This document shows, piece by piece, positions 1 through 64,000 of a DNA stretch of 64,000 nucleotides. Positions within the stretch are counted from its first letter, which is position 1; the number at the start of each line of letters is the position of its first letter. Below the pieces are notes generated by a model, which worked only from the letters and a program-made list of their open reading frames with translations, did not search any database and was not told where the DNA came from. Source of the DNA: Mycobacterium sp. 4858 (GTDB taxonomy: Bacteria; Actinomycetota; Actinomycetes; Mycobacteriales; Mycobacteriaceae); the NCBI RefSeq assembly GCF_900240975.1, contig NZ_LT968775.1:558001-622000 (forward strand). The letters are read 5' to 3'. The position numbers and the translations under genes were made by a program.

Positions 1-3000
1 ACCCATTCGTGGGCCGACGCCGAGACCGGCAGTCGTGCCAGCAGGTCGATGGACTGGCGGCCCCATGTCCAATCGCTCAGGGCGGCTTTGTTGTCCGGCT
101 TCAGCAGCTCGGCGAGTTTCGGGTCACCGGTGCGCTCCTGCACGAACCGCACGAGGTCCCGGCTGATGTGGGCGATCTCCAGGCGCTCGGTCAGGGCGGA
201 GCGCAACGACATCAACCCGTGCTCGCCGACCTCGACCGGGGTCTGCCCGTCCAGTCCGGTGACAGACAGCCATTCGTCGACCAGTTGGTCGCTGTTGCGC
301 GGCCACACCCCCAGCGCGTCACCGGCTTCGTACTTCACGGTTTCTTCCGGCAGGTCGAAAACCAGCTGTCGCACGTCTTTTGCCGATTCCGGCCGACTCA
401 GCACGGTGTTGCGGACCACCCCGGTGATCAGCGGGTGCTTTTTGCTGTAGGTGCCCACTCCCGGCCGGGCGGACCGGGAGGGCGACGGGACGGTCGACGT
501 TGCGCGCGCCGGCGCGTGCTGATCGCGGCCGACAGGCGCGGGGGCGCGGGTGAGCGCCTCCATCACCTCGCCCAGCCACTTGGCCGCGGCGTCGTCATAG
601 TCGGGCTCACAGTCGGCCCGGTCGGCGATGCGGGTCGCGCCCAGTTCGGCGAGGCGTGTGTCGAGGCTGCGTCCGTGGCCGCAGAAATTGTCGTAGTTCG
701 AGTCGCCGAGGGCGAGCACCGCGTAACGGGTGTCGGTCAGCCTGGCCGCGCCGTCCGCCGTCAGCGCCCGCCAGAAGCCGGCACCGTTGTCCGGCGGTTC
801 ACCGTCACCGGTGGTGCTGGTGATCAGCAGCAGTTCCCGCGTCGAGGCCAGGTCGGCCAGCGGGAAGTCGTCCATGGCATGCAACGCGACCGGCAGCTCG
901 GCGTCGCCGAGCCTTGCGGCGACATCGGCGGCGAGCTCTTCCGCGGTCCCGGTCTGCGACGCCCACAACACCACGATGGGTGCCCGTGGCGCGGGTTTGG
1001 TGTAGGGGGCCTCGGTCGTGGACTGCTTGGCGGCTCGCGCTGGAGCCGGCGCGTCATCGCGCGAGAACAGACCCGCGAGCAGACCATCCACCCATAGCCG
1101 GGTGCCGGAATCGAAAGGAGCGCTCTGGGGCAGGGTGGGCACCCCCGTCACGCGTCGCCCGGCGTCCGACCGAAGCGCGGTCAACATCCCGGCCAGGTAG
1201 GAGCGGCCGAGCTCGTCGAATTCCGGCACGGGTTTGGTTGCCACACCGAGCAAGTCGGCCAGGGCATCGACCTGTGACACGCTGATTTCCGTGACCTCCG
1301 TGGGCGCGGGTTGCGGTGAGTCGGCGTCCGCCGCCGGCTTGGCGGCCGGATCTGGCGCGGAGACAGCGACTTTCGCCAACGTGACGGCGCACGCTTTGAA
1401 TTCCGGTTGGTTCGAGATGGGATCCACCGCGTCGTTGGTGACCGCGTTGATCGCCAGGTATTCGCCGAAGACGTCGTTCCAGTGGAAGGGGGCGAAGCAG
1501 TTACCGGGCCGCACCCGGTCGCTGATCGCGGCGGGCAGCACGGCGCGGCCGCGCCGGGAAGCGATCTCTGTCGCGTCGCCGTCGGCGATCTCCAGTCGTG
1601 CGGCGTCCTCGGGGTGGATTTCGATGAACGGCCCGGGGTTGAGCTTGTTGAGTTTGGCGACCTTGCCGGTCTTGGTCATCGTGTGCCACTGGTGCGGCAG
1701 GCGGCCGGTGTTCAACAGGAACGGGTAGTCGTTGTCCGGCATTTCCTCGGGCGGTAGGTGCGGGCGGGCGAAGAACACCGCGCGACCGTTCTCGGTGGGG
1801 AAGGCCAAGCGGGGTGTGCTGCCGTCCTCGCGGACCAGCCGGCTCTGACTGACCCCGTTGTTGAGGTAACGAATGGGGTTGCGGTCACCCGGCTGCTCTG
1901 GTGCGCAGGGCCACTGCAGCGGGCCCCGGCGCAGCCGGTCGTAGCTGGCTCCGCGCAGATCATAGCCGGTCTTCGGGTTCGAGAATCGCTTGATCTCTTC
2001 GAAGACCTCCTCGGCGGAGTCGTAGCTGAAAGCGTCCGAAAAGCCCATCTCGCAGGCGATACGGGCGATGATCTGCCAGTCGGGCAGCGCATCGCCCGGT
2101 GCCGTGACGGCGGGCTGGAACAACGTCATGTTGCGCTCGGAGTTGACCATCACGCCCTCGGCCTCCGACCACAGGGCCGCCGGCAGCAGCACATCGGCGT
2201 ATTCGTTGGTCTCGTTCTGCAGGAAGGCATCCTGGGTGATGACCAATTCCGCGCGCTCCAGCCCGGCCAGCACGGTTCGCCTATTGGCCACGGAGGCAAC
2301 GGGATTGGTGCAGACAATCCAGCACGCCTTGATGTCGCCCTCCGCCATCCGGGAGAACATGTCGATGGTGCCGGCGCCGACGTCGGTGCGCAACGTTCCC
2401 CGGGGGAGGCCCCACTGGTCTTCGGTGAAGGCGCGGTCCTCTGCCGACAGGACGGAGCGCTGGCCGGGCAGACCCGGTCCCATGTAACCCATTTCGCGGC
2501 CGCCCATCGCGTTGGGCTGACCCGTGAGCGAGAAGGGGCCGCTGCCGGGTTTGCAGATCGCGCCGGTGGCCAGGTGCAGATTGCACAGGGCGTTGGTGTT
2601 CCAGGTGCCGTGCGTGCTCTGGTTGAGGCCCATGGTCCAGCAGCTCACGAAGTTCTCGGCTTCACCGATCATGCGGGCCGCGGCGCGGATGTCGGCCTCG
2701 GGGATCCCGGTGATCTCGCTGACCGTGGCCGGGGGGTACTGCTCGAGGAAGCCGGGCATCACCTCCCACCCGTCAGTGAACTCGGCGATGAATTCGGGGT
2801 CGGTGTGCCCGTTTTCGACGATCAGGTGCAGCAGCCCGTTGAGCAGGGCGAGATCTGAGCCCGGAGCGATCTGAAGGAACAGGTCGGCCTTGTCCGCGGT
2901 CGCGGTGCGGCGCGGATCGACGACGATCAGCTTTGCCCCGGCCTTGACGCGGTCCATCATCCGCAGGAACAGGATGGGATGGCAGTCGGCCATGTTGGCG

Positions 3001-3554
3001 CCGATGACGAAGAAGACGTCGGCGTGTTCGAAGTCCTGGTATGAGCCGGGCGGCCCGTCCGCCCCCAGCGAGAGCTTGTAGCCGGAACCGGCGCTGGCCA
3101 TGCACAGCCGTGAGTTCGACTCGATCTGGTTGGTGCCGATGAAGCCCTTGGTCAGCTTGTTCGCCAGATATTGCGCCTCGATGGACATCTGTCCCGACAC
3201 GTACATGGCGAAGGAATCCGGGCCGTGCGCATCGATGATCGCCCGTAACCGGCCCGCGCACTGCGTGATCGCGCTGTCCATGTCGACGGCCTCGATCGGT
3301 TCCCCGCGGTCGGCGCGCACGTGCGCCGCTTCCATCCGGCCGGGCGCCTGCAACAGGTCCGAAGTGGTGGTGCCTTTGGTGCACAACCGGCCGAAGTTGG
3401 CTGGATGTTGTTTGTCCCCAACCGACTTCGCGATGTGACGGCGACCGCTCTCGGCATCTTCTGTGACCTGCAACACCATTCCGCAGCCCACGCCACAGTA
3501 TGCGCACACGGTGTTCACGGCATCGGTGTGAGACGCCATGGACTCCCTGGCCAC
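1..3554 (-). CDS. Nitrate reductase / sulfite reductase-type flavoprotein fusion (C-terminus outside window)
   Basis: Assimilatory nitrate reductase of the bis-MGD molybdopterin family fused to a CysJ/P450-reductase-like flavoprotein, expected to take electrons from NAD(P)H to nitrate in the cytoplasm. About 1184 residues are present and the gene runs off position 1. The N-terminal [4Fe-4S] cysteines are C17, C20, C24 and C58. [10 protein letters not shown] segment supplies the likely molybdenum-ligand cysteine. A flavodoxin domain follows ([29 protein letters not shown]), then the start of an FAD-binding CysJ domain. I chose GTG 3554 because AGGAGGG (3567-3561) lies 6 nt upstream; an in-frame ATG at 3539 is the alternative. 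It is divergent from the LppP and NarK genes, which fits a nitrate-use cluster. Families such as NarB/NasC share the first half. The product call is firm; the missing end is the NAD(P)H domain. Confidence 0.93.
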
Positions 3555-3629
3555 GCACTTCCCTCCTTTGAGCGCAACAGGCTTACATCGAATGGTGCGA
3601 CGAGGATGTTTCGGCACCGGGTATCCGGA

Positions 3630-3645
3630 GTTTCCCCCGTTTTAC
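3630..3645 (-). promoter_or_regulatory. Candidate GlnR box upstream of nitrate reductase
   Basis: On the minus strand this reads GTAAAACGGGGGAAAC. It matches the actinobacterial GlnR pattern GTnAC-N6-GAAAC except for one base in the first half-site. It lies about 76 nt upstream of the nitrate reductase start. GlnR is known to control nitrate and nitrite assimilation in mycobacteria, so the location is meaningful. Binding is inferred, not shown. Confidence 0.42.
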
Positions 3646-3834
3646 GGCTTCCTCTCACCGGCCAAAGCGCGTCCGTGAACTCTCGGAAAAGCCGCAAACC
3701 CCCAGGTCAGCCAGGGTCATCGTCGACCCGCTGACTCCGCTCAAGGCTACCGGGGCGGCTGGCGGCATCACCTATCGGAATGGCGTCTCCGACCAAACAA
3801 ACGGCACATTCACAGCCTTCGCTAAGCTCACCGC

Positions 3835-4317
3835 GTGCGTCGGCTGATGGTGATCCTCTTGATCCTGCTGGCGTCCGGTTGCGGCGAGAAGCACGCCGCA
3901 GCGCCGCCGGCGCCGGCCGACAAGTGCAAGGACTCCGATGGGCCGGCGCCCGACACCGTGCAGCGCGCCATCGCGTCGGTTCCCATCACCGTCCCGGGTG
4001 CCACGTGGGTGGAAATCGCTCGCGGACATGCCAGGAAGTGCCGCTTGTACTGGGTGCAGATCATCCCCACCATTGCCAGCGAATCCACCGGCCAGCAGCT
4101 GCTGTTCTTCGATCACAACACGTCGCTGGGCACGGCGACCCCGAACCCGAAGCCGTACATCACCGTGCTTCCGCCCTCCGACGACACCATCACGGTTCAG
4201 TACCAATGGTTGAAGGGCAACGATCAGCCGTGCTGCCCCACCGGTATCGGCACGGTGAAGTTCGAGATCGGCCCGGACGGCAAGCTGAGGGCGCTCGGCA
4301 AGATCCCGAATCAATGA
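3835..4317 (+). CDS. lppP: LppP/LprE-family lipoprotein
   Basis: Predicted exported lipoprotein of 160 residues. The GTG start gives a short charged N-terminus, a hydrophobic stretch (LMVILLILLASGC) and a lipobox whose Cys16 would be lipidated. The mature part has several cysteines (in KCKD, RKCR and QPCCP) that could form disulfides, and a beta-rich pattern. It resembles mycobacterial LppP, which in M. tuberculosis also sits next to a nitrate transporter (Rv2330c-Rv2329c). Function is unknown; the position suggests co-inheritance with nitrate genes rather than proof of a role. Confidence 0.8.
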   Translation: MRRLMVILLILLASGCGEKHAAAPPAPADKCKDSDGPAPDTVQRAIASVPITVPGATWVEIARGHARKCRLYWVQIIPTIASESTGQQLLFFDHNTSLGTATPNPKPYITVLPPSDDTITVQYQWLKGNDQPCCPTGIGTVKFEIGPDGKLRALGKIPNQ

Positions 4318-4536
4318 CGTTGGGCCACAAGCCGAACGCGCGCGAACCCCGCACGTTGATTGTCCGGCCCGCGTTGTGAATATTCAGACCCGAGAGCGGC
4401 TTCGTGCGGCCAAAAGGCCGAATTTCACAGGCTTTATTCAGTAGACTTTTACGCCGGGCTGCGCCATCACCGGGCGAGCCCTGTCATCCTTGACAACCAG
4501 TGCCGGCAGTGGATCCGGCGGAGGAAGGCAGGTCTC

Positions 4537-5946
4537 ATGGGCAGCTCGCGGCGCCTCACACACTGGGACCCAGAGGATGTCGTGGCGTGGGAAGCCGGGA
4601 ACAGGCTGATCGCCCGCCGGAACCTGATCTGGTCGATCGCGACCATGCACGTCGCCTTTTCCATCTGGTACCTGTGGTCGGTCATGGTGCTGTTCATGCC
4701 GGAGGACGTCTACGGGTTCACCACCGGCGACAAGCTGCTGGTGGGTGCCACCGCCGCCCTGGTCGGGGCGCTCGTGCGCATCCCGTACGCGATGGGCACG
4801 GCCAGGTTCGGCGGGCGTAACTGGGCGGTGCTGTCATCGGTCGTGCTCCTGATCCCGACCGTGGGTGCGATCGCGCTGCTGGCCCATCCCGGCCTGCCGT
4901 TGTGGCCCTACCTGGTGTGCGCGGCGCTGACGGGATTGGGCGGTGGCAACTACGCGGCGTCGCTGGCCAACGTCGAATCCTTTTATCCGCAGCGGCGCAA
5001 GGGGATGGCGCTGGGGCTCACCGGCGGGATCGGCAACCTCGGTGCCGCGGCCATCCAGGCCGTCGGCCTGGTGGTGCTGGCCACCGCAGGCCATCGGGCG
5101 CCGTACTGGGTGTGCGCCGTCTATCTGGTGCTGCTGGCCGTCGTCGGTGTCGGCGCGGCCCTGTTCATGGACAACCTCGACCATTCGATCGAGGTCGCCC
5201 ACGTGCGATCCGTTCTGTCGTTCCCCGATACCTGGGCGATCTCATTCCTCTACATGTGCGCCGCGGGATCCTTCATCGGTTTCGCGTTCGCCTTCGGCCA
5301 AGTGCTGCAACACAACCTGATGGCCGCCGGGCAAAGCCACGGGCAGGCCGCGCTGCACGCCGCCGAAATCGCCTTCGTCGGACCGCTGTTGGGATCGATC
5401 GCACGGGTGGTCGGTGGCAGGCTGGGCGATCGTTTCGACGGTGGCCGCGTCACGCTGGTCGTCCTGACCGCCATGATCGCCGCCGGAGGCTTCCTGGTCG
5501 CCGTCAGCACCCATGAAGACCTCACACGCGTTCCCGGCGACCCGGTGGGGGCTTTCACGACGATCGGCTACGTCGTCGGATTCATTGCGCTGTTTATCTT
5601 TTGCGGCATCGGCAAGGGCTCGGTGTTCAAGCTCATCCCGTCGGTCGTGGCGGAGCGAAGCCGTGCGCTGGGTGTCGCCGACGCCGAGCGGCGGCACTGG
5701 GAGACCGTGCGGGCAGGAGCGCTGATCGGATTCGCCGGCTCGCTGGGCGCACTCGGGGGAGTGGTGATCAACCTGGCGCTGCGGCAGTCCTACGCCAGCG
5801 CCGACACCGAGACGCCGGCGTTCTGGTTCTTCCTGATCTGTTACGTCGCTGCCGCGATCCTGACCTGGGTCAGATACGTCGGGCCGCAACGGGACGCGGC
5901 GCGGCCGGGCTGGGAGGTGCTCGGCGAGCAGCCCGTCAGCTCGTGA
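4537..5946 (+). CDS. narK: Nitrate/nitrite transporter, NarK family (MFS)
   Basis: Twelve-helix major facilitator protein of about 469 residues for nitrate uptake or nitrite export across the inner membrane. Family signatures are the glycine-rich stretches GLGGGNYAASLANVESFYP and GLTGGIGNLGAAAIQ, typical of NarK nitrate signatures. An open frame continues upstream to 4360, but ATG 4537 is preferred because GAGGAAGG lies just before it and the protein then starts with the usual cytoplasmic tail (MGSSRRLTHWDPED). Its stop overlaps the stop of the converging acyl-CoA dehydrogenase by 11 bp. Synteny with LppP points to the Rv2329c (narK1) orthologue. Confidence 0.9.
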   Translation: MGSSRRLTHWDPEDVVAWEAGNRLIARRNLIWSIATMHVAFSIWYLWSVMVLFMPEDVYGFTTGDKLLVGATAALVGALVRIPYAMGTARFGGRNWAVLSSVVLLIPTVGAIALLAHPGLPLWPYLVCAALTGLGGGNYAASLANVESFYPQRRKGMALGLTGGIGNLGAAAIQAVGLVVLATAGHRAPYWVCAVYLVLLAVVGVGAALFMDNLDHSIEVAHVRSVLSFPDTWAISFLYMCAAGSFIGFAFAFGQVLQHNLMAAGQSHGQAALHAAEIAFVGPLLGSIARVVGGRLGDRFDGGRVTLVVLTAMIAAGGFLVAVSTHEDLTRVPGDPVGAFTTIGYVVGFIALFIFCGIGKGSVFKLIPSVVAERSRALGVADAERRHWETVRAGALIGFAGSLGALGGVVINLALRQSYASADTETPAFWFFLICYVAAAILTWVRYVGPQRDAARPGWEVLGEQPVSS

Positions 5947-7888
5947 CCGTGTCCGCCAAGTTCTCCGGGTGCAGCATCTCGGCATAGCGCAGCTGCTCGG
6001 GGATCCCGAAGCCGTCGACGAGCGTTTGCGCGTGGGGGCGCAGCGCGCGGCATCGATCGTTGATGCCCCGGGTGACGGCCTTGGCGCGTTCGGTGGACAG
6101 GTACCGATGCTCGATGTACCAGGCTTTGTCGTCCTCGATCACCGACAGCGCGTACAGATCGCAGACGATGCCCAACAGCTCCCGGGCCTCCTCGTGCGGG
6201 CAGGCGTCGATGCCGGCCACGAACGCTTCGAGGATCACCCGGTCGATGTGCGCGGCCGCGGCGTGCAGCACGTGGTCCTGCACCGCGTTGAATGCGTCGA
6301 ACTCCGACATCTCCTTGGATTTGGCCTGCAGCCGGCGCGCGACGGAGGCGAGGAGGTATTCCTCCCGATCCTCGAACATCTTGATCTGGGTGCCCCGGTT
6401 GAACAGGCTGCCCTCTTCCTCGCTGTCCTGCCGGGCGTCCACGATGGTTTGGATGATCGTCTCTGCCGCAGTGCGTTTGACCACGCGCTCACCGACGGTG
6501 TTGGCGGCGAAACGGACCCATTCGACGGGGCTCATGCTGCGGATGTCGTCGGCGTAGGCCGTCAGCAGCTCCTTGGCCACCAGCTGCGTCAGGACGTGGT
6601 TGTCACCCTCGAACGTGGTGAACACGTCGGTGTCGCCGCGTAGCGCGACCAACCGGTTCTCGGCCATGTAGCCCGCGCCGCCGCAGGCCTCCCGCGCCTC
6701 CTGAATCGCCCGGGACGCGTGCCAGGTGTTGGCCGCCTTCAAGCCGGCGGCACGTGCCTCCAATTCGCGTTGCTCGTCGGCGTCGACTGCGTCGGCGGTC
6801 TGGATGTCATGGCATTTACCGACCAGCTCGTTCTGGGCGAACTGCAGCGCGTACGACTTGGCGATCAACGGGAACAGCCGGCGCTGGTGCACCAGGTAGT
6901 CCATGATCAGCACCTCGGACTCGTCGTCGGGTGCGCTGAATTGCTTGCGCTGCAAGGCGTATCGCGTGGCGATGTCCAACGCGACGCGCGCGGCCGCGCC
7001 CGCGCTGCCGCCCACCGTGATCCGCCCGCGCACCAACGTGCCCAGCATGGTGAAGAACCGGCGGTTGGGGTTCTCGATCGGTGAGCTGTAGGTCCCGTCC
7101 GGCGCCACGTCGCCGTATTTGTTCAGCAGGTTCACCCGCGGGACGCGGACGTGGTCGAAGACGATTCGGCCGTTGTCGACCCCGGGCAGGCCGCCCTTGT
7201 ACTCACAGTCCGACGTCGTCACCCCGGGCAGGTCGTTGCCGTCGGCGTCGCGGATCGGCACCAGCAGACAGTGCACGCCGTGCTGGACCGGCTCGCCGTT
7301 CTCGGTCGTGATGAGTTGCGCGAATACCGCTGCCATGGTGGCGGTTTCGGCCGCCCCACCGATGTAATCCTTACGGGCCGTCGGCGTGGGGGAGTCGACG
7401 ATGAACTCCTCCGTCGCGGGGTCATACGTCGCGGTGGTCTCCAGCGACTGCACGTCGCTGCCGTGTCCGGTCTCGGTCATCGCGAAGCAGCCCCGCAATT
7501 CCAGGCTGATGATCTTCTTCACGTAGGCCTCGTGGTGGCGCTCGGTGCCGAGGTTTTCCACGGCGCCGCCGAACAGCCCCCACTGAACGCCGGCCTTCAC
7601 CATCAACGACAGATCCGACATCGCGAGCATCTCGATCATCGTGATGGCGGCGCCGATGTCGCCGGTGCCGCCGTGCTCCTTGCGGAAGTTGTCGGCGGCG
7701 GCGCCGAACGCGGCCATGATCCTCATCTGCTCCGCCACCTTGGTGCGCGCGATCACGGTGTTCGGGGTGTAGTGCGGGCGGAAGAGGTCCTCACTCATGG
7801 TGGACCGCAGCTGGTTCTTGACGTCGCGCCAACGCCCGTCGAGGGCGTTGCGCAGCTGCTCGGCAATGGTTGTGCTATCTGGCGCCAT
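5936..7888 (-). CDS. Acyl-CoA dehydrogenase / oxidase-like protein
   Basis: Flavoprotein of about 650 residues in the large acyl-CoA dehydrogenase/acyl-CoA oxidase group, expected to introduce the 2,3 double bond in beta-oxidation. The FAD/substrate loop reads CFAMTETGHGSDV, and GGAGYMAENRLVALRGD matches the C-terminal ACAD signature. The extra C-terminal helical part, beyond the usual 380-400 residue FadE size, resembles peroxisomal acyl-CoA oxidases. An open frame reaches 7993, but ATG 7888 gives a natural N-terminus. There is no obvious electron-transfer partner beside it, so the substrate cannot be inferred. Confidence 0.85.
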   Translation of the reverse strand: MAPDSTTIAEQLRNALDGRWRDVKNQLRSTMSEDLFRPHYTPNTVIARTKVAEQMRIMAAFGAAADNFRKEHGGTGDIGAAITMIEMLAMSDLSLMVKAGVQWGLFGGAVENLGTERHHEAYVKKIISLELRGCFAMTETGHGSDVQSLETTATYDPATEEFIVDSPTPTARKDYIGGAAETATMAAVFAQLITTENGEPVQHGVHCLLVPIRDADGNDLPGVTTSDCEYKGGLPGVDNGRIVFDHVRVPRVNLLNKYGDVAPDGTYSSPIENPNRRFFTMLGTLVRGRITVGGSAGAAARVALDIATRYALQRKQFSAPDDESEVLIMDYLVHQRRLFPLIAKSYALQFAQNELVGKCHDIQTADAVDADEQRELEARAAGLKAANTWHASRAIQEAREACGGAGYMAENRLVALRGDTDVFTTFEGDNHVLTQLVAKELLTAYADDIRSMSPVEWVRFAANTVGERVVKRTAAETIIQTIVDARQDSEEEGSLFNRGTQIKMFEDREEYLLASVARRLQAKSKEMSEFDAFNAVQDHVLHAAAAHIDRVILEAFVAGIDACPHEEARELLGIVCDLYALSVIEDDKAWYIEHRYLSTERAKAVTRGINDRCRALRPHAQTLVDGFGIPEQLRYAEMLHPENLADTVTS

Positions 7889-8016
7889 AGACCGACCGTA
7901 TCCCCCGGTTCGCGTTGCGTGAAACAACAACCCGATTTTCACCGAACGTGCATCCATGGCGAGGTCGAGGCCGAATTTTCGTGCTGAGTGCACGCTCGCC
8001 CGCTACCTTCTCGGTT

Positions 8017-9117
8017 ATGAGTCGGTGGGTGGCGTCGATGTGTCTCGCCCTGGCGTTGGTGGGATGCGCGTCCGGGCATCCACCCGCGCCGCGGCCGATG
8101 CTGACGTATCTGGGCCAGTCGCAGGTTCCGTTCGACGCCACCTTCGACGGCACCGTCATCGGCGGGCTGTCGGCGCTCAGCTACGACCCGGGCCGCCAGC
8201 TGTATTACGTGATCAGTGACGATCGCTCCAAGAAGAATCCGGCCCGGTTCTACACGGTGCAGTTGTCCCTGTCGGACAGGGGAATTGACCACGTCACGTT
8301 CACCGGCACCCATCCGCTGCTCGACCCGTCCGGCCGGCCGTTCCCGCCGCTCAGGGCGGATACCACGCCGCCGATCGTTCCCCCCGACCCCGAAGGCATC
8401 GCGTTCGATCCCGCCCGGCAGCGGCTGTACTGGTCCTCCGAAGGTGAGCGGCTCACCGCCGGCCCGGTGTTGCTCGACCCGTGGATCCGGACCGCGGCGC
8501 TCGACGGTGCCTACCTGGGCCAGTTCACCCTGCCGGCCAATCTGGCGATGTCGGCGCAGCGCGTGGGCCCGCGCAGAGACAGGGCGCTGGAGGGCCTGGC
8601 GCTGACGCCCGACGGCCGATCGCTGTTCGCCGCGATGGAGGCCCCCGGCTACAACGACGGTCCGCTCAGCGGCGGCGGCCCCCGCATCCTCCCCCGGATC
8701 ACGAAGTTCGACGTCGCGCCCGGCGCGGCCACGGCCCAATCCGCGTCCCCGAGGGAGCCGCCGGCCCCGCCCGCCGATGTCAACGGTGTCTCCGATCTGG
8801 TCGCCCTGTCGGACACGACCTTCTTGGTGATCGAGCGATCGTCGGCCCTGCCGCCGACGGTGCGGATCTACCGCGCCGAAATCGGTGCGGCGACAGACGT
8901 TTTGACCACCCCGTCGATGGAGCACGCGGCCGTGACGCCCATGACTAAAACCCTGGCGGTCGATTTGTCGTCCACGCCGGGACTGTCACCGCTGGACAAC
9001 GTCGAGGGCATCACGCTGGGACCGAAGCTGCCCGACGGTCGCCAGTCGGTGGTGCTGGTCAGCGACAACAACTTCTCGCCCCGCCAGGTCACCCAGTTCC
9101 TGTTGTTGGCGATGTGA
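8017..9117 (+). CDS. Esterase-like-activity-of-phytase family lipoprotein
   Basis: Exported lipoprotein of 366 residues. The signal sequence ends in a lipobox (ALVGCAS, Cys14 region). The mature chain matches the 'esterase-like activity of phytase' beta-propeller family: GGLSALSYDPGRQLYYVISDDRS at the start, DPEGIAFDP and EGLALTPDGRSLF repeats in the middle, and LDNVEGITLGPKLPDGR at the end. Enzymatic activity in this family is poorly established. The frame is open back to 7915, but ATG 8017 starts the signal peptide. Its 3' end overlaps the converging ABC gene by 29 bp. Confidence 0.8.
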   Translation: MSRWVASMCLALALVGCASGHPPAPRPMLTYLGQSQVPFDATFDGTVIGGLSALSYDPGRQLYYVISDDRSKKNPARFYTVQLSLSDRGIDHVTFTGTHPLLDPSGRPFPPLRADTTPPIVPPDPEGIAFDPARQRLYWSSEGERLTAGPVLLDPWIRTAALDGAYLGQFTLPANLAMSAQRVGPRRDRALEGLALTPDGRSLFAAMEAPGYNDGPLSGGGPRILPRITKFDVAPGAATAQSASPREPPAPPADVNGVSDLVALSDTTFLVIERSSALPPTVRIYRAEIGAATDVLTTPSMEHAAVTPMTKTLAVDLSSTPGLSPLDNVEGITLGPKLPDGRQSVVLVSDNNFSPRQVTQFLLLAM

Positions 9118-10870
9118 TGCGGGCCCGGCCGGGCTCGGGCCGCAGCCGGTAGAGGGTGAAGCCCGTCGCCGCCACGCCGAAGAGCACCAGCATGGTCATG
9201 TCGAACACCCACCAACCGCTGTAGTGGGTCCACGTCTGGGAGTCGGCGGCCAGCGCGTCGACCCTGCGCAGGTCGACCGTGGACGCCGACGCGGCGAAGC
9301 CCCATCGGGCGGGAACGAACCAGGAGATCTCCTGGAAGCCCCACTTGCTCACCAGCTGGACGAGGCTCCCGTTGAACAGCGCCGACGCCAGGATCACCGG
9401 CAACAGCAGCGGCAGGACCTCACGCAGCCGAGTGCCCAGCGCCGACAACGCGAGCCCGATCACCGCGGACACGATGGCCGTCACCGCCACGCTCACATAG
9501 AGCTCGAGCGTGGCGTCGTGCAGCAAGGCGGCGCCGCGCGTTGGACCGCCCTTCTCGGCGACGACGATGGCGAACACGACTGCCGTCAACAGGGCCGCGG
9601 CGACGCCGAACACCAGGATCTTGGCGGCCAGGTAGGCCGTCGTCGACATCCCGAGAGCCTGCTCGCGCCGGAAGACGTGCCGCTCGCCCACCACGGCCCG
9701 GATCGTCAGCGCGGTGCCGATGATCACCGCGGCGACGTTGAGGGCGGCCAGGAGCTCGATGGCTTCGTGCGGGTGGGCGGCGCCCGCCGGTGGCCGGGCC
9801 AAGCCCGAATCGCCCGGGATCAGCAGCGTCGCTCCCGCCAGCAGGAACGGCAGAATCGCCAAGAACACGAAGTAGAGCCGGTCGGCGAAGATCAGCCTGA
9901 CGTCGCGGCGGGCCAGCAGCCGGACCTGCCGCGCCATCGGGGGTTCGGCGGGCGGCGGCGACGGGGCGGCCACCTCGGGCGGCGCCGTCAACGCCGACGC
10001 CGATGGGCGGGCACGGAACGCACGGTGGGGTCCGCCGGGATCGGCGCCCGCCCGGGCGAGCACCGCGGACCAGTCGGCCGTGCCCATCGCGGCCTCGATC
10101 TGCGCGGGCGGCCCGAGGAATGCCGTCGTACCGGCCGAGGTGAGAACCAGCACCTGATCGCACAGGTCGAAGTCGGTCGACGACGTCCGCGATGACGCGG
10201 CCGCCACGACCACGCAGCCGATGTCGGCCTGGCGCCGCAGCATCGCCATCACGTGGCGCTGTTGTTCGGCGTCCAGGCCGGCGCTCGGCTCATCAACCAC
10301 GAGCAGCGTCGGCCGGGTGACGAGCTCGACCGCCAGCGCGGCGCACCGGCGCAGCTCGGGCGGTAGCTTGCCGATCCGGGTGGCCCGGTGCGGTGTCAGC
10401 TCGAGTTCCTCGAGAACCTGGCTGACCACGCGGTCTCGTTGCTCGGTCGAAACGTCCTGCGGCAGGCGCATTTCGGCGGCGTATCGCACGACCCGTTCGA
10501 CGGTCAGCTGCCGGTGCAGGCGGTCGTCGGGCGACACGATGCCGATGCGGCTGCGCATGGACTGCGGCTCGGCGTGCACGTCGTGGCCGTCGACGGTGAC
10601 GCGGCCGGAGCTGAGTTGCCTGGTGCCGGCGAGCAGTCCGAGCAGCGCGGAGTTGCGCGCGGCCGAGGGCCCGACGACCGCGGTGAACGTGCCCGGACGC
10701 GCCGTGAAGGAGATATCCGACAGCGTCTCGCGCCCGTCGACGGTGAGTCCGAGCCGGTACGCGGCGACTCCGACGGTGCGGGCGTCGGCCTTGAGCGGCA
10801 GGCGGTAGGTGGCGTTCGGCTCCGCCGGGCGAATCGAAGGACGCGCGACGCGCAGTTTCGAGGTGACCAT
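9089..10870 (-). CDS. ABC half-transporter with degenerate ATPase domain
   Basis: A 593-residue protein with an N-terminal ABC nucleotide-binding domain (about 30-250), a proline-rich linker (about 280-325) and a C-terminal ABC2-type membrane domain with about six helices. The layout recalls M. tuberculosis Rv1747 without its FHA part. The Walker A site reads GPSAARNS (67-74), with Arg and Asn where the family has Gly-Lys. The signature LSGGQ is replaced by LPPEL (169-173), the Q-loop glutamine is lost (VSPDD), and no switch histidine is visible. Walker B (LLVVDEPSAGLD) is intact. It follows the FHA gene by 8 nt, so the two are probably one operon. ATP hydrolysis is doubtful. Confidence 0.82.
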   Translation of the reverse strand: MVTSKLRVARPSIRPAEPNATYRLPLKADARTVGVAAYRLGLTVDGRETLSDISFTARPGTFTAVVGPSAARNSALLGLLAGTRQLSSGRVTVDGHDVHAEPQSMRSRIGIVSPDDRLHRQLTVERVVRYAAEMRLPQDVSTEQRDRVVSQVLEELELTPHRATRIGKLPPELRRCAALAVELVTRPTLLVVDEPSAGLDAEQQRHVMAMLRRQADIGCVVVAAASSRTSSTDFDLCDQVLVLTSAGTTAFLGPPAQIEAAMGTADWSAVLARAGADPGGPHRAFRARPSASALTAPPEVAAPSPPPAEPPMARQVRLLARRDVRLIFADRLYFVFLAILPFLLAGATLLIPGDSGLARPPAGAAHPHEAIELLAALNVAAVIIGTALTIRAVVGERHVFRREQALGMSTTAYLAAKILVFGVAAALLTAVVFAIVVAEKGGPTRGAALLHDATLELYVSVAVTAIVSAVIGLALSALGTRLREVLPLLLPVILASALFNGSLVQLVSKWGFQEISWFVPARWGFAASASTVDLRRVDALAADSQTWTHYSGWWVFDMTMLVLFGVAATGFTLYRLRPEPGRARITSPTTGTG

Positions 10871-10878
10871 CCGTTCGA

Positions 10879-11424
10879 TCAGCCCCGGACCGCCCGTGTC
10901 CTGAGCGGGCGGCGCGGGGTGCGGCTGAGCGGCACGACGGGCATCCGCTGCGTCTCGCGCTGTGTCGGGGCCCGCAGGGTGGGGCCGTGCGGGCGGGGCG
11001 GTGGCGGCGCGACCGGAAAAGGAGGCGGCGGGTGAGCCCCGGGCCGGGGCGCCGGGCGCTGAGCCGGGGCCGGCGGACCTGCGGGCTGCGCGATCTGGAA
11101 GACCAGCCGCGGGCCCCGCTGCGGATCACCGACACTGATCGCCTGGCCGTCGCGGATGTTCACCGTCGACGCCCGCGCGCCGTCGACGAAGATCCCGTGG
11201 TGGCTCAGGTCGATGGCCACCCACTGGGTGCCGGCGAACCGCAGCACCATCTCCGGCCCGGGCGGTGGCGGCGGCGAGCCCGGGTTACCGAGGCGCTCGA
11301 GGGCGATGTCGCAGCCCGGGCCGTAGCCGACGATCACGTCGCGCCCCGGGGCGAAGTCGAACCTCATGGGCCCGACCCACACGGTCAACGGGGAGGCCCT
11401 GAACGCGGAAGCCTCGGTCCGCAT
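10879..11424 (-). CDS. FHA-like domain protein, proline-rich tail
   Basis: A 181-residue cytoplasmic protein with one FHA-like domain (about 15-115) followed by a Pro/Arg-rich tail. FHA domains normally bind phosphothreonine. Here VIVGYGPGCDIAL has Tyr where the family has the GR arginine, the SxxH loop is replaced by a proline run, and LSHHGIFVDG lacks the SxNG asparagine. So phosphopeptide binding is doubtful. AAGGGGG lies just upstream of ATG 11424. The gene runs directly into the ABC gene, suggesting that together they represent a split Rv1747-like FHA-ABC transporter. Confidence 0.72.
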   Translation of the reverse strand: MRTEASAFRASPLTVWVGPMRFDFAPGRDVIVGYGPGCDIALERLGNPGSPPPPPGPEMVLRFAGTQWVAIDLSHHGIFVDGARASTVNIRDGQAISVGDPQRGPRLVFQIAQPAGPPAPAQRPAPRPGAHPPPPFPVAPPPPRPHGPTLRAPTQRETQRMPVVPLSRTPRRPLRTRAVRG

Positions 11425-11502
11425 CGCCCGCCCCCTTTCGTCACCGGTCAGCTCGACTTAGTGTCTACCCGCTGGCCGCGGCCTCTTCACCGGTTTAAGC
11501 CC

Positions 11503-11976
11503 TCACAGCGTGCTACGCCGCCCGGCCGGCGACGCATTGTCGAGGAGCCGGCGCAATACCTGGACCGCGTCCGTGAGCACCCGGCGGTCGCCCGGTTCGA
11601 GGAGCGCGAGTTGGGGTTCGATCGCGGCGGCGCGGTCGGCGCGGACCGCGTTGAGCATGCGTTTGCCCTGAGGGGTGATGCGGATCCGGACGGCGCGCGC
11701 ATCCCCCGGGTCGATGGTCCGGGTGACCAGGCCGGCCTCCTCGAGCCGGCGCACCTGGGTGGTCATGGTCGGTTGGGAGCAGTGGTCGACGGTCGCGAGA
11801 TCACCGATGCGGGCTTCCCCGTGAGCTTCGATCGTGGCGAGCAGCCTGGCCTGCGCCGCGGGCAAGGGCATCTGGATGCGCTGGGTGGCCAGCCGGTTGA
11901 GCCGCGCCACCACGGCGAGCAGATCCGCTCCCAGCTGCTGGGCCTCGACGTGTGCGGTATCGACAACTCTGTCCAT
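11503..11976 (-). CDS. MarR-family transcriptional regulator
   Basis: A 157-residue winged-helix regulator. The DNA-binding region reads ARIGDLATVDHCSQPTMTTQVRRLEEAGLV, followed by the wing DARAVRIRITPQGK. The open frame extends to 12255, but ATG 11976 gives the standard MarR N-terminus. It is divergent from the ECF importer genes, as in M. tuberculosis (Rv2327 next to Rv2326c), so it is likely to control itself and perhaps that transporter. The ligand is unknown. Confidence 0.88.
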   Translation of the reverse strand: MDRVVDTAHVEAQQLGADLLAVVARLNRLATQRIQMPLPAAQARLLATIEAHGEARIGDLATVDHCSQPTMTTQVRRLEEAGLVTRTIDPGDARAVRIRITPQGKRMLNAVRADRAAAIEPQLALLEPGDRRVLTDAVQVLRRLLDNASPAGRRSTL

Positions 11977-11991
11977 GTGCCCATCGTTCCA

Positions 11992-12002
11992 TAGCTTTGC
12001 TA
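11992..12002. promoter_or_regulatory. Possible MarR operator (TAGC-TTT-GCTA dyad)
   Basis: An 11 bp inverted repeat TAGCTTTGCTA lies 15 nt upstream of the MarR start, in the 115 bp space shared with the diverging ECF transporter gene. Size and place fit an autoregulatory operator. No second copy was found, so this is a weak call. Confidence 0.35.
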
Positions 12003-12091
12003 ACTGAGACGAGAGGCGCCGGCCCGAACTGGGCCGGAAGTCACGAAGTGTATGACGCGACTCGGCGCGGCGGGCTGGCACAATCAGTGAA

Positions 12092-13537
12092 GTGAATGCC
12101 CGTCGCCCCGTCCGTTCGCACCATCGGGGTGGGCCGTTACGACCGGCCGAATTGGCACAGGCCTCCGTGATGGGGGCGCTGTGCGCGGTGATCTCGATCG
12201 TCGCCGGGGTGATCCCGTTCGCGCAGGGTTTGGCGCTGTTGGGCACCGTGCCCATGGGGCTGCTGACCTACCGTTACCGCCTCCGGGTGCTCATCGCCGC
12301 GACGTTTGCTGCCGGAACTCTGGCCTTCCTCATCTCTGGATTGGGCAGTTTCCTGACCGTCATCAACTGCGCCTACATCGGCGGATTGACCGGAATCGTC
12401 AAACGCCGGGGCAGGGGCACACCGACCGTGACGTTCGCGTCCCTGATCGCCGGCTTCTTCGTCGCCGTCGCCACGGTCGGCATGCTGGCGGTGCTGAATC
12501 GGTTGCGCCATCTGATCTTCCAGGTGATGACCGCCAACGTGGACGGTGTCGTGGCGTTCCTCGACCGGGTGAATCTCGGGTGGCTCGGCGTCGACGTCAA
12601 GCGGGTCTTCGAATTCGGGTTGCAGTATTGGCCGTGGCTGATGCTCGGCTATGTCACCTACGGCGTCGTGGTGTCGTCGTTGATCGGTTGGTGGGCGCTG
12701 TCCCGCCTCCTGGATCGGATGGGCAACGTTCCGGATGTGCACAAACTGGACGCTCCGGACGAGCCGCCCGACGCCCCGATCGGGCCCGTGCCGGTGCGGC
12801 TCGACAAGGTGCGGTTCCGCTACCCGCACGCCCAGCAGGACGCGTTGCGTGAGCTCAGCATGGAACTGCAAGTCGGAGAACACGTTGCCGTCATCGGCGC
12901 CAACGGGTCCGGCAAGACCACGTTGACGCTGATCCTGGCGGGCCGGCCCCCGACATCGGGCACCGTGCGGCGCCCCGGAGCGGTGGGGTTGGGCATGGTG
13001 GGCGGCACGGCGCTTGTCCTGCAGCACCCGAAGAGCCAGGTGTTGGGCACCCGGGTGGCCGATGATGTCGTCTGGGGGCTGCCGCCGGGCACCGCGGTCG
13101 ACGTCGACCATTTGTTGCGCGAAGTAGGGCTCGAGGGTTTCGGCGAACGGGACACCGGAAGCCTGTCCGGCGGGGAGTTGCAGCGCCTCGCCCTCGCCGC
13201 GGCGCTGGCCCGAGAACCGGCGCTGCTGATCGCCGACGAATTCACCAGCATGATCGACCGAGAGGGCCGTAACGTCTTGTTGAACGTGCTGTCGGGCCTT
13301 CCCCAACGGCATCGAACCGCCCTGGTGCACATCACGCATTTCGACAACGAGGCCGCGTCGGCGGACCGGACGATCAACCTCAGCGATTCCCCGGACAACA
13401 CCGTTGTGGTTGGGGCTCGAACAAGCCGGTGCTCGAAATCATCGGCGTCGGACACGAATACAACAGCGGGACACCGTGGGCGAAGACCGCGCTGCGCGAC
13501 ATCAACCTCGTCGTGGAGCAGGGTGACGGGATCTTGA
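12092..13537 (+). CDS. ECF-type importer: membrane S-like domain fused to first ATPase (5' part of frameshifted gene)
   Basis: The N-terminal 190 residues form about six membrane helices (S-component-like). From about residue 225 an energy-coupling ATPase domain follows: Walker [10 protein letters not shown], signature LSGGELQ, Walker B ALLIADEF. After the '[12 protein letters not shown]' region (about 13410) the reading frame turns into low-quality Arg/Ser sequence and overlaps the next ATPase gene by 109 bp. The M. tuberculosis counterpart (Rv2326c) is a single 697-residue protein with both ATPase domains. The two frames here differ by one base, so this is probably one gene broken by a 1-base deletion near the GGGG at 13412-13415, or a sequencing error. 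A vitamin or metal substrate is likely but not identifiable. Confidence 0.8.
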
Positions 13538-14100
13538 TTCACGGCGGCAACGGCTCGGGCAAGTCGACGCTGGCGTGGATCATGGCCGGGCTGACCGTTC
13601 CCACCAACGGCGCCTGCTTGATCGACGGCGAGCCCATCCGGGAGCACGTCGGCGCGGTGGCGCTGTCATTTCAGACGGCGCGGCTGCAATTGATGCGCAG
13701 TCACGTCGGCCTGGAACTTGCCTCCGTGGCGGGCTTTTCCGACGATGACGAAGACCGGGTGGTCGCCGCCCTTGCCGCGGTCGGGCTGGAACCCGCGATG
13801 GGCAAGCGGCGCATCGATCAGCTCAGCGGCGGCCAGATGCGGCGGGTGGTCCTGGCCGGCCTGCTGGCGTGTTCGCCGCGCGTGCTGATCCTCGACGAGC
13901 CGCTGGCCGGGTTGGACGTCGCCAGCCAGCGGGGCCTGCTGCGCGTGCTGGCGGATCTGCGCCGTCACCGGGGCCTGACCGTAGTTGTCATTTCCCACGA
14001 CTTCGTCGGTTTGGAAGCCGTGTGCACGCGGACCGTGCATCTGCAGAAGGGCGCGCTGCAAGCGGTGTCGGCCACCGCCGCGGCCGGGGGTGTGGCGTGA
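13429..14100 (+). CDS. ECF-type importer second ATPase (3' part of the frameshifted gene)
   Basis: A 223-residue ABC ATPase with intact Walker A (GGNGSGKST), signature (LSGGQMRR) and Walker B ([12 protein letters not shown]). The GTG at 13429 is the first usable start but has no Shine-Dalgarno sequence, and it lies inside the previous gene. It is therefore better read as the second half of one EcfA1A2 polypeptide. The end couples to the EcfT gene by a GTGA overlap. If translated separately it could still act as an EcfA subunit. Confidence 0.8.
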
Positions 14101-14948
14101 CCGTAACCTCCGCCTCGGCCCCCAGGAGGAGTCGGCGCACCTACCGGCCGGTGGTGCTATTGGTTCCGGTGCCGGGCAGGTCCCCCATCCACAACCTGTG
14201 GGCCGGAACCAAACTCCTGGTGGTCTTCGGTGTTTCGGTGTTGCTCACCCTGTTTCCGGGCTGGGTGACCATCGGGTCGGTGGCGGCGCTGGTGCTGGCG
14301 GCGGTCTGGATCGCTCACATCCCGCGGGGGGCGCTTCCGTCGGTTCCGCGGTGGCTGTGGATCCTCCTCACACTGGGTTTCGTGACCGCCGCGCTGGCCG
14401 GTGGTAGTCCGATGCTGACCATCAACGGGGCCCACATCTGGCTCGGCGGGGCGTTGAACTTCCTGCGGATCTCCACGTTATCGGTGGTTCTGCTCGGGCT
14501 GGGGGCGATGGTGTCCTGGACCACCAACGTCGCCGAAATCGCGCCCGCCCTGGCGATTTTGGGCCGCCCGTTCAAGTTGTTGCGGATTCCGGTGGACGAG
14601 TGGGCGGTGGCCCTGGCCCTGGCGCTGCGTGCCTTCCCGTTGCTGATCGAGGAATTCCAGGTGCTCTACGCCGCCCGTCGACTGCGGCCCAACCACATGC
14701 CGACGAGTCGCAAGGCGCGGGTCAGGCAGACGGCGGGTAACTCGATCGATCTGGTCGCCGCCGCCATCGTGGTGACCCTGCGCCGGGCCGACGAGATGGG
14801 CGATGCGATCACCGCTCGCGGCGGCATCGGCCAGCTCTCCGCCGATCCGGCACGGCCGAAACTGGGGGACTGGGTCACGCTCGGCGTCACCGTCGCGGTC
14901 AGCGGTGCTGCGGTGGCGATCGAGACGATATTCCACCTGACGGCCTAG
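14097..14948 (+). CDS. ECF transporter transmembrane component (EcfT)
   Basis: A 283-residue membrane protein of the CbiQ/EcfT family, which links the substrate-binding S protein to the two ATPases. It has a hydrophobic N-terminal half ([21 protein letters not shown] and further helices) and the cytoplasmic coupling region with the RRLRPNH and [14 protein letters not shown] segments, close to the AR-motifs of EcfT. Start GTG 14097 overlaps the preceding TGA by 4 nt. It corresponds to M. tuberculosis Rv2325c. Confidence 0.85.
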
Positions 14949-14969
14949 GCCCTCGCGTAGCGTGAGCGG

Positions 14970-15431
14970 GTGGCCGACATCCACCGGACTCGCGCGATCG
15001 CGGCACGCATCGGCGACGTCTGGGAAACACTCGCAGACTTCGGGTCGATCAGTTCGTGGGCCGGCAACGTCGATCACTCGTGCATCTTGTACTCCGGGCC
15101 CGACGGACCCGGCGTCGGCACGGCCCGCCGGGTGCAGGTCAAGCGCGACGCCCTCGTCGAGCGCATCACCGAATTCGACCCGCCCCGCGCCCTCGCCTAC
15201 GACATCGAAGGCCTGCCACGCCGCCTGCGCAGGGTGTCCAACCGCTGGACGCTGGCACCCGCCGGCGGTGATTCGGCCGCGACCACCCTGGTGACCCTCA
15301 CCAGCACCGTCGAAATCGGCCCGCACGCAACGCAACAGCTGGCCGAAGTTGTCCTGTGCCGCGTCCTCGTGCGACAGTCCGAGGCGATGCTCGCCGGCCT
15401 GGCGAATCGATTGGAGCACGCTGGTGTCTGA
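14970..15431 (+). CDS. SRPBCC / polyketide-cyclase-like family protein
   Basis: A 153-residue protein with the START/Bet v1-like pattern: an N-terminal strand, the helix VWETLADFGSISSWAGNV, then strands including VERITEFDPPRALAYDIEG and VTLTSTVEIGP, and a long C-terminal helix. Such proteins bind hydrophobic ligands; no specific substrate can be given. The GTG start is 21 nt after the EcfT stop, and its own stop overlaps the sulfatase start by 8 nt, so it is probably co-translated with the sulfatase. Confidence 0.75.
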   Translation: MADIHRTRAIAARIGDVWETLADFGSISSWAGNVDHSCILYSGPDGPGVGTARRVQVKRDALVERITEFDPPRALAYDIEGLPRRLRRVSNRWTLAPAGGDSAATTLVTLTSTVEIGPHATQQLAEVVLCRVLVRQSEAMLAGLANRLEHAGV

Positions 15432-17247
15432 TCGCCCCGACGTCGTCATCATCATGACCGACGAGGAACGCGCGGTGCCGCCGTACGAGGCCCCCGACGT
15501 GCTCGCGTGGCGCGACCGGACGCTCGGCGGCCGCAAGTGGTTCGACGACCACGGCGTCAGCTTCACCCGGCACTACACCGGATCGCTGGCCTGCGTGCCA
15601 AGCCGCCCAACGATTTTCACCGGGCACTACCCCGACCTGCACGGCGTCACCCAGACCGATGGCATCGGAAAGACCGCCGGCGATTCGCGCATGCGCTGGT
15701 TGCGCCAGGGTGAGGTGCCCACACTGGGCAATTGGTTCCGCGCCGCCGGATACGACACCCATTACGACGGCAAGTGGCACATCTCGCACGCCGATATCAC
15801 CGACCCTTCGACCGGCCGACCGCTGGCCACCAATGACAAGAACGGCGCCGTCGACGCCGCCGCGGTGCGGCGCTACCTGGCCGCAGATCCGCTGGGGCCG
15901 TTCGGTTTCTCCGGGTGGGTCGGTCCGGAGCCGCACGGGGCGGCATTGGCCGACGCCGGCGTGCGCCGCGACCCGCTGATCGCCGACCGGGTGGTCGCCT
16001 GGCTGGCCGATCGTTACGCCCGCCGCCGCCAGGGCGATCCCGCCGCGTTGCGTCCGTTCCTCCTGGTGGCCAGCTTCGTCAATCCCCACGACATCGTGTT
16101 GTTCCCGGCCTGGTCGCGCCGGAGCCCGGTCAAGCCGTCGCCGCTCGACCCGCCCGCGGTGCCCGCCGCGCCCACCGCGCAGGAAGACCTGTCCACCAAG
16201 CCGGCGGCGCAGATCGCGTTCCGCGAGGCCTATTACTCCGGCTACGGCCCCGCACCCGCGATCGAGCGGACCTATGAGCGCAACGCGCAGCGCTACCGCG
16301 ACCTGTACTACCGGCTGCACGCCGAGGTGGACGGCCCGCTCGATCGCGTCAGGCGGGCGGTCACCGAAGGCGGTTCGGGCGACGCGGTATTGGTGCGCAC
16401 CGCCGACCACGGCGACCTGCTGGGCGCCCACGGCGGCCTGCACCAGAAGTGGTTCAACCTGTACGACGAGGCCACCCGCGTTCCCTTCGTCATCGCGCGC
16501 ATCGGCGAGCGGTCGACGCGGCCACGCCGCGTCACGGCGCCGACCTCACACGTCGACCTGGTCCCCACCCTGCTGGCGGCGGCGGGCGTCGACGTCGCCG
16601 CGGCGGCCGCCACGCTGGCCGAGTCGTTCTCGGAAGTGCACCCGCTGCCCGGGCGGAACCTCATGCCGATCGTGGACGGCGCGGCGGCGGACGAGGCACG
16701 CGCCGTCTACCTGATGACCCGCGACAACATGCTCGAAGGGGACAGCGGCGCATCGGGATTGGCGCGGCGGCTGAAGCGGACCGTCGATCCGCCCGCGCCG
16801 CTGCGCATCCGGGTGCCGGCCCACACCGCCTCCAACTTCGAGGGGTTGGTGGTCCGCGTCGACGAGACGGCGGCCACCGGTGGCGCGGGCCACCTGTGGA
16901 AGCTGGTGCGTACCTTCGACGACCCGAGCACCTGGACGGAGCCGGGGGTGCGGCACTTGGCGGCCAACGGGCTCGGCGGAGACGCGTACCGCACGTCCCC
17001 GCTCGACGACCAGTGGGAGCTGTACGACCTCACCGCCGATCCGATCGAAGCCGTCAACCGGTGGGCCGATCCCGACCTGCATGCCCTGCGCGCGCACCTG
17101 CGAGCGCGGCTCAAACACGTCCGGGCCGACTCCGTTCCGGAGCGAAACGTGCCGTGGCCCTACGCCTCTCGCCGCCCATCCGGCGCGCGGCCGTCGATGC
17201 TGAAGCGGTTGATCGGCAACGTCGTGACGCCGCGGCGCCCGGGCTAA
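15424..17247 (+). CDS. Type I sulfatase (formylglycine-dependent)
   Basis: A 607-residue sulfatase. The signature ACVPSRPTIFTGHYP contains the CxPSR motif whose cysteine becomes formylglycine. Metal-binding residues lie in the N-terminal IIMTDEE, and in the later TADHGDLLGAHGG. No signal peptide is visible, so it acts in the cytoplasm unless exported by other means. The frame is open back to 15349, but GTG 15424 overlaps the SRPBCC stop, a normal coupled start. The C-terminus carries the WELYDLTADPIEAVN segment common in this family. The substrate (a sulfated lipid, sugar or a phosphonate ester) is unknown. Confidence 0.88.
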   Translation: MSDRPDVVIIMTDEERAVPPYEAPDVLAWRDRTLGGRKWFDDHGVSFTRHYTGSLACVPSRPTIFTGHYPDLHGVTQTDGIGKTAGDSRMRWLRQGEVPTLGNWFRAAGYDTHYDGKWHISHADITDPSTGRPLATNDKNGAVDAAAVRRYLAADPLGPFGFSGWVGPEPHGAALADAGVRRDPLIADRVVAWLADRYARRRQGDPAALRPFLLVASFVNPHDIVLFPAWSRRSPVKPSPLDPPAVPAAPTAQEDLSTKPAAQIAFREAYYSGYGPAPAIERTYERNAQRYRDLYYRLHAEVDGPLDRVRRAVTEGGSGDAVLVRTADHGDLLGAHGGLHQKWFNLYDEATRVPFVIARIGERSTRPRRVTAPTSHVDLVPTLLAAAGVDVAAAAATLAESFSEVHPLPGRNLMPIVDGAAADEARAVYLMTRDNMLEGDSGASGLARRLKRTVDPPAPLRIRVPAHTASNFEGLVVRVDETAATGGAGHLWKLVRTFDDPSTWTEPGVRHLAANGLGGDAYRTSPLDDQWELYDLTADPIEAVNRWADPDLHALRAHLRARLKHVRADSVPERNVPWPYASRRPSGARPSMLKRLIGNVVTPRRPG

Positions 17248-17690
17248 GTCCGCATCCGGTCGATGAGGTTCGACAACACCACGATGCTCTCGCTGCGCTC
17301 GATGTCCGCGCTCGACCGGATCCGCTCGAGGGCGGCCTCCAGGTGGCGCATGTCGCGCGCCAGCACGTGCAGGATGGCGTCCGACGTGCCGGTCACCGTC
17401 GCGGCGCTGACCACCTCGGGCATGTCCACCCAGGCCGCCCGCAGCCGGTCCGGCGCGATCGTGCCGTGGCAGAACACCTGCACGTAGGCTTCCGTGTTCC
17501 AGCCGAGCGCATTGCGGTCGACGATCGTGGTGAAGCCCTTGATGACGCCGGCGTCGAGCATCCGGTCGACGCGCCGCTTGACCGCCGGGGCAGACAGATT
17601 CACCTTTTCGCCGATCTCGGCGAACGTTGCACGCGCGTGCTCGGTCAGCTCGGCCAGGATGCGGGCGTCGGTCTCGTCGAGGCGCTCCAT
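17244..17690 (-). CDS. Lrp/AsnC-family regulator of the arginine cluster
   Basis: A 148-residue feast/famine regulator: N-terminal helix-turn-helix (ARILAELTEHARATFAEIGEKVNL) and a C-terminal RAM domain that normally binds amino acids and builds octamers. ATG 17690 follows AAGGG at a normal distance. It diverges from ddaH with 122 bp between them, and that gap holds three CGCAATnnAT repeats. It corresponds by position to M. tuberculosis Rv2324. Its likely job is controlling the ddaH-rocD-rocE genes in response to an amino acid such as arginine or ornithine (inference). Confidence 0.88.
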   Translation of the reverse strand: MERLDETDARILAELTEHARATFAEIGEKVNLSAPAVKRRVDRMLDAGVIKGFTTIVDRNALGWNTEAYVQVFCHGTIAPDRLRAAWVDMPEVVSAATVTGTSDAILHVLARDMRHLEAALERIRSSADIERSESIVVLSNLIDRMRT

Positions 17691-17710
17691 CACCCTTCCC
17701 TTCGATCGGG

Positions 17711-17772
17711 CGCAATGAATCGGTGGCGAAGCCACTCTTACGCAATAAATCGCCTATAGACACGCAATATAT
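17711..17772. promoter_or_regulatory. Three CGCAATnnAT repeats between AsnC and ddaH genes
   Basis: CGCAATGAAT (17711), CGCAATAAAT (17741) and CGCAATATAT (17763) are direct copies spaced 30 and 22 bp apart, close to three and two helical turns. The third continues to a CGC-N8-GCG dyad. AsnC/Lrp proteins bind arrays of similar AT-containing sites on one DNA face, so these are good operator candidates for the adjacent regulator and for ddaH. Confidence 0.5.
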
Positions 17773-17812
17773 AGCGTTTGATTGTGTCAGGATGCCGAAA
17801 TACCGTTGATCT

Positions 17813-18670
17813 ATGACGGAACAATACGTGGTGGCGGCCGGGTCCGGCTCGGCACCCGGCCGCCGGGTCCGCACGCCCCGCGCCCGCCGGTACGCGATGA
17901 CGCCGCCGGCGTTCTTCGCCGTCGAGTACGCGATAAACCCCTGGATGGACGTCGCCACACCCGTCGATGTCGGCCGCGCGCAGGCCCAGTGGGACGACCT
18001 GCGCACCACCTACCTTCGGTTAGGGCATCAGGTCGAGGTGATCGGGCCGGCGCCGGGGCTTCCGGACATGGTCTACGCCGCCAACGGCGGATTCATCGCC
18101 GGCGATGTCGCGATCGTCGCGAGGTTTCGATTCGCGGAGCGGGCCGGCGAGTCGCAGGCCTACGCCCAATGGATGTCTTCGCTCGGGTACCGGCCCGTGT
18201 CCACCCGTCACGTCAACGAGGGGCAGGGCGACTTGCTGATGATCGGCGAAACGGTGTTGGCGGGCTACGGCTTTCGCACCGACCGGCGTGCGCACGCGGA
18301 GATTTCCGCGGCGCTGAGGGTGCCGGTGGTCTCGCTGGAGTTGGTCGATCCGCGCTTCTACCATCTCGACACCGCGCTGGCCGTACTCGACGACCATACG
18401 ATCGCGTTCTACCCGCCGGCGTTCAGCACCGCGGCGCAGGACCAACTGCGCGCGCTGTTTCCCGACGCGATCGTGGTCGGCAGCGCCGACGCGTTCGTGC
18501 TGGGCCTCAACGTCGTCTCCGACGGACTGCGCGTCGTCCTTCCCTCGGCCGCAACGGGTTTCGCCGGGCAATTGCGCGACGCCGGCTTCGAGCCCGTCGG
18601 CGTCGACCTGTCCGAGCTCCTCAAGGGTGGCGGCTCGGTCAAGTGCTGCACATTGGAGTTGTTTCCATGA
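17813..18670 (+). CDS. ddaH: Dimethylargininase / arginine deiminase-superfamily hydrolase
   Basis: A 285-residue enzyme of the guanidino-group-modifying superfamily, predicted to hydrolyse methylated arginine to citrulline and methylamine, or a related arginine derivative. Visible residues are the NGGF motif near 85, the catalytic His in FYHLDTALA and the nucleophilic Cys in SVKCCTLE near the C-terminus. The stop overlaps the rocD start (ATGA). It matches M. tuberculosis Rv2323c in order and family. Substrate choice between dimethylarginine and arginine is not certain. Confidence 0.83.
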   Translation: MTEQYVVAAGSGSAPGRRVRTPRARRYAMTPPAFFAVEYAINPWMDVATPVDVGRAQAQWDDLRTTYLRLGHQVEVIGPAPGLPDMVYAANGGFIAGDVAIVARFRFAERAGESQAYAQWMSSLGYRPVSTRHVNEGQGDLLMIGETVLAGYGFRTDRRAHAEISAALRVPVVSLELVDPRFYHLDTALAVLDDHTIAFYPPAFSTAAQDQLRALFPDAIVVGSADAFVLGLNVVSDGLRVVLPSAATGFAGQLRDAGFEPVGVDLSELLKGGGSVKCCTLELFP

Positions 18671-19902
18671 CGATCCTCGACGCCCGGACGTCCACCCGAA
18701 CGCAGGCCGCGATCGGCCTGGTCGAACGCCATGCCGCGCACAACTATTCGCCGTTGCCCGTGGTGGCGGCCAGCGCCGAGGGTGCCTGGATCACCGATGT
18801 CGAGGGCCGGCGCTACCTGGACTGCCTGGCCGCCTACTCGGCGGTCAACTTCGGCCATCGCAACCCCGAGATCACCGCGACGGCCCATGCGCAGCTCGAC
18901 ACCGTCACGTTGGTGAGCCGCGCGTTCCACTGCGACACGCTCGGCCCGTTCTGCGCCGCCCTCGCGCGGCTGTGCGGCAAGGACCTGGTGTTGCCGATGA
19001 ACTCGGGCGCCGAAGCGGTGGAGAGCGGCCTCAAGGTCGCACGCAAATGGGGTACCGACGTCAAGGGCGTCCCCGACGGACGGGCCAACATCATCGTGGC
19101 GGACAACAACTTTCACGGCCGCACGATCAGCATCGTCGGCTTCTCCTCGGACCCGACGGCGCGGGCGGGATTCGGACCGTTCACCCCCGGGTTCCGCTCG
19201 GTACCCTTCGGCGATGCCGCCGCACTGGCCCGCGCCATCGATGACCACACCGTCGCGGTGCTGCTCGAACCGATCCAGGGGGAGGCGGGCATCGTCGTCC
19301 CGCCCGACGACTACCTGCCGACGGTCCGCGCGCTGTGCAGCAGGCACCGCGTGCTGATGATCGCCGACGAGATCCAGTCCGGCCTGGCGCGCACGGGGCA
19401 CACCTTCGCCTGCGACCACTGGGGCGTGGTGCCCGACGTCTACCTGCTGGGCAAGGCGCTGGGCGGCGGCGTGGTCCCGCTGTCGGCGGTCGTCGCCGAC
19501 CGCGAGGTCCTGGGCGTGCTGCACCCCGGCGAACACGGCTCCACCTTCGGCGGCAACCCGTTGGCCGCCGCGATCGGCAGCACGGTGGTCGCCATGCTGG
19601 GCCGCGGAGAGTTTCAGGCCCGCTCGGCGGAGTTGGGCGCGCGCCTGCACGCGCGCCTGCGCGAACTGGTGGGCCACGGTGTGCGGGCGGTGCGCGGGGT
19701 GGGCCTGTGGGCCGGCGTCGACATCGACCCGGTGCTCGGGACGGGCAAGCGGATGAGCCTTCGGCTGGCCGACCGCGGTGTGCTGGTGAAGGACACCCAC
19801 TCCTCGACGCTGCGGTTCGCGCCCCCGCTGGTGATCAGCGCGCAAGAAATCGACTGGGCGGTTGAGCAGTTCGCTATGGCGTTGCGGGAGGCTGGCCCAT
19901 AA
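18667..19902 (+). CDS. rocD: Ornithine aminotransferase
   Basis: A 411-residue class III PLP aminotransferase that converts ornithine and 2-oxoglutarate to glutamate semialdehyde and glutamate. The PLP lysine is in LGKALGGGVVPLSAV; the cofactor region MNSGAEAVESGLKVARKWG and IADEIQSGLARTG are typical. In M. tuberculosis the orthologue is split into rocD1 and rocD2 (Rv2322c/Rv2321c); here it is full length. Coupled to ddaH by a 4 nt overlap and followed 24 nt later by the amino-acid permease, giving an arginine/ornithine catabolic operon. Confidence 0.93.
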   Translation: MTILDARTSTRTQAAIGLVERHAAHNYSPLPVVAASAEGAWITDVEGRRYLDCLAAYSAVNFGHRNPEITATAHAQLDTVTLVSRAFHCDTLGPFCAALARLCGKDLVLPMNSGAEAVESGLKVARKWGTDVKGVPDGRANIIVADNNFHGRTISIVGFSSDPTARAGFGPFTPGFRSVPFGDAAALARAIDDHTVAVLLEPIQGEAGIVVPPDDYLPTVRALCSRHRVLMIADEIQSGLARTGHTFACDHWGVVPDVYLLGKALGGGVVPLSAVVADREVLGVLHPGEHGSTFGGNPLAAAIGSTVVAMLGRGEFQARSAELGARLHARLRELVGHGVRAVRGVGLWAGVDIDPVLGTGKRMSLRLADRGVLVKDTHSSTLRFAPPLVISAQEIDWAVEQFAMALREAGP

Positions 19903-19926
19903 TCAGCTGATCGAGCAAGGAGGGGC

Positions 19927-21372
19927 ATGCCACCGACGTCGATCAGCCTGAGGGAGCAGATGCTGCGGCGCCGTCCAGTCGTGGGCAACGTCGTCGCCTA
20001 CGGGGCCGCGGACCATCTCAAGCGGAGCATCGGGACTTTCCAGCTGACCATGTTCGGTGTCGGCTCGACCGTCGGGACGGGCATCTTCTTCGTCATGTCT
20101 CAGGCCGTTCCCGAGGCCGGCCCCGGCGTGATCCTGTCGTTCCTCATCGCCGGGCTCGCGGCCGGGCTCGCCGCCATCTGTTACGCCGAATTAGCTTCCG
20201 CGGTACCGGTTTCGGGGTCGTCGTATTCCTACGCGTACACCACGCTGGGCGAGGTCGTCGCGATCGGGGTGGCCGCCTGCCTGCTGCTGGAATACGGGGT
20301 GTCGACGGCCGCGGTCGCGGTCAACTGGAGCGGCTACCTCAACAAGCTGCTCAGCAATATCCTCGGAATCCAATTCCCGCACGCGTTGTCCGCCGCGCCC
20401 TGGGATGCGCAACCCGGCTTGGTGAATCTGCCGGCGATCATCCTGCTCGCGATGTGCGCCGTCCTGCTCATCCGCGGCGCCAGCGAATCGGCCAAAGTCA
20501 ACACGATCATGGTGCTGATCAAGCTGGGCGTGCTGGTGATCTTCGTCGTCGTCGCGTTCACCGCCTTCGACGCGACCCACCTGCGCGACTTCGCGCCCTT
20601 CGGCGCCGCGGGCATCGGCTCGGCCGCCGGCACCATCTTCTTCTCCTACATCGGCCTCGACGCGGTGTCGACCGCGGGCGACGAGGTGAAGAACCCGCAG
20701 AAGACCATGCCGCGCGCGCTGATCGCGGCGCTGCTGACCGTGACCGGCGTTTACCTGTTCGTCGCGCTGGCCGCGCTCGGCACTCAACCGTGGCAGGAGT
20801 TCGCCGGACAGCAGGAGGCCGGGCTGGCCACCATCCTCGACAACGTCACGCGCGGCAGCTGGGCCAGCACCATTCTGGCTGCGGGGGCGGTGATCTCGAT
20901 CTTCTCGGTCACGCTGGTCACCATGTACGGGCAGACGCGCATCCTGTTCGCCATGGGTCGCGACGGGCTGCTGCCCTCGCGATTCGCGCGGGTGAACACG
21001 CGCACCATGACGCCCGTGAGCAACACGGTGATCGTGGCTATCGCGGCCTCGGCGCTGGCCGCCTTCATACCGCTGGACAAGTTGGCGGACATGGTGTCCA
21101 TCGGCACGCTCACCGCGTTCGTCGTCGTATCCGTGGGTGTGATCATCCTGCGGGTGCGCGAGCCCGACCTGCCACGGGGCTTCAAGGTCCCGGGTTACCC
21201 CGTGACGCCGGTCCTTTCGGTGTTGGCGTGCGGCTACATCCTCGTCAGCTTGCACTGGTACACCTGGATCGCGTTCGGCGGCTGGCTCGCGCTCGCGCTA
21301 ATCTTCTACTTCGTGTGGGGCCGCCATCACAGCGCGCTCAACAGCCAATCCCTGCAGCGGGACGCGCTGTGA
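19927..21372 (+). CDS. rocE: Amino-acid permease, APC family (cationic amino acids)
   Basis: A 481-residue inner-membrane transporter with 12 to 14 helices. The APC signature GSTVGTGIFFVM near residue 46 and the FFSYIGLDAVSTAGDEVKNPQKTMPRA block are typical of the cationic amino-acid subgroup. AGGAGGGGC precedes ATG 19927. Position after rocD matches M. tuberculosis rocE (Rv2320c), so arginine or ornithine is the likely substrate. It overlaps the stress-protein gene by 4 nt (GTGA). Confidence 0.9.
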   Translation: MPPTSISLREQMLRRRPVVGNVVAYGAADHLKRSIGTFQLTMFGVGSTVGTGIFFVMSQAVPEAGPGVILSFLIAGLAAGLAAICYAELASAVPVSGSSYSYAYTTLGEVVAIGVAACLLLEYGVSTAAVAVNWSGYLNKLLSNILGIQFPHALSAAPWDAQPGLVNLPAIILLAMCAVLLIRGASESAKVNTIMVLIKLGVLVIFVVVAFTAFDATHLRDFAPFGAAGIGSAAGTIFFSYIGLDAVSTAGDEVKNPQKTMPRALIAALLTVTGVYLFVALAALGTQPWQEFAGQQEAGLATILDNVTRGSWASTILAAGAVISIFSVTLVTMYGQTRILFAMGRDGLLPSRFARVNTRTMTPVSNTVIVAIAASALAAFIPLDKLADMVSIGTLTAFVVVSVGVIILRVREPDLPRGFKVPGYPVTPVLSVLACGYILVSLHWYTWIAFGGWLALALIFYFVWGRHHSALNSQSLQRDAL

Positions 21373-22247
21373 CCGTCGTCGTCGGGTACCGGGCCGGCCA
21401 GGTCGGGCTCTCGGGATTGCACCTGGGGGTGCGCATCGCGCGCACCCGCGGCACCTCGCTGACCGTCGCGACCATCGTGCCCAAGCCGTGGCTGACGCCG
21501 TCGCGCGCCCGTGTCGACGCGGAGTTCGAGCTGTGGGCCGACGCCCTGGCCGCGGAGTCGGCGAACGAGGCCGCCGGGATTTTGGCCACGATGGCCGACG
21601 GGATCGAGGTCAACTACGCGCACCGCGCGCACGGATCGGTGTCGGGTGGGCTCCTCGAGGTCATCCAGGAGGTCGACGCCGACGTGCTGGTGCTGGGCTC
21701 GTTGCCCAGCGGCGGCCGCGGTCAAGTGCTGATCGGTTCCACCGCCGACTGGCTGCTGCACGCCTCGACCGTGCCGGTGGCCATCAGCCCGCGCGAATAC
21801 CGTTCGAACCAAGGCAAGTTGACCCGCCTCACCTGCGCCTACTCGGCCACCCCGGACTCGATCGATGTGGTGAAGCGCTGCTTCGAATTCGGGCAGCGAT
21901 TCGGTGTGCCGGTCCGGGTCATCACGTTCGCAGTCCGCGGCAAGACGATGTATCCGCCGGAGGTGGGGCTCGAGGTCGAGGATCAGGTGCTGCAGGCCTG
22001 GGCGTCACAAGTGCGAGACATCCTCCAAGAGCTCAAGACGGACGAGATCGTCAGCGACGACGTCGCGCTGCAGGTGGTCACCGGCCGCAGCTGGAAAGAG
22101 GCGCTGGCGAAGGCGGATTGGCAGGAGGGCGAGATCCTGGCACTGGGCACCCGGCCGCGCGGCGACATCCGGCGCGTCTTCCTCGGTTCCCGCAGCACCA
22201 AGATCATCCGCGAGAGCCCGGTGCCGGTGCTGGTGCTGCCCGGCTAA
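21369..22247 (+). CDS. Universal stress protein family, tandem domains
   Basis: A 292-residue protein made of two USP-like domains. The first spans about 1-140 with the ATP-loop-like VLGSLPSGGRGQVLIGSTADWLLH; the second spans about 155-292 and ends with LGTRPRGDIRRVFLGSRSTKIIRESPVPVLVLP. Translationally coupled to rocE, matching Rv2319c in M. tuberculosis. Such coupling of a USP to a permease suggests it senses nucleotide or binds the transporter, but this is not shown. Confidence 0.85.
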   Translation: MTVVVGYRAGQVGLSGLHLGVRIARTRGTSLTVATIVPKPWLTPSRARVDAEFELWADALAAESANEAAGILATMADGIEVNYAHRAHGSVSGGLLEVIQEVDADVLVLGSLPSGGRGQVLIGSTADWLLHASTVPVAISPREYRSNQGKLTRLTCAYSATPDSIDVVKRCFEFGQRFGVPVRVITFAVRGKTMYPPEVGLEVEDQVLQAWASQVRDILQELKTDEIVSDDVALQVVTGRSWKEALAKADWQEGEILALGTRPRGDIRRVFLGSRSTKIIRESPVPVLVLPG

Positions 22248-23581
22248 CGCTGCGCCGCGGCGTTGGCGGCCGCTTGCGCGCGTTTCAGGGTCGCCGCGAC
22301 ATCGCCACGGCCCAGGAACATCTCATCGAAGTAGGGCTGCAGGGCGTCGTTACCGGCCGGAAAACCGGCGCCCCCCGGCGCCGCGATGCGCGGGCCGTCG
22401 AGCACGCTGAAGAAGGGTGTGACGTCCACGCCCCGGGCCGACCAGTAGTCGAAGTAGACCGGCTGAGCCGACAGGACCGCCGGGATCGCCGCTCCCTCGC
22501 GGCCCAAGAACTCGTTGCCCGGTTTGCTACCCATCCAGGCCAGGACCTGGCGCACCGCGCCGGGATGTTTCGTCGCGGAATTGCCCACCGCCGCAATGCC
22601 ATTGGTGACGCTCACCCGGCCGGCCGGGCCCGACGGCATCATCGTCACACCCCAGTGGAAGCGGGCATCGCGGGCCACCGGCGCAAGGTTGTAGGTGCCG
22701 GACTGGAAGAGCGCCATCCTGCCGGCCAGGAACTGGTTACGGGAGAAGTCGCCGTTGTCGTTGGTGTCCGAGGCGGGCGGCGCGACGTGGTCGTCGTTGA
22801 TGAGGCCGACCAGATAACGGAAGGCCTGCACCGCCCCGGGATTGTCGAACGCGAAGTCGTCGCCACGCTGGAAGACCCCCCCGGCCGAGCCGATGTAGTT
22901 GAGGTAGATCCCCTGCGGATCATTGGCGGCGTTGTAGCCCCACTGCCGAACCCGTCCGGCGTCGAAACCCGCGGTGCCGCCGCGACGTCCGTCGGCGTCG
23001 ACGGTGAGCCGGGCCAGCATCGGGCGCAGCGTGTCGTCACCGCCGGCGCCCCACCGCAAGCCGTTCAGCTGGGCGGGTTGGACGCCGGCCGCGGCGAGCA
23101 GGTCGGCGTTGTAATACAGCGCGATCCCGGCGTCGGTCAGCTGTGGCACCCCCCACAGCGCGCCCCCGCGGGTGAACTGGCCGACGACCGCCGAGTCCCA
23201 CGCCGAGGCGGAGCCCGGTCCGAGGGCCGCGCCGATGTCCATCAGCCGGCCGCTGTCGGCGTAGGCGGCCAGGTAGGCGTTGGAGAGCCAGAAGATGTCG
23301 TCGACGCTGCCGCCGGCGACATCGGTGCGCAGCGTGTCGAAGTAGGTCGGATACGCGACCACGCTGGTGTGCACCGCGATATCGGGATGCGTGCGGTTGA
23401 ACGCCTCGAACGACCGCCGGTAGGCCGCGGCGATCTGCTCGGCCCAGACCCGCACCGTCACAACGATCTTGCCGCCGGCCGGCTGGCCGGAGTAGTCGAG
23501 CAGCACCGCGGTCGCGCCCAACAGGACCGCGACCAGCGCGAGCGCCGAAGCCATCAGCGTCGAAACGCGGGGCCGGGTCAT
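22244..23581 (-). CDS. uspC: ABC importer substrate-binding protein UspC
   Basis: A 445-residue extracytoplasmic binding protein, family 1 (sugar type). An N-terminal helix (SALALVAVLLGATAVLL) would anchor or export it; no lipobox cysteine is seen. The mature chain has the KIVVTVRVWAEQIAAAYRRSFEAFN start and GVPQLTDAGIALYYNADLL region of these proteins. Last gene of a uspABC set, 79 nt after uspB. In M. tuberculosis UspC binds amino sugars, so peptidoglycan-sugar recovery is likely. No ATPase gene is nearby, as in that species. Confidence 0.88.
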   Translation of the reverse strand: MTRPRVSTLMASALALVAVLLGATAVLLDYSGQPAGGKIVVTVRVWAEQIAAAYRRSFEAFNRTHPDIAVHTSVVAYPTYFDTLRTDVAGGSVDDIFWLSNAYLAAYADSGRLMDIGAALGPGSASAWDSAVVGQFTRGGALWGVPQLTDAGIALYYNADLLAAAGVQPAQLNGLRWGAGGDDTLRPMLARLTVDADGRRGGTAGFDAGRVRQWGYNAANDPQGIYLNYIGSAGGVFQRGDDFAFDNPGAVQAFRYLVGLINDDHVAPPASDTNDNGDFSRNQFLAGRMALFQSGTYNLAPVARDARFHWGVTMMPSGPAGRVSVTNGIAAVGNSATKHPGAVRQVLAWMGSKPGNEFLGREGAAIPAVLSAQPVYFDYWSARGVDVTPFFSVLDGPRIAAPGGAGFPAGNDALQPYFDEMFLGRGDVAATLKRAQAAANAAAQR

Positions 23582-23660
23582 GGTGCGCGCCGAGATTGCC
23601 GCGATGGTCGTGGAGCGCCCGGAATCGCGGCCGTGACCGCACTCTCGGCGCGTGAGCGGC

Positions 23661-24476
23661 TCACTTGAGCCCCGAGACGACGATCGACGCGACGATGTGA
23701 CGCTGGAAGACCACGAAAAGCGCGATCAGCGGGACGATCGCGACGGTCGTCGCCGCCATCACCAACGTCCACTGCGAGTTGAACCGCGACTGCAGATCGG
23801 CCGTCGCCACCGTGAGTACCCGCCACTTGTGCCCGCTGGTGATCACCAACGGCCACATGAAGTTGTTCCACTGCGAGACCACCGTGATCAGTGTCAAGGC
23901 CGCCAGCACCGGCCGGCTGGACGGGATCACCACGTGCACGATCACGTCCAAGGTGTTGGCCCCGTCCAGGTGGGCGGCGTTGATCAGGTCGTTGGGGATG
24001 ATGCGAAAGTGCTCGCGCAGCAGGAAGATCGCGTACGGCGAGCCGAACATGAACGGCAGCACCAGCGCCCAGAACGTGTTACGCAGACCGAGCTGGGCCA
24101 TCATGAGATACATCGGCACCACGGTGACCGTGCCCGGCACCATCAAGGTGGCGATGTAGACCCAGAACAGCGCGTCGCGTCCGGGAAAGTCCAACCGCGC
24201 GAACGCGTATGCGGCCAGCACCGAAAAGGTCAACTGGCCCACCAGGATCACCGCCGTCATCAAGGCGGTCACGGCCGCCGCCCGGCCGAATCCGGCCCCG
24301 CCGAGGTCGGCGTAGTTGGCCAGCGTGAAGGGGCGCGGCAGCTGCAGGGGCGTACCCGTGGCGAACTGGTGTGCTGAGGTGAACGAGGTCAATAAGCCAA
24401 GGGCGAAGGGCACCAACGTGATCACCGCACCCAGGACGAGTCCCGCGTAGACGACGAGCCGGCTAGGTGAGGTCAT
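23661..24476 (-). CDS. uspB: ABC importer permease UspB
   Basis: A 271-residue permease of the MalG type. Six helices are visible and the cytoplasmic EAA-like loop reads NDLINAAHLDGANTLDVIVHVVIPSSRP. ATG 24476 lies inside the end of uspA (14 bp overlap), so the two are co-translated. It pairs with UspA as the membrane channel of the amino-sugar importer. Confidence 0.88.
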   Translation of the reverse strand: MTSPSRLVVYAGLVLGAVITLVPFALGLLTSFTSAHQFATGTPLQLPRPFTLANYADLGGAGFGRAAAVTALMTAVILVGQLTFSVLAAYAFARLDFPGRDALFWVYIATLMVPGTVTVVPMYLMMAQLGLRNTFWALVLPFMFGSPYAIFLLREHFRIIPNDLINAAHLDGANTLDVIVHVVIPSSRPVLAALTLITVVSQWNNFMWPLVITSGHKWRVLTVATADLQSRFNSQWTLVMAATTVAIVPLIALFVVFQRHIVASIVVSGLK

Positions 24477-25347
24477 AGCTGATCCGCCGGCGGAAGTAGA
24501 GATGCTGCACGACCGTGACGCCGATCAGGATGACGAACAACACCACCGCCATCACCGACGCACGCCCGATGGCCGCCGAGCCGAAGGCCTCCGCGTAGAT
24601 GCGGTGGGCCACCAGGTCGGTGCTGCCTCCGGGGCCGCCGCCGGTCAACGCGTACACCATGTCGAAAACCTGTGCGGTGCTGACGATCCCGGTCACCAGG
24701 ACGAAGAACGTCGTCGGCCGCAGCATCGGCAGGGTGATGCGCCAGAACCGTTGCCACGCGTTGGCGCCATCGGTCCGCGCGGCGGCCTGCACGTCCTCGG
24801 GGATCGCCAGCAGGCCGGCCAGGAACGACAGCGAGACGTATCCGACGTTGGTCCACACGACCACGGCCGAGACGAGCGGCAACGCGAATGTGGGGTCGGA
24901 CAGCCATTCGATGCTGTGCCCCAGCAGGGTGCTCACGGCCCCGTCCGTCGGGGCCAGAATCCACCGCCACAGCACCGCGATCGCCAGCGGTGCGCAGATC
25001 CACGGCAACACGTACAGGGTGCGGAACAGGCCCGTGCCGGGAAGCCGGCGGGCCAGCATGGACGCGGCAACCAGGCCCAGCACCGTCTGGGCCGGAACGA
25101 CGATCGCCACGAAGAGCGCCGTCACGATCAGCGAGTTGGCGAAGCCGTGATCCGCGAGCACCGAGCGCCAGTTGGCCAGGCCCACATAGCGCAGCGGGCC
25201 CAGCAGGTCCCAGCGGTAGAGGCTCAGCCAGATCACCACCAGGATGGGCAGCAACAAGAAGGCGACGACGCCGAACAGGCTGGGCGCCAGCAGGGCGTAG
25301 CCCAGCGCGGTGGAGCGAGGCTGTGTCCTCAGGGCGCCGCTGGCCAT
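24463..25347 (-). CDS. uspA: ABC importer permease UspA
   Basis: A 294-residue MalF-type permease with about six helices. The EAA loop is IPEDVQAAARTDGANAWQRFWRITLPMLRP. The frame is open to 25413; ATG 25347 (MASGALRTQPR) is chosen because it leaves a short cytoplasmic tail before the first helix. No clear Shine-Dalgarno sequence is seen, so the mRNA may have a short leader. Divergent from tldD with only 59 bp between the starts. Confidence 0.85.
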   Translation of the reverse strand: MASGALRTQPRSTALGYALLAPSLFGVVAFLLLPILVVIWLSLYRWDLLGPLRYVGLANWRSVLADHGFANSLIVTALFVAIVVPAQTVLGLVAASMLARRLPGTGLFRTLYVLPWICAPLAIAVLWRWILAPTDGAVSTLLGHSIEWLSDPTFALPLVSAVVVWTNVGYVSLSFLAGLLAIPEDVQAAARTDGANAWQRFWRITLPMLRPTTFFVLVTGIVSTAQVFDMVYALTGGGPGGSTDLVAHRIYAEAFGSAAIGRASVMAVVLFVILIGVTVVQHLYFRRRISYDLT

Positions 25348-25406
25348 GGAGGTAATTAAAGCGGGCGGCGCCGGGGTTTGGCGTGAACGGCCGTTACGGT
25401 GGAGCC

Positions 25407-26924
25407 GTGACACCGAACCGGGGGATCGATGCCGACTTCCTCAACCTGCCGCGCCACCAGCTGGCCGACGCCGCGCTGTCGGCGGCCACCGCGGCCGGCG
25501 CCAGCTACGCCGACCTGCGGGTTCACCGCGTCGTGACCGAGATCATCCAGCTGCGCGACGGCGAACTGGAGACGGCGGTGGTCAATCGCGAGGTGGGGCT
25601 GGCGGTGCGGGTGATCGTCGACGGCACGTGGGGATTCGCCTCGCACGCGGAGCTGGCGCCCTCGGTGGCCGCCGAGACCGCGCGGCGCGCCGTGCAGGTC
25701 GCCACCACCCTGGCGACGCTGAACAGTGAGCGCGTGGAATTGGCGCCCGAGCCGGTGTATGCCGATGCCACCTGGGTTTCGGATTACCGGATCGACCCGT
25801 TCAGCATCCCGGCGACCGACAAGATCGGCGTGCTCGAGGAATACTCCGGCCGGTTGCTCAGCGCCGACGGCGTCGACCACGTGTCGGCGGTTCTCACGGC
25901 CGTCAAGGAGCAGACGTTCTACGCCGACACCTTCGGGTCGTCGATCACCCAGCAGCGGGTCCGGGTGCAGCCGTCGCTGGAGGCGGTGACCGTCGACCCC
26001 GCCGCGGGCAGTTTCGACTCGATGCGCACGCTGGCGCCGCCGATGGGACGCGGCTGGGAAGTGCTGACCGGCGACGACGTGTGGAACTGGACCGACGAGC
26101 TCGCACAGCTGCCGTCGCTGCTGGCCGAAAAGGTCAAAGCGCCCAGCGTCACCGCGGGCCGCACAGACCTGGTGATCGACCCCACCAACCTGTGGCTCAC
26201 GATTCACGAATCCATCGGCCACGCAACCGAATACGACCGCGCCATCGGCTACGAGGCCGCCTACGCCGGAACGTCGTTCGCCACGCCGGACAAACTCGGC
26301 AGCATGCGGTACGGCTCCCCGGTGATGAACGTGACCGCCGACCGCACCGTCCAGCACGGGTTGGCCACCATCGGCTACGACGACGAAGGGGTGGCGGCGC
26401 AAAGCTGGGACCTGGTGCGCGACGGGGTGTTCGTCGGCTATCAACTTGACCGGGTGTTCGCTCCGCGTCTGGGGCAGCCGCGGTCCAACGGGTGCTCGTA
26501 TGCCGACTCCCCGCATCACGTGCCGATTCAGCGGATGGCCAACGTGTCGCTGCAGCCCGCCCGCGAGGACGTCAGCACCGCCGACCTGATCGGCCGCGTC
26601 GAGGACGGCATCTACATCATCGGCGACAAGTCGTGGTCGATCGACATGCAGCGCTACAACTTTCAGTTCACCGGTCAACGGTTCTTCCGCATCCGCGACG
26701 GCCGGCTGGACGGCCAATTGCGAGACGTCGCCTACCAGGCCACCACCACCGAGTTCTGGAACTCCATGGAGGCCGTGGGCGGCCCGTCGACGTGGCGGCT
26801 GGGGGGCGCCTTCAACTGCGGCAAGGCGCAGCCCGGCCAGATCGCCCCGGTCAGCCACGGCTGCCCGTCGGCGTTGTTCCGCGGCGTAAACGTGCTCAAC
26901 ACCCGGACCGAGGGCGGCCGATGA
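25407..26924 (+). CDS. tldD: TldD metalloprotease subunit
   Basis: A 505-residue TldD/PmbA-family protein. The zinc-binding HExxxH motif is visible (IHESIGHATEYDR, about 265-277), so this is the catalytic half of the TldD/TldE heterodimer, which degrades or trims unfolded peptides. GTG 25407 has GGTGGAG just upstream; an in-frame GTG at 25383 is the alternative. It couples to tldE by an ATGA overlap. No small peptide precursor gene is visible nearby, so peptide-natural-product maturation is not indicated. Confidence 0.9.
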   Translation: MTPNRGIDADFLNLPRHQLADAALSAATAAGASYADLRVHRVVTEIIQLRDGELETAVVNREVGLAVRVIVDGTWGFASHAELAPSVAAETARRAVQVATTLATLNSERVELAPEPVYADATWVSDYRIDPFSIPATDKIGVLEEYSGRLLSADGVDHVSAVLTAVKEQTFYADTFGSSITQQRVRVQPSLEAVTVDPAAGSFDSMRTLAPPMGRGWEVLTGDDVWNWTDELAQLPSLLAEKVKAPSVTAGRTDLVIDPTNLWLTIHESIGHATEYDRAIGYEAAYAGTSFATPDKLGSMRYGSPVMNVTADRTVQHGLATIGYDDEGVAAQSWDLVRDGVFVGYQLDRVFAPRLGQPRSNGCSYADSPHHVPIQRMANVSLQPAREDVSTADLIGRVEDGIYIIGDKSWSIDMQRYNFQFTGQRFFRIRDGRLDGQLRDVAYQATTTEFWNSMEAVGGPSTWRLGGAFNCGKAQPGQIAPVSHGCPSALFRGVNVLNTRTEGGR

Positions 26925-28294
26925 TCACCCCGCAGCACGTCGTCAACCTCGTTTTGGACGAGGCGGCCAAGCTCGGTGGCGCCAGCGAGACCATGGTGCT
27001 CGTCACCGACAAGGTCGAGGCGACGCTGCGCTGGGCCGGCAATTCGATGACCACCAACGGTGTTTCGGTCAATCGCAGCATCACGGTGATCTCCGTCGTC
27101 CGCCAAGGATCCAGCGCGCGGATCGGCACCATGGTCTCGGCCGAGGTCGACCCGCGGGTGATTCCCGAGCTGGTGGCGGCGTCCCAGGAGGCGGCCCGCT
27201 CGGCGCCCGAGGCCGGTGACGCTGCGCCGCTGCTGGCCGACACCGGGATGCCCGTTGACTGGGACGCGCCGGCGCCCGGCACCGGCCCCCTGGTGTTCGC
27301 CGACGTCGCCGACTCCCTGAGCCGCGGCTTCCGCGGCACCGACCGCCTGTACGGCTTTGCGCACCATAGCGTTTCGACGACGTTCCTGGCGTCGTCGACG
27401 GGGCTGCGCCGACGCTACACGCAGCCCGCTGGGGCGGTGGAGATCAACGGCAAGCGCGGCGACGCGAGCGCCTGGGCGGGTATCGGCACACCCGACTTCG
27501 TCGACGTGCCAATGGATTCGTTGCTCGAGGAGTTGGCGATGCGGCTCGGGTGGGCCGAGCGCAGCGTGGGGCTGCCCGCGGGACGCTACGAGACGATCAT
27601 GCCGCCCTCCACGGTCGCCGACATGATGCTGTACCTGGCCTGGTCGATGGCCGGCCGGGGCGCGCGGGAGGGCCGCACCGCCTTCTCGGCCCCCGGCGGC
27701 GGGACGCGGGTGGGGGAGCGGCTCACCGAGCTGCCGCTGACCCTGTTTTCCGACCCGATGGCGCCGGGCCTGACGTGCACGCCGTTCGTCGCGGTGAGCA
27801 GCTCGTCGGAAACGATGTCGGTGTTCGACAACGGCATGGAGATCGGCCAGGTGGACTGGATCCGCAACGGGGTGATCAACGCGCTGGCCTACCCGCGTGC
27901 GACGGCCGCCAAATTCGATGCGGAGGTCGCCGTCGCCGCCGACAACCTGGTGATGACCGGCGGGTCGGCCGAGCTTGCGGACATGATCGCGGCCACCGAA
28001 CGCGGCCTGCTGCTGACCACCCTGTGGTACATCCGCGAGGTCGACCCGACCACGCTGTTGCTCACCGGGCTGACCCGCGACGGCGTCTACCTCATCGAGG
28101 ACGGTGAGGTGACGGCCGCGGTCAACAACTTCCGCTTCAACGAGAGCCCGCTGGACCTGCTGCGGCGGGCAACCGAGGCCGGGGTGAGTGAGCAGACCCT
28201 GCCCCGCGAGTGGTCCGACTGGGCCACCCGCGCGGCCATGCCGTCGCTGCGGATACCGGACTTCTACATGTCGTCGGTCAGCCAGGCGCAATAG
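26921..28294 (+). CDS. pmbA: TldE/PmbA metalloprotease subunit
   Basis: A 457-residue partner of TldD. It has the same fold pattern ([23 protein letters not shown] at the start, [21 protein letters not shown] at the end) but no HExxxH motif, as expected for the non-catalytic subunit that completes the substrate tunnel. Start ATG overlaps the tldD stop. Size equals that remembered for M. tuberculosis Rv2314c. Confidence 0.88.
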
Positions 28295-28334
28295 GCGATT
28301 GCCGCTGGGCGGGCCGCGTTCTAGCGTGTGACGA

Positions 28335-29198
28335 ATGGCGGCTCCGGTTTCGGTTCGAGAAGATCAGCTGACGCGGTTGGTGGCCCTGTCTCCGGGGTCC
28401 CCGGCGGACGCTCGGGTCGCGGCCCTCGTCCGGCGGGTGTGCGCCGAGACGCTGTCGCTGCCACCGCTGCCGAGCCCCGTCGAGGTCGGCGCGCCCGAAT
28501 CGGAGGCTGAAGCCGTCGTCGCCGACTTCGCCGAGCAGTTCAGCGCCGACGTCTCCGCGATCACCGAGGACCAGCGGGCCCGGCTGGTCAAGCAGCTGGG
28601 CGATGGCGCCTTCGGCGTGGTGGTCTCGATGTATGTCGCCGACTTCGTCCCGCGAGTGCGCGCCGGGCTGGAGGCACTCGGCGTCGGTTCGGAGTACATG
28701 GGCTGGGTGAACGGCGTCGCGTGGGATCACACGACGAACCCGGCGAACCTGGTGTTCAACGACTTCTTGCCCGCGGTGGCCCGGATGCGCGCGCTCGACC
28801 CGGTCACCTCCGAGCTGGTCCGGTTGCGCGGGGCGGCTCAGCACAACTGCCGGTTGTGCAAGTCGCTGCGCGAGGCCACAGCGCTCGATGCCGGCGGTTC
28901 GGAGACGCTATATGACGAGATCGGCCGCTTCGAAGCCTCGCGTTTGCTCGATGACCGCGTCAAAGCAGCGCTGCGCTACGTCGATGCGTTAATTTGGACC
29001 CCTGCGCACCTCGCCGCCGACGATGTCGCCGAGGTGCGCTCCCGGTTCTCGGAAGCCGAGGCCGTGGAGCTCACCTTTGACATCATGCGGAACGCAAGCA
29101 ACAAGGTCGCGGTTGCGCTTGGCGCTGATGCCCCCCGCGTCGAGCAGGGTACCGAGCGGTATCTGCTGGGTGCCGACGGCCAGACCGTATTCAGCTGA
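28335..29198 (+). CDS. Carboxymuconolactone decarboxylase / AhpD-like protein
   Basis: A 287-residue helical protein with the AhpD-like core near its centre. [15 protein letters not shown] contains the CxxC pair with the adjacent residues used by AhpD-type thiol peroxidase reductases. A second CMD-like region follows ([20 protein letters not shown]). The substrate is unknown; a role in redox protection is likely by family. It lies 40 nt after tldE and may be the last gene of that operon. Confidence 0.75.
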
Positions 29199-29596
29199 CT
29201 GCTACGTCGACGCGGAGGGCTGCTGCCCGACGACTGGCGCAGAACGAGTATCCGCTGGTTATGCCCGGGATCCGCTCGTCGTCTCGGCCTCGGCCACCCT
29301 GCGCGACACGGACGCGTCGATGATTGTTCGCCCTGGGACGAAGTAGGAAATGTTAACCCTCCGTACACGGTTCCGCAAACAAAAGTTCGTCGCTCAGGCC
29401 GCCGGCACTGGCTAAATTTATCTCTCGGCACCGAAACTGATGCGTGACGGTGATCCTCAGATGGCAGCGCCGCCTGAGTTAACGACAGTCGACCGCGCGA
29501 CTGTTAGCCGTGGGCTGATTCGCTGTCTCGGCTAATTGTCGCCACACAAAGCTTGGCTAGCGTCGGGGAGCACCCCGCGCAGAGGGAGGTTCGGGG
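29199..29596. other. Non-coding gap upstream of DUF732 gene
   Basis: About 400 bp with no credible gene. Base composition falls towards A/T after 29340. It probably holds the promoter of the DUF732 gene; no site could be fixed with confidence. No clear hairpin terminator for the preceding gene was found. Confidence 0.5.
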
Positions 29597-30019
29597 ATGA
29601 CAACCACCCGTTCGCGCTCGCGCATGCGAGTGTCATCGGTCTGGGCTGCCGGCGTTGCGCTGGGGGCCTCGATGCTCGGCGGCGCCGTGCTGTCGGCGCC
29701 GCAGGCTTCGGCGAATTGCACTCTGAGCCCGAAGGACGACCAGTACATCAATCTGCTCGCGCAGAACAAGATGGTGCACAACGCCGATTTCAGCGACTGC
29801 ACCGAGGCCGCCGAGGGGCGTTGGTTCGCCGACCAGGTACGGAACCACCCCAATCCGTTCGGGGAGGCCCAGGAGCTGGTCAACATGATCACCAACACCA
29901 CGTCGATGGACCAGAAGCAGGCCGAGTGGGAGGTCGAGTCGGCGATCTACGTTTACGCGCCGGACATGATCCCGAAGATCAAGGATCAGGCCGCGCACTT
30001 CAACTGGCCGTCCGAGTAG
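29597..30019 (+). CDS. DUF732 secreted protein, copy A
   Basis: A 140-residue exported protein typical of mycobacteria. The signal peptide ends near SAPQASA-NC. The mature domain (about 100 residues) has the DUF732 pattern: DDQYINLLAQNKMVHNADF, two cysteines that could pair, and AQELVNMITNTTSMDQKQAEWEVESAIYVYAP. GAGGGAGG precedes ATG 29597. It is about 70 percent identical to copy B, 327 bp downstream. Function unknown; exported and probably surface-exposed. Confidence 0.88.
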   Translation: MTTTRSRSRMRVSSVWAAGVALGASMLGGAVLSAPQASANCTLSPKDDQYINLLAQNKMVHNADFSDCTEAAEGRWFADQVRNHPNPFGEAQELVNMITNTTSMDQKQAEWEVESAIYVYAPDMIPKIKDQAAHFNWPSE

Positions 30020-30111
30020 GGAAGGGCTGCTCACCCGCTTGGACGTCCGCGCAGGAATTGTGACGGGCTTGCGGGGATCTCGCTGCCTACCCAGCTAACT
30101 TGAGGGCAGGA

Positions 30112-30135
30112 CACCCGCTCCTGCGGGCGCGGGTG
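30112..30135. terminator. Possible hairpin between DUF732 copies
   Basis: CACCCGC (30112-30118) pairs with GCGGGTG (30129-30135) around a 10 nt loop, 93 nt after the first DUF732 stop. There is no U-tract, as is usual for mycobacterial candidates, so it is a weak call. Confidence 0.3.
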
Positions 30136-30345
30136 ATGGGTCCGAAGCGCGTTCGCTTGTCCTGCCACGAGCCGCGTCGCCGGAGTTCAGCTTACTGTCG
30201 TATTTCCAACTCTCGCCGTGGATTTGGCACCGGTTGTTCATTCATTGTTTGAAGAGCACGCGTTTGCCCCGCGCGGCGTTGGTGGTACCCGCTGTTCAGC
30301 GCGAAACGACACGTAGCTAATTCCACGACAAGGGGGTTCGGAGAA

Positions 30346-30771
30346 GTGACAACTACCCGATCGCGCGCACAAGTGCTGGCCGTGGGGGCGGCCGGTGTCG
30401 TGCTGGGAGCCGCGATGTTCGGCGGTGCCGTGCTGTCGGCGCCGCACGCATCGGCGTCGTGCAACATGAGCCCGGCCGACGACCAGTACATCAAGCTGCT
30501 GGCGCAGAACAAGATGGTGCACAACGCCGATTTCAACGACTGCAGCGAGGCCGCCGAGGGGCGTTGGTTCGCCAATCAGGTGCGGGCCAACCCGAACCCG
30601 TTCGGCGAGGCGCAGGAGCTGGTGAACATGATCACCAACACCACGCCGATGAGCCAGGCCCAAGCGGAGTGGGAGGTCGAGTCGGCGATCTATGTCTACG
30701 CGCCGGACTTGATCCCCAGGCTCAAGGATCAAGCCGCGCGGCAGGCGCCCGGGCAACCCGCGCCCGCATAG
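30346..30771 (+). CDS. DUF732 secreted protein, copy B
   Basis: A 141-residue paralogue of copy A with the same signal-peptide style (SAPHASA-SC) and the same conserved core: DDQYIKLLAQNKMVHNADFNDC and QELVNMITNTTPMSQAQAEWEVESA. The GTG start follows AAGGGGGTTCGGAGAA. The gap of 327 bp and the hairpin between copies suggest that each has its own promoter. The product is exported; function unknown. Confidence 0.88.
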   Translation: MTTTRSRAQVLAVGAAGVVLGAAMFGGAVLSAPHASASCNMSPADDQYIKLLAQNKMVHNADFNDCSEAAEGRWFANQVRANPNPFGEAQELVNMITNTTPMSQAQAEWEVESAIYVYAPDLIPRLKDQAARQAPGQPAPA

Positions 30772-30783
30772 GGGCCGCTCGCC

Positions 30784-32043
30784 TCATACCGCGGTCACGG
30801 CCACGGTCAACGCGACGCCGAATACCAGGGCGGCCGCGGCCGTGGCCGCGAGAAACCCGAGCCCGAAGCGGCGGCCGCCCGCGGTGAAGGCCAGCACCGT
30901 CTTGACGAGCAGATTGGAGCCGAGCGCGGCGGCGATGGCGACCAAGGCCGTGTCGACGGTGACGTCACCCTTGGCCGCCAGGCTGGCGGCGGCCACCGCC
31001 CCGGCGTGGGCGTCGGCGAGACCGGCGGCGAACGTGGCAAGCACCAGCCCCTGCGGGCCGAGCGCGGCGGCGCCCCACCGGCCGACGAGCAGGGCGAAGG
31101 TCAGTACCCCGGCCAGGATGAGGGCGGGCCGCAAGGTGAAAGGCCGGGTTTCCTTGGTCACTGCGGGGGTGTCGCCCTGCTCCGGCTTCTGTTGCTGGGC
31201 CCGGGTGCCGCCGCGGTAGACGAACGCGGCGACGCCGACGAGGACGAGCGCCGCGGCGACCACGGGAGGCCAGAGGCGGCGCAGCACGTCGACATCGACG
31301 AGCCCGATCACGATGAGCAGCTGCACGAAGGTAGCGAGGCTGGCCAGCAGGGCGCTGGCCAGCGGCGCACGCAAGCTTGGGGCGGTCCGGCTGAGCCTGC
31401 CCATCGACGCGGTCGTCGCGGTGGCCGAGACGAACCCGCCCGCCAAACCGGTGACCAGCAGGCCGCGCTCCGGCCCGAGCGCTCGAACGCCGATATAGCC
31501 CAACCAGCCGATACCGGTCAGCAGCACCACCAGCAGCCACACCTTCTCCGGATTCAGCACGCCGAAAGGTCCGAGCGGCCGATTGGGCAGCAGCGGCAGG
31601 ATCACGAACGCCACGACGAAAAACTTGATGGCGTCCTCTAGTTCGACGTCGCTGATGATTTCGCGGGCGAACCGATGGAGGCGGGTCTTCGAGACCAGCA
31701 GCCCCGCTACGACCACGGCGAGGGCCACGGCGACCGTCGGGCGGGTGTAGGCGACCGCACCGAGCAGGTAGGCGACGAGCGCGGCGAACAGTGTGGTGGT
31801 TCCCGGGTCTTTGGTGCTGGTGCGAAAGTAGGCGAGCCCCAGTAGCACCCCGATACCGACGAGACCGCCGAGCACGATCCACTGATTGAAGCTCGCGGCG
31901 ATGGCCCCGACCAGTGACAGGAGCGCGAACGAACGCGACCCGGCGGGAAGCTTGCGGCCGTGACTGCGTTCTCGCTCCAGGCCGAGCAGCAACCCGACGG
32001 CCAGCGCCACCAGGAACGGCTGGATTTGCTGCCAGCTCACCAC
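30784..32043 (-). CDS. MgtC/DUF4010-family membrane protein
   Basis: A 419-residue integral membrane protein with about 12 helices. The N-terminal part (PFLVALAVGLLLGLERE, SFALLSLVGAIAA) matches the MgtC/SapB group, and the C-terminal half matches DUF4010 (GLADAHAGAVAAASLAAKGDV). Start GTG 32043 has AGGAG 5 to 6 nt upstream. Family members are linked with magnesium stress and membrane homeostasis; the exact role here is unknown. It converges with DUF732 copy B, the stops being 13 bp apart. Confidence 0.82.
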   Translation of the reverse strand: MVSWQQIQPFLVALAVGLLLGLERERSHGRKLPAGSRSFALLSLVGAIAASFNQWIVLGGLVGIGVLLGLAYFRTSTKDPGTTTLFAALVAYLLGAVAYTRPTVAVALAVVVAGLLVSKTRLHRFAREIISDVELEDAIKFFVVAFVILPLLPNRPLGPFGVLNPEKVWLLVVLLTGIGWLGYIGVRALGPERGLLVTGLAGGFVSATATTASMGRLSRTAPSLRAPLASALLASLATFVQLLIVIGLVDVDVLRRLWPPVVAAALVLVGVAAFVYRGGTRAQQQKPEQGDTPAVTKETRPFTLRPALILAGVLTFALLVGRWGAAALGPQGLVLATFAAGLADAHAGAVAAASLAAKGDVTVDTALVAIAAALGSNLLVKTVLAFTAGGRRFGLGFLAATAAAALVFGVALTVAVTAV

Positions 32044-32213
32044 GACTCCTATTCAGCAGACCCGTCCTCGTCACCCGTCGACAACTTAGCCCGCACACCA
32101 CTGGAAACGCGGTATCGGCTGGATAGCCTTACTCGATACGCAACAGCGGCATCGCGGGTGTCTGACAAGCCATCATCTGTCGGTCCGCTTACCAGTCGAG
32201 TCATCCATGAGGA

Positions 32214-33098
32214 TTACCGGCTGATGTCGGACAGCCACGGGCTAAGAATTTCGGCGAGCATGGCCGGCGCCTCAAGGTGCGGGAGGTGACCGGTGTCGAC
32301 GAGCTTGTACTGTTTGGGCTCATTGGCAGCGGCATAGACCAGCTCCGACTGCCGTGGGGGTTGAAGATGATCGTTCCGTCCCTGGATAACCAATAGCGGT
32401 TTGTGCAGGCCGCGCACCGCCTCCGTGCCGTCCCAAGTTTGCAGTAGGGCGCGCAAGGCGGGCGCGGAGAGGCGCCTGGCGTCGGGGATGAGCGGATCGC
32501 GTCGGATCACCGAGAGCCACGCGGGGTCGTCGATCAGCTGCTCGTATTTGAGGAATGGGTTGACACTGATCCGGATCGGAGCGACCGGCGCGAAAAGCTG
32601 CAGCAGGGCGAACAACGCGCGGCGATAGGGTGTGCTGAGTGCCCACTCGGTCGCCCGCGCCGGAGTGTTGGCGGCGGCGACACCGATGACGCGCTCATCG
32701 CGGGCGCCTGCCATTATCGCGATCATCGCACCTAGGCTGTTGCCGAACAGGCCGATCGGCCCCCCGTGGCGTTGCCGTAGGAAGTCGATTGCCGCCACGG
32801 TGTCGGCGACAAGTTCGTCGAGCGTCCAACGGCCGCGTGGTCCGCTGCTGCGGCCATGTCCGCGAAAGTCGAAACTGAGCGAGTTCATGCCCCGGCGAGC
32901 CAATTCGGTGGCGAGCGGCTCATATTCGAAGGTGTGAAAACCCAGCCCGCAGAGCAACACGACAGTCGGCGCGTCGTCGGCCTGGTACCGAAGTCGGCCG
33001 TGAAGGCCAAGGACTCCTGATCGGAAGCCGATCGTTTCGACCTCGTCGCGTGTGGGTTGGATCAGCTTCGAGATGTCTTGTGGCACTCGACCCCTCAT
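32214..33098 (-). CDS. Alpha/beta hydrolase (serine hydrolase)
   Basis: A 294-residue cytoplasmic hydrolase. The oxyanion/early strand region reads VVLLCGLGFHTFEYEPLA, the nucleophile elbow is GNSLGA, the acid lies in QGRNDHLQPPR, and the histidine is in DTGHLPHLEAP. DFRGHGRSSG is typical of the monoacylglycerol-lipase and carboxylesterase group. The substrate is unknown. It borders the lower-GC accessory stretch on its right. Confidence 0.83.
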   Translation of the reverse strand: MRGRVPQDISKLIQPTRDEVETIGFRSGVLGLHGRLRYQADDAPTVVLLCGLGFHTFEYEPLATELARRGMNSLSFDFRGHGRSSGPRGRWTLDELVADTVAAIDFLRQRHGGPIGLFGNSLGAMIAIMAGARDERVIGVAAANTPARATEWALSTPYRRALFALLQLFAPVAPIRISVNPFLKYEQLIDDPAWLSVIRRDPLIPDARRLSAPALRALLQTWDGTEAVRGLHKPLLVIQGRNDHLQPPRQSELVYAAANEPKQYKLVDTGHLPHLEAPAMLAEILSPWLSDISR

Positions 33099-33393
33099 TT
33101 CGGCTTCCGGTCACGACTACTCGCGTCCCCGAGTGTGCCGCGGTTGCTACGACGCGGATGAGGGCCTTTGGGCAGCGGGAAAGGGGTCTTTGGCCCTCGA
33201 ATCCCGTCGGCTAAAGCAGGCGTGACTGGCTGGCGCACACCGAGATCCGCGACCTACCCGCGAGTTCATTTCCTTACAAATCGATTGGGGCCGGTCGGCA
33301 GTAATAGATACCGGTTCGTGGGGTCGCAGGCCCTGCACCCGGCCTAGAGGCATGTTGTCAATCCGATTGCGGCCGCCGCGACAGGCTACGTCC

Positions 33394-33849
33394 TCAACTT
33401 AGGTCTGTGGCCAGAATGGCGTCGACAGTTTTCATGTGGAGAGTTGCCTGCTGCATAACTGAATCGGCATTCGCCAGATCGGCTGAGGTGCTGTTTGGCC
33501 CAAGCGACATACAGATGTGCATCGCGGCGTGAACGTCATCGATCTCTGACTGCAACGCAGTAGTCAGTGCTGGATCCGGCGTAGGCAAGTGGGCCTGGAG
33601 GTTGATGGCTAATTCGTCGTGGGCCGATGAACACGCTGACCGCGTAGCGGCAACGTCCTTGGCGTTGATCGCATCAATCATCGCCTGCATATAGTTCCTC
33701 GTATTGTCGAAGTGCACTTTGGCCTGTGCATACCATTCGGGGACGCCGGGGTAGACGGCGTCAGCGATTGCAGGTGTCCCCACAGCGAAAAGAACCGCAG
33801 CCGCGACAGCGGCGGCACCCAAGCGCTTGTGAATGTTGTGCCTGAACAT
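33394..33849 (-). CDS. Small secreted protein, unknown family
   Basis: A 151-residue exported protein: the signal peptide reads MFRHNIHKRLGAAAVAAAVL then a TPAIADA cleavage region. The mature part is helical with two cysteines (ACSSAHDELA and HICMSLGPNS). AAAGGAAAG precedes ATG 33849. Base composition is clearly lower in GC than the backbone, as in the next gene, and both lie next to an integrase remnant and a tRNA, suggesting an older transferred segment. I do not recognise the family. Confidence 0.68.
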   Translation of the reverse strand: MFRHNIHKRLGAAAVAAAVLFAVGTPAIADAVYPGVPEWYAQAKVHFDNTRNYMQAMIDAINAKDVAATRSACSSAHDELAINLQAHLPTPDPALTTALQSEIDDVHAAMHICMSLGPNSTSADLANADSVMQQATLHMKTVDAILATDLS

Positions 33850-34024
33850 GACTGAACTTTCCTTTTTTGGGCTGTGTTTTGGGTGCGAACGATGCGGCCT
33901 CAGCAGCACCTTTGATAGGGATGTGTGGGTGCCTTCGGGTGGTGCGCAGCATCCGGGGTGTTCGGGTCGTGAGCACCGCCTGCCGGTTGCAGCGCAGCTC
34001 GGCTGCGAGGCTCTTCGGCATGAC

Positions 34025-34330
34025 TCAGCGGGCCACAAACTGAGATTGGTCACCTGCGTCCCCGGGTTGCTTGCTTTGCCCATCCATCGCGAACGTTGCC
34101 GGCTTCTGCGGCTGCTCTTGAGGTTTGGAGATCCACCCGACGTACCCGAGTGCCAGACTGGCCACGGAGTACACAGCGGCCTCGGTCCACATGTATCCGA
34201 CACCCCAGCTTCTGCCGAGGAAGACGGGCTCGTCGACGATGCCGCGTTTTGTCGCCACGGCATACGCGGCATGTACGTAAGCCAGTGCGGCACACGATCC
34301 AGACAAGAATTTGCAGACGTCGCGCTTCAT
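34025..34330 (-). CDS. Small membrane protein, unknown
   Basis: A 101-residue protein with probably two membrane segments: CAALAYVHAAYAVATK and AAVYSVASLALGYVGWI, then a polar C-terminal tail rich in Gln and Pro. AAAGGAAAC sits just before ATG 34330, the same kind of site as in the neighbouring secreted-protein gene. Low GC and location next to the tRNA point to acquired DNA. Function unknown. Confidence 0.6.
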   Translation of the reverse strand: MKRDVCKFLSGSCAALAYVHAAYAVATKRGIVDEPVFLGRSWGVGYMWTEAAVYSVASLALGYVGWISKPQEQPQKPATFAMDGQSKQPGDAGDQSQFVAR

Positions 34331-34615
34331 GTTGCGTTTCCTTTATGGCTAGCTACAGGTCATTTACGACCTAGTCGGATCGGCGTTGCTGGACCTTTCG
34401 GTCGCAGCTGGAACGGTGCCGCATTCGGCCTTCTCGCGTTCCCGCTCACTGTGCGTGCTGGGTCGGGTGAGCATGAAGAATGAATTTGTCGAAGGCACAC
34501 GTACTGGTATTCAACCCGTCCCCTTCCAGGCCTCGACGCCCTAAATTGCAGCTTCAGTCTCGATGCCCGTCCATACGCTCGCTAGAGCCCGAAGTCCCTA
34601 GCGGCCAGGGAACCC

Positions 34616-34852
34616 CGTCCGCACACCACGGCATCGCTCGCGATCAGTGCGGGCGCTAATGTCGAGGTCGTGCAGAGGCTACGAGGACACGCCACTGCGC
34701 TCATGACCTTGGACTGTTATGGCCACCTGCTCAGCGACGACCTCGCGGGCGTGGCAGATGCCCTTGGACAGGCCATTGAAGGCGCTGCGGTGTCACTGCG
34801 GTATTCGGAAGCTGATCCAGTTAGAGTCGAGAACATATCCGCAGCTAGTTAG
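34616..34852 (+). pseudogene. Tyrosine-integrase C-terminal remnant
   Basis: The frame encodes HTTASLAISAGANVEVV, then GHATALMTLDCYGHLL and a DDLAGVADAL tail. This matches the last part of a phage-type integrase: the second catalytic histidine (GHA) and nucleophilic tyrosine (CYGHL) are present, but the catalytic domain upstream is missing or scrambled. The stop at 34852 is 4 nt before the tRNA. It records a previous integration event near this tRNA, distinct from the intact element to the right. Confidence 0.72.
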
Positions 34853-34856
34853 CATA

Positions 34857-34930
34857 GGGGCGGTAGCTCAGTTGGTTAGAGCCGCGGACTCATAATCCGT
34901 TGGTCGCGGGTTCGAGCCCCGCCCGCCCCA
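34857..34930 (+). tRNA. tRNA-Met (CAU anticodon)
   Basis: Cloverleaf of 74 nt: acceptor GGGGCGG pairs with CCGCCCC, anticodon loop CTCATAA (anticodon CAT), T-arm GCGGG-TTCGAGC-CCCGC, discriminator A. CCA is not encoded. It could be elongator tRNA-Met or a CAU-type tRNA-Ile (lysidine-modified). Its 3' half is the integration target of the neighbouring element, which supplies the present 3' half. Confidence 0.88.
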
Positions 34931-34933
34931 CCG
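34888..34933 (+). repeat. attL: 46 bp direct repeat in tRNA 3' half
   Basis: A 46 bp sequence from the anticodon loop to three bases past the tRNA end. It recurs exactly at 41151-41196. The bases before the two copies differ (g versus a) and the bases after them differ, so the repeat limits are clear. This is the classic attachment-core arrangement left by a tyrosine recombinase using a tRNA. Confidence 0.9.
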
Positions 34934-35004
34934 ATAGTTGCTGCAGCTAGAGCGCCTGTTGTGACCTCTGTGGGCGGTCGGCGGGCCTCCGACTTGACCC
35001 AAAT

Positions 35005-35023
35005 TTGCGCAAGTCTTACGCAA
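35005..35023 (+). repeat. Left arm-type site pair (TTRCGCAA x2)
   Basis: TTGCGCAA (35005-35012) and TTACGCAA (35016-35023) are direct copies with an 11 bp period, 72 nt inside the attL core. The same pair occurs in the same orientation near the other end (40968-40986). This is what integrase arm-binding sites look like in tyrosine-recombinase attP regions. Confidence 0.55.
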
Positions 35024-35097
35024 ACTGATGGTGCAGCCGAGGTACAAACCGGCGTTGGCAAACCGTCATTGTCGGCGGTTCGGCGTACCGTGCAGCC

Positions 35098-36213
35098 GTG
35101 GATACTGGTTTCAGCGCACAGCAGCTCTACTCGGCGTGCAGGTTAGAGGCGACGCATCACTTCTCAAGTGATGGAACCCATTGCACCGACCTTGCAGGAA
35201 CCGGATTTCTCGTGGAGTTTCCCACCGGCGACAATCGTTTGGCATTGGTCACCAATCGCCACATAGTTGATGCCGTCTTCTACAACGAGTTGGAAAATAA
35301 AGGGTCAACGATAAAGTCGATCAAGATGCAATGGTGGCAAAGTAAGGAATTGCGATGCGAGCATATCATTACCGATCCAAAGCCGCTATATCACGCGGAC
35401 TCTTTGCTTGACGTTGCAGTTATTCCGATTGCATCGACGCCGGAAGCACCATTAGAGGCTACCGCTGAAATTTATGGTGACATAGCGAAATTCATCGCTG
35501 AAAATAGTCCAACTGACATCACGCTAAACCATGCGATCAGTTGGGAAATGCTCTTGAAATGCGAAAAACTGTGGCCACAACTACAACCGGGAGAGTTCGT
35601 TGTCTTCCCTGGTTATCCTATCTGGTACGACCAGCTGCAGATAAGACCAGTGATGCGCTCCGGCTTGATCGCTAGTGATCCGCAAACCGACTACCGCTCG
35701 GGCAAAGGTGCGCCCGCAAAAGAGGATAGTAATCATCAGGTATTATTCGATGCCTTCTCAACAAGCGGCAACTCAGGAAGTCCTGTATACGTTGCCCAAC
35801 GCGGCATGGCTCCGATGGACTTCCTGATCCCTACGGGCGACGGCAAAACTGCCGCTCGGGCACAAATCGGATCTAAGAACTATCACCAGTCGTTCCTCAT
35901 TGGAATCAACGCGAGCCACTACAACGACACCGGAATACCGCGCCCTAACGAACATGCCGGACTGTCTCGAATGCATAAACTTTCAGTCATCATGGACATC
36001 TTGCGGGCCAACCAAGCTTCGCACGGTCCCGATTCCCGAAAGATGAGCATCGTCATACGCATTCCTGACAAATCGAAGCGCAAAGCCGCCACGGCAATCC
36101 GCGAACAATCAATTATGGCTCTACGCCAAGAGGGCAATTCTCTAAAGGCGATTGCTGCCGAAGTTGGCTGTTCTACCAGCACTGTGAGCCGGGTCATCAA
36201 GAAGCATTCTTAG
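35098..36213 (+). CDS. Trypsin-like serine protease fused to C-terminal helix-turn-helix
   Basis: A 371-residue protein. The first 300 residues form a trypsin-like peptidase: catalytic His55 (VTNRHIVD), Asp105 (LLDVAVIPI) and Ser226 (TSGNSGSPV) are all present, and no signal peptide is visible, so it is cytoplasmic. Residues about 337-368 form a compact helix-turn-helix (QEGNSLKAIAAEVGCSTSTV) like those of resolvases or sporulation-type regulators. A protease carrying its own DNA-binding domain is uncommon. GTG 35098 has no Shine-Dalgarno site; a TACCGT hexamer 6 nt before it suggests a leaderless transcript. First gene of the element, divergent from nothing and probably expressed alone. Confidence 0.83.
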   Translation: MDTGFSAQQLYSACRLEATHHFSSDGTHCTDLAGTGFLVEFPTGDNRLALVTNRHIVDAVFYNELENKGSTIKSIKMQWWQSKELRCEHIITDPKPLYHADSLLDVAVIPIASTPEAPLEATAEIYGDIAKFIAENSPTDITLNHAISWEMLLKCEKLWPQLQPGEFVVFPGYPIWYDQLQIRPVMRSGLIASDPQTDYRSGKGAPAKEDSNHQVLFDAFSTSGNSGSPVYVAQRGMAPMDFLIPTGDGKTAARAQIGSKNYHQSFLIGINASHYNDTGIPRPNEHAGLSRMHKLSVIMDILRANQASHGPDSRKMSIVIRIPDKSKRKAATAIREQSIMALRQEGNSLKAIAAEVGCSTSTVSRVIKKHS

Positions 36214-36921
36214 ATGGACGGCCCGCGCGGCAGCCTGGCATGCAGGTACGAATCGTCCATCTGCGCCGTCTAAACCGGTATCGATGAGGTTAGATATGCC
36301 GCCCCGGAATTTGAGTTATTTGCCTCTGACGACCCCGCCGTGGTTGCGGCGCTCGCGTCACTGCCACACTGGCCGCCATCGGCTGCCGCCAGGCCACGCA
36401 GATGCCCGTTCTGGCCGCGCAGCGTAGGTCCCTAGCAGCCGGTTTTCGACTTGGCTGCTGGAAGCCAGGTGCCAAAGGGCCGGATTGAACAGTAACGCGA
36501 TTCAAAGCCACAGATTGAACCATGCCGATTAGCCAGGCTGCCCCACGCAACCGGCGGGGGGCGGCGAGCCACTCAAGTTCACACGTGAACCTGTCTGCCA
36601 GTAGACAAGTTGGCCCGGCCCGGCATTCAGAGCTCTTGAACGGCGCCTATGATCTTGTCCGGTTGTGGCGACTTGGCGCAATAATCTTGCGGGAACCCTT
36701 CAGGCGAACCGAACTCGCTCGCGGTATCGAACCGTTCGCGAAGCTGCGCTTCACCGATAGGCACAGGATCATTATCGGCACCTAGCGGGTATCCGGTGCA
36801 TCGATCACTTCGGGACATCTGGAATCTCGTAGTCGCCGGCGACCTTGACTACGGCACGTGGGGGAGCAGCCTGGCAAGTCAGCACCATTCAAAAAGTTCT
36901 AGCGCGTGGAGGTAAGTAGTC
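36214..36921. other. Regulatory gap between protease and integrase, two dyads
   Basis: About 700 bp without a gene I can support. It holds two adjacent inverted repeats: GTTCACACGTGAAC (36577-36590) and TGTCTGCCAGTAGACA (36592-36607). Near 36483-36530 GATTGAAC occurs twice and GATTCAA once, echoing the GATTCAA copies near attR. These may be operators for the helix-turn-helix protein or an integrase accessory-site cluster. GGAGGT precedes the integrase ATG at 36922. An excisionase gene could be hidden here but none was recognised. Confidence 0.45.
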
Positions 36922-38226
36922 ATGGCATACATTCGGGAGCTACCCAACGGGAAGTTTCGCATCCTCTGGCGCGAGAACGCCCAAGATGACTACGGTTCAC
37001 CGATCAAGGGTCAGTACCGCCAGCGCTCCGAAACAGTTGCTACGGCCAAAGAAGCCGAGCGCCGCAAGATCGACATAGAGCGTGAGATTGAATCCGGGCA
37101 CGACCCTTCCGCTAGACGCGACAAGGCCGTGACCCCGCTGGGAACGTATGCCGCCCGCTACTTCGATGCTGCTGCGCCAACCATGGGCGATGCGACCCTG
37201 GTCGGGTACCGCAAGCTCTACCATCGCCACATTGCCGATGCCTTCGGATCTAGACCCATCGGATCAATCCTGCCTAGCGACGTCTCAGCGTGGTTCTCTG
37301 ATCTGTTAGCGGGGGATTCCAACCGCTATGCCAACTCGCAAGATGATTCCGATGAGCGAGAACTAGCTAAACGAAGCCCCAAGACCGCCAAGCAAGCCCT
37401 TGGTGTCCTGCGGCGCATCTGTGCGGTCGCGGTTCTGGACAACGCCATCATGGCGAATCCCGCCTTGGTGAAGCTCACAACCTCGTCTAAGCGACGAGCG
37501 TCCAAGTTTCGCCATACTCCGCTTACAGGTAGCCAAATCATCGCCTTGGCCGATCACGTCGCAAATAGGGGTCTACCGGCCTACGGGCTGTTCGTCACTT
37601 TTGCCGGCTTCACCGGCTTGCGTGCCTCTGAGTTGGCGGGTCTGGAGATCCGCGATGTGGTCCTGACTGATTCGGGCGGGTCGGTGCGGGTTGAGCGGGC
37701 CAAAACCAAGCGCGGCGGCAAGTGGGCAACAGAACCGCTCAAAACGGATGAGTCGGCGCGAACGGTGCCGCTAGAGCACTGGCTAGCCCAAGACCTACGG
37801 GGTTACCTTGCCAACCACCCGCGAGCAGATGAACCGACAGCGCCGTTGTTCCCCGGCCGGTTGGATCTAGCCGCCGCGAAAGCGCAGGGGAGAAACGTCA
37901 AGGTTTCGGGGGAGCGGTTCGATTGGTCTCGACCGGTTGACCCATCGAATTTCTACAAACGATTCATGCAACCTGGCGAGGCCGCGCTGGGTCTGCCAGC
38001 GGCACGGTTTCATGACTTGCGGCATAGCTTCGCGGTCAATCTGCTCTCGGCCAATCCAGCCGTTGACTTCAAGCGGGTGTCAAAGTGGCTAGGGCACAGC
38101 AGCTTCACGCTGACGTTGGACGTTTACGGCGACTACATCAATGACGACGTTTCCCAGCCCGCAGGTCTGGCGAGGCCTGTGGCAGTGCAATCGAATGTAG
38201 TGCCGTTGAACAGGCGCAACGCATGA
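36922..38226 (+). CDS. Tyrosine recombinase / integrase of the element
   Basis: A 434-residue phage-type integrase. N-terminal AP2-like arm-binding part (MAYIRELPNGKFRILWRE), SAM-like core-binding domain, then the catalytic domain with complete residues: Arg234 (GLRASEL), Lys in the beta-hairpin (AKTKRGGK), His364-x-x-Arg367 (HDLRHSF), His392 (LGHSS) and nucleophile Tyr402 (LDVYGDY). It should integrate and excise the element at the tRNA repeats. The stop overlaps the ATG of the UDG-like gene (ATGA), so the two are translationally coupled. Confidence 0.93.
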   Translation: MAYIRELPNGKFRILWRENAQDDYGSPIKGQYRQRSETVATAKEAERRKIDIEREIESGHDPSARRDKAVTPLGTYAARYFDAAAPTMGDATLVGYRKLYHRHIADAFGSRPIGSILPSDVSAWFSDLLAGDSNRYANSQDDSDERELAKRSPKTAKQALGVLRRICAVAVLDNAIMANPALVKLTTSSKRRASKFRHTPLTGSQIIALADHVANRGLPAYGLFVTFAGFTGLRASELAGLEIRDVVLTDSGGSVRVERAKTKRGGKWATEPLKTDESARTVPLEHWLAQDLRGYLANHPRADEPTAPLFPGRLDLAAAKAQGRNVKVSGERFDWSRPVDPSNFYKRFMQPGEAALGLPAARFHDLRHSFAVNLLSANPAVDFKRVSKWLGHSSFTLTLDVYGDYINDDVSQPAGLARPVAVQSNVVPLNRRNA

Positions 38227-38828
38227 CCGGCATGAACAGACACCAGCGCCGCCGAGACCTTGCCATAACGATTGAGCAGTGCAGCAAGTGCGATGGATTG
38301 AACGAACCGGGTAAGACAGAAGCCGCACCGGGCTTCGGCTCTATTCGTTCGCCGGTCGTGATTGTGGGTCAAAGCCTCTGCGAAAAGTGCATGGACACAA
38401 AAGTTCCGTTCACCGGCGGCAGTGGCCGTCTTATCGACGCGAGCCTACAAATTGCCGGATTGTACAAGCCCGACATTTTTATCACCAACGTCGTTCACTG
38501 TCACCCGCCGCCCGAGGCAAAAAAATCGCACCCCGAATGGATCGAGAATTGTAAGGATTACTTGTTTGAAGAGCTAGAGATTGTCAGGCCAAAGCTAGTG
38601 ATCGGGTTAGGTGGAGACGCGGAAAATACCATGTTGAAGGAGTATGGCGATGTAGAGAAGCTGCCGTGGCAGCCGTTTACCGCTCCCAAAACTAAAGCGC
38701 CGAACAATCGGCACTATCTTTTTATGCCGCATCCATCATGGATCTTGAGGCAGCACGATGATTCTCTTGAGCAGCAGTACATTGCTGGTTTGGCTAGCGC
38801 GTTGCGGTGGGCTTTCGATGCCCGTTAG
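38223..38828 (+). CDS. Uracil-DNA-glycosylase-superfamily protein, iron-sulfur type
   Basis: A 201-residue protein of the UDG family 4/5 type. It has the N-terminal C20-x2-C23 pair, motif GQSLCEKCMDTKVPFTGGSG in place of the usual GExPGxxED, the FITNVVHCHPP strand with C93, C110, and a MPHPSWILR motif (His170) near the end. C20, C23, C93 and C110 probably bind a [4Fe-4S] cluster; C53 and C56 are an extra pair. The KRRIH loop of mycobacterial UdgX is absent. Family enzymes remove uracil or damaged bases; here it may recognise foreign or modified DNA. Starts inside the integrase stop. Confidence 0.75.
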   Translation: MTGMNRHQRRRDLAITIEQCSKCDGLNEPGKTEAAPGFGSIRSPVVIVGQSLCEKCMDTKVPFTGGSGRLIDASLQIAGLYKPDIFITNVVHCHPPPEAKKSHPEWIENCKDYLFEELEIVRPKLVIGLGGDAENTMLKEYGDVEKLPWQPFTAPKTKAPNNRHYLFMPHPSWILRQHDDSLEQQYIAGLASALRWAFDAR

Positions 38829-38832
38829 TAGC

Positions 38833-38925
38833 GATGTTTCACAGCCAGCAAGCCTAGCGCGACCTCTGGGGGGCGCACCAACCGTCAATAACGCGGTCTC
38901 AATGGGTGGGCGGTCAAGCCAATGA
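38833..38925 (+). pseudogene. Leftover tail of a second integrase
   Basis: Read in frame, this stretch gives DVSQPASLARPL then GGAPTVNNAVSMGG and a stop. It aligns with the last residues of the intact integrase (DVSQPAGLARPV, ending in NVVPLNRRNA) at about three of four bases over 35 nt, then diverges. The stop TGA overlaps the ATG of the next gene, exactly as the intact integrase stop overlaps the UDG start. It therefore looks like the remaining 3' end of a related integrase gene. Confidence 0.6.
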
Positions 38926-39527
38926 TTTCCTATGCCGCTGATCAAGTTGCACAGCAGTTATCAATAGTAAGTCAATTGTTAATCGCTCTAGCTGGCGGCC
39001 TGGTTGGCGGCGTCGCCACCGTTGTGGGCCAGTTCCTCATTAGCCGAACAAACAGGAATATTTCCCGCGCCACTCAAGCAAGTGCCCTCCGCGTCGACCG
39101 ACACAAAGCAATCAACGATTTCATCGAAGTTGTGCAGCGTGCTCGCACTCTGACTTCAAAGATTCCTATCCTTGGACTAGTGGAAGACGCTACTGCCATA
39201 ACCGAAGAAGCGCACGCATTGCTTGCAGAAATGTGGTTTCGCCGTGGTTGTTTGGAGGTAATATGCCGGCCGGTATTGTATGATGCCGCTGCGGAATACG
39301 CGAAAGTGGTGGAGGAAGATATCGTCGAGCGGGTTGTTAGTGGTCTCACATCTGACGATGAAATCAGGGTGAAATTCAAGTCGACAGCTGTTCTGGGAGC
39401 GGATGGCAAGCCTGAATTAAAGATTGAGATTGAGCGTGATCCGAAGCGCATTGCGTATGAGGCGGCTGAACGAAAATTTTTCCGTGCGGCTCGCAGAGAA
39501 CTCTATTCGCCCGAAATCTCGGATTAG
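38922..39527 (+). CDS. Membrane-anchored helical protein, element cargo, unknown
   Basis: A 201-residue protein with one N-terminal membrane helix (about 14-40, SQLLIALAGGLVGGVATVVG) and a long cytoplasmic helical part (about 45-200) rich in charged residues. A short N-terminus before the helix suggests it anchors the soluble part to the inner membrane. ATG 38922 overlaps the stop of the leftover integrase tail. Codon use and low GC differ from the backbone. It converges with the ApeA/HEPN-like gene, the stops being 2 bp apart. I do not recognise a family; membrane-attached effectors are common in phage defence, but that is only a suggestion. Confidence 0.7.
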   Translation: MISYAADQVAQQLSIVSQLLIALAGGLVGGVATVVGQFLISRTNRNISRATQASALRVDRHKAINDFIEVVQRARTLTSKIPILGLVEDATAITEEAHALLAEMWFRRGCLEVICRPVLYDAAAEYAKVVEEDIVERVVSGLTSDDEIRVKFKSTAVLGADGKPELKIEIERDPKRIAYEAAERKFFRAARRELYSPEISD

Positions 39528-39528
39528 C

Positions 39529-40875
39529 CTATAGTTGGCCCCGCGCCACTATTTTTCTGACTTCAACGCCAATGTTATGATTGCGGTGACTATTGCAGAC
39601 TATATGAGTCATTTTCTTGTGACGCGCGATGCGGTTGAGTAGTGCTGACTGGAGTAGAATCTCTGCTGAGCGTGTGACGGTGTAAACATCTTCAGCATCG
39701 TACGAGAAAACCGGTTCGTGCTTGATACGGTTGTAGGTATCGCGGAAGATCTTTGACCAGACTTTAATATCGCCGACGAACTCCGTGAAAGCCGGTCCTA
39801 CGAATTTGGCCAAAACCTCTGTAAGCGTGCCGTTAGTGCGGTCTGCCCAAGCCGCTCCGCTTCGGCGGTGAATCTCAGACCAATAGTCGATGGCGGCAGC
39901 AATTTCCATGCATCTTGTTTCGGCTGCCAAACCAGTACCGAAGCGATATATTTTACTGATCGGACCTGTGGCGCGCCCATATTTGTGGGTTAGCTCGATC
40001 CATCCATCTACCCCTCTGATACCACCAATTTGGGGAAGGTTAAAAACTGGAAACTCATTCATGGATTCAGGTGCTGCGCTGCCTGGCGGTACTTTCATTA
40101 TCCGGCCAATCCAGAGTTCAGGCGACCTGGCGCGCGGGTCTTCTTGTTTGACCTCAATATCGGCGGTGCCGACGTCGGCAACGACAAAGCCTTGGTATGC
40201 CATATTAATTAAATCTTGCACTGCAAGTATTGGTTCTAGGTGGTCCCACCAGTCTTTAGGCCTAGCGCTCTCGGTGATGACTGCCAGCGGATTTTTGAGC
40301 AGTCGTACGTCATCCGGTCCTGTCATCGACCAATGTGATGAGAATGACAATTTAATACTGCGCCGTACGGGAGCCGATATGGCTTTTGCGCGGCGGAGCT
40401 TAGCATCCACAGATTGTAAGCGACCCAATTCGTCCTTTTCGGCCTTTGTAGCCACACCTCCGATCCCAGACCAAAACATCACTTTCGGGAAAGTTACCAG
40501 CATCCTGGTCAGTTTGTCACTCGCGACATTTCGTAGATTTACACCGCATAGAACGGAGCTCAGTCGATACGCGGCAGATGACGCTCTAACGCCACCGATA
40601 ATGTTGTTGCTGCTCAACCCTGCAACGTCATAGAACACCGCGCCTGCTGGTTTGGTAGATCCGTATATTGCCCTCGGGATTTCTCGGGTTGCCGTGGATG
40701 ATGCGTACAGACTGCGTACCAATTCAAGGCTTGTCAGTGTTTCGATGTGCCAAAGGCCGTCATCTTTTAGCTCAACATGCCCGTTGGCGGCTTCTGCAAA
40801 TTTCAATATATCGTCTATTTTTGTCCAGAAATGGCCGGTAGTGCCATCCATCAACTCTTGCAACTCGTCAGCCAT
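39529..40875 (-). CDS. ApeA-like N-terminal / HEPN-like C-terminal protein
   Basis: A 448-residue protein. Residues about 20-330 have the beta-rich pattern of ApeA N-terminal domains, with a LAVITESARPKDWWDHLEPI segment leading into a helix, as seen in that group. The C-terminal helical part contains FRDTYNRIKHEP (about 377-388) with R378, N382 and H386, similar to HEPN RNase motifs although the R-to-H spacing (seven residues) is longer than the usual four to six. ApeA proteins are HEPN anti-phage RNases. Low GC and element location agree. Family assignment is moderate; nuclease activity is inferred. Confidence 0.58.
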   Translation of the reverse strand: MADELQELMDGTTGHFWTKIDDILKFAEAANGHVELKDDGLWHIETLTSLELVRSLYASSTATREIPRAIYGSTKPAGAVFYDVAGLSSNNIIGGVRASSAAYRLSSVLCGVNLRNVASDKLTRMLVTFPKVMFWSGIGGVATKAEKDELGRLQSVDAKLRRAKAISAPVRRSIKLSFSSHWSMTGPDDVRLLKNPLAVITESARPKDWWDHLEPILAVQDLINMAYQGFVVADVGTADIEVKQEDPRARSPELWIGRIMKVPPGSAAPESMNEFPVFNLPQIGGIRGVDGWIELTHKYGRATGPISKIYRFGTGLAAETRCMEIAAAIDYWSEIHRRSGAAWADRTNGTLTEVLAKFVGPAFTEFVGDIKVWSKIFRDTYNRIKHEPVFSYDAEDVYTVTRSAEILLQSALLNRIARHKKMTHIVCNSHRNHNIGVEVRKIVARGQL

Positions 40876-40967
40876 TTCCGCATATTACAAGCCGGTTCAA
40901 CGGTCAGGAATGAACCACGCCGAATCAATCTGCGATCCGGCCAGCAAACCCGCCGACCGACGATCCG

Positions 40968-40986
40968 TTACGCAACTCTTACGCAA
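40968..40986 (+). repeat. Right arm-type site pair (TTACGCAA x2)
   Basis: TTACGCAA at 40968-40975 and 40979-40986, the same 11 bp period and orientation as the pair at 35005-35023, here 164 nt before the attR core. Having one pair on each side fits P and P' arm sites of the excised circle. Confidence 0.55.
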
Positions 40987-41017
40987 CCCCGCCTTGGTGG
41001 TTCTGACCTGCATCGAT

Positions 41018-41080
41018 GATTCAATCTGAACTTTTGAATGCCTTGATTCAATGAAACCTGTTGAAGGACAAGGGATTCAA
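41018..41080 (+). repeat. Three GATTCAA repeats near attR
   Basis: GATTCAA occurs at 41018, 41045 and 41074 with spacings of 27 and 29 bp, between the arm-type sites and the attR core. Another copy and two GATTGAAC variants lie upstream of the integrase gene (36483-36530). They may bind an excision factor or regulator encoded by the element. Confidence 0.4.
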
Positions 41081-41150
41081 CGCTTCAAGATGGATCGCCC
41101 AAACGCGCTGGTAGACCGCTAGATTCGGTCCAAAACCGCAGGTCGGCAGA

Positions 41151-41196
41151 ACTCATAATCCGTTGGTCGCGGGTTCGAGCCCCGCCCGCCCCACCG
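41151..41196 (+). repeat. attR: second copy of the 46 bp core
   Basis: Exact repeat of 34888-34933. It is not preceded by a tRNA 5' half, so it is the displaced 3' fragment of the original chromosomal tRNA gene. It sets the right end of the element. Confidence 0.9.
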
Positions 41197-41552
41197 CCTG
41201 TTTGTATGACCTCGGCTGATGCTTGACATTTCGGTTCCGGGTGAGGCTTGACAGTGTTTCGGCTGATCCTTGACGCTCCCTAGATGAGGGAGTTGAGGGT
41301 GGCTGATCGCTCCAGCATGTCCGAAGTCTCCGGACCCACCGGGCGGTTCACCAGCCGTTAAGCTTGAAAGTTCCGGGCCTCTACCCGAAGGTCCGACAAC
41401 CGCCGAGAGGTCGACGGCGACATGTCCGGAGGATTTCTATCGTCTCATCGGGTCCGCGCTGCGGCGCACGCGAAGGCTAAGGTCGCGCAGCGGGCGACGC
41501 GCTCGGCGAGAGTCTGTAACCGAACTGCGTTGCGGCGCAATGGAGACGCGAC
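41197..41552. other. Gap with IS-end-like repeats
   Basis: About 350 bp without a gene. Three imperfect 12-mers TGATGCTTGACA (41217), TGAGGCTTGACA (41242) and TGATCCTTGACG (41264) stand in a row. Such multiple short repeats resemble the ends of IS21-type insertion sequences, but no transposase gene is present; it could be a leftover end. The rest of the gap probably contains the P450 promoter. Confidence 0.35.
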
Positions 41553-42650
41553 ATGACCACACGGCTCATATGGCAGTTGAGCCGGGCTCATGAGCGCGTC
41601 GAGCAGATCGAGGCGCGGCTAACCGGCCCGCTGGTCGTTTCCCGCCGCGGCACGATCTGCCCGACGCGACCCGAGGAGATCGTGGCGCTTCTGCACGACA
41701 CGACCAGACTCACCCATCCGATGCGGGGCCACGACGACGCTCACCCCTGGGTACCCACCGGCGCGGCACCCGCCCAACACGCCAGGTACCGGGCGCTCCT
41801 GGACCCGCTGTTCAGGCCACGAGCTTTGGCGTGGCTCACGCCATCCATCCAGGAACACGTGGTGGCGCTCGTCGACGGGGTGGCCGCGAAGGGCCAGTGC
41901 GAGGCCGTCGGCGAGATCGGCCGCCGGCTGGCGGCCCAAACATTGCTGACGCTGCTCGGATTGCCGGCAGGCAGCCTTGAGAGGCTGCTGCATTTACTGG
42001 CGCGGCAAGCGGAATTCCCCAGGAGCGCGCCCTTCCATGCCGACCTGATCGAATACGTCAGCCAAGCAATTTCCACAGCCAGGCCGCCGGGGATCATTGC
42101 CGCCGTCCGCGGTGAATTCGAGGAAGTGGAAATACTGAGCTTTGTCTTGCTCCTGTTCGGTGCGGCAATCGAGACGACGACCGCGGGAATCGGTTTTGCC
42201 CTGTTCGAGCTGGCCACCGACCCGCAGTTGCGGGCACTCCTCATCCGCCACCCCGATCAAATCGCAACGTTTATCAACGAGGTGCTGCGCCTTTACTCTC
42301 CGATCGGCTATTGCCCGCGGGTCACCCTGGAGGAGATCACCATCGGTGGGGTGAAGGTGCCGCCGCTAACCGAACTGGAACTCTCATTGCGCACGTTGAA
42401 TTTGGACGGCGGTTACCTCATAACGTACAGCGACGACAAAGTCCACGGTCGCCCGTACTACTCATTCGGATCCGGGTCGCGGCGATGTCTCGGAATGCAC
42501 GTTGCCCGAATGCAGCTGAGCGTCCTCGTCGCCGAGTTCGTGCGTCGTATCCCCGGATTCACCGTGGCGCCGGGCCACGTCGAGTTGAACGTCGGCGATG
42601 ACAGCACCCGACTCGGCCCGACCGCCATGCCCTTGCAGTGGCCGACGTGA
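41553..42650 (+). CDS. Cytochrome P450
   Basis: A 365-residue P450 monooxygenase. Visible motifs are the I-helix GAAIETTTAG (oxygen activation), ExxR in INEVLRLYSP, and the heme-binding loop FGSGSRRCLGMHVAR with its cysteine ligand. It is shorter than the usual 400 residues, mainly at the N-terminus. No redox partner is adjacent. Substrate unknown; a SAM methyltransferase on the opposite strand and a luciferase-like remnant nearby hint at an old secondary-metabolism region. Confidence 0.9.
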   Translation: MTTRLIWQLSRAHERVEQIEARLTGPLVVSRRGTICPTRPEEIVALLHDTTRLTHPMRGHDDAHPWVPTGAAPAQHARYRALLDPLFRPRALAWLTPSIQEHVVALVDGVAAKGQCEAVGEIGRRLAAQTLLTLLGLPAGSLERLLHLLARQAEFPRSAPFHADLIEYVSQAISTARPPGIIAAVRGEFEEVEILSFVLLLFGAAIETTTAGIGFALFELATDPQLRALLIRHPDQIATFINEVLRLYSPIGYCPRVTLEEITIGGVKVPPLTELELSLRTLNLDGGYLITYSDDKVHGRPYYSFGSGSRRCLGMHVARMQLSVLVAEFVRRIPGFTVAPGHVELNVGDDSTRLGPTAMPLQWPT

Positions 42651-42696
42651 GAAGCGAAGGACGCATTGAGCCGCATGCCGGAGAAGCTGGCCGACC

Positions 42697-42880
42697 ATGG
42701 GGTCGCGTAGGCAGGGCGCAGGCGCAGTCGACGGGCTCACCGTCCTGGGATCGACGCTGCCGCAAGAGCTTACGACGTTCATCGATCAGGTCGTGCCGAT
42801 CCTGCGGCGCCGGGGTCGATTCCGCCGAGTGCACCGCGTCCACATTTCCCGATCAACCTGGGCTTGAACGACCGGCTTAA
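42697..42880 (+). pseudogene. C-terminal remnant of a luciferase-like monooxygenase
   Basis: The first frame gives LPQELTTFIDQVVPILRRRG followed by RFR, and the next frame (one shift near 42820) gives SAECTASTFPDQPGLERPA. Together they match the conserved C-terminus of FMN-dependent luciferase-like monooxygenases (VVPELQRRG, then TLRDHLGL). The rest of the gene is gone, so it is a decayed fragment. It overlaps the stop of the converging methyltransferase by 4 bp. Confidence 0.6.
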
Positions 42881-44124
42881 AACTCCTCGCGATCGACAAC
42901 GAAGCGAACCTGACAGGCTTTGTGAATATTGCCCGGGCGGAAGCCCACGACGTCGGTATCGACGACTCGAAGACCCAGGCCTTTGAATATCGAGTGCCAT
43001 TCGTCGATGCGCTTGAATTGGCAACCAAAATTCATGTCGACCAGACCCTGGGCGACGGCGTTGCCAAAGAAATCGATAAGCACCAGCGCGTGAAATTGAT
43101 CGCTTTCGTCGAGCTTGGTGAATTCGGTCAGCTCGATTTGCCCCGCCGCAACCCCGGACGGGGCCGCGGGGACGGCGTAGGTGTCTTCCTCGATGATCAA
43201 CCGCCGCGCGACACGTCGCAAATTTTTCAGCAACGGAATCAAGTCGGGTTCGTCCACGTGATGCAGGACGGTCTTGATGATCGCACTGTCGAACATGTCG
43301 TCCGCATAGGGCACGTCGACGGGCGAAGCCATCTGCCGAAACGGCAGATGTGCGGCGTCGGCGCCGCGGTAGTCCATGACGTCGGTGGTGTAGCAGTCGT
43401 AGCCGGCACGTGCGACCAGCGCAGCTAAATGACCGCGGCCGCTGCCGAAATCGAGCACCATGCTTCCGCTGATGGCATCCGCGAAATTCTTGAAGTCCTG
43501 CACCGGCTTGCGCTGTGACTTATACGCCGAGTAGCCCTCGCTGAACCACGACCCGTCTCCCTCGGATGTGAAGAATCGTGTGTGCACCTCTTCGGCCGCT
43601 TGGTAAAGTTCACGCCCATTATCTGCCGCCAGCAAGTACTTGGATACGTCTTCCAGGGTCGCTCGCACGTCGTCGGAATAATCGGGAAAATGGGATTTGT
43701 AACTGTGTTCCAGTACCGACAAAGTAAAGTTCAGGGCGGTGGTTTCGTGCTGCAAAATCCCGTGAATAAACTCGTATTGAGCTCGTGTGGTGGCTGTTCG
43801 CACCAACAATCCTTCCGTCACGCACGCTTCAAACGCCTGGCGCGGCATCGTTGGGTAGCGGCAGGCGGAGGCCAAAGCAATTGACTGAAAGCATGGTATC
43901 AGTGCATTGCGAATAGAGATATTTGGCGAAAGAGCCGTTAAATTTCCCTGGTTCGCCTTTACATCGTTGCTCAACGCGCGTAAAGCAAAGACGGCCAGCT
44001 GAATGACGCGGCCGCGGCTCGCCACTTCGGCCGCCGAGCGAAAGCCCGTGTGACATGCGGTTCTCACCGGTCCCGACCCCACCGCTTCGACCCGGGCGCC
44101 TCGAACGCTGTCGAAAAGCGTCAT
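42877..44124 (-). CDS. Class I SAM-dependent methyltransferase
   Basis: About 415 residues. The C-terminal half is a Rossmann methyltransferase with the SAM-binding motif MVLDFGSGRGHLAALVA and DAADMF-type acidic loop (YADDMFDSAIIKTVLHHV). The N-terminal half is helical, with a region around LYQAAEEVHTRFFTSEGDGSWFSEG that may contact the substrate. Open reading continues to 44226; ATG 44124 is chosen as the first natural start but has no strong Shine-Dalgarno sequence. Substrate not known. Confidence 0.78.
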   Translation of the reverse strand: MTLFDSVRGARVEAVGSGPVRTACHTGFRSAAEVASRGRVIQLAVFALRALSNDVKANQGNLTALSPNISIRNALIPCFQSIALASACRYPTMPRQAFEACVTEGLLVRTATTRAQYEFIHGILQHETTALNFTLSVLEHSYKSHFPDYSDDVRATLEDVSKYLLAADNGRELYQAAEEVHTRFFTSEGDGSWFSEGYSAYKSQRKPVQDFKNFADAISGSMVLDFGSGRGHLAALVARAGYDCYTTDVMDYRGADAAHLPFRQMASPVDVPYADDMFDSAIIKTVLHHVDEPDLIPLLKNLRRVARRLIIEEDTYAVPAAPSGVAAGQIELTEFTKLDESDQFHALVLIDFFGNAVAQGLVDMNFGCQFKRIDEWHSIFKGLGLRVVDTDVVGFRPGNIHKACQVRFVVDREEF

Positions 44125-44291
44125 TGAGGGCAAACGATCGCGGACGCGTAGCGCTCCCGTCGTCAGCGTGCCCGCGGCGCCGACGCGGCAGCTCAATGAA
44201 GTGTCCTGTGAGCCAGCGCATTCCACGGGGCGAATGTGGTCAGAGACACATCCCGCCGGTGCCGGGGCCCACCCCCGTTAGGGTGCAGCCT

Positions 44292-44942
44292 ATGGCGGTG
44301 CTGCGTGGCAAGAGGATCTTGTTCGACATCGATGGCACCCTGGTCGACTCGACCGCCACCGTCGAACGCTCCTGGGGCACCTGGGCCGACGAGTACGGCG
44401 TCGACTACCAAGAGGTGCTCAAGGTGTGCCATGGCAGGCGGACCGAGGACACCGTCGCGCAATTCGTCGCACCACACGACCGCGTCGCTGCGACAGCCCG
44501 GCTACTCGCTCTGCAAGGGCTGGCCGATCTCGACGGTGTCGTGGCGCTACCGGGAGCACGCCGACTGCTTGATGCCCTCCCACATGGTCACTGGGCCGCA
44601 GTGACTTCGGGTCCGCGCTCGTTGATGGCCGCCCGACTGGCGGCGGCGCAGCTCCCCGCTCCGAAATTGCTGATCGGTGCAGAGGATGTAGCAGACGGCA
44701 AGCCAAACCCCCAGGGCTACCTCAAGGCGGCCGCCGCGCTGGGCCTCGACGCCCAGGAGTGCGTGGTCGTGGAGGATGCGCCCGCGGGCGTCGGCGCTGG
44801 GCGGGCCGCGGGGGCGCAAGTGCTTGCCGTCACCACCACTCACCACGCGACCGAACTGGCAGACGCCGACGTCGTCGTCGGCGATCTCTCCTGCGTTGAC
44901 GTCGAGGTCACCGATACCGGTGTCGCCCTGCTGATCAACTGA
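44292..44942 (+). CDS. HAD-superfamily sugar-phosphatase-like hydrolase
   Basis: A 216-residue HAD phosphatase of subfamily IA. Motif I is FDIDGTLVDS with the nucleophile and acid aspartates, motif II is AVTSGPRS, the lysine of motif III is in DGKPNPQGY, and motif IV is VVVEDAPAGV. The pattern resembles glycerol-phosphate and small sugar-phosphate phosphatases. It is not obviously linked to its neighbours. ATG 44292 is preferred over upstream in-frame codons because it begins the conserved part. Confidence 0.88.
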   Translation: MAVLRGKRILFDIDGTLVDSTATVERSWGTWADEYGVDYQEVLKVCHGRRTEDTVAQFVAPHDRVAATARLLALQGLADLDGVVALPGARRLLDALPHGHWAAVTSGPRSLMAARLAAAQLPAPKLLIGAEDVADGKPNPQGYLKAAAALGLDAQECVVVEDAPAGVGAGRAAGAQVLAVTTTHHATELADADVVVGDLSCVDVEVTDTGVALLIN

Positions 44943-45099
44943 AGCGGTACGAACTCTGCCGGCCTCTTCTCGGATGCCTCGCCCCACAACCGGTGTGCGC
45001 GCCGCCCACGGATTGCGGCCCGTGCCCGCGCTGTAAGTTCGTCCGCGGCCATAACGACCGTGGCCGCCTGCGCCACTGACATGAAGCGAGAGGACGCCG

Positions 45100-45708
45100 A
45101 TGAGAACGATCGCATACCGCCGCGCGGGAGTCGTTGGCCTGGCCGCCGTCGCGCTGATCGCCGTGGGCTGCGCCGATACCAAAAGCGCCAGCCCGTCGGT
45201 GCCGCAGCGGGCCGGGGTCAGCGTTACCTCCGCACCTCAACAGCCGGCGCCGCCCACCGAAGTGAAGCTCGCCGGGGAGCGCGGGGTCGAGGTGACGCTG
45301 ACCGGACCGATCGCTGCGAAGTACGCGTCGGCAACGCAGAGTCAGAAGGACGCTCTGGGCAAGCCCCTGACGGGTGACCACAACGCGGGCACCCGACCGA
45401 GCGGGCTGGTGTTCCAGCAGTTTCAAGGCGGCGTGATCACCGCGAAGAACGGCGACGCCGGTACGCCCGCCTACATCACGCTGGGCAAGATCCGGGAGGC
45501 CTGGAACGTGCCACGCGACCCGTCCGGCGTACCCGCGATCACCGGTGAGAACGGGTCGGCGGGCCCGCTGGGCTCCCCGACCAGCGACGCCAACACCGTC
45601 GGCGATGCGCTCGTGTCCAACTTCGAGCACGGCCAAATCGCGTACAACCCGACGACCGACCAGCTCCAGGTGACGGTCAACGGCAAGGTCGTACCGTCCG
45701 GGCTGTAG
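45100..45708 (+). CDS. LGFP-repeat lipoprotein
   Basis: A 202-residue exported lipoprotein. Signal peptide ends with the lipobox ALIAVGCAD (Cys24). LGFP-type repeats follow (DALGKPLTGDHN, PLGSPTSDAN, and FQQFQGGVITAKN, FEHGQIAYNP), which are thought to hold proteins to the cell wall. AGGACG precedes the ATG. A cell-wall association role is likely by family; no partner is visible next to it. Confidence 0.82.
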   Translation: MRTIAYRRAGVVGLAAVALIAVGCADTKSASPSVPQRAGVSVTSAPQQPAPPTEVKLAGERGVEVTLTGPIAAKYASATQSQKDALGKPLTGDHNAGTRPSGLVFQQFQGGVITAKNGDAGTPAYITLGKIREAWNVPRDPSGVPAITGENGSAGPLGSPTSDANTVGDALVSNFEHGQIAYNPTTDQLQVTVNGKVVPSGL

Positions 45709-45875
45709 CCCTGAATTCGTCGCGCGGCGGGCGGGCGCACTCCACGGGCCCGTGTTGCTGCACAGCGAACACCTGAGTTCCGCGCGGGGGCGCCGCCAGC
45801 CTCCCCGGCGATAAACTGACGCCTTCGACGTCGCAGTTGGCGCCGCTGACGCGGCGATGGGAAAGGTGGTAGGCG

Positions 45876-46979
45876 GTGACCGGGTCCGGTGGCGAGGCGG
45901 CCTCCGCCGTCGAGCACGCCATGCGGTCCGACGAAGAGGCGGCCGCGGGTTATCGAGAGTGGCTGGCCGCCGCCCAGCGGGCCGGTCGACGGGTGCTGCA
46001 GGAGCCGGACGGCACCTACGTGCTGTGGCGGCGCGACGACGTCCTCGCCGCCGTCCGCGATGGCGATCTTTTCGCGAGCCGCCAAAGCGAACTGATGCCC
46101 GGCAATCCGCCGTTCGGGCCGTACCGGGAAATCATGGTCGACCTGTTGTTCAATCCGGTCAATTCGCGCGAAATGCTGAGTCCCGTGCGCGGGATCATCG
46201 AAAAATGCGTCGATGCCGTGGCGACGAAGCTCGACCGCTGCGACGGGGCGCGCGTCGCCGAGGTGGTGTGGCGCGCGGCATTCGTCGCGGTCTGTGGGCT
46301 GCCGACGGACACCCCCATCGAAGCCGTCAACCCGATGCTGGTCGGGGCGATCCGCCGAGCACCGCTCGGTGGCCCCGACGTGATCAGCCGCCTCGCCACC
46401 GAACCGCTCACCGACGAAGAAGTGCTGGGCATCATCGGCGCGGTGCTGCGCGGTCTGGTTTTCACGTCGTTCGCTATCAAGGCCGGGCTGGCGGTGCTGG
46501 CGCGGAAGCCGATGCTTCAGCGCGAGCTACGCGAAAACCCGGACCGGCAACGCAGGTTCATCGAGGAGCTGCTGCGGCTGGACGGCGGGGCGAAGACCGT
46601 CTCACGAAGAACGACTCGGAGGGTGACGATCGGCGAAACGACCATCCCGGCCGGGTCTCCCATCCATCTGTGTGTCGGACTGGTTCATCGTGACGAGGCC
46701 GACGACATGTCCGGCCACAGCATCAAACTGGATGGCCCGCAACGGCATTGGAGCTTCGGCGGAGGCCCGCACCGGTGTCCGGCCTCGCACCTGGCCCGGG
46801 ACCTGCTGGAGATGTTCTTCGAGGTCTGGCTTGCCGAGGTCCCGTTCTTCTGGTTCGACTCAGATGGTGGCGATGTCCCCAACGCGTGGCATCCCAAGCC
46901 CTACAACCCGGCGCCCAATGAGATCTTCGAGGGATGGTTCCCGGGTCAGGTGCCGCTCAGGTGGCGACCGGGGCCGTGA
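45876..46979 (+). CDS. Cytochrome P450-like protein with atypical I-helix
   Basis: A 367-residue P450 homologue. The heme loop FGGGPHRCPASHLAR with its cysteine ligand and an ExxR (FIEELLRLDGG) are present. The expected acid-alcohol pair of the I-helix (A/G-G-x-D/E-T) is not visible; the region reads RGLVFTSFAIKAG. So oxygen activation may differ, as in some substrate-assisted P450s. Starts with GTG-like context upstream; ATG 45876 chosen. No redox partner adjacent; substrate unknown. Confidence 0.83.
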   Translation: MTGSGGEAASAVEHAMRSDEEAAAGYREWLAAAQRAGRRVLQEPDGTYVLWRRDDVLAAVRDGDLFASRQSELMPGNPPFGPYREIMVDLLFNPVNSREMLSPVRGIIEKCVDAVATKLDRCDGARVAEVVWRAAFVAVCGLPTDTPIEAVNPMLVGAIRRAPLGGPDVISRLATEPLTDEEVLGIIGAVLRGLVFTSFAIKAGLAVLARKPMLQRELRENPDRQRRFIEELLRLDGGAKTVSRRTTRRVTIGETTIPAGSPIHLCVGLVHRDEADDMSGHSIKLDGPQRHWSFGGGPHRCPASHLARDLLEMFFEVWLAEVPFFWFDSDGGDVPNAWHPKPYNPAPNEIFEGWFPGQVPLRWRPGP

Positions 46980-47051
46980 CCAGGCACGGATCAGGTGCCC
47001 GCTGCTTCCTCGGCAGAGTGGTCCATTCGATCGACGCGCTATCGTCTGCGG

Positions 47052-47597
47052 GTGGCCATATCGACTCCTGCGAGCACAGCGGTCGCGACAGTGCTTGCGG
47101 TAACCGCGTGCGTGACGGCGCCCCTCGTCGCCGCTGACCCGACACCCCAGCAGTCGCCGTTTCCGACCGGGAAAGCCGGCACCACGATCCACGTGACGGA
47201 GTACAGCGGCGCGACCGCCGACGTCACCCTCAACAACGCGAACTGGGTCTCGTCCGGCTGCTCGCTCAGCGGCGGGGGCTGCAACGTCATCGAGCTCACC
47301 ATCGTCGGCAAGTCCGATGCACCCTTCAGCTACAGCCAGACCTCAGTGACCGCCGCGTCGTCGCCGTGGCGGCAAGACCCGTATCGGGACATCCAAGGCG
47401 CCTCACCCACGATTGACTACCAGAAGATCAACAAGACGCCGCCGCTGCGCTCGGGAAGCGTCACCAACGGCCAGACCGCTCACGGATTCATCGCCTACGA
47501 CGCCAGCGTCGCCCAGGGCGACGTTTACGTCGAATTCCTCGACCCCAACGCTCCGGCGGCGCCCACCCCGCTGGCGGGCTGGAAAGTCCACACCTAG
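47052..47597 (+). CDS. Secreted protein, Ig-like beta fold (MPT63/DUF4352-like?)
   Basis: A 181-residue exported protein. The signal peptide ends near TAPLVAA-DPTP. The mature chain is beta-rich with a cysteine pair (SSGCSLSGGGCNV) and the GQTAHGFIAYDASVAQGDVYVEFLDP strand pair typical of immunoglobulin-like mycobacterial secreted antigens. I cannot fix the family. GTG 47052 is the start of the signal peptide. Confidence 0.65.
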   Translation: MAISTPASTAVATVLAVTACVTAPLVAADPTPQQSPFPTGKAGTTIHVTEYSGATADVTLNNANWVSSGCSLSGGGCNVIELTIVGKSDAPFSYSQTSVTAASSPWRQDPYRDIQGASPTIDYQKINKTPPLRSGSVTNGQTAHGFIAYDASVAQGDVYVEFLDPNAPAAPTPLAGWKVHT

Positions 47598-47627
47598 CAA
47601 CCCATAGGTATCTGACAAGCTGTCGGC

Positions 47628-48011
47628 GTGAACGAACCGTGTCCCTGCGGCGGCGGTGCCACCTATCGCGTGTGCTGCGGACCGCTTCACGATGGCGAGT
47701 CACAAGCCGGTTCGGCTGAGGAACTGATGCGATCGCGCTACTCGGCGTTCGCCTACGGTCACGCCGACTATCTGTTCCGCACATGGCATCCGCGCACCCG
47801 TCCGGCCGACGTGACGGTCGACCCGCGTATCAGATGGACCGGCCTGAACGTGATCGAACTGCGCGAGGGCGGCCCGGACGACGATTTCGGTGAGGTGGAG
47901 TTCACGGCCCGGTTCGAGTCCGCGGGTCGCGCGGGAAGCCTGCACGAGCGCAGTCGTTTCGAGCGCCGCGCCGGCCGATGGTTCTACCTCGACGCCGCCG
48001 CCGCGGAATGA
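47628..48011 (+). CDS. YchJ family protein with SEC-C motif
   Basis: A 127-residue protein. The N-terminus carries the zinc-binding SEC-C pattern PCPCGGGATYRVCCGPLH. The body has the YchJ core MRSRYSAFAYGHADYLFRTWHP. Known across bacteria with no proven function; the SEC-C end suggests a protein- or ribosome-associated role. The GTG start is 30 nt after the preceding gene. Confidence 0.85.
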   Translation: MNEPCPCGGGATYRVCCGPLHDGESQAGSAEELMRSRYSAFAYGHADYLFRTWHPRTRPADVTVDPRIRWTGLNVIELREGGPDDDFGEVEFTARFESAGRAGSLHERSRFERRAGRWFYLDAAAAE

Positions 48012-48044
48012 CCGGGGAAAGGGTTGGTTGCTCCGGTCGCCTGA

Positions 48045-48118
48045 TGGAGCGAGTGACGGGACTCGAACCCGTGTATACGGCTTTGCAGGCCGCTGCCTAG
48101 CCGCTCAGCCACACCCGC
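48045..48118 (-). tRNA. tRNA-Cys (GCA)
   Basis: On the minus strand the sequence folds as a cloverleaf: acceptor GCGGGTG with CACTCGC (one G-T pair), anticodon loop CTGCAAA with anticodon GCA, T-arm ACGGG-TTCGAGT-CCCGT, discriminator T and an encoded CCA. 74 nt in total. Confidence 0.92.
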
Positions 48119-48232
48119 ATGAACCATCAGCATTCCAGCGCGTGCGCCTGCCGCCTACCGTTTTCCTCACCCTGATCGATTGGCCTGGCGGCGGTCTGCG
48201 CCCCACCGGGAATCGCCGGTTAAATTACCCCT

Positions 48233-49135
48233 ATGCGCGTTGCTCGCCTGATCAGTGCACTCCTGGCGATCCTCATGACGGGACTGCTGATGCCCGCCCC
48301 CGCCGGCGCGCAACCACCGTCCAAGCTCATGGACCACGTCACCGACGGCGTCGGGGCGTTGACGGATCCCGGTCGGGCGGCGGTCAATGCGGCGATCGAC
48401 CGGCTCTACAGCCATCGGCATATTCAGCTGTGGGTGGTCTACGTCGACAACTTTTCCAGGTTCAAACCCGATAACTGGGCCGAGCGAACCCGCGGCGCCA
48501 GCGGATTGGGCGACCACGACGCGCTGCTGGCGGTGGCCACCAACACGAAGCTGTACGCGTTTTCGGTGCCGCCCAATACGGCAGTGACGCCGGACGAGCT
48601 GAACAGTCTGCGCAGCAACCAGATTGAACCCGCGGTGGCCGTCAAAGACTGGGCGGGTGCTGCGGTCGCCGCGGCGGACGGGTTGAACAAGGCGGTGGGC
48701 ACCTCAAAGCCGATGTGGGTGCCGATCGCGATCGGACTCGGCGTCCTGGTGTTGATCGTCGTGCTGTTTCTCGTGTTCTATCGGGTGCGCCGCCGCCGGC
48801 GTGCCCCGCGGCGGGTCGACCCCGGCGATGGCCAGATCAGCGTGGCCGATTCGGCGGGGCAGGCGTTGTCCACCGCGGACACCAGATTGCGCCAAATCTC
48901 CGACTACGTCACCCGGCATCACGACAGCGTCGGCGCCGGGGCGCTGGCCCGAGTCGACGAGGCGAAAAGGCATTTCGCGGCGGCGCAAGCCAAGGAAGCG
49001 AACAATGCCGCTGAAGCAATCGCCCACGCCAACCGGGCTTCGACGCTGGCCGCGCAGGCGCAAACGCTCGCGAACACCGACGTGCTGGCAGCGCACCGCC
49101 CACCACGAGGCCGGGGCTCCGCATCCACCCGATGA
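48233..49135 (+). CDS. TPM-domain membrane protein (short Rv2345-like)
   Basis: A 300-residue protein. Signal peptide to about residue 26 (PAGAQ), then an extracytoplasmic TPM-domain (about 27-160, NAAIDRLYSHRHIQLWVVYVDNF), one membrane helix (about 162-185, IAIGLGVLVLIVVLFLVFY) and a cytoplasmic alanine-rich helical tail (about 200-290). TPM proteins help handle damaged membrane proteins. Resembles the N-terminal part of M. tuberculosis Rv2345, shortened at the C-terminus. Confidence 0.78.
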   Translation: MRVARLISALLAILMTGLLMPAPAGAQPPSKLMDHVTDGVGALTDPGRAAVNAAIDRLYSHRHIQLWVVYVDNFSRFKPDNWAERTRGASGLGDHDALLAVATNTKLYAFSVPPNTAVTPDELNSLRSNQIEPAVAVKDWAGAAVAAADGLNKAVGTSKPMWVPIAIGLGVLVLIVVLFLVFYRVRRRRRAPRRVDPGDGQISVADSAGQALSTADTRLRQISDYVTRHHDSVGAGALARVDEAKRHFAAAQAKEANNAAEAIAHANRASTLAAQAQTLANTDVLAAHRPPRGRGSASTR

Positions 49136-49156
49136 TCTTTGCGCCAACCGCGGGCC

Positions 49157-49456
49157 TCAGAAGCAGCCGCTCACATGAATCCGTCGGCCGCCTCCCACAC
49201 AGACGTTGACCGGGGGCGGCGGTGGCGGCGGTGGCGGAAAGTCTTGCGGCAGCGGCGCATACGCCTCCGGCGGCGTCACATTGGCGTTGACCGTATCGGC
49301 GATGTTCGTGCACCCGCTCACGGAAACACGCCTGCCGACGCTTGCGCAGACGTCCGCGTTGGCCACGCCGGCGGGCTGCACGACGGCATAGATCTCTGGA
49401 ATGGCGGCAAAGGCCAACGCCGCCAGCGCACCTGCAGTCCAAGACCGCACGTTCAT
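49157..49456 (-). CDS. Small secreted protein with paired CxxxGRRxxVSGC motifs
   Basis: A 99-residue exported protein. Signal peptide ends near VANA-DVC. The mature part has CASVGRRVSVSGC near the start and CVGGGRRIHVSGC at the end, separated by a proline run (PPPPPPPPP). The same 13-residue cysteine motif therefore occurs twice. AAGGAG precedes ATG 49456. It is downstream of the haemophore-like gene (87 bp) and may share its transcript. Function unknown. Confidence 0.72.
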   Translation of the reverse strand: MNVRSWTAGALAALAFAAIPEIYAVVQPAGVANADVCASVGRRVSVSGCTNIADTVNANVTPPEAYAPLPQDFPPPPPPPPPVNVCVGGGRRIHVSGCF

Positions 49457-49543
49457 CGGGATCTCCTTCCCATCACGGCTGCGCTCACGCGCACCGGAGG
49501 CGAATCGAGGGCGCTTGTAAGGCATGCTCGCACAGCCCGACAG

Positions 49544-49936
49544 TCAGGGAGTCGCGCCGACCTGCCCGAGTAGCGGTGTCCACTGGCAGCGTTGCCTGAT
49601 GTCAGCCAGCGGTTGGCGAATGTTCTCGAGATCGGACTGCTCCTGCGGGTTGGCGTTGAAGTACTGCTGCACGTCCTCCCGAATCTGATCCTTGGGCTGA
49701 TCCTGCAGGCCGGTGTAGAACCCGTTGAGGTCCGGATGGGTGTACAGATACGTCGAGAGCGCCGCGGCCACACCGGCCGCAACGCCGGCCATGTCGGCTG
49801 CCGTGCAGTTGGGGGGCCGGGGCGGCGGATCGGCCACGGCGGTCCCCGCGGTCGCACATAGCAGGGTGCCGCTGAGCGCGCCGGCGCCGATCGCCCCGAC
49901 CAGTAGCCGGCGCGTGAACAGAGATGCGAGGAACAT
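49544..49936 (-). CDS. Haemophore-like secreted haem-binding protein
   Basis: A 130-residue exported protein. Signal peptide ends near GTAVADPPP. The mature helical domain carries the mycobacterial haemophore (Rv0203-type) pattern: NCTAADMAGVAAGVAAALSTYLYTHPDLNGFY, the QPKDQIREDVQQYFNANPQ helix and the IRQPLADIRQRC end with a cysteine that can pair with the first. AAAGGAG precedes ATG 49936. It would bind haem outside the cell for iron uptake. Haem ligand residues cannot be fixed. Confidence 0.75.
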   Translation of the reverse strand: MFLASLFTRRLLVGAIGAGALSGTLLCATAGTAVADPPPRPPNCTAADMAGVAAGVAAALSTYLYTHPDLNGFYTGLQDQPKDQIREDVQQYFNANPQEQSDLENIRQPLADIRQRCQWTPLLGQVGATP

Positions 49937-50104
49937 GACTGGCTCCTTTATCCGGCGATGAACCTGGCCGGGACCGATGTCGGTTGCCGCCCGCTTCAAG
50001 CTGAGTCGAGCTGCAATTGGCATGGTGTCAACTCTGGGCACGCCGCGAGGGTCATTACTCGGGCCGAAAGTCACTACTAGGACGGCCAACCGTCAGCAGA
50101 TTGC

Positions 50105-50809
50105 CTATTCGGCGTTCATGGGTGAGCGCACGACGCGAACGCCGTCGAAGACGAGTTTGTGGGCCGGCCGGCGCAGGGCCTCGATGGTGCCGTCCGCATG
50201 CGCGATGACTCCGCCGCCCGAGGGGATCCCGAGCCCGGCGGCCGCTCCACCCAGCGATTCGATGGTCCGCGCCAGCCGTGCCCACCCGGCTCGCTCGTCG
50301 TGCGCGTCGACGACCAGGGGGACCAGACCGAACACGTCGAACAGCCCCGGCTCGGGGGATTGCGGTGCCTCGACCATCCCGTAACGCCCGAGCTGGACGG
50401 CGCCGGCCGAGATGCCCACCAGGACTGCCCCGCGGGCGTACCGGTCCAGGATGACGTCCCTCATGCCGGTTTCCTCGAACGTGTGCCAGCCGAGACGCGC
50501 GTCGCCGCCCGCGAGGACGATCAGCTGGGCGCCCTTGAGGAAGGCGCGGTCTGCGCGGTCGAACGACGAGTCGATCATGCGACGGTCGGTGATCCCGACG
50601 GCTTCCATCGCCGCCTCGAAGATGTCGTAGAACTCGGGGCGATCCCCGTTAGAGGCGCCAAGGTAGGCCGCGCTCGGCGGTGTGGCCCCGGCCAACCGCT
50701 CGACGGCTTCTTCGAGGAGCAGTCGGCCCCGCCGCCTCCAGAACAGCAGCTGGCTGTCCGCCAGCAGATAAAGCGGCTGATGTAGTGGGGCAATACTCAT
50801 AACGGCCAT
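50105..50809 (-). CDS. Peptidase S51 / cyanophycinase-like protein
   Basis: A 234-residue cytoplasmic protein of the type 1 glutamine-amidotransferase-like S51 group. The nucleophile is in VGISAGAVQLG, GGDARLGW is the conserved turn before it, and LGIPSGGGVIAH follows. Such enzymes cleave dipeptides with an N-terminal Asp or the polymer cyanophycin. No cyanophycin synthetase gene is nearby. The start is uncertain by three residues (ATG 50809 or 50800). Confidence 0.78.
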   Translation of the reverse strand: MAVMSIAPLHQPLYLLADSQLLFWRRRGRLLLEEAVERLAGATPPSAAYLGASNGDRPEFYDIFEAAMEAVGITDRRMIDSSFDRADRAFLKGAQLIVLAGGDARLGWHTFEETGMRDVILDRYARGAVLVGISAGAVQLGRYGMVEAPQSPEPGLFDVFGLVPLVVDAHDERAGWARLARTIESLGGAAAGLGIPSGGGVIAHADGTIEALRRPAHKLVFDGVRVVRSPMNAE

Positions 50810-50922
50810 CGTCGGTGGGGCGATTCAAAGCGTGGTCAAGACCGAGTAAACCCCCTATGTCCGGCCTTGACGATCAACGCCGCCCGTAGGGATCGCTCAG
50901 GTGAACGGTTAGGTTTGTATCC

Positions 50923-53493
50923 ATGGGCAACGAAGGGGGTGGATCGGCGTTCACCTGGCAGGGCCGGCGCGAGCTGGTGAGCCAGATACACGAACAACTC
51001 GACGAGCTGGTGGCGGCTCGCGACCAGATGGAACAACTGGTGCGGGTCATCAGCGAAGTCGGTTCCGATCTCGACCTGGACGTGACGCTGCATCGCATCG
51101 TCACGGGCGCGATCGAGCTGACCGGCTCCCGCTACGCAGCCCTGGGCATCCGCGCTCCCGACGGCACCCTGGCCACTTTCGTCCGCGCCGGCATCGACGA
51201 GCAAACGGCGCGGCAACTCGGCGAATTGCCGGTGGGCGACGGTCTGCGCCTCGACGACGTGAGTGCCCATCCGCAGGCCGGCGAGCTGCAAGCCCACCAT
51301 CCGCCGATGCGGGCACTCCTGGGATTGCCGATCACGGTGCGGGCGGCCGACTTCGGAAGCCTCTACCTGGTCGACGATCGCCCCGGCCGGGTGTTCACCG
51401 ACTCCCAGGCCGCCGCCGTGCGGGCGCTGGCGATTGCGGCCGCGGCGGCCATCGACAACGCGCGGCTGTTCGAGCGGGAACGTGAGTCGGCCAAGTGGAC
51501 GAAGGCCAGCCGCGAGATCACCACCGCGTTGCTGTCCGGCGACCCACAGACCGGGCCGTTGCAGCTGATCGTGAACCGGGCGCTGGAGTTGGCCGGAGCC
51601 GAGCAGGCCATCCTGCTGGTTCCCAAGGAGCCCGACCTGCCCGCCGAAGAGGTCAACACCCTCGTCGTCGCCGCGACGGCCGGGCGGTACTCCTCCGAGG
51701 TGATCGGTCGCCAGGTGCCGATGGACGGCTCCACCACCGGCGGTGTCGCGCGGCGAGGCCTGCCGTTGATCACCGATTCCTTCCAATACCCGATCGAGGG
51801 ATTCACCGACGTCGGCGAACGCTCCGCGATCGTCATGCCGCTGATCGCCGACGGCGCGGTGCTCGGCGTCATCGCCGTCGCCCGCGACCCGCAGCAGTCC
51901 CCGTTCGGCAGCGACTACCTCGAACTGGTCAGCGACTTCGCCCGGCACGCGGCCATCGCCCTGGCGCTGGCGGCGGGTCGCGAACACGCGCTGAATCAGG
52001 AACTCGCGCAAGCCGACACCGTCGACGAGGCGATCAACGCCGCGGCCGAGGAGTTGCGCCGACTATGGCGGGCCCGTCGCGTCGTTGCGGTCACCTTCCC
52101 AACTCACGGCTCGTCGAACGAAACCGCTTACGCGGCACCGCAAGTCGTATCGGTAGGCGAGTCCGCGCAGTGGGATGAACTGCCGCCCGCCACCCAACAG
52201 ACGCTCAGCTCACTGCGAGACGGCGACCTCCTCACCCCCAGCACCGGGGACGCCGGGACGGCGGGCATCGCGCTGCAGCATCCCGAAGGCGTGCTCGTGG
52301 TGTGGATCGATCTGGCCGAGCGGCGGGCGTTCACCCTCGAGGACCAGACTCTGCTCACGGTCCTCGCGGGCCGCCTGGGCCAGGGCCTGCAGCGGGTCCA
52401 TCAGGTCGACCAGCAGCGCGAAACCGCGCTGGCGCTGCAGCACGCGATCCTGGGCCCCGCCGATCTGCCGCACGGCTTCGCGGTGCGCTACCAGGCCGCC
52501 AGCCGGCCGCTCCAGGTCGGCGGCGACTGGTACGACATCGTCGACCTGGACGACGGGCGCATCGCGATGGTCGTCGGCGACTGCGTCGGGCACGGCCTGG
52601 CCGCCGCCACCGTGATGGGCCAGGTGCGCAGCGCCTGCCGGGCGCTGCTGTTCGAAAACCCAAGCCCGGGCGCCGCTTTGGCCGGGATGGATCGCTTCGC
52701 GGCGCGGTTGCCCGGCGCCCAGTGCACCACCGCCGTCTGCGCGGTGCTCAACCCGGAGACGGGGGAGCTGGTGTATTCCAGCGCCGGGCACCCGCCGCCC
52801 ATCCTGGTCCACGCGGACGGCACCACGCAGATGCTCGACGACGGTCACACCATCGCGTTGGGGGTGCGTGCGGATTGGCCCCGCCCCGAGGGTCGGGTGA
52901 TCCTGCCGGCGCGGGCGACCCTGCTGCTCTATACCGACGGGTTGGTCGAACGCCGCCGCACCGCGCTGGGACATGGCATCTCCCGCGCCGCGACGCTGGT
53001 GCAGGACGGACGGAGCTCCACCCTCGACGACTTGGCGAATAACATCATGTCCGGTTTGGCTCCCGGCGGCGGCTATCAGGACGACGTCGTCCTGCTGCTC
53101 TACCGCCATCCCGCGCCGCTGGAGCTGACCTTCCCCGCCGACGTCAGCCACCTCGCCCCGGCCCGAACGGCGTTGCGCCACTGGTTGACTCGGACCCGGT
53201 TGGACCCAGAGCAGGCGATGAACGTGCTCGTCGCCGCCGGCGAGGCCGTCGCCAACGCCATCGAGCACGGTCATCGTGACAAACCCGAGGGCACGATCAG
53301 CCTCGGCGCGACCGCACTGGTGGACCAAGTGCAGTTGACGATCACCGACACCGGCACGTGGAAGCCCCCGCAGCCGGCCAGCTATCCATATCGGGGCCGG
53401 GGTATCGCCCTGATGCGGGGGCTCATGCACGACGTCACCATCGACCCCGACGCCGCCGGAACCACGGTCCGTCTATCCGCGAGGATCACGTGA
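50923..53493 (+). CDS. GAF-GAF-SpoIIE phosphatase-HATPase stress regulator
   Basis: An 856-residue cytoplasmic signalling protein. It has an N-terminal coiled segment, two clear GAF domains (about 45-190 and 205-345) and perhaps a third degenerate one, a PP2C/SpoIIE phosphatase (VGGDWYDIVDLDDGRIAMVV, VGDCVGHG, LLLYTDGLVERR) and a C-terminal HATPase of the RsbW type (AAGEAVANAIEHGH, ITDTGTW, RGRGIALMRG). It probably dephosphorylates the STAS protein encoded next and phosphorylates it through the HATPase, controlling a sigma factor. The TGATG overlap with that gene shows coupling. The GAF ligand is unknown. Confidence 0.88.
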   Translation: MGNEGGGSAFTWQGRRELVSQIHEQLDELVAARDQMEQLVRVISEVGSDLDLDVTLHRIVTGAIELTGSRYAALGIRAPDGTLATFVRAGIDEQTARQLGELPVGDGLRLDDVSAHPQAGELQAHHPPMRALLGLPITVRAADFGSLYLVDDRPGRVFTDSQAAAVRALAIAAAAAIDNARLFERERESAKWTKASREITTALLSGDPQTGPLQLIVNRALELAGAEQAILLVPKEPDLPAEEVNTLVVAATAGRYSSEVIGRQVPMDGSTTGGVARRGLPLITDSFQYPIEGFTDVGERSAIVMPLIADGAVLGVIAVARDPQQSPFGSDYLELVSDFARHAAIALALAAGREHALNQELAQADTVDEAINAAAEELRRLWRARRVVAVTFPTHGSSNETAYAAPQVVSVGESAQWDELPPATQQTLSSLRDGDLLTPSTGDAGTAGIALQHPEGVLVVWIDLAERRAFTLEDQTLLTVLAGRLGQGLQRVHQVDQQRETALALQHAILGPADLPHGFAVRYQAASRPLQVGGDWYDIVDLDDGRIAMVVGDCVGHGLAAATVMGQVRSACRALLFENPSPGAALAGMDRFAARLPGAQCTTAVCAVLNPETGELVYSSAGHPPPILVHADGTTQMLDDGHTIALGVRADWPRPEGRVILPARATLLLYTDGLVERRRTALGHGISRAATLVQDGRSSTLDDLANNIMSGLAPGGGYQDDVVLLLYRHPAPLELTFPADVSHLAPARTALRHWLTRTRLDPEQAMNVLVAAGEAVANAIEHGHRDKPEGTISLGATALVDQVQLTITDTGTWKPPQPASYPYRGRGIALMRGLMHDVTIDPDAAGTTVRLSARIT

Positions 53494-53816
53494 TGCCCAC
53501 GTCGCTCACCCTCGACACCGCGCGCCGCAACGACGGGGAACTGATGTTGGTCGCCGCGGGGGAGATCGACCTGAGCAACATCGACGCCTTCGTTCAAGCC
53601 CTCACCGCCGCCAGCGGCCAGGCCGCCGGGGGTGGCCCGCTCACCGTCGACCTCAGCGGCGTCGAGTACCTGGACAGCGCCGCCATCAACGCCCTGTTCG
53701 CCCACGCCAACCACATCAACCTGATCGCCCACCCGATCCTGATGCCCATCCTCACCATCAGCGGACTCACCGAACTCGTCGCCGTCGAGCCCGCCTCGCC
53801 CATCGCGGACGGCTGA
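53493..53816 (+). CDS. STAS-domain anti-sigma-factor antagonist
   Basis: A 107-residue single-domain STAS protein. The phosphorylatable serine lies in LDSAAINALFAHA, as in SpoIIAA/RsbV. It starts within the stop of the GAF/SpoIIE gene, so the kinase/phosphatase and its target are made together. It is the switch of a partner-switching pathway; no sigma factor gene is next to it. Confidence 0.88.
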   Translation: MPTSLTLDTARRNDGELMLVAAGEIDLSNIDAFVQALTAASGQAAGGGPLTVDLSGVEYLDSAAINALFAHANHINLIAHPILMPILTISGLTELVAVEPASPIADG

Positions 53817-53831
53817 CGAGCCTCTCAGGTC

Positions 53832-54335
53832 TCAGGGATTTTCGGCGATCCAGGTGGTCGTGAAGCGCTGCAACGCCGGAATGCTCTCGGCCAGGTCGGC
53901 TTCCATCGACTTCTCGAGCTTGCGGCCCACCAGCGGGATTTTCACCGCCACCTGGACGGCAAACCGCAGTTGCGTGCCGTCGTCGGTCGGCGCCATCCGT
54001 GCTTCCGCACGGCCGGATCCCACGCCGCCTGAGGTCACCACCCTGATCTGCCCTCGGACCTCGCCGCCCCCGCTTGGTCGCCACGTCTCGCTGTGGACGA
54101 TCTTGAGCTCGCCGGGGACGGCTTTGGCGATCAGCGTGGGCAGTAGCTGGCGAGACACGTGCTGGGTCGCGCGAACCGCCACCGTGCCGTCGGCGTCGAC
54201 GACCAGTGAATCCAGGGTCGTGGGAGCATCGCTGACCCGAAGGCGGGCCAGCCAATAGTCCTCGCGGCCGAACGTTGCGTGGATCTGCTCCACGCTCACC
54301 GGCGACTCGATCAGGATGTCGAAGGAACGCGACAT
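53832..54335 (-). CDS. DUF2505-family protein
   Basis: A 167-residue protein matching DUF2505, a START-like fold common in mycobacteria. Beginning MSRSFDILIESPVSVEQIHATF and ending ESIPALQRFTTTWIAENP are typical. Probably binds a hydrophobic ligand; no substrate known. It converges with the STAS gene, the stops being 16 bp apart. Confidence 0.82.
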   Translation of the reverse strand: MSRSFDILIESPVSVEQIHATFGREDYWLARLRVSDAPTTLDSLVVDADGTVAVRATQHVSRQLLPTLIAKAVPGELKIVHSETWRPSGGGEVRGQIRVVTSGGVGSGRAEARMAPTDDGTQLRFAVQVAVKIPLVGRKLEKSMEADLAESIPALQRFTTTWIAENP

Positions 54336-54445
54336 GGCATCGATTCTTCCAAAATGCGACGGGTCCTGGCTGCGACGCCTGCCACACCCAAGCCATGTTT
54401 CGAACGTACGTGCGATGGCTATTCCCCTGCGCGGAGGTGGAAGAC

Positions 54446-54658
54446 ATGACTGACGACACGCAACAGGCGGCCGGCGAAAATCCCGAGAAGGACCCGTCCC
54501 AGTGGGTGACCGGCGACGAGCCGATGACCGGTCCCCAGCGGAGCTACGTGCACACCCTGGCCCAGGAAGCCAAGCGCGAGGTGCCCGACGACATGACCAA
54601 GGCCCAGGCGTCGGAGCTCATCGACGAGCTACAGCAAGAAACGGGCCGCGGCAACTGA
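54446..54658 (+). CDS. DUF3072-family small protein
   Basis: A 70-residue acidic cytoplasmic protein with the DUF3072 core PMTGPQRSYVHTLAQEAKRE and a TKAQASELIDELQ helix. GGAGG precedes ATG 54446. Function unknown; family is frequent in actinobacteria. Its stop touches the stop of the convergent YihY gene (adjacent bases). Confidence 0.85.
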   Translation: MTDDTQQAAGENPEKDPSQWVTGDEPMTGPQRSYVHTLAQEAKREVPDDMTKAQASELIDELQQETGRGN

Positions 54659-55675
54659 CTAGCCGGCGGGCCGGCTCCGGATCGTCGGCGGCGTCGGCGT
54701 ACGGGGCCGGCCCGCCTTGCGGGCGAGGTCTCCAAACCTGACGCTGACGCGTTGAAACCCCTTGACCTGTTCGGCTTTTGCCTTCTTGGTGTACGTCTTG
54801 CGGTCGGCCGGGGTGAGTTCCGCGTCATCGGTGAACGGCGTGAGCAAGGCGCGCGGGTAAAGCCGTTCCACCAGAACGACATTGATTTCGGCGCACAAAA
54901 CCAGTGTTGACGAGATGAGAAACAGGAAGGCCAACAATCCCAGCACCAAAGCGAAGACGCTGTTGGTGGCGCTGGCCGTCTTCACCGTGTGCCGGATGTA
55001 ACCGGCTCCGCCCCACTGCAATACCTGCCAGATCACAGCTGCCGCAAGCGCTCCGGGCAATACCTGGCGATAGGTGAGCCCCCGGGCGGTGGTCACCCGG
55101 AAGGCCACGAGGCAGATCAGTGCGTTGATTCCCACGGCGACCAGTGCGACGCCGATCTTTCCGAATACGCCCAGCGCCCCGGTGGCCTGGCCGGCCGCGG
55201 ACAGGGCGGTGGCGGCCAGGGCGGCCGAGCCGAGGACCAATAAGAGAAGCAGGCTGCGCGCGCGGGAGCGCAACGGGTCGGGACGCTTGTTCCTCGGTAC
55301 GGCCCATACCGAGTCCATCGCATTCTGCACGGCCTGACCGACGCCCAGGCCACCGTAAAGCGCACCTGCGATGCCGACGACCACGGCGACGGTGCCGCCG
55401 CTGAGGCCTGCGGGCTCATGCAACTGGTTGCCGATGACGGGGAATTGGCTCAAGGTGCTGTGCAGCACCTGTTGCTGCAGATCCGGGCGCCCCGCGAGGA
55501 TCAGCCCGAGGCCCGTCGTCAACAGCAAGAGCAGGGGGAACAGCGACACGAAGCCGTAGTAGGTGATCAATGCGGCCAGATATCCGCCTTGGTCGTCGAG
55601 GTATTTGTAAACGACGGCGATCACCACGCCCGCGGCGCGGTTTCGTCGCTGCAGCCTGTCCAGCCAGCCGACCAT
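54659..55675 (-). CDS. YihY/YhjD (BrkB) family membrane protein
   Basis: A 338-residue inner-membrane protein with six helices. The conserved region GGYLAALITYYGFVSLFPLLLLL near the start and the GGAGYIRHTVKTASATNSVFALV region near helix 5 match the YihY family. A basic C-terminal tail follows. Members are suspected lipid or polysaccharide transporters; the earlier RNase BN label is wrong. No operon partner is visible. Confidence 0.85.
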   Translation of the reverse strand: MVGWLDRLQRRNRAAGVVIAVVYKYLDDQGGYLAALITYYGFVSLFPLLLLLTTGLGLILAGRPDLQQQVLHSTLSQFPVIGNQLHEPAGLSGGTVAVVVGIAGALYGGLGVGQAVQNAMDSVWAVPRNKRPDPLRSRARSLLLLLVLGSAALAATALSAAGQATGALGVFGKIGVALVAVGINALICLVAFRVTTARGLTYRQVLPGALAAAVIWQVLQWGGAGYIRHTVKTASATNSVFALVLGLLAFLFLISSTLVLCAEINVVLVERLYPRALLTPFTDDAELTPADRKTYTKKAKAEQVKGFQRVSVRFGDLARKAGRPRTPTPPTIRSRPAG

Positions 55676-55797
55676 CTCGTGCTCACTTCGTCGCAGCGGA
55701 AGCGGATCCCCCCGATGGGATTGCCAGGTGATACCCGAATTCGGCGACGGTCAACCGTGGGTCAGTTCGCCGCCGGATTCCCTGCGAGGATGGGGTG

Positions 55798-56229
55798 ATG
55801 GCCGACGATGTGAAGCGCTCCGAGCGCGAATTCAACGAGCGCAACATCGAGGAGTTCCGCCACAACGGCGGCAAGGTCGGCGGACAGTTCGAGGGCTTTC
55901 CGTTGCTGCTGTTGACCTCGACCGGTGCGCGCAGCGGTGCGCAGCGAGTGAATCCCGTCGCCTACTTCGACGTGGACGGCAGGATCTACGTCGTCGGGTC
56001 CGCCGCGGGCCGGGACAACAACCCCGCATGGGTGCACAACATCCGCGCCAACCCACGGGTGACTGTGGAGATCGGCTCGCAGGCCCCCAAGCCGGCGACC
56101 GTGCGTGAATTGCCGCCCGACGAGCGCGATTCCGTGTATCGGATCGTCGTCGAGCGCGCGCCGGGGTTCGGCGAGTACCAGGAGCGCACCGACCGGCTCA
56201 TCCCGGTGTTCGAACTGGTTACCGAATAA
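55798..56229 (+). CDS. F420-dependent nitroreductase (Ddn family)
   Basis: A 143-residue split-beta-barrel protein of the deazaflavin-dependent nitroreductase family (M. tuberculosis Ddn and relatives). Visible are FPLLLLTSTGARSGAQRVNPVAY and GRDNNPAWVHNIRANPRVTVEIG, which bind F420. Its likely job is reducing quinones or nitro compounds with F420H2. Two starts are possible, GTG 55795 or ATG 55798; GAGGA fits the second. Confidence 0.88.
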   Translation: MADDVKRSEREFNERNIEEFRHNGGKVGGQFEGFPLLLLTSTGARSGAQRVNPVAYFDVDGRIYVVGSAAGRDNNPAWVHNIRANPRVTVEIGSQAPKPATVRELPPDERDSVYRIVVERAPGFGEYQERTDRLIPVFELVTE

Positions 56230-56259
56230 CAGCACCGCCAGTGGGTCGCCTGTCGCAAA

Positions 56260-56565
56260 ATGACCGACATGAGCATCGCGGCGATGAAGCACCTGTTACG
56301 GGGTTGGGCTTTCGGCGCCTTCGCGCTCGCTTTGACGGCATTGCCGGCAATCGCGATTTCCGCGCCGGCCATCAGCCGCGCCGACCCGAATTGCGCTGAA
56401 GGGTTCGTGTGGAGCGTGGACTTGCATCAATGCGTTCCCGCGGTCCCCGCCGTGAACGGGCCCGGCGGGCCGGGTGGACCAGGTGGTCCCGGCGGGCCGG
56501 GTGGGCCTGGCGGCCCCGGCGGGCCGGGTGGACCGGGTGGGCCTGGCGGCCCCGGCCCCCGGTAG
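56260..56565 (+). CDS. Small secreted Gly-Pro-repeat protein
   Basis: A 101-residue exported protein. Signal peptide ends near ISRA-DPN; a short cysteine-bearing part (NCAEGFVWSVDLHQCVPAVP) follows, then a run of GGP/GPG triplets to the C-terminus (about 67-99). ATG 56260 or 56269 could be the start. The repeat tail is a collagen-like low-complexity segment of the same style as in the gene at 58827-59492. Function unknown; the repeat length is prone to change. Confidence 0.68.
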   Translation: MTDMSIAAMKHLLRGWAFGAFALALTALPAIAISAPAISRADPNCAEGFVWSVDLHQCVPAVPAVNGPGGPGGPGGPGGPGGPGGPGGPGGPGGPGGPGPR

Positions 56566-56683
56566 GACCCACAACCACGCCCCGGGCCCGCGGCGACCTG
56601 CCGCGAAACACGCGGGAACCCACAGCACCTCGCGGTCGTTATAGTGGCTAAGTATCGCTTCACTCCGAGGGGGAAACAGGCGC

Positions 56684-57616
56684 ATGCCACGCACAGACAA
56701 CGACTCGTGGGACTTGGCCACCAGCGTCGGCGCGACGGCCACCATGGTGGCCGCGGCCCGGGCGATCGCCACCAAGGCCGACACTCCGCTGATCGAGGAC
56801 CGGTTCGCCGAGCCGCTGGTTCGCGCCGTCGGCGTGGACTTCTTCACACGATGGGTCGACGGTGACCTCGACGCCGCCGACGTCGACGACCACGACTCCG
56901 GGTGGAAACTCGAGCACATGCCCGCGGCCATGGCCGCTCGTACCCGGTTCTTCGACGCGTTCTTTCGCGAGGCGGCGCAGGCGGGCATCCGTCAGGCCGT
57001 CATCCTGGCGTCCGGCCTGGACGCGCGCGCTTACCGGTTGTCGTGGCCGGCCGACATGACGGTGTTCGAGATCGACCAGCCGGAGGTGATCGAATTCAAG
57101 ACCACCACACTGGCGAAGCTGGGCGCCGCCCCGCAGGCCGACCTGCGCACGGTCGCGATTGACCTGCGACGCGATTGGCCGAAAGCGTTGGTGGAAGCGG
57201 GTTTCGACAAGAGCCGCCCGACGGCCTGGATCGCGGAAGGCCTTTTCGGGTACTTGCCGCCGGACGCGCAGGATCGCTTGCTCGACAACATCTCCGCGCT
57301 GAGCGCCGAGGGCAGCAGGCTGGCCGTGGAAGCCATCCCGGACCGGCCACAACAGGACGTCGAGAAGGCACGGGAGATGATGCGCAGGGCCACCGCCAAG
57401 TGGCGTGACCACGGCTTCGAGTTGGATTGGGAGGAGCTGGGTTTCGAGGGCGAGCGCAACGACGTTGCCGAATATCTGAAGAACCTGGGGTGGCGGACGG
57501 TCGGCACCAAGATGAGCGAGCTGTTGGCCGGCAGCGGGCTCGCCGCGATTCCGCAAACCAACGACTCGGTGTCGGTCGCCGACACCATCTACTACAGCTC
57601 CGTGCTGGGCAAATGA
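56684..57616 (+). CDS. TIGR00027-family SAM-dependent methyltransferase
   Basis: A 310-residue protein of the large mycobacterial group related to leucine carboxyl methyltransferases. Begins [20 protein letters not shown], then the SAM region [23 protein letters not shown] and [12 protein letters not shown]. These proteins usually methylate small acids or polyketides; the substrate is unknown. It is coupled to the following methyltransferase by an ATGA overlap. Confidence 0.9.
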
Positions 57617-58248
57617 CGGCACCGAGTAGGCGGGGGCTCAACGACACGGTCACGCGGCTGTGGAGTGTTCTGGCCCCGGCGTACGATCTGCCGTTCCTCC
57701 AGCGGTGGGTTTACCGCCCGCCTCACGATGAGGTGATTGCGCAGCTGCGCGCTCATCGGGCCCGCAAGATCGCCGACATCGCCTGCGGCACCGGCATTCT
57801 CAGTGACCGGATCGCCCGAGAGCTGGTGCCCGACGAGATCTTCGGTGTCGACATGTCCGACGGCATGCTCGCCCGCGCCCGCGCCAGGACGGACCGGGTG
57901 CGGTGGCTGCGGGGCCCGGCTGAACAGTTGCCGTTCGACGACGGTGCGCTCGACGCGGTGGTGACCACCTCGGCGTTCCACTTCTTCGATCAGCCGGCGG
58001 CGTTGCGCGAATTCCACCGCGTCCTGGCGCCGGGCGGGTTGGTGGCCGTCGCGGCCTTGAGCGCCCGGCAACCGCTGCTGCAAGCACCCTCGGCCAACAG
58101 ATGGAAGCCGCAGCACAATGCGTCGCCGGGGGAGATGCGCGCGTTGTTCGAGGGTGCCGGGTTTGCAATCAGCGATCAGCATCGCGTTCGGCGACCGATG
58201 TGGACGCAGGTCATTCCCGACCTGATTACGGTCGGCACCAAGAGCTGA
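57613..58248 (+). CDS. Class I SAM-dependent methyltransferase
   Basis: A 211-residue methyltransferase of the UbiE/ Methyltransf_11 type: motif [17 protein letters not shown], acidic loop GVDMSDGML, motif [20 protein letters not shown] and motif [15 protein letters not shown]. Starts within the stop of the preceding methyltransferase, so the two form an operon. Substrate unknown. Confidence 0.88.
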
Positions 58249-58255
58249 TCGATCG

Positions 58256-58579
58256 TCAGGCGGCGAACTTGCTCACGACCCGCGGAGCCGGCCGCGAGAA
58301 ATGCTCGCACTGACCGGCGTGCACGACGCGCGAGGGCCGGTAAGCGGGCAGCGGGGGGGCGACGGTGACTTCACATCGAGCCAAACGCTGCTGCCCGGGC
58401 GCAGCCGCTCGTTCGATGAAGTCGGCGGCGATCCACCCCGCGGCGAATATCGCCAACGCGACACCGAACTGAAGCGGCGATCCGGCGGCAAGCGCGGCCA
58501 ATGCGCAGATTCCCGATACGACGGCGACGACAACCGTGCCCGCGTAGAGCGGGCTCACGCGAAGTTCTGGCGAGGTCAT
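58256..58579 (-). CDS. Small membrane protein, unknown
   Basis: A 107-residue protein with two membrane helices (LYAGTVVVAVVSGICALAAL and FGVALAIFAAGWIAADFI) and a basic C-terminal tail with two cysteines. AGGAGG lies 4 nt before ATG 58579, supporting it as a real gene. Function unknown. Confidence 0.7.
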   Translation of the reverse strand: MTSPELRVSPLYAGTVVVAVVSGICALAALAAGSPLQFGVALAIFAAGWIAADFIERAAAPGQQRLARCEVTVAPPLPAYRPSRVVHAGQCEHFSRPAPRVVSKFAA

Positions 58580-58826
58580 CGCGCCTCCTGTCCGGTCAAT
58601 TGCTCAGCTTTGAGCCCAATCCGTGACCTCGATGTTTCGCTATCGAGACACGTCAAACGAGGGTCATACGGCATCTATGGGATGGCGTAGGGCCCCCGCC
58701 CGAAGGCCAAAGGTCCCACCTGAGCAACCACCGCACGCGTCGCCCCGGCGGCCTGGCTCGTTCATCGGACGGCAGCACAGCGCCCGCCTCGCCAAGTGGC
58801 GAAGCGGGCGCTGTGGTCACTGCTGT

Positions 58827-59492
58827 TTACAGCGGAATCCAGACTCCGAAGAACCAGAACCCCCACTGGTGGAATCCGTCATCCCACATGGGCGTCTCCT
58901 GGTAACCCCAGTAGTTGATCGGGCCGTATCCCCATTGCCCGCCAGGCGGCGGGAGTGGCCTGTCCCAATCGGGTCGCGGCGGCTCGCCGGGCCCCCAGGG
59001 TGCCGGCCCGTCACCCCAAGGTGCGCCGCGGAAGTAGCCACGCTGCGGGTCTCCGTGCCACGGGCCGCCCGGCCCACCGGGTCCGCCGGGACCGCCGGGA
59101 CCCCCAGGCCCGCCCGGGTGATCGGGTCCGCCGGGTCCGCCCGGTCCGCCCGGTCCGCCCGGGTGATCGGGTCCACCGGGTCCGCCCGGTCCGCCCGGAT
59201 GATCGGGACCGCCGGGTCCGCCGGGTCCGCCGGGTCCGCCCTGGGGGCCGCCGGGGTGACCGGGGCCACCCGGTCCGCCCGGACCGCCGGGTCCGCCCGG
59301 ACCACCGGGGCCGCCCGGATCACCCGGTGCGTTCGGTGGATGGATACCTCCGGGTGCTGGCCCGCCGTGACTGCCGGCCGGGCCGGGCGGCGCACCCGGA
59401 GCGGCGTTGGCCGCACCGGCACTCATACCCAGCGCGGCGGCTCCCAGAGCGCCGGCGACGGTGATCCCCCCGAGTATTTGCTTAAGTTTCAT
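58827..59492 (-). CDS. Secreted collagen-like GGP-repeat protein
   Basis: A 221-residue exported protein. Signal peptide ends near [10 protein letters not shown]. Residues about 57-145 are GGP/GPG triplets broken by HPGG and DHPGG units; then follows an aromatic C-terminus ([29 protein letters not shown]). The repeats would form a rigid or polyproline-like rod, but collagen triple helix without prolyl hydroxylase is uncertain. The aromatic end could anchor to the outer layers. Function unknown. Confidence 0.78.
59064..59330. repeat. GC-rich tandem repeat within the collagen-like gene
   Basis: About 265 bp built of 9 bp units of the GGTCCGCCC kind (GGP/GPG codons) with two larger repeats starting with CGGGTGATCGGG. 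It is coding, not CRISPR: unit length is 9, there are no unique spacers and the frame is kept. Strand slippage here could vary protein length between strains. Confidence 0.75.
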
Positions 59493-59816
59493 AGTCCTTC
59501 ACCTGTCTATCGGCTGGTGAACTCCTCAGAATCCCCCCTTACCCGACCGACCCTAGATAGCTTCCCTATGCAACGGCTGTGAGTGGTCCATGCAGAACCT
59601 CTGGGGCGCGCCGACCTGCGTGTTGACGTGGCGGAAGGGGGGCGGACGGCGCCGGGAACCGCGAGAGATAAGCCACGGCGACTTGTGACGGCGAGTCGTC
59701 GCAGACGTTTATGTGTCGCGAATCGACGCCGGCCCGCCGCGGCCACCTTCGGGCAAAACGCCGCGGCCGAGACGTCGTCACTGCTTTGGCAAGGCTACGT
59801 ATGCTAGTCCGCCGGC
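59493..59816. other. Divergent regulatory gap
   Basis: About 320 bp between the collagen-like gene (minus) and the VIT gene (plus), with no gene I can support. A TATGCT hexamer at 59800-59805 could be the -10 box for the VIT gene, giving a transcript that starts a few nt before GTG 59817 (almost leaderless). Confidence 0.4.
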
Positions 59817-60560
59817 GTGGCGGCGTATATCGTTGCGGCCGTGTCGAGTCCGTCGCATCCGCATCCCGCCGAACCGCATCAGGGCTCGGTCTCATCGAAG
59901 TTGAACTGGTTGCGCGCCGGAGTGTTGGGCGCCAATGACGGAATCGTCTCCACGGCGGGCATCGTGGTGGGCGTTGCCGCCGCGACGATAGAACGCGCCC
60001 CGGTATTGACCGCCGGCAGCGCCGGACTGGTCGCCGGGGCGGTGTCGATGGCGCTGGGCGAATACGTGTCGGTCAGCACCCAGCGTGACACCGAGAAGGC
60101 GCTGTTGCACAAGGAGCGCCAAGAACTGCGCGACGATCCTGCCGCCGAGTTGGACGAGCTCGCCGCCCTCTACGAGGCGAAAGGCCTGAGTGCGGCCACC
60201 GCCCGCACTGTCGCCGAGGAGCTGACCGACCACAATCCGCTGCTCGCCCACGCCGAAGTCGAACTCGGTATCAATCCCGATGAGCTCACCAACCCGTGGC
60301 AGGCGGCGTCGTCGTCGGCGCTGTCGTTCGCGGTCGGCGCCCTGCTGCCGCTGATCGCCATCCTGGCGCCGCCGGCGGCGTGGCGAATCCCGGTCACCGT
60401 CGCGGCCGTACTCGCCGCGCTGGTGATGACCGGGGCGGTGTCGGCCCGTTTGGGTGGGGCGCCCAGGGGCCCGGCCGTGCTGCGCAACGTCATCGGGGGC
60501 GGCCTCGCGCTGTCGATCACCTACGCGATCGGCCACCTGGTGGGCGCCGCGATCGCCTGA
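59817..60560 (+). CDS. VIT/CCC1-family iron-manganese transporter-like protein
   Basis: A 247-residue membrane protein of the vacuolar iron transporter family. The N-terminal signature WLRAGVLGANDGIVSTAGIV, two to three more helices and a charged middle segment (KERQELRDDPAAELDELAALYE) are typical. It probably exports or stores Fe2+ or Mn2+. GTG 59817 is the likely start. Confidence 0.88.
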   Translation: MAAYIVAAVSSPSHPHPAEPHQGSVSSKLNWLRAGVLGANDGIVSTAGIVVGVAAATIERAPVLTAGSAGLVAGAVSMALGEYVSVSTQRDTEKALLHKERQELRDDPAAELDELAALYEAKGLSAATARTVAEELTDHNPLLAHAEVELGINPDELTNPWQAASSSALSFAVGALLPLIAILAPPAAWRIPVTVAAVLAALVMTGAVSARLGGAPRGPAVLRNVIGGGLALSITYAIGHLVGAAIA

Positions 60561-60694
60561 CGCGCGCCAACGCCGTTGCTCGGCTGCACAATTGACCCGC
60601 AACAGGTCGGCCCGTTGAGACTGGCGAGCAAACTGTAATATCTACTGTTGCCATCCTCACACGAGGGATCCATCTCTGGGCGGAGCGTCGTGCA

Positions 60695-61540
60695 TTGACC
60701 GAGACCAATGTCGTGCCGGATGACGTTGCTGCAGCGGCGCAGGCGCCGTACTTCTCGCGTGACGAAAGCCGTTTCGTGCCAAATCGGATCGCCCGCGGTG
60801 GGTGGGGTCCATCGCTCAGCGGGCATGTGGTTGGTGGCCTGCTGGGCTGGGCGCTCGAACGCGCGGTCGATGACCCGGAACTGCAACCCGCCCGGCTGAC
60901 CGTCGACCTTCCCGCACCGGTCGCGCTGGAACCCATGAAGGTGCACACCACCGTGCACCACGACCGTCGGCGCCTGCGGCTCGTCGAGGCCGTCGTCACC
61001 CAGCGTGACGCCCCGGTCGCGCGGGGGAGTGCGCTGTTCCTGCGCCGCGGCCCCCAGCCGGAGGGGCAGGTGTGGTCGCCGCAACCGCAGATGCCGCCGC
61101 TGCCCCTCGAGGACGGCGCCCAACCCACGCTCTTCATGCGCACCTACGGCTGGGGCACCGAACTGCAGAATCGCGACCCCGACTGGGCCGACACCTCGGG
61201 CCCGAAATATACCTGGCTGTACGAGACACGTTCGCTCATCGACGGCGAACCGCTCACCCCCTTCACCCGCGCCGCCATGGCGGCCGATATCACGGCGTCC
61301 CTTGCCAATTGGGGCACGAACGGCTTGCAGTTCATCAACGTCGACTACACGCTCACGCTGAGCCGGCTGCCGGAAGGCCCGCACATCGGCATGGCCTCCC
61401 TGACCCATTACAGCCACGACGGGGTGGCCACCGGGTCGGCCGTCCTCGTCGACCGCACAGGTCCCATCGGCAGTGGCGTGTCGGTCGCGATAGCGCACTC
61501 CGGATTCCGCCCGACGCAGGTCAATCCGACGAACGAATGA
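60695..61540 (+). CDS. Acyl-CoA thioesterase-like protein (double hot-dog)
   Basis: A 281-residue TesB-type thioesterase family protein. Characteristic segments are RGGWGPSLSGHVVGGLLGWALE, PARLTVDLPAPV, and HIGMASLTHYSHDGVATGSAVLVDRTGP. It would hydrolyse an acyl-CoA, working with the acyl-CoA synthetase gene that starts in its stop (ATGA). A TTG start at 60695 fits the N-terminus best. Confidence 0.82.
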   Translation: MTETNVVPDDVAAAAQAPYFSRDESRFVPNRIARGGWGPSLSGHVVGGLLGWALERAVDDPELQPARLTVDLPAPVALEPMKVHTTVHHDRRRLRLVEAVVTQRDAPVARGSALFLRRGPQPEGQVWSPQPQMPPLPLEDGAQPTLFMRTYGWGTELQNRDPDWADTSGPKYTWLYETRSLIDGEPLTPFTRAAMAADITASLANWGTNGLQFINVDYTLTLSRLPEGPHIGMASLTHYSHDGVATGSAVLVDRTGPIGSGVSVAIAHSGFRPTQVNPTNE

Positions 61541-63084
61541 GCATCGGAAGCGGCGTCACCTACTGGACGTTGATCGCCGACGCGGCGAAGACGGCATCGC
61601 CGCGGCCGTTGCTCGCCGACGACCAGGGGCGCCGCCTGACCGCACGTCAGTTCCACGACGCCGCCTGTGCGACGGCCGCCGCGTTCGCCGAACGCGGGAT
61701 CGGCGCGGGAACGGTCGTCTCGTGGCAGCTGCCCACCACGCTCGAAACCATGGTCGTGATGGCCGCGCTGGCCCAGCTCGGCGCGGTGCAAAACCCGATC
61801 ATCCCGATATTGCGGGAACGCGAGGTCGGCTTCATCACCGAGCAGCTGTCCTCGGAATACCTTGTGGTTCCCGAGGTTTGGCGCGGCTTCGGGCACGGCG
61901 CGCTGGCGCGCGACCTGGCCGCGGCCCGCGGCTTCCAGGTGATCACGCTCGACTTGGCGACGCCGCCGATAGGCGCCGAGCTCCGGCTGCCGCGCGCAGG
62001 AACCGATGCGCTCGCGCCCCCGCCCGCTTCGGCTGGCGACCCGCGATGGATCTACTACTCGTCGGGAACCACCGCGGCGCCCAAAGGGATCCGGCATACC
62101 GACGCATCGGTGATCGCCGGTGCGATGGCTCTGGTCGGCGCGGTCGGCATCACCGACAGCGACGTTGATCCCATCGCGTTTCCGGTCGCGCACATCGGCG
62201 GGGCGGTGATGCTGGCAGCAGCGCTGCAAACCGGCATGCGGTTGGCACTGTTCGAGGTATTCGACCCCGCGACCACACCGTTTTCCATCGCGGCGCACAA
62301 CCCGACGTTTCTGGGCACGGCCACGCCGTTCTTCGTCGGCTTCCTCGCGGCCCAGCGAGCCCACGGCGACCGGCCGCTGTTCCCCTTCCTCCGCGGCTGC
62401 CTGGCCGGCGGTGCGCCCATCACCGCCGAACTGGGCCGCCAGGTCCGAGAAGCCTTCGACCTGCCCGGCATCGCCAACGCGTGGGGCCTCACCGAGTTCC
62501 CCGTGGCGGCTTCCCCGTCGCTCACCGCCTCACCTGACTCGCTCGACCACACCGTCGGCACGCCGACGGCCGGGGTCAAGGTCCGGGTGGTCGGCGCCGA
62601 CGAAACCGAACTGACCACCGGGCAGGAAGGTGAGTTGCGGCTCAAGGGACCCCAGTGCTTCCTGGGCTACGCCGACCCCGCTCTCGACGTCGACGCGTTC
62701 GACCACGACGGCTGGCTTCGCACAGGCGATCTCGGCCTGGTCGACGAGGAGGGAAATGTGCGCGTGACGGGGCGCATCAAGGATGCGATCATTCGCAACG
62801 CGGAGAATGTCTCGGCCCTCGAAGTCGAGAATGTGCTGGCCACCCATCCCTCGGTCGCCGACGTCGCGGTCATCGGCGTCCCGGACCCGCGTACCGGCGA
62901 ACGCGTATGCGCGGTGGTGGTACCCGCGACCGAAGAGGTATCACTGGAATCGCTGGTGCGGCACTGTCATTCGAGCGGGTTGAGCCGCTACAAGCATCCC
63001 GAGCGCCTGGTGATCGTCGATGCGCTGCCGCGCAACCAGTTCGGCAAGGTCATCAAGAAGGACCTTCGCCAAGCCTTCGGGTGA
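61537..63084 (+). CDS. AMP-dependent acyl-CoA synthetase/ligase
   Basis: A 515-residue ANL-family ligase, which activates a carboxylic acid with ATP and joins it to CoA. Motifs are the P-loop YYSSGTTAAPKGIRHT, the aromatic GLTEFPV, the GWLRTGDLG motif and the catalytic lysine of NQFGKVIKKDLR near the end. It is shorter than fatty-acid FadD proteins and overlaps the thioesterase gene. Substrate unknown; coupling to a thioesterase suggests a paired activation/turnover unit. Confidence 0.9.
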   Translation: MSIGSGVTYWTLIADAAKTASPRPLLADDQGRRLTARQFHDAACATAAAFAERGIGAGTVVSWQLPTTLETMVVMAALAQLGAVQNPIIPILREREVGFITEQLSSEYLVVPEVWRGFGHGALARDLAAARGFQVITLDLATPPIGAELRLPRAGTDALAPPPASAGDPRWIYYSSGTTAAPKGIRHTDASVIAGAMALVGAVGITDSDVDPIAFPVAHIGGAVMLAAALQTGMRLALFEVFDPATTPFSIAAHNPTFLGTATPFFVGFLAAQRAHGDRPLFPFLRGCLAGGAPITAELGRQVREAFDLPGIANAWGLTEFPVAASPSLTASPDSLDHTVGTPTAGVKVRVVGADETELTTGQEGELRLKGPQCFLGYADPALDVDAFDHDGWLRTGDLGLVDEEGNVRVTGRIKDAIIRNAENVSALEVENVLATHPSVADVAVIGVPDPRTGERVCAVVVPATEEVSLESLVRHCHSSGLSRYKHPERLVIVDALPRNQFGKVIKKDLRQAFG

Positions 63085-63095
63085 AGCCAGGGGCG

Positions 63096-63713
63096 CTATA
63101 GCCCCTTGGGCGCTTCGCGGACGGCCTGGACCGCCGCAGCGTCGCCGTCGAATTCCACTTGCGCGGCTCGCCCCACCGAGAACAGCAACAGCTCCTCGGG
63201 TGCACCGGTCACCGTGACGGCGGGGCCGCGTCCCGCCGTGAGTAGGGTCTTGCCCTCCGGGGTGCGCAACGCCACCCGGCCCGGCAGCTTGGCCAGCGTG
63301 AGCCGCGCCATCAGGGGCAGGGTGCGGCGCAGCCTGGCGCTCAGCTCGGGTTCGAGGGCGCGCGGCTGCCAGCCCGGCTGTGCCCGCCGCACGTCCTCGT
63401 GGTGGATGAACATCTCGGCAACATTGGCGACCGGATCGAGCAGCTTGAACGGCGAGTAGACCGGCGGACCGGACGCCACCTTGTCGACCAGCTCGTCCCA
63501 CCCCTGCTCGGCCGCCTGGTTCTGCACCTTCTCGGTGTGCGACGCGAAGAACGGGATCAAGATGCCCGGAGCGGCGTCGGGCCGATACTCCCGGATCACG
63601 AGGTGGGCGGCCAGGTCGCGCGTCTTCCACCCTTCGCACAGCGTCGGCGCCTCCGGTCCCACGGCGCGCATCGTCTCCACCAGGGCGGCTCGTTCGCGTT
63701 GAGCAACAGACAT
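63096..63713 (-). CDS. TIGR03085-family (DinB-like) metal-binding protein
   Basis: A 205-residue protein of the TIGR03085 / maleylpyruvate-isomerase-like (DinB_2) fold. Begins [42 protein letters not shown]; His-containing AAHLVI and [14 protein letters not shown] are the likely metal ligands. Relatives use mycothiol as a thiol donor. It sits beside htpG and is convergent with the acyl-CoA ligase gene, the stops being 11 bp apart. Confidence 0.85.
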
Positions 63714-63833
63714 GGCCTCAGCCTAGAGGCCGGCGGGACGAGGGCGAACCCCCAAGCGCCTGCGCTTCGCAACTCGGTAAATTTGACTCGTCAACGTCCC
63801 CGAGGGGACCTGGGAAGAGACGTAGGGAAAGCC

Positions 63834-64000
63834 ATGAACGCGCGTGTCGAGCAGCTGGAGTTTCAGGCGGAAGCACGGCAACTGCTGGACCTGATGGTCC
63901 ACTCCGTCTACTCCAACAAGGATTCGTTTCTGCGGGAGCTGATCTCGAACGCTTCCGACGCACTGGACAAGTTGCGGCTGGAAGCATTTCGCAACAAGGA
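63834..64000 (+). CDS. htpG: Hsp90 chaperone HtpG (N-terminus only)
   Basis: The first 55 residues are present ([20 protein letters not shown] onward, with [23 protein letters not shown], the ATP-binding N-box of GHKL ATPases). The gene continues beyond the right edge. HtpG folds client proteins in the cytoplasm under stress. GGGAAAGCC precedes ATG 63834. Confidence 0.95.

Follow-up and report, generated by a model that had tools for sequence, protein, structure and literature searches.

Candidate PICIs of Mycobacterium are described, in PMC10654092, as regions that contain an integrase together with a major capsid gene, and P4-like satellites carry antiviral hotspots (PMC9122126). AICEs, as described in PMC3218068, combine tRNA integration with a Prim-Pol and an FtsK/SpoIIIE transfer gene. 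For Brig1, the published descriptions (PMC11078745, PMC13160076) give the S. tokodaii UDG (4ZBY) as the best structural match and place the homologues mostly in Actinobacteria, many of them in putative defence islands. Against this background we considered a 6.3-kb integrative element in a tRNA-Met(CAU) gene of Mycobacterium sp. 4858; the stretch analysed, called the window, comprises 64,000 nucleotides (contig NZ_LT968775.1, positions 558,001 to 622,000). Our main reading, to which we assign a probability of roughly 70%, is that the element derives from a capsid-encoding mycobacterial satellite by an internal deletion of ~6.9 kb that spared the integrase and putative anti-phage cargo. With the candidate PICIs it shares a tRNA-targeting tyrosine integrase; capsid, primase and HGGxSTG genes are present in its relatives, and capsid and resolvase remnants in the window itself. 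It differs from them in that the capsid, primase, HGGxSTG and resolvase genes appear to have been lost, leaving integrase and cargo only. Variable positions carrying defence-like genes are common to P4-like satellites and the window, but the hosts differ and in the window the element core itself appears to be deleted. The integrase and core genes of P4-like satellites presumably also differ from those of the window element. Prim-Pol and tRNA integration link the window's larger relatives to AICEs, whereas these relatives carry a capsid gene, and neither an FtsK/SpoIIIE transfer protein nor Rep/Prim-Pol is found among the five element proteins.

The preliminary description of this DNA had proposed a 6.3-kb integrative element with an exact 46-bp direct repeat, paired arm-like sites at both ends, a complete tyrosine integrase and a GC content below that of the backbone, and each of these statements was borne out (Table 1). 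A whole-genome search located the 46-bp repeat at the two att positions only. Perfect copies of the arm consensus TTRCGCAAN3TTRCGCAA occur in the 64 kb only at the two listed sites, and the pattern had 0 occurrences in 100 shuffles; arm sites near both ends, with ≤2 mismatches, were also found in the elements of M. neoaurum, M. triplex, G225 and G113 (G numbers denote genomes in our sample). The GC content of the element is 54.5%, compared with 67.7% and 67.2% in the 20-kb left and right flanks. The proposed check for an unoccupied tRNA in relatives revealed a contiguous empty site in two genomes: in G103 the tRNA and 78 nt of right flank align at 94% over 155 nt, and in G191 a single 323-column alignment (76%) spans the left flank, the tRNA and 85 nt of right flank. 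Tyrosine recombinases are marked by R, HxxR, H and Y motifs, all of which were present on inspection of the integrase (INT) sequence. Direct att repeats, an integrase and an empty site in relatives thus identify a tRNA integrative element of the tyrosine-recombinase type.

Table 1. Features of the element and its left border (positions in the window).
Feature	Position	Strand	Basis
C-terminal piece of a second tyrosine integrase, left of tRNA	34586..34852	+	integrase HMM hit 34586-34849 and translation
tRNA-Met(CAU), integration target	34857..34932	+	ARAGORN
attL core, 46 bp, anticodon loop to just beyond tRNA 3′ end	34888..34933	+	exact repeat
Left arm-type site TTGCGCAAgtcTTACGCAA	35005..35023	+	motif search
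PROT, trypsin-like protease with C-terminal HTH	35098..36213	+	Pfam, PDC-S45, conservation in 116 rows
Small ORF, 63 aa, like sequence directly downstream of G224 and M. neoaurum capsid genes (tentative)	36627..36818	-	tblastx
Remnant of phage-type major capsid gene, last 14 codons and stop	36805..36849	-	tblastx, nucleotide shuffles
Putative deletion junction	36846..36851	.	5-nt overlap of the two remnant alignments, 36846-36850
Remnant of serine resolvase, last 22 codons (21-22) and stop	36851..36919	+	tblastn, nucleotide shuffles
INT, tyrosine integrase	36922..38226	+	PF00589 E 2e-15; complete ORF
UDG-like protein, Fe-S cysteine positions present; 4-nt overlap of its start with the INT stop	38223..38828	+	
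MEM, protein with N-terminal hydrophobic segment (by eye)	38922..39527	+	ORF
ApeA-like protein, ApeA_NTD1 and HEPN-like C-terminal region	39529..40875	-	PF18862, PF18739
Right arm-type site TTACGCAActcTTACGCAA	40968..40986	+	motif search
attR core, 46 bp	41151..41196	+	exact repeat

Elements with duplicated att sequences occupy the same tRNA in M. neoaurum (~12.2 kb), G225 (~12.1 kb) and G224 (~12.5 kb). All three encode an integrase, a primase-polymerase, an HGGxSTG-like protein, a resolvase and a phage major capsid protein, fitting the published candidate-PICI definition of integrase plus major capsid. Of this pair, the window element has the integrase, 72% identical to that of the M. neoaurum element, while the capsid gene is missing and its very end alone is recognisable. 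The capsid protein of the satellites matched phrog_3990 (1.4e-99 for M. neoaurum, 4e-105 for G224) and a major capsid protein in the PDB (1.7e-83), and is ~42% identical to mycobacteriophage capsids; the G225 copy is 60% identical to that of M. neoaurum. The HGGxSTG protein gave weak terminase-small matches.

It had also been stated that the window element has no replication, packaging or transfer genes. None is intact, but matches to a capsid end and a resolvase end in the 708-bp gap between the protease and integrase genes (36214-36921) had been overlooked. The capsid remnant is identical to the end of the G224 capsid at 11 of 15 positions, stop counted (79.5% over 44 nt at the nucleotide level). 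The resolvase remnant matched the C-termini of the G224 and M. neoaurum proteins at 66.7% (21 aa) and 75% (20 aa), respectively, in tblastn, and the G224 sequence at 73.7% over 57 nt. Both scores exceeded all 2000 shuffles, and the resolvase fragment lies directly upstream of INT, matching the order in the intact elements. Sequence comparison suggests that the joined remnants are likely a deletion scar, with ~6.9 kb missing relative to G224. Because a capsid end is joined to a resolvase end, the element is likely a phage satellite stripped of its particle and replication genes; with no intact packaging or replication gene left, it would be a deletion derivative. The earlier term phage satellite is therefore probably right for the ancestry, as same-tRNA relatives encode a capsid and the scar is kept, but not for a complete satellite at present.

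Both remnants are short (14 and 22 codons) and the capsid part depends on one parent-like element, that of G224, which counts against the scar reading and leaves the order of events an inferred one. In this reference element no arm site was found, and INT is only 53% identical to its integrase. The 63-aa ORF in the gap matched the sequence downstream of the capsid gene at 33% over 48 aa in G224 and 39% over 33 aa in M. neoaurum (E 0.002) in tblastx; matches to inner capsid sequence of G225 (E 0.085) and G010 (E 0.017) were weaker.

Related elements showed other deletions. In M. triplex, a different capsid-to-integrase deletion joins a capsid piece to the integrase from aa 212, an exact junction that hinges on the G224 capsid alignment; with the M. 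neoaurum capsid, the alignment extends into the integrase piece. A third deletion is seen in a metagenomic PROT relative (P0163), whose end consists of the C-terminal tail of the integrase. The capsid fragment of M. triplex, together with capsid and resolvase remnants lying in satellite order and orientation in the window's gap, argues against a defence island that was assembled directly by integrase capture of unrelated genes and had never been a satellite. We consider such an origin very improbable, although the cargo genes are distributed separately and, in G050 and an IMG/VR contig, the att copies at this tRNA enclose ApeA by itself.

In the satellite-derived reading, the genes for capsid, primase, HGGxSTG-like protein and resolvase would have gone with the deleted segment, whereas the integrase, its att and arm sites and the cargo at both ends would have stayed. 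INT may still catalyse excision and insertion of the element that lies between the att sites, and spread from cell to cell would rely on a helper phage, a related satellite or transduction. A minimal satellite that is still mobile, with replication and packaging supplied by a co-resident satellite or helper phage, would also suit the identity of the att repeats, the presence of both arm sites and the intact INT. Small satellites of reduced content are known (PICMIs, PMC10803314) and structural genes are often missing from satellites (PMC13376191). Against this stand the loss of every intact packaging or replication gene, the failure to identify a helper phage, and the lack of any tblastn match of INT at 1e-20 in 50,697 phage records, a result that favours the satellite-derived reading; we regard the still-mobile satellite as unlikely. 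A fossil element with drifting cargo seems to us highly improbable. Integrases are broken or missing in the related elements of M. triplex, G132 and G113, but in the window all five ORFs are intact and the att repeats are still identical. In addition, pairwise dN/dS was 0.05-0.18 in the computable pairs (UDG, INT to M. neoaurum, PROT and ApeA), values that average over both lineages and that for ApeA rest on a dS of 2.81; the INT-G224 pair, with saturated dS and a truncated start, was left out.

INT was also considered as a phage or prophage integrase. This assignment was rejected on the phage-record search above and on viral contigs, where no close relative was found.

The cargo identities proposed earlier hold by Pfam and PDC-S45: a trypsin-like protease with HTH, a member of the UDG superfamily and a protein with ApeA_NTD1. 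Counted at different E limits and with the own genome included, UDG was found in 40, PROT in 11, ApeA in 8 and MEM in 2 of 297 genomes. Each gene has its own distribution, and no genome but that of the window has all four, so the cargo is not a fixed unit. MEM has almost no relatives. A compact defence island with candidate anti-phage genes as cargo is a plausible interpretation of these sequences.

Conservation in 116 rows predicts a His55, Asp105, Ser226 triad for PROT. Its trypsin-like Pfam match (E 2e-4) is below the model cut-off, and the PADLOC model PDC-S45, a phage-defence candidate, matched residues 7-238 at 5e-20, placing PROT in that candidate family. No close relative was found in viral contigs and no PDB sequence matched at 0.1. 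Among 109 genomes of 28 genera, a set whose members of this genus repeat the earlier sample, PROT was found in one, its own.

The ApeA-like protein shares with ApeA proteins the ApeA_NTD1 domain (PF18862, 5e-18; 66.1 bits, cut-off 25.5) and a helical C-terminal region, where HEPN_Apea (PF18739) matched at 6e-05 just under the cut-off (24.0 versus 24.4 bits). The catalytic pair of HEPN proteins is R-x4-6-H. K385-H386 is present in 39/39 homologs, whereas arginine 378, separated from H386 by seven residues, is present in only 16/39; the HEPN arginine is thus not conserved and the motif is non-canonical, a point against the main reading. A fold search against the PDB gave no match at E ≤ 0.001, and a PDB sequence search gave none at 0.1.

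The UDG-like protein has the fold and the four Fe-S cysteines of family 4, with C20 and C23 in 65/66 aligned homologs (1 gap) and C93 and C110 in 66/66. The family-4 motif A, GE(G/A)PG, is replaced in the clade by GQSLCxxCM, in which G49-C53, C56 and M57 are invariant in 66/66. This motif A is unlike that of active family-4 enzymes, which likewise counts against the main reading. The protein scored 95 bits with NCBIfam UDG_fam4 (cut-off 125.3) and 75.7 bits with the UdgX model (cut-off 189.95). UdgX has a KRRIH loop with a crosslinking His109. In the alignment with the UdgX structure 6ajq, RRIH pairs with KKSH of the window protein, whose region is 8 residues shorter; 36/66 homologs have the His. 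As the 6ajq sequence is an E52Q mutant, Q50 of the window protein stands at the position of wild-type UdgX Glu52. By the published descriptions, Brig1 and Brig3 share with it the UDG superfamily, and 4ZBY is its best match too; GQSLCxxCM and two extra invariant cysteines set it apart.

Integrases do not always accompany UDG genes, an association we had considered and rejected. In 42 UDG regions (from 43 places, a partial copy in G034 being left out), an integrase lay within 200 bp in 7 (raw count) and at 2.6-5.4 kb in 3, and the fetched stretch had no HMM-detected integrase in 32. UDG relatives were also found on 7 mycobacterial plasmid records. These distributions, and an intact UDG gene in the window though primase and resolvase are gone, argue against a protein that works in recombination or replication of the satellite itself and not in defence, a role that we find possible but doubtful.

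If the satellite-derived reading is correct, the cargo may have been retained because it shields host or element from phages. PROT could be a protease with a regulatory role or one triggered by infection, the UDG-like protein could act by base excision on phage DNA, as Brig1 and Brig3 do, and the ApeA-like protein could be an abortive-infection effector. The locus would then capture a phage satellite turning into a small defence-like island while its scar can still be read, and the same tRNA would hold relatives reduced to a lesser and to a greater degree. For mycobacteria, whose defences matter for therapeutic phages, the UDG-like clade found beside satellite integrases, with its altered catalytic motif, would offer a testable lead towards base-directed phage defence. 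A wider proposal is speculative and, taken whole, rather unlikely: that separate core deletions have repeatedly pared capsid satellites down to minimal integrase-plus-cargo or cargo-only elements, which have two variable positions for cargo and are mobile phage defences, and that the UDG clade, marked by the invariant GQSLCxxCM and by conservation of six cysteines, represents a novel class of Fe-S anti-phage glycosylase that satellites took into the integrase operon on several occasions.

The integrase fragment left of the tRNA is probably a remnant of a different integration. Among the best 20 of 1516 phage records matching the tRNA, the top matches were phage tRNA genes, including 7 rows from Mycobacterium phages at 87-93%, some were known att sites of other phages, and no phage using tRNA-Met as its att site was found. 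Two-copy short-repeat families of the sizes seen in the window often arise by chance. A promoter scan gave 7 sites versus 4.1 expected, and a terminator scan 9 versus 6.3. At the same tRNA, a P450-like gene and a TetR gene are found in G080; cargo at tRNA-Met is thus not always defence-like, which counts against the main reading.

The protease-HTH gene PROT ends at 36213 and the integrase gene INT starts at 36922, and the 708 bp between them contain no intact known gene. This interval holds remnants resembling parts of larger elements at the same tRNA in M. neoaurum and in G224, a genome of our genus sample.

Remnants in the interval between PROT and INT (window coordinates)
Feature	Position	Strand	Description
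Capsid-end remnant	36849-36805	minus	reads VKVAGDYEIPDVPK-stop; the G224 capsid ends in VKAAGDYEVPEIPK-stop
63-aa ORF	downstream of the capsid remnant	minus	resembles post-capsid sequence of G224 and M. neoaurum
Resolvase-end remnant	36851-36919	plus	reads TARGGAAWQVSTIQKVLARGGK-stop; matches the resolvase C-terminus

Nucleotide alignments to the capsid and resolvase ends of G224 scored 43 and 39, respectively, when the best scores among 2000 dinucleotide shuffles each were 36 and 30. For the resolvase remnant, the match to G224 was 66.7% over 21 aa and that to M. neoaurum 75% over 20 aa; the remnant immediately precedes INT, the same order as in intact elements. The 63-aa ORF matched post-capsid sequence at 33% over 48 aa (G224) and 39% over 33 aa (M. 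neoaurum), and its identity is uncertain because part of it also resembles the inner capsid sequence of other elements (E = 0.02-0.09). The capsid-end and resolvase-end alignments share five bases (36846-36850), and the corresponding two points in G224 are 6,879 bp apart (6060-12938 of the fetched stretch L181), an interval that contains the primase, AAA_25 and HGGxSTG genes together with the greater part of both the capsid and the resolvase gene. The simplest reading of these alignments would be one deletion; the scar may also have formed in several steps.

The larger elements were found by querying 297 genus genomes with each element protein and with the tRNA, after which selected stretches were fetched. 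Duplicated att cores at tRNA-Met bounded large elements in M. neoaurum (12.2 kb), G225 (12.1 kb) and G224 (12.5 kb) and small ones in G132 (4.5 kb), G080 (3.5 kb), G113 (2.7 kb) and G050 (2.2 kb); in the M. triplex element the right copy has diverged. The 12-kb elements encode a protein of ~390-401 aa matching phrog_3990, a family of phage major head proteins, at 1.4e-99 for M. neoaurum and 4e-105 for G224; a related G019 locus gave 4.5e-83. The M. neoaurum protein matched solved major capsid proteins (1.7e-83) and, at ~42%, mycobacteriophage capsids, and it shares 60% identity with the G225 copy. The capsid gene is accompanied by Prim-Pol with AAA_25 or D5_N proteins, a serine resolvase, an integrase and an HGGxSTG-related gene, which exceeded the NCBIfam cut-off in G224, where its product has weak terminase-small matches, and did not reach it in M. 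neoaurum. PMC10654092 defines candidate PICIs, a class of phage satellite, by an integrase and a capsid gene within one region, and the 12-kb relatives share this combination with the mycobacterial candidates already known from that source. An additional integrase gene or fragment lies just past attR in G224 (L181 811-2142) and M. neoaurum (13770-14330 of stretch L003), which suggests tandem occupation of the tRNA.

The boundaries proposed in the preliminary description held up. A whole-genome search found the exact 46-bp direct repeat at only two places in the 5.6-Mb genome; it spans the anticodon loop to just beyond the 3′ end of tRNA-Met(CAU), and the lower GC content was reproduced (54.5% versus 67-68% in the 20 kb on each side). 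The paired arm-like sites, TTRCGCAAN3TTRCGCAA, lie ~72 bp inward of attL and 165 bp inward of attR, with no further exact copy in the 64 kb; 100 shuffled sequences gave no copy either. When 12 other elements or loci were scanned allowing ≤2 mismatches, arm sites were present near both ends in four (M. neoaurum, G225, M. triplex and G113), at a single end in G169, and were not found in seven (G224, G132, G080, G050, G010, G019 and G167). The anticipated unoccupied tRNA was found in G103 and G191, where the sequence that follows attR in the window directly joins the tRNA: in G103 the tRNA and 78 nt of right flank aligned at 94% over 155 nt, and in G191 a single alignment of 323 columns (76%) ran from the left flank through the tRNA into 85 nt of the right flank. 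Window positions 34586-34852, immediately left of the tRNA, encode a C-terminal piece of a different tyrosine integrase, possibly the trace of an older insertion at the same spot.

Other loci are presented, alongside the window element, as a putative reduction series. In M. triplex, PROT is still beside the tRNA, and a capsid piece (from residue 264 on in the G224 alignment) adjoins an integrase starting at residue 212 (8851/8852 of stretch L037). The exact junction is less sure because the M. neoaurum capsid alignment, which starts from residue 197 at 8608, runs into the integrase piece. This element also contains a DUF4062 gene (L037 7029-8165). P0163, a metagenomic protein and one case among 120 listed relatives of PROT out of 368 found, ends in NVVPMERRNA, compared with NVVPLNRRNA in the window integrase, and seems to be PROT fused to an integrase end. 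Besides PROT, the 2.7-kb G113 element retains both arm sites and a second gene, with no integrase detected; in this region (L142 8504-15779) the block is followed by a P-type ATPase gene and then by a partial conserved right flank near 15655. In G050 (10658-12854 of stretch L182), the ApeA-like gene (ApeA) is the sole gene flanked by the two att copies at tRNA-Met, and no integrase accompanies it. An IMG/VR contig (L186 2840-5102) likewise carries ApeA without an integrase, between tRNA-Met and a partial att copy.

PROT carries the trypsin-triad residues His55-Asp105-Ser226 and a C-terminal HTH, and matches PADLOC PDC-S45. After rows <260 aa were dropped from the alignment, the triad was conserved at H in 111/116 (5 gaps), D in 116/116 and S in 115/116. 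PROT is the tRNA-adjacent first gene, in the same direction, in the window, M. triplex, G113 and G169; in G224 this place is taken by a RelA/SpoT-domain gene (PDC-S33, L181 13318-14448). On the attR side, the gene antisense to the integrase is ApeA in the window; G224 and G225 encode X407 there, an unrelated 400-aa protein, and M. neoaurum encodes an ORC/CDC6-like ATPase. We infer two variable cargo positions in elements at tRNA-Met. A purely defensive reading of the cargo is weakened by the G080 element, which holds a P450-like gene and a TetR gene. ApeA has a clear N-terminal domain, and its match to the HEPN model falls marginally under the cut-off. Any RNase activity would be putative, since only 16/39 homologs retain the arginine expected in a HEPN pair, while K385-H386 is kept in 39/39; its AlphaFold model (pLDDT 88.4) had no PDB match at E ≤ 0.001. 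In two pairs of ApeA and PROT relatives (P0005/P0163 and P0006/P0222), the longest contigs are equal in length (3913 and 4373), a hint at linkage of the two genes in other compact elements. The membrane protein has one distant relative among the other 296 genomes at an E limit of 1e-5.

Pairwise dN/dS was 0.18 for the Fe-S UDG-like gene (UDG) versus G224, 0.13 for INT versus M. neoaurum, 0.10 and 0.15 for PROT versus G169 and G202, and 0.05 for ApeA versus G050, the last at a dS of 2.81, near saturation. These ratios show constraint averaged across both lineages and are not specific to the time since the deletion.

Satellites with antiviral hotspots are already known (PMC9122126). A limited search of the open literature found no joint report of a glycosylase and a mycobacterial phage satellite, and the related papers listed did not mention uracil-DNA glycosylase. 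We rate the UDG clade as the most novel part of the element. Four UDG loci (L106, L108, L112 and L114) share two upstream genes, named by eye as an SMC-like ATPase and a nuclease-like protein, and possibly represent a separate UDG-containing system.
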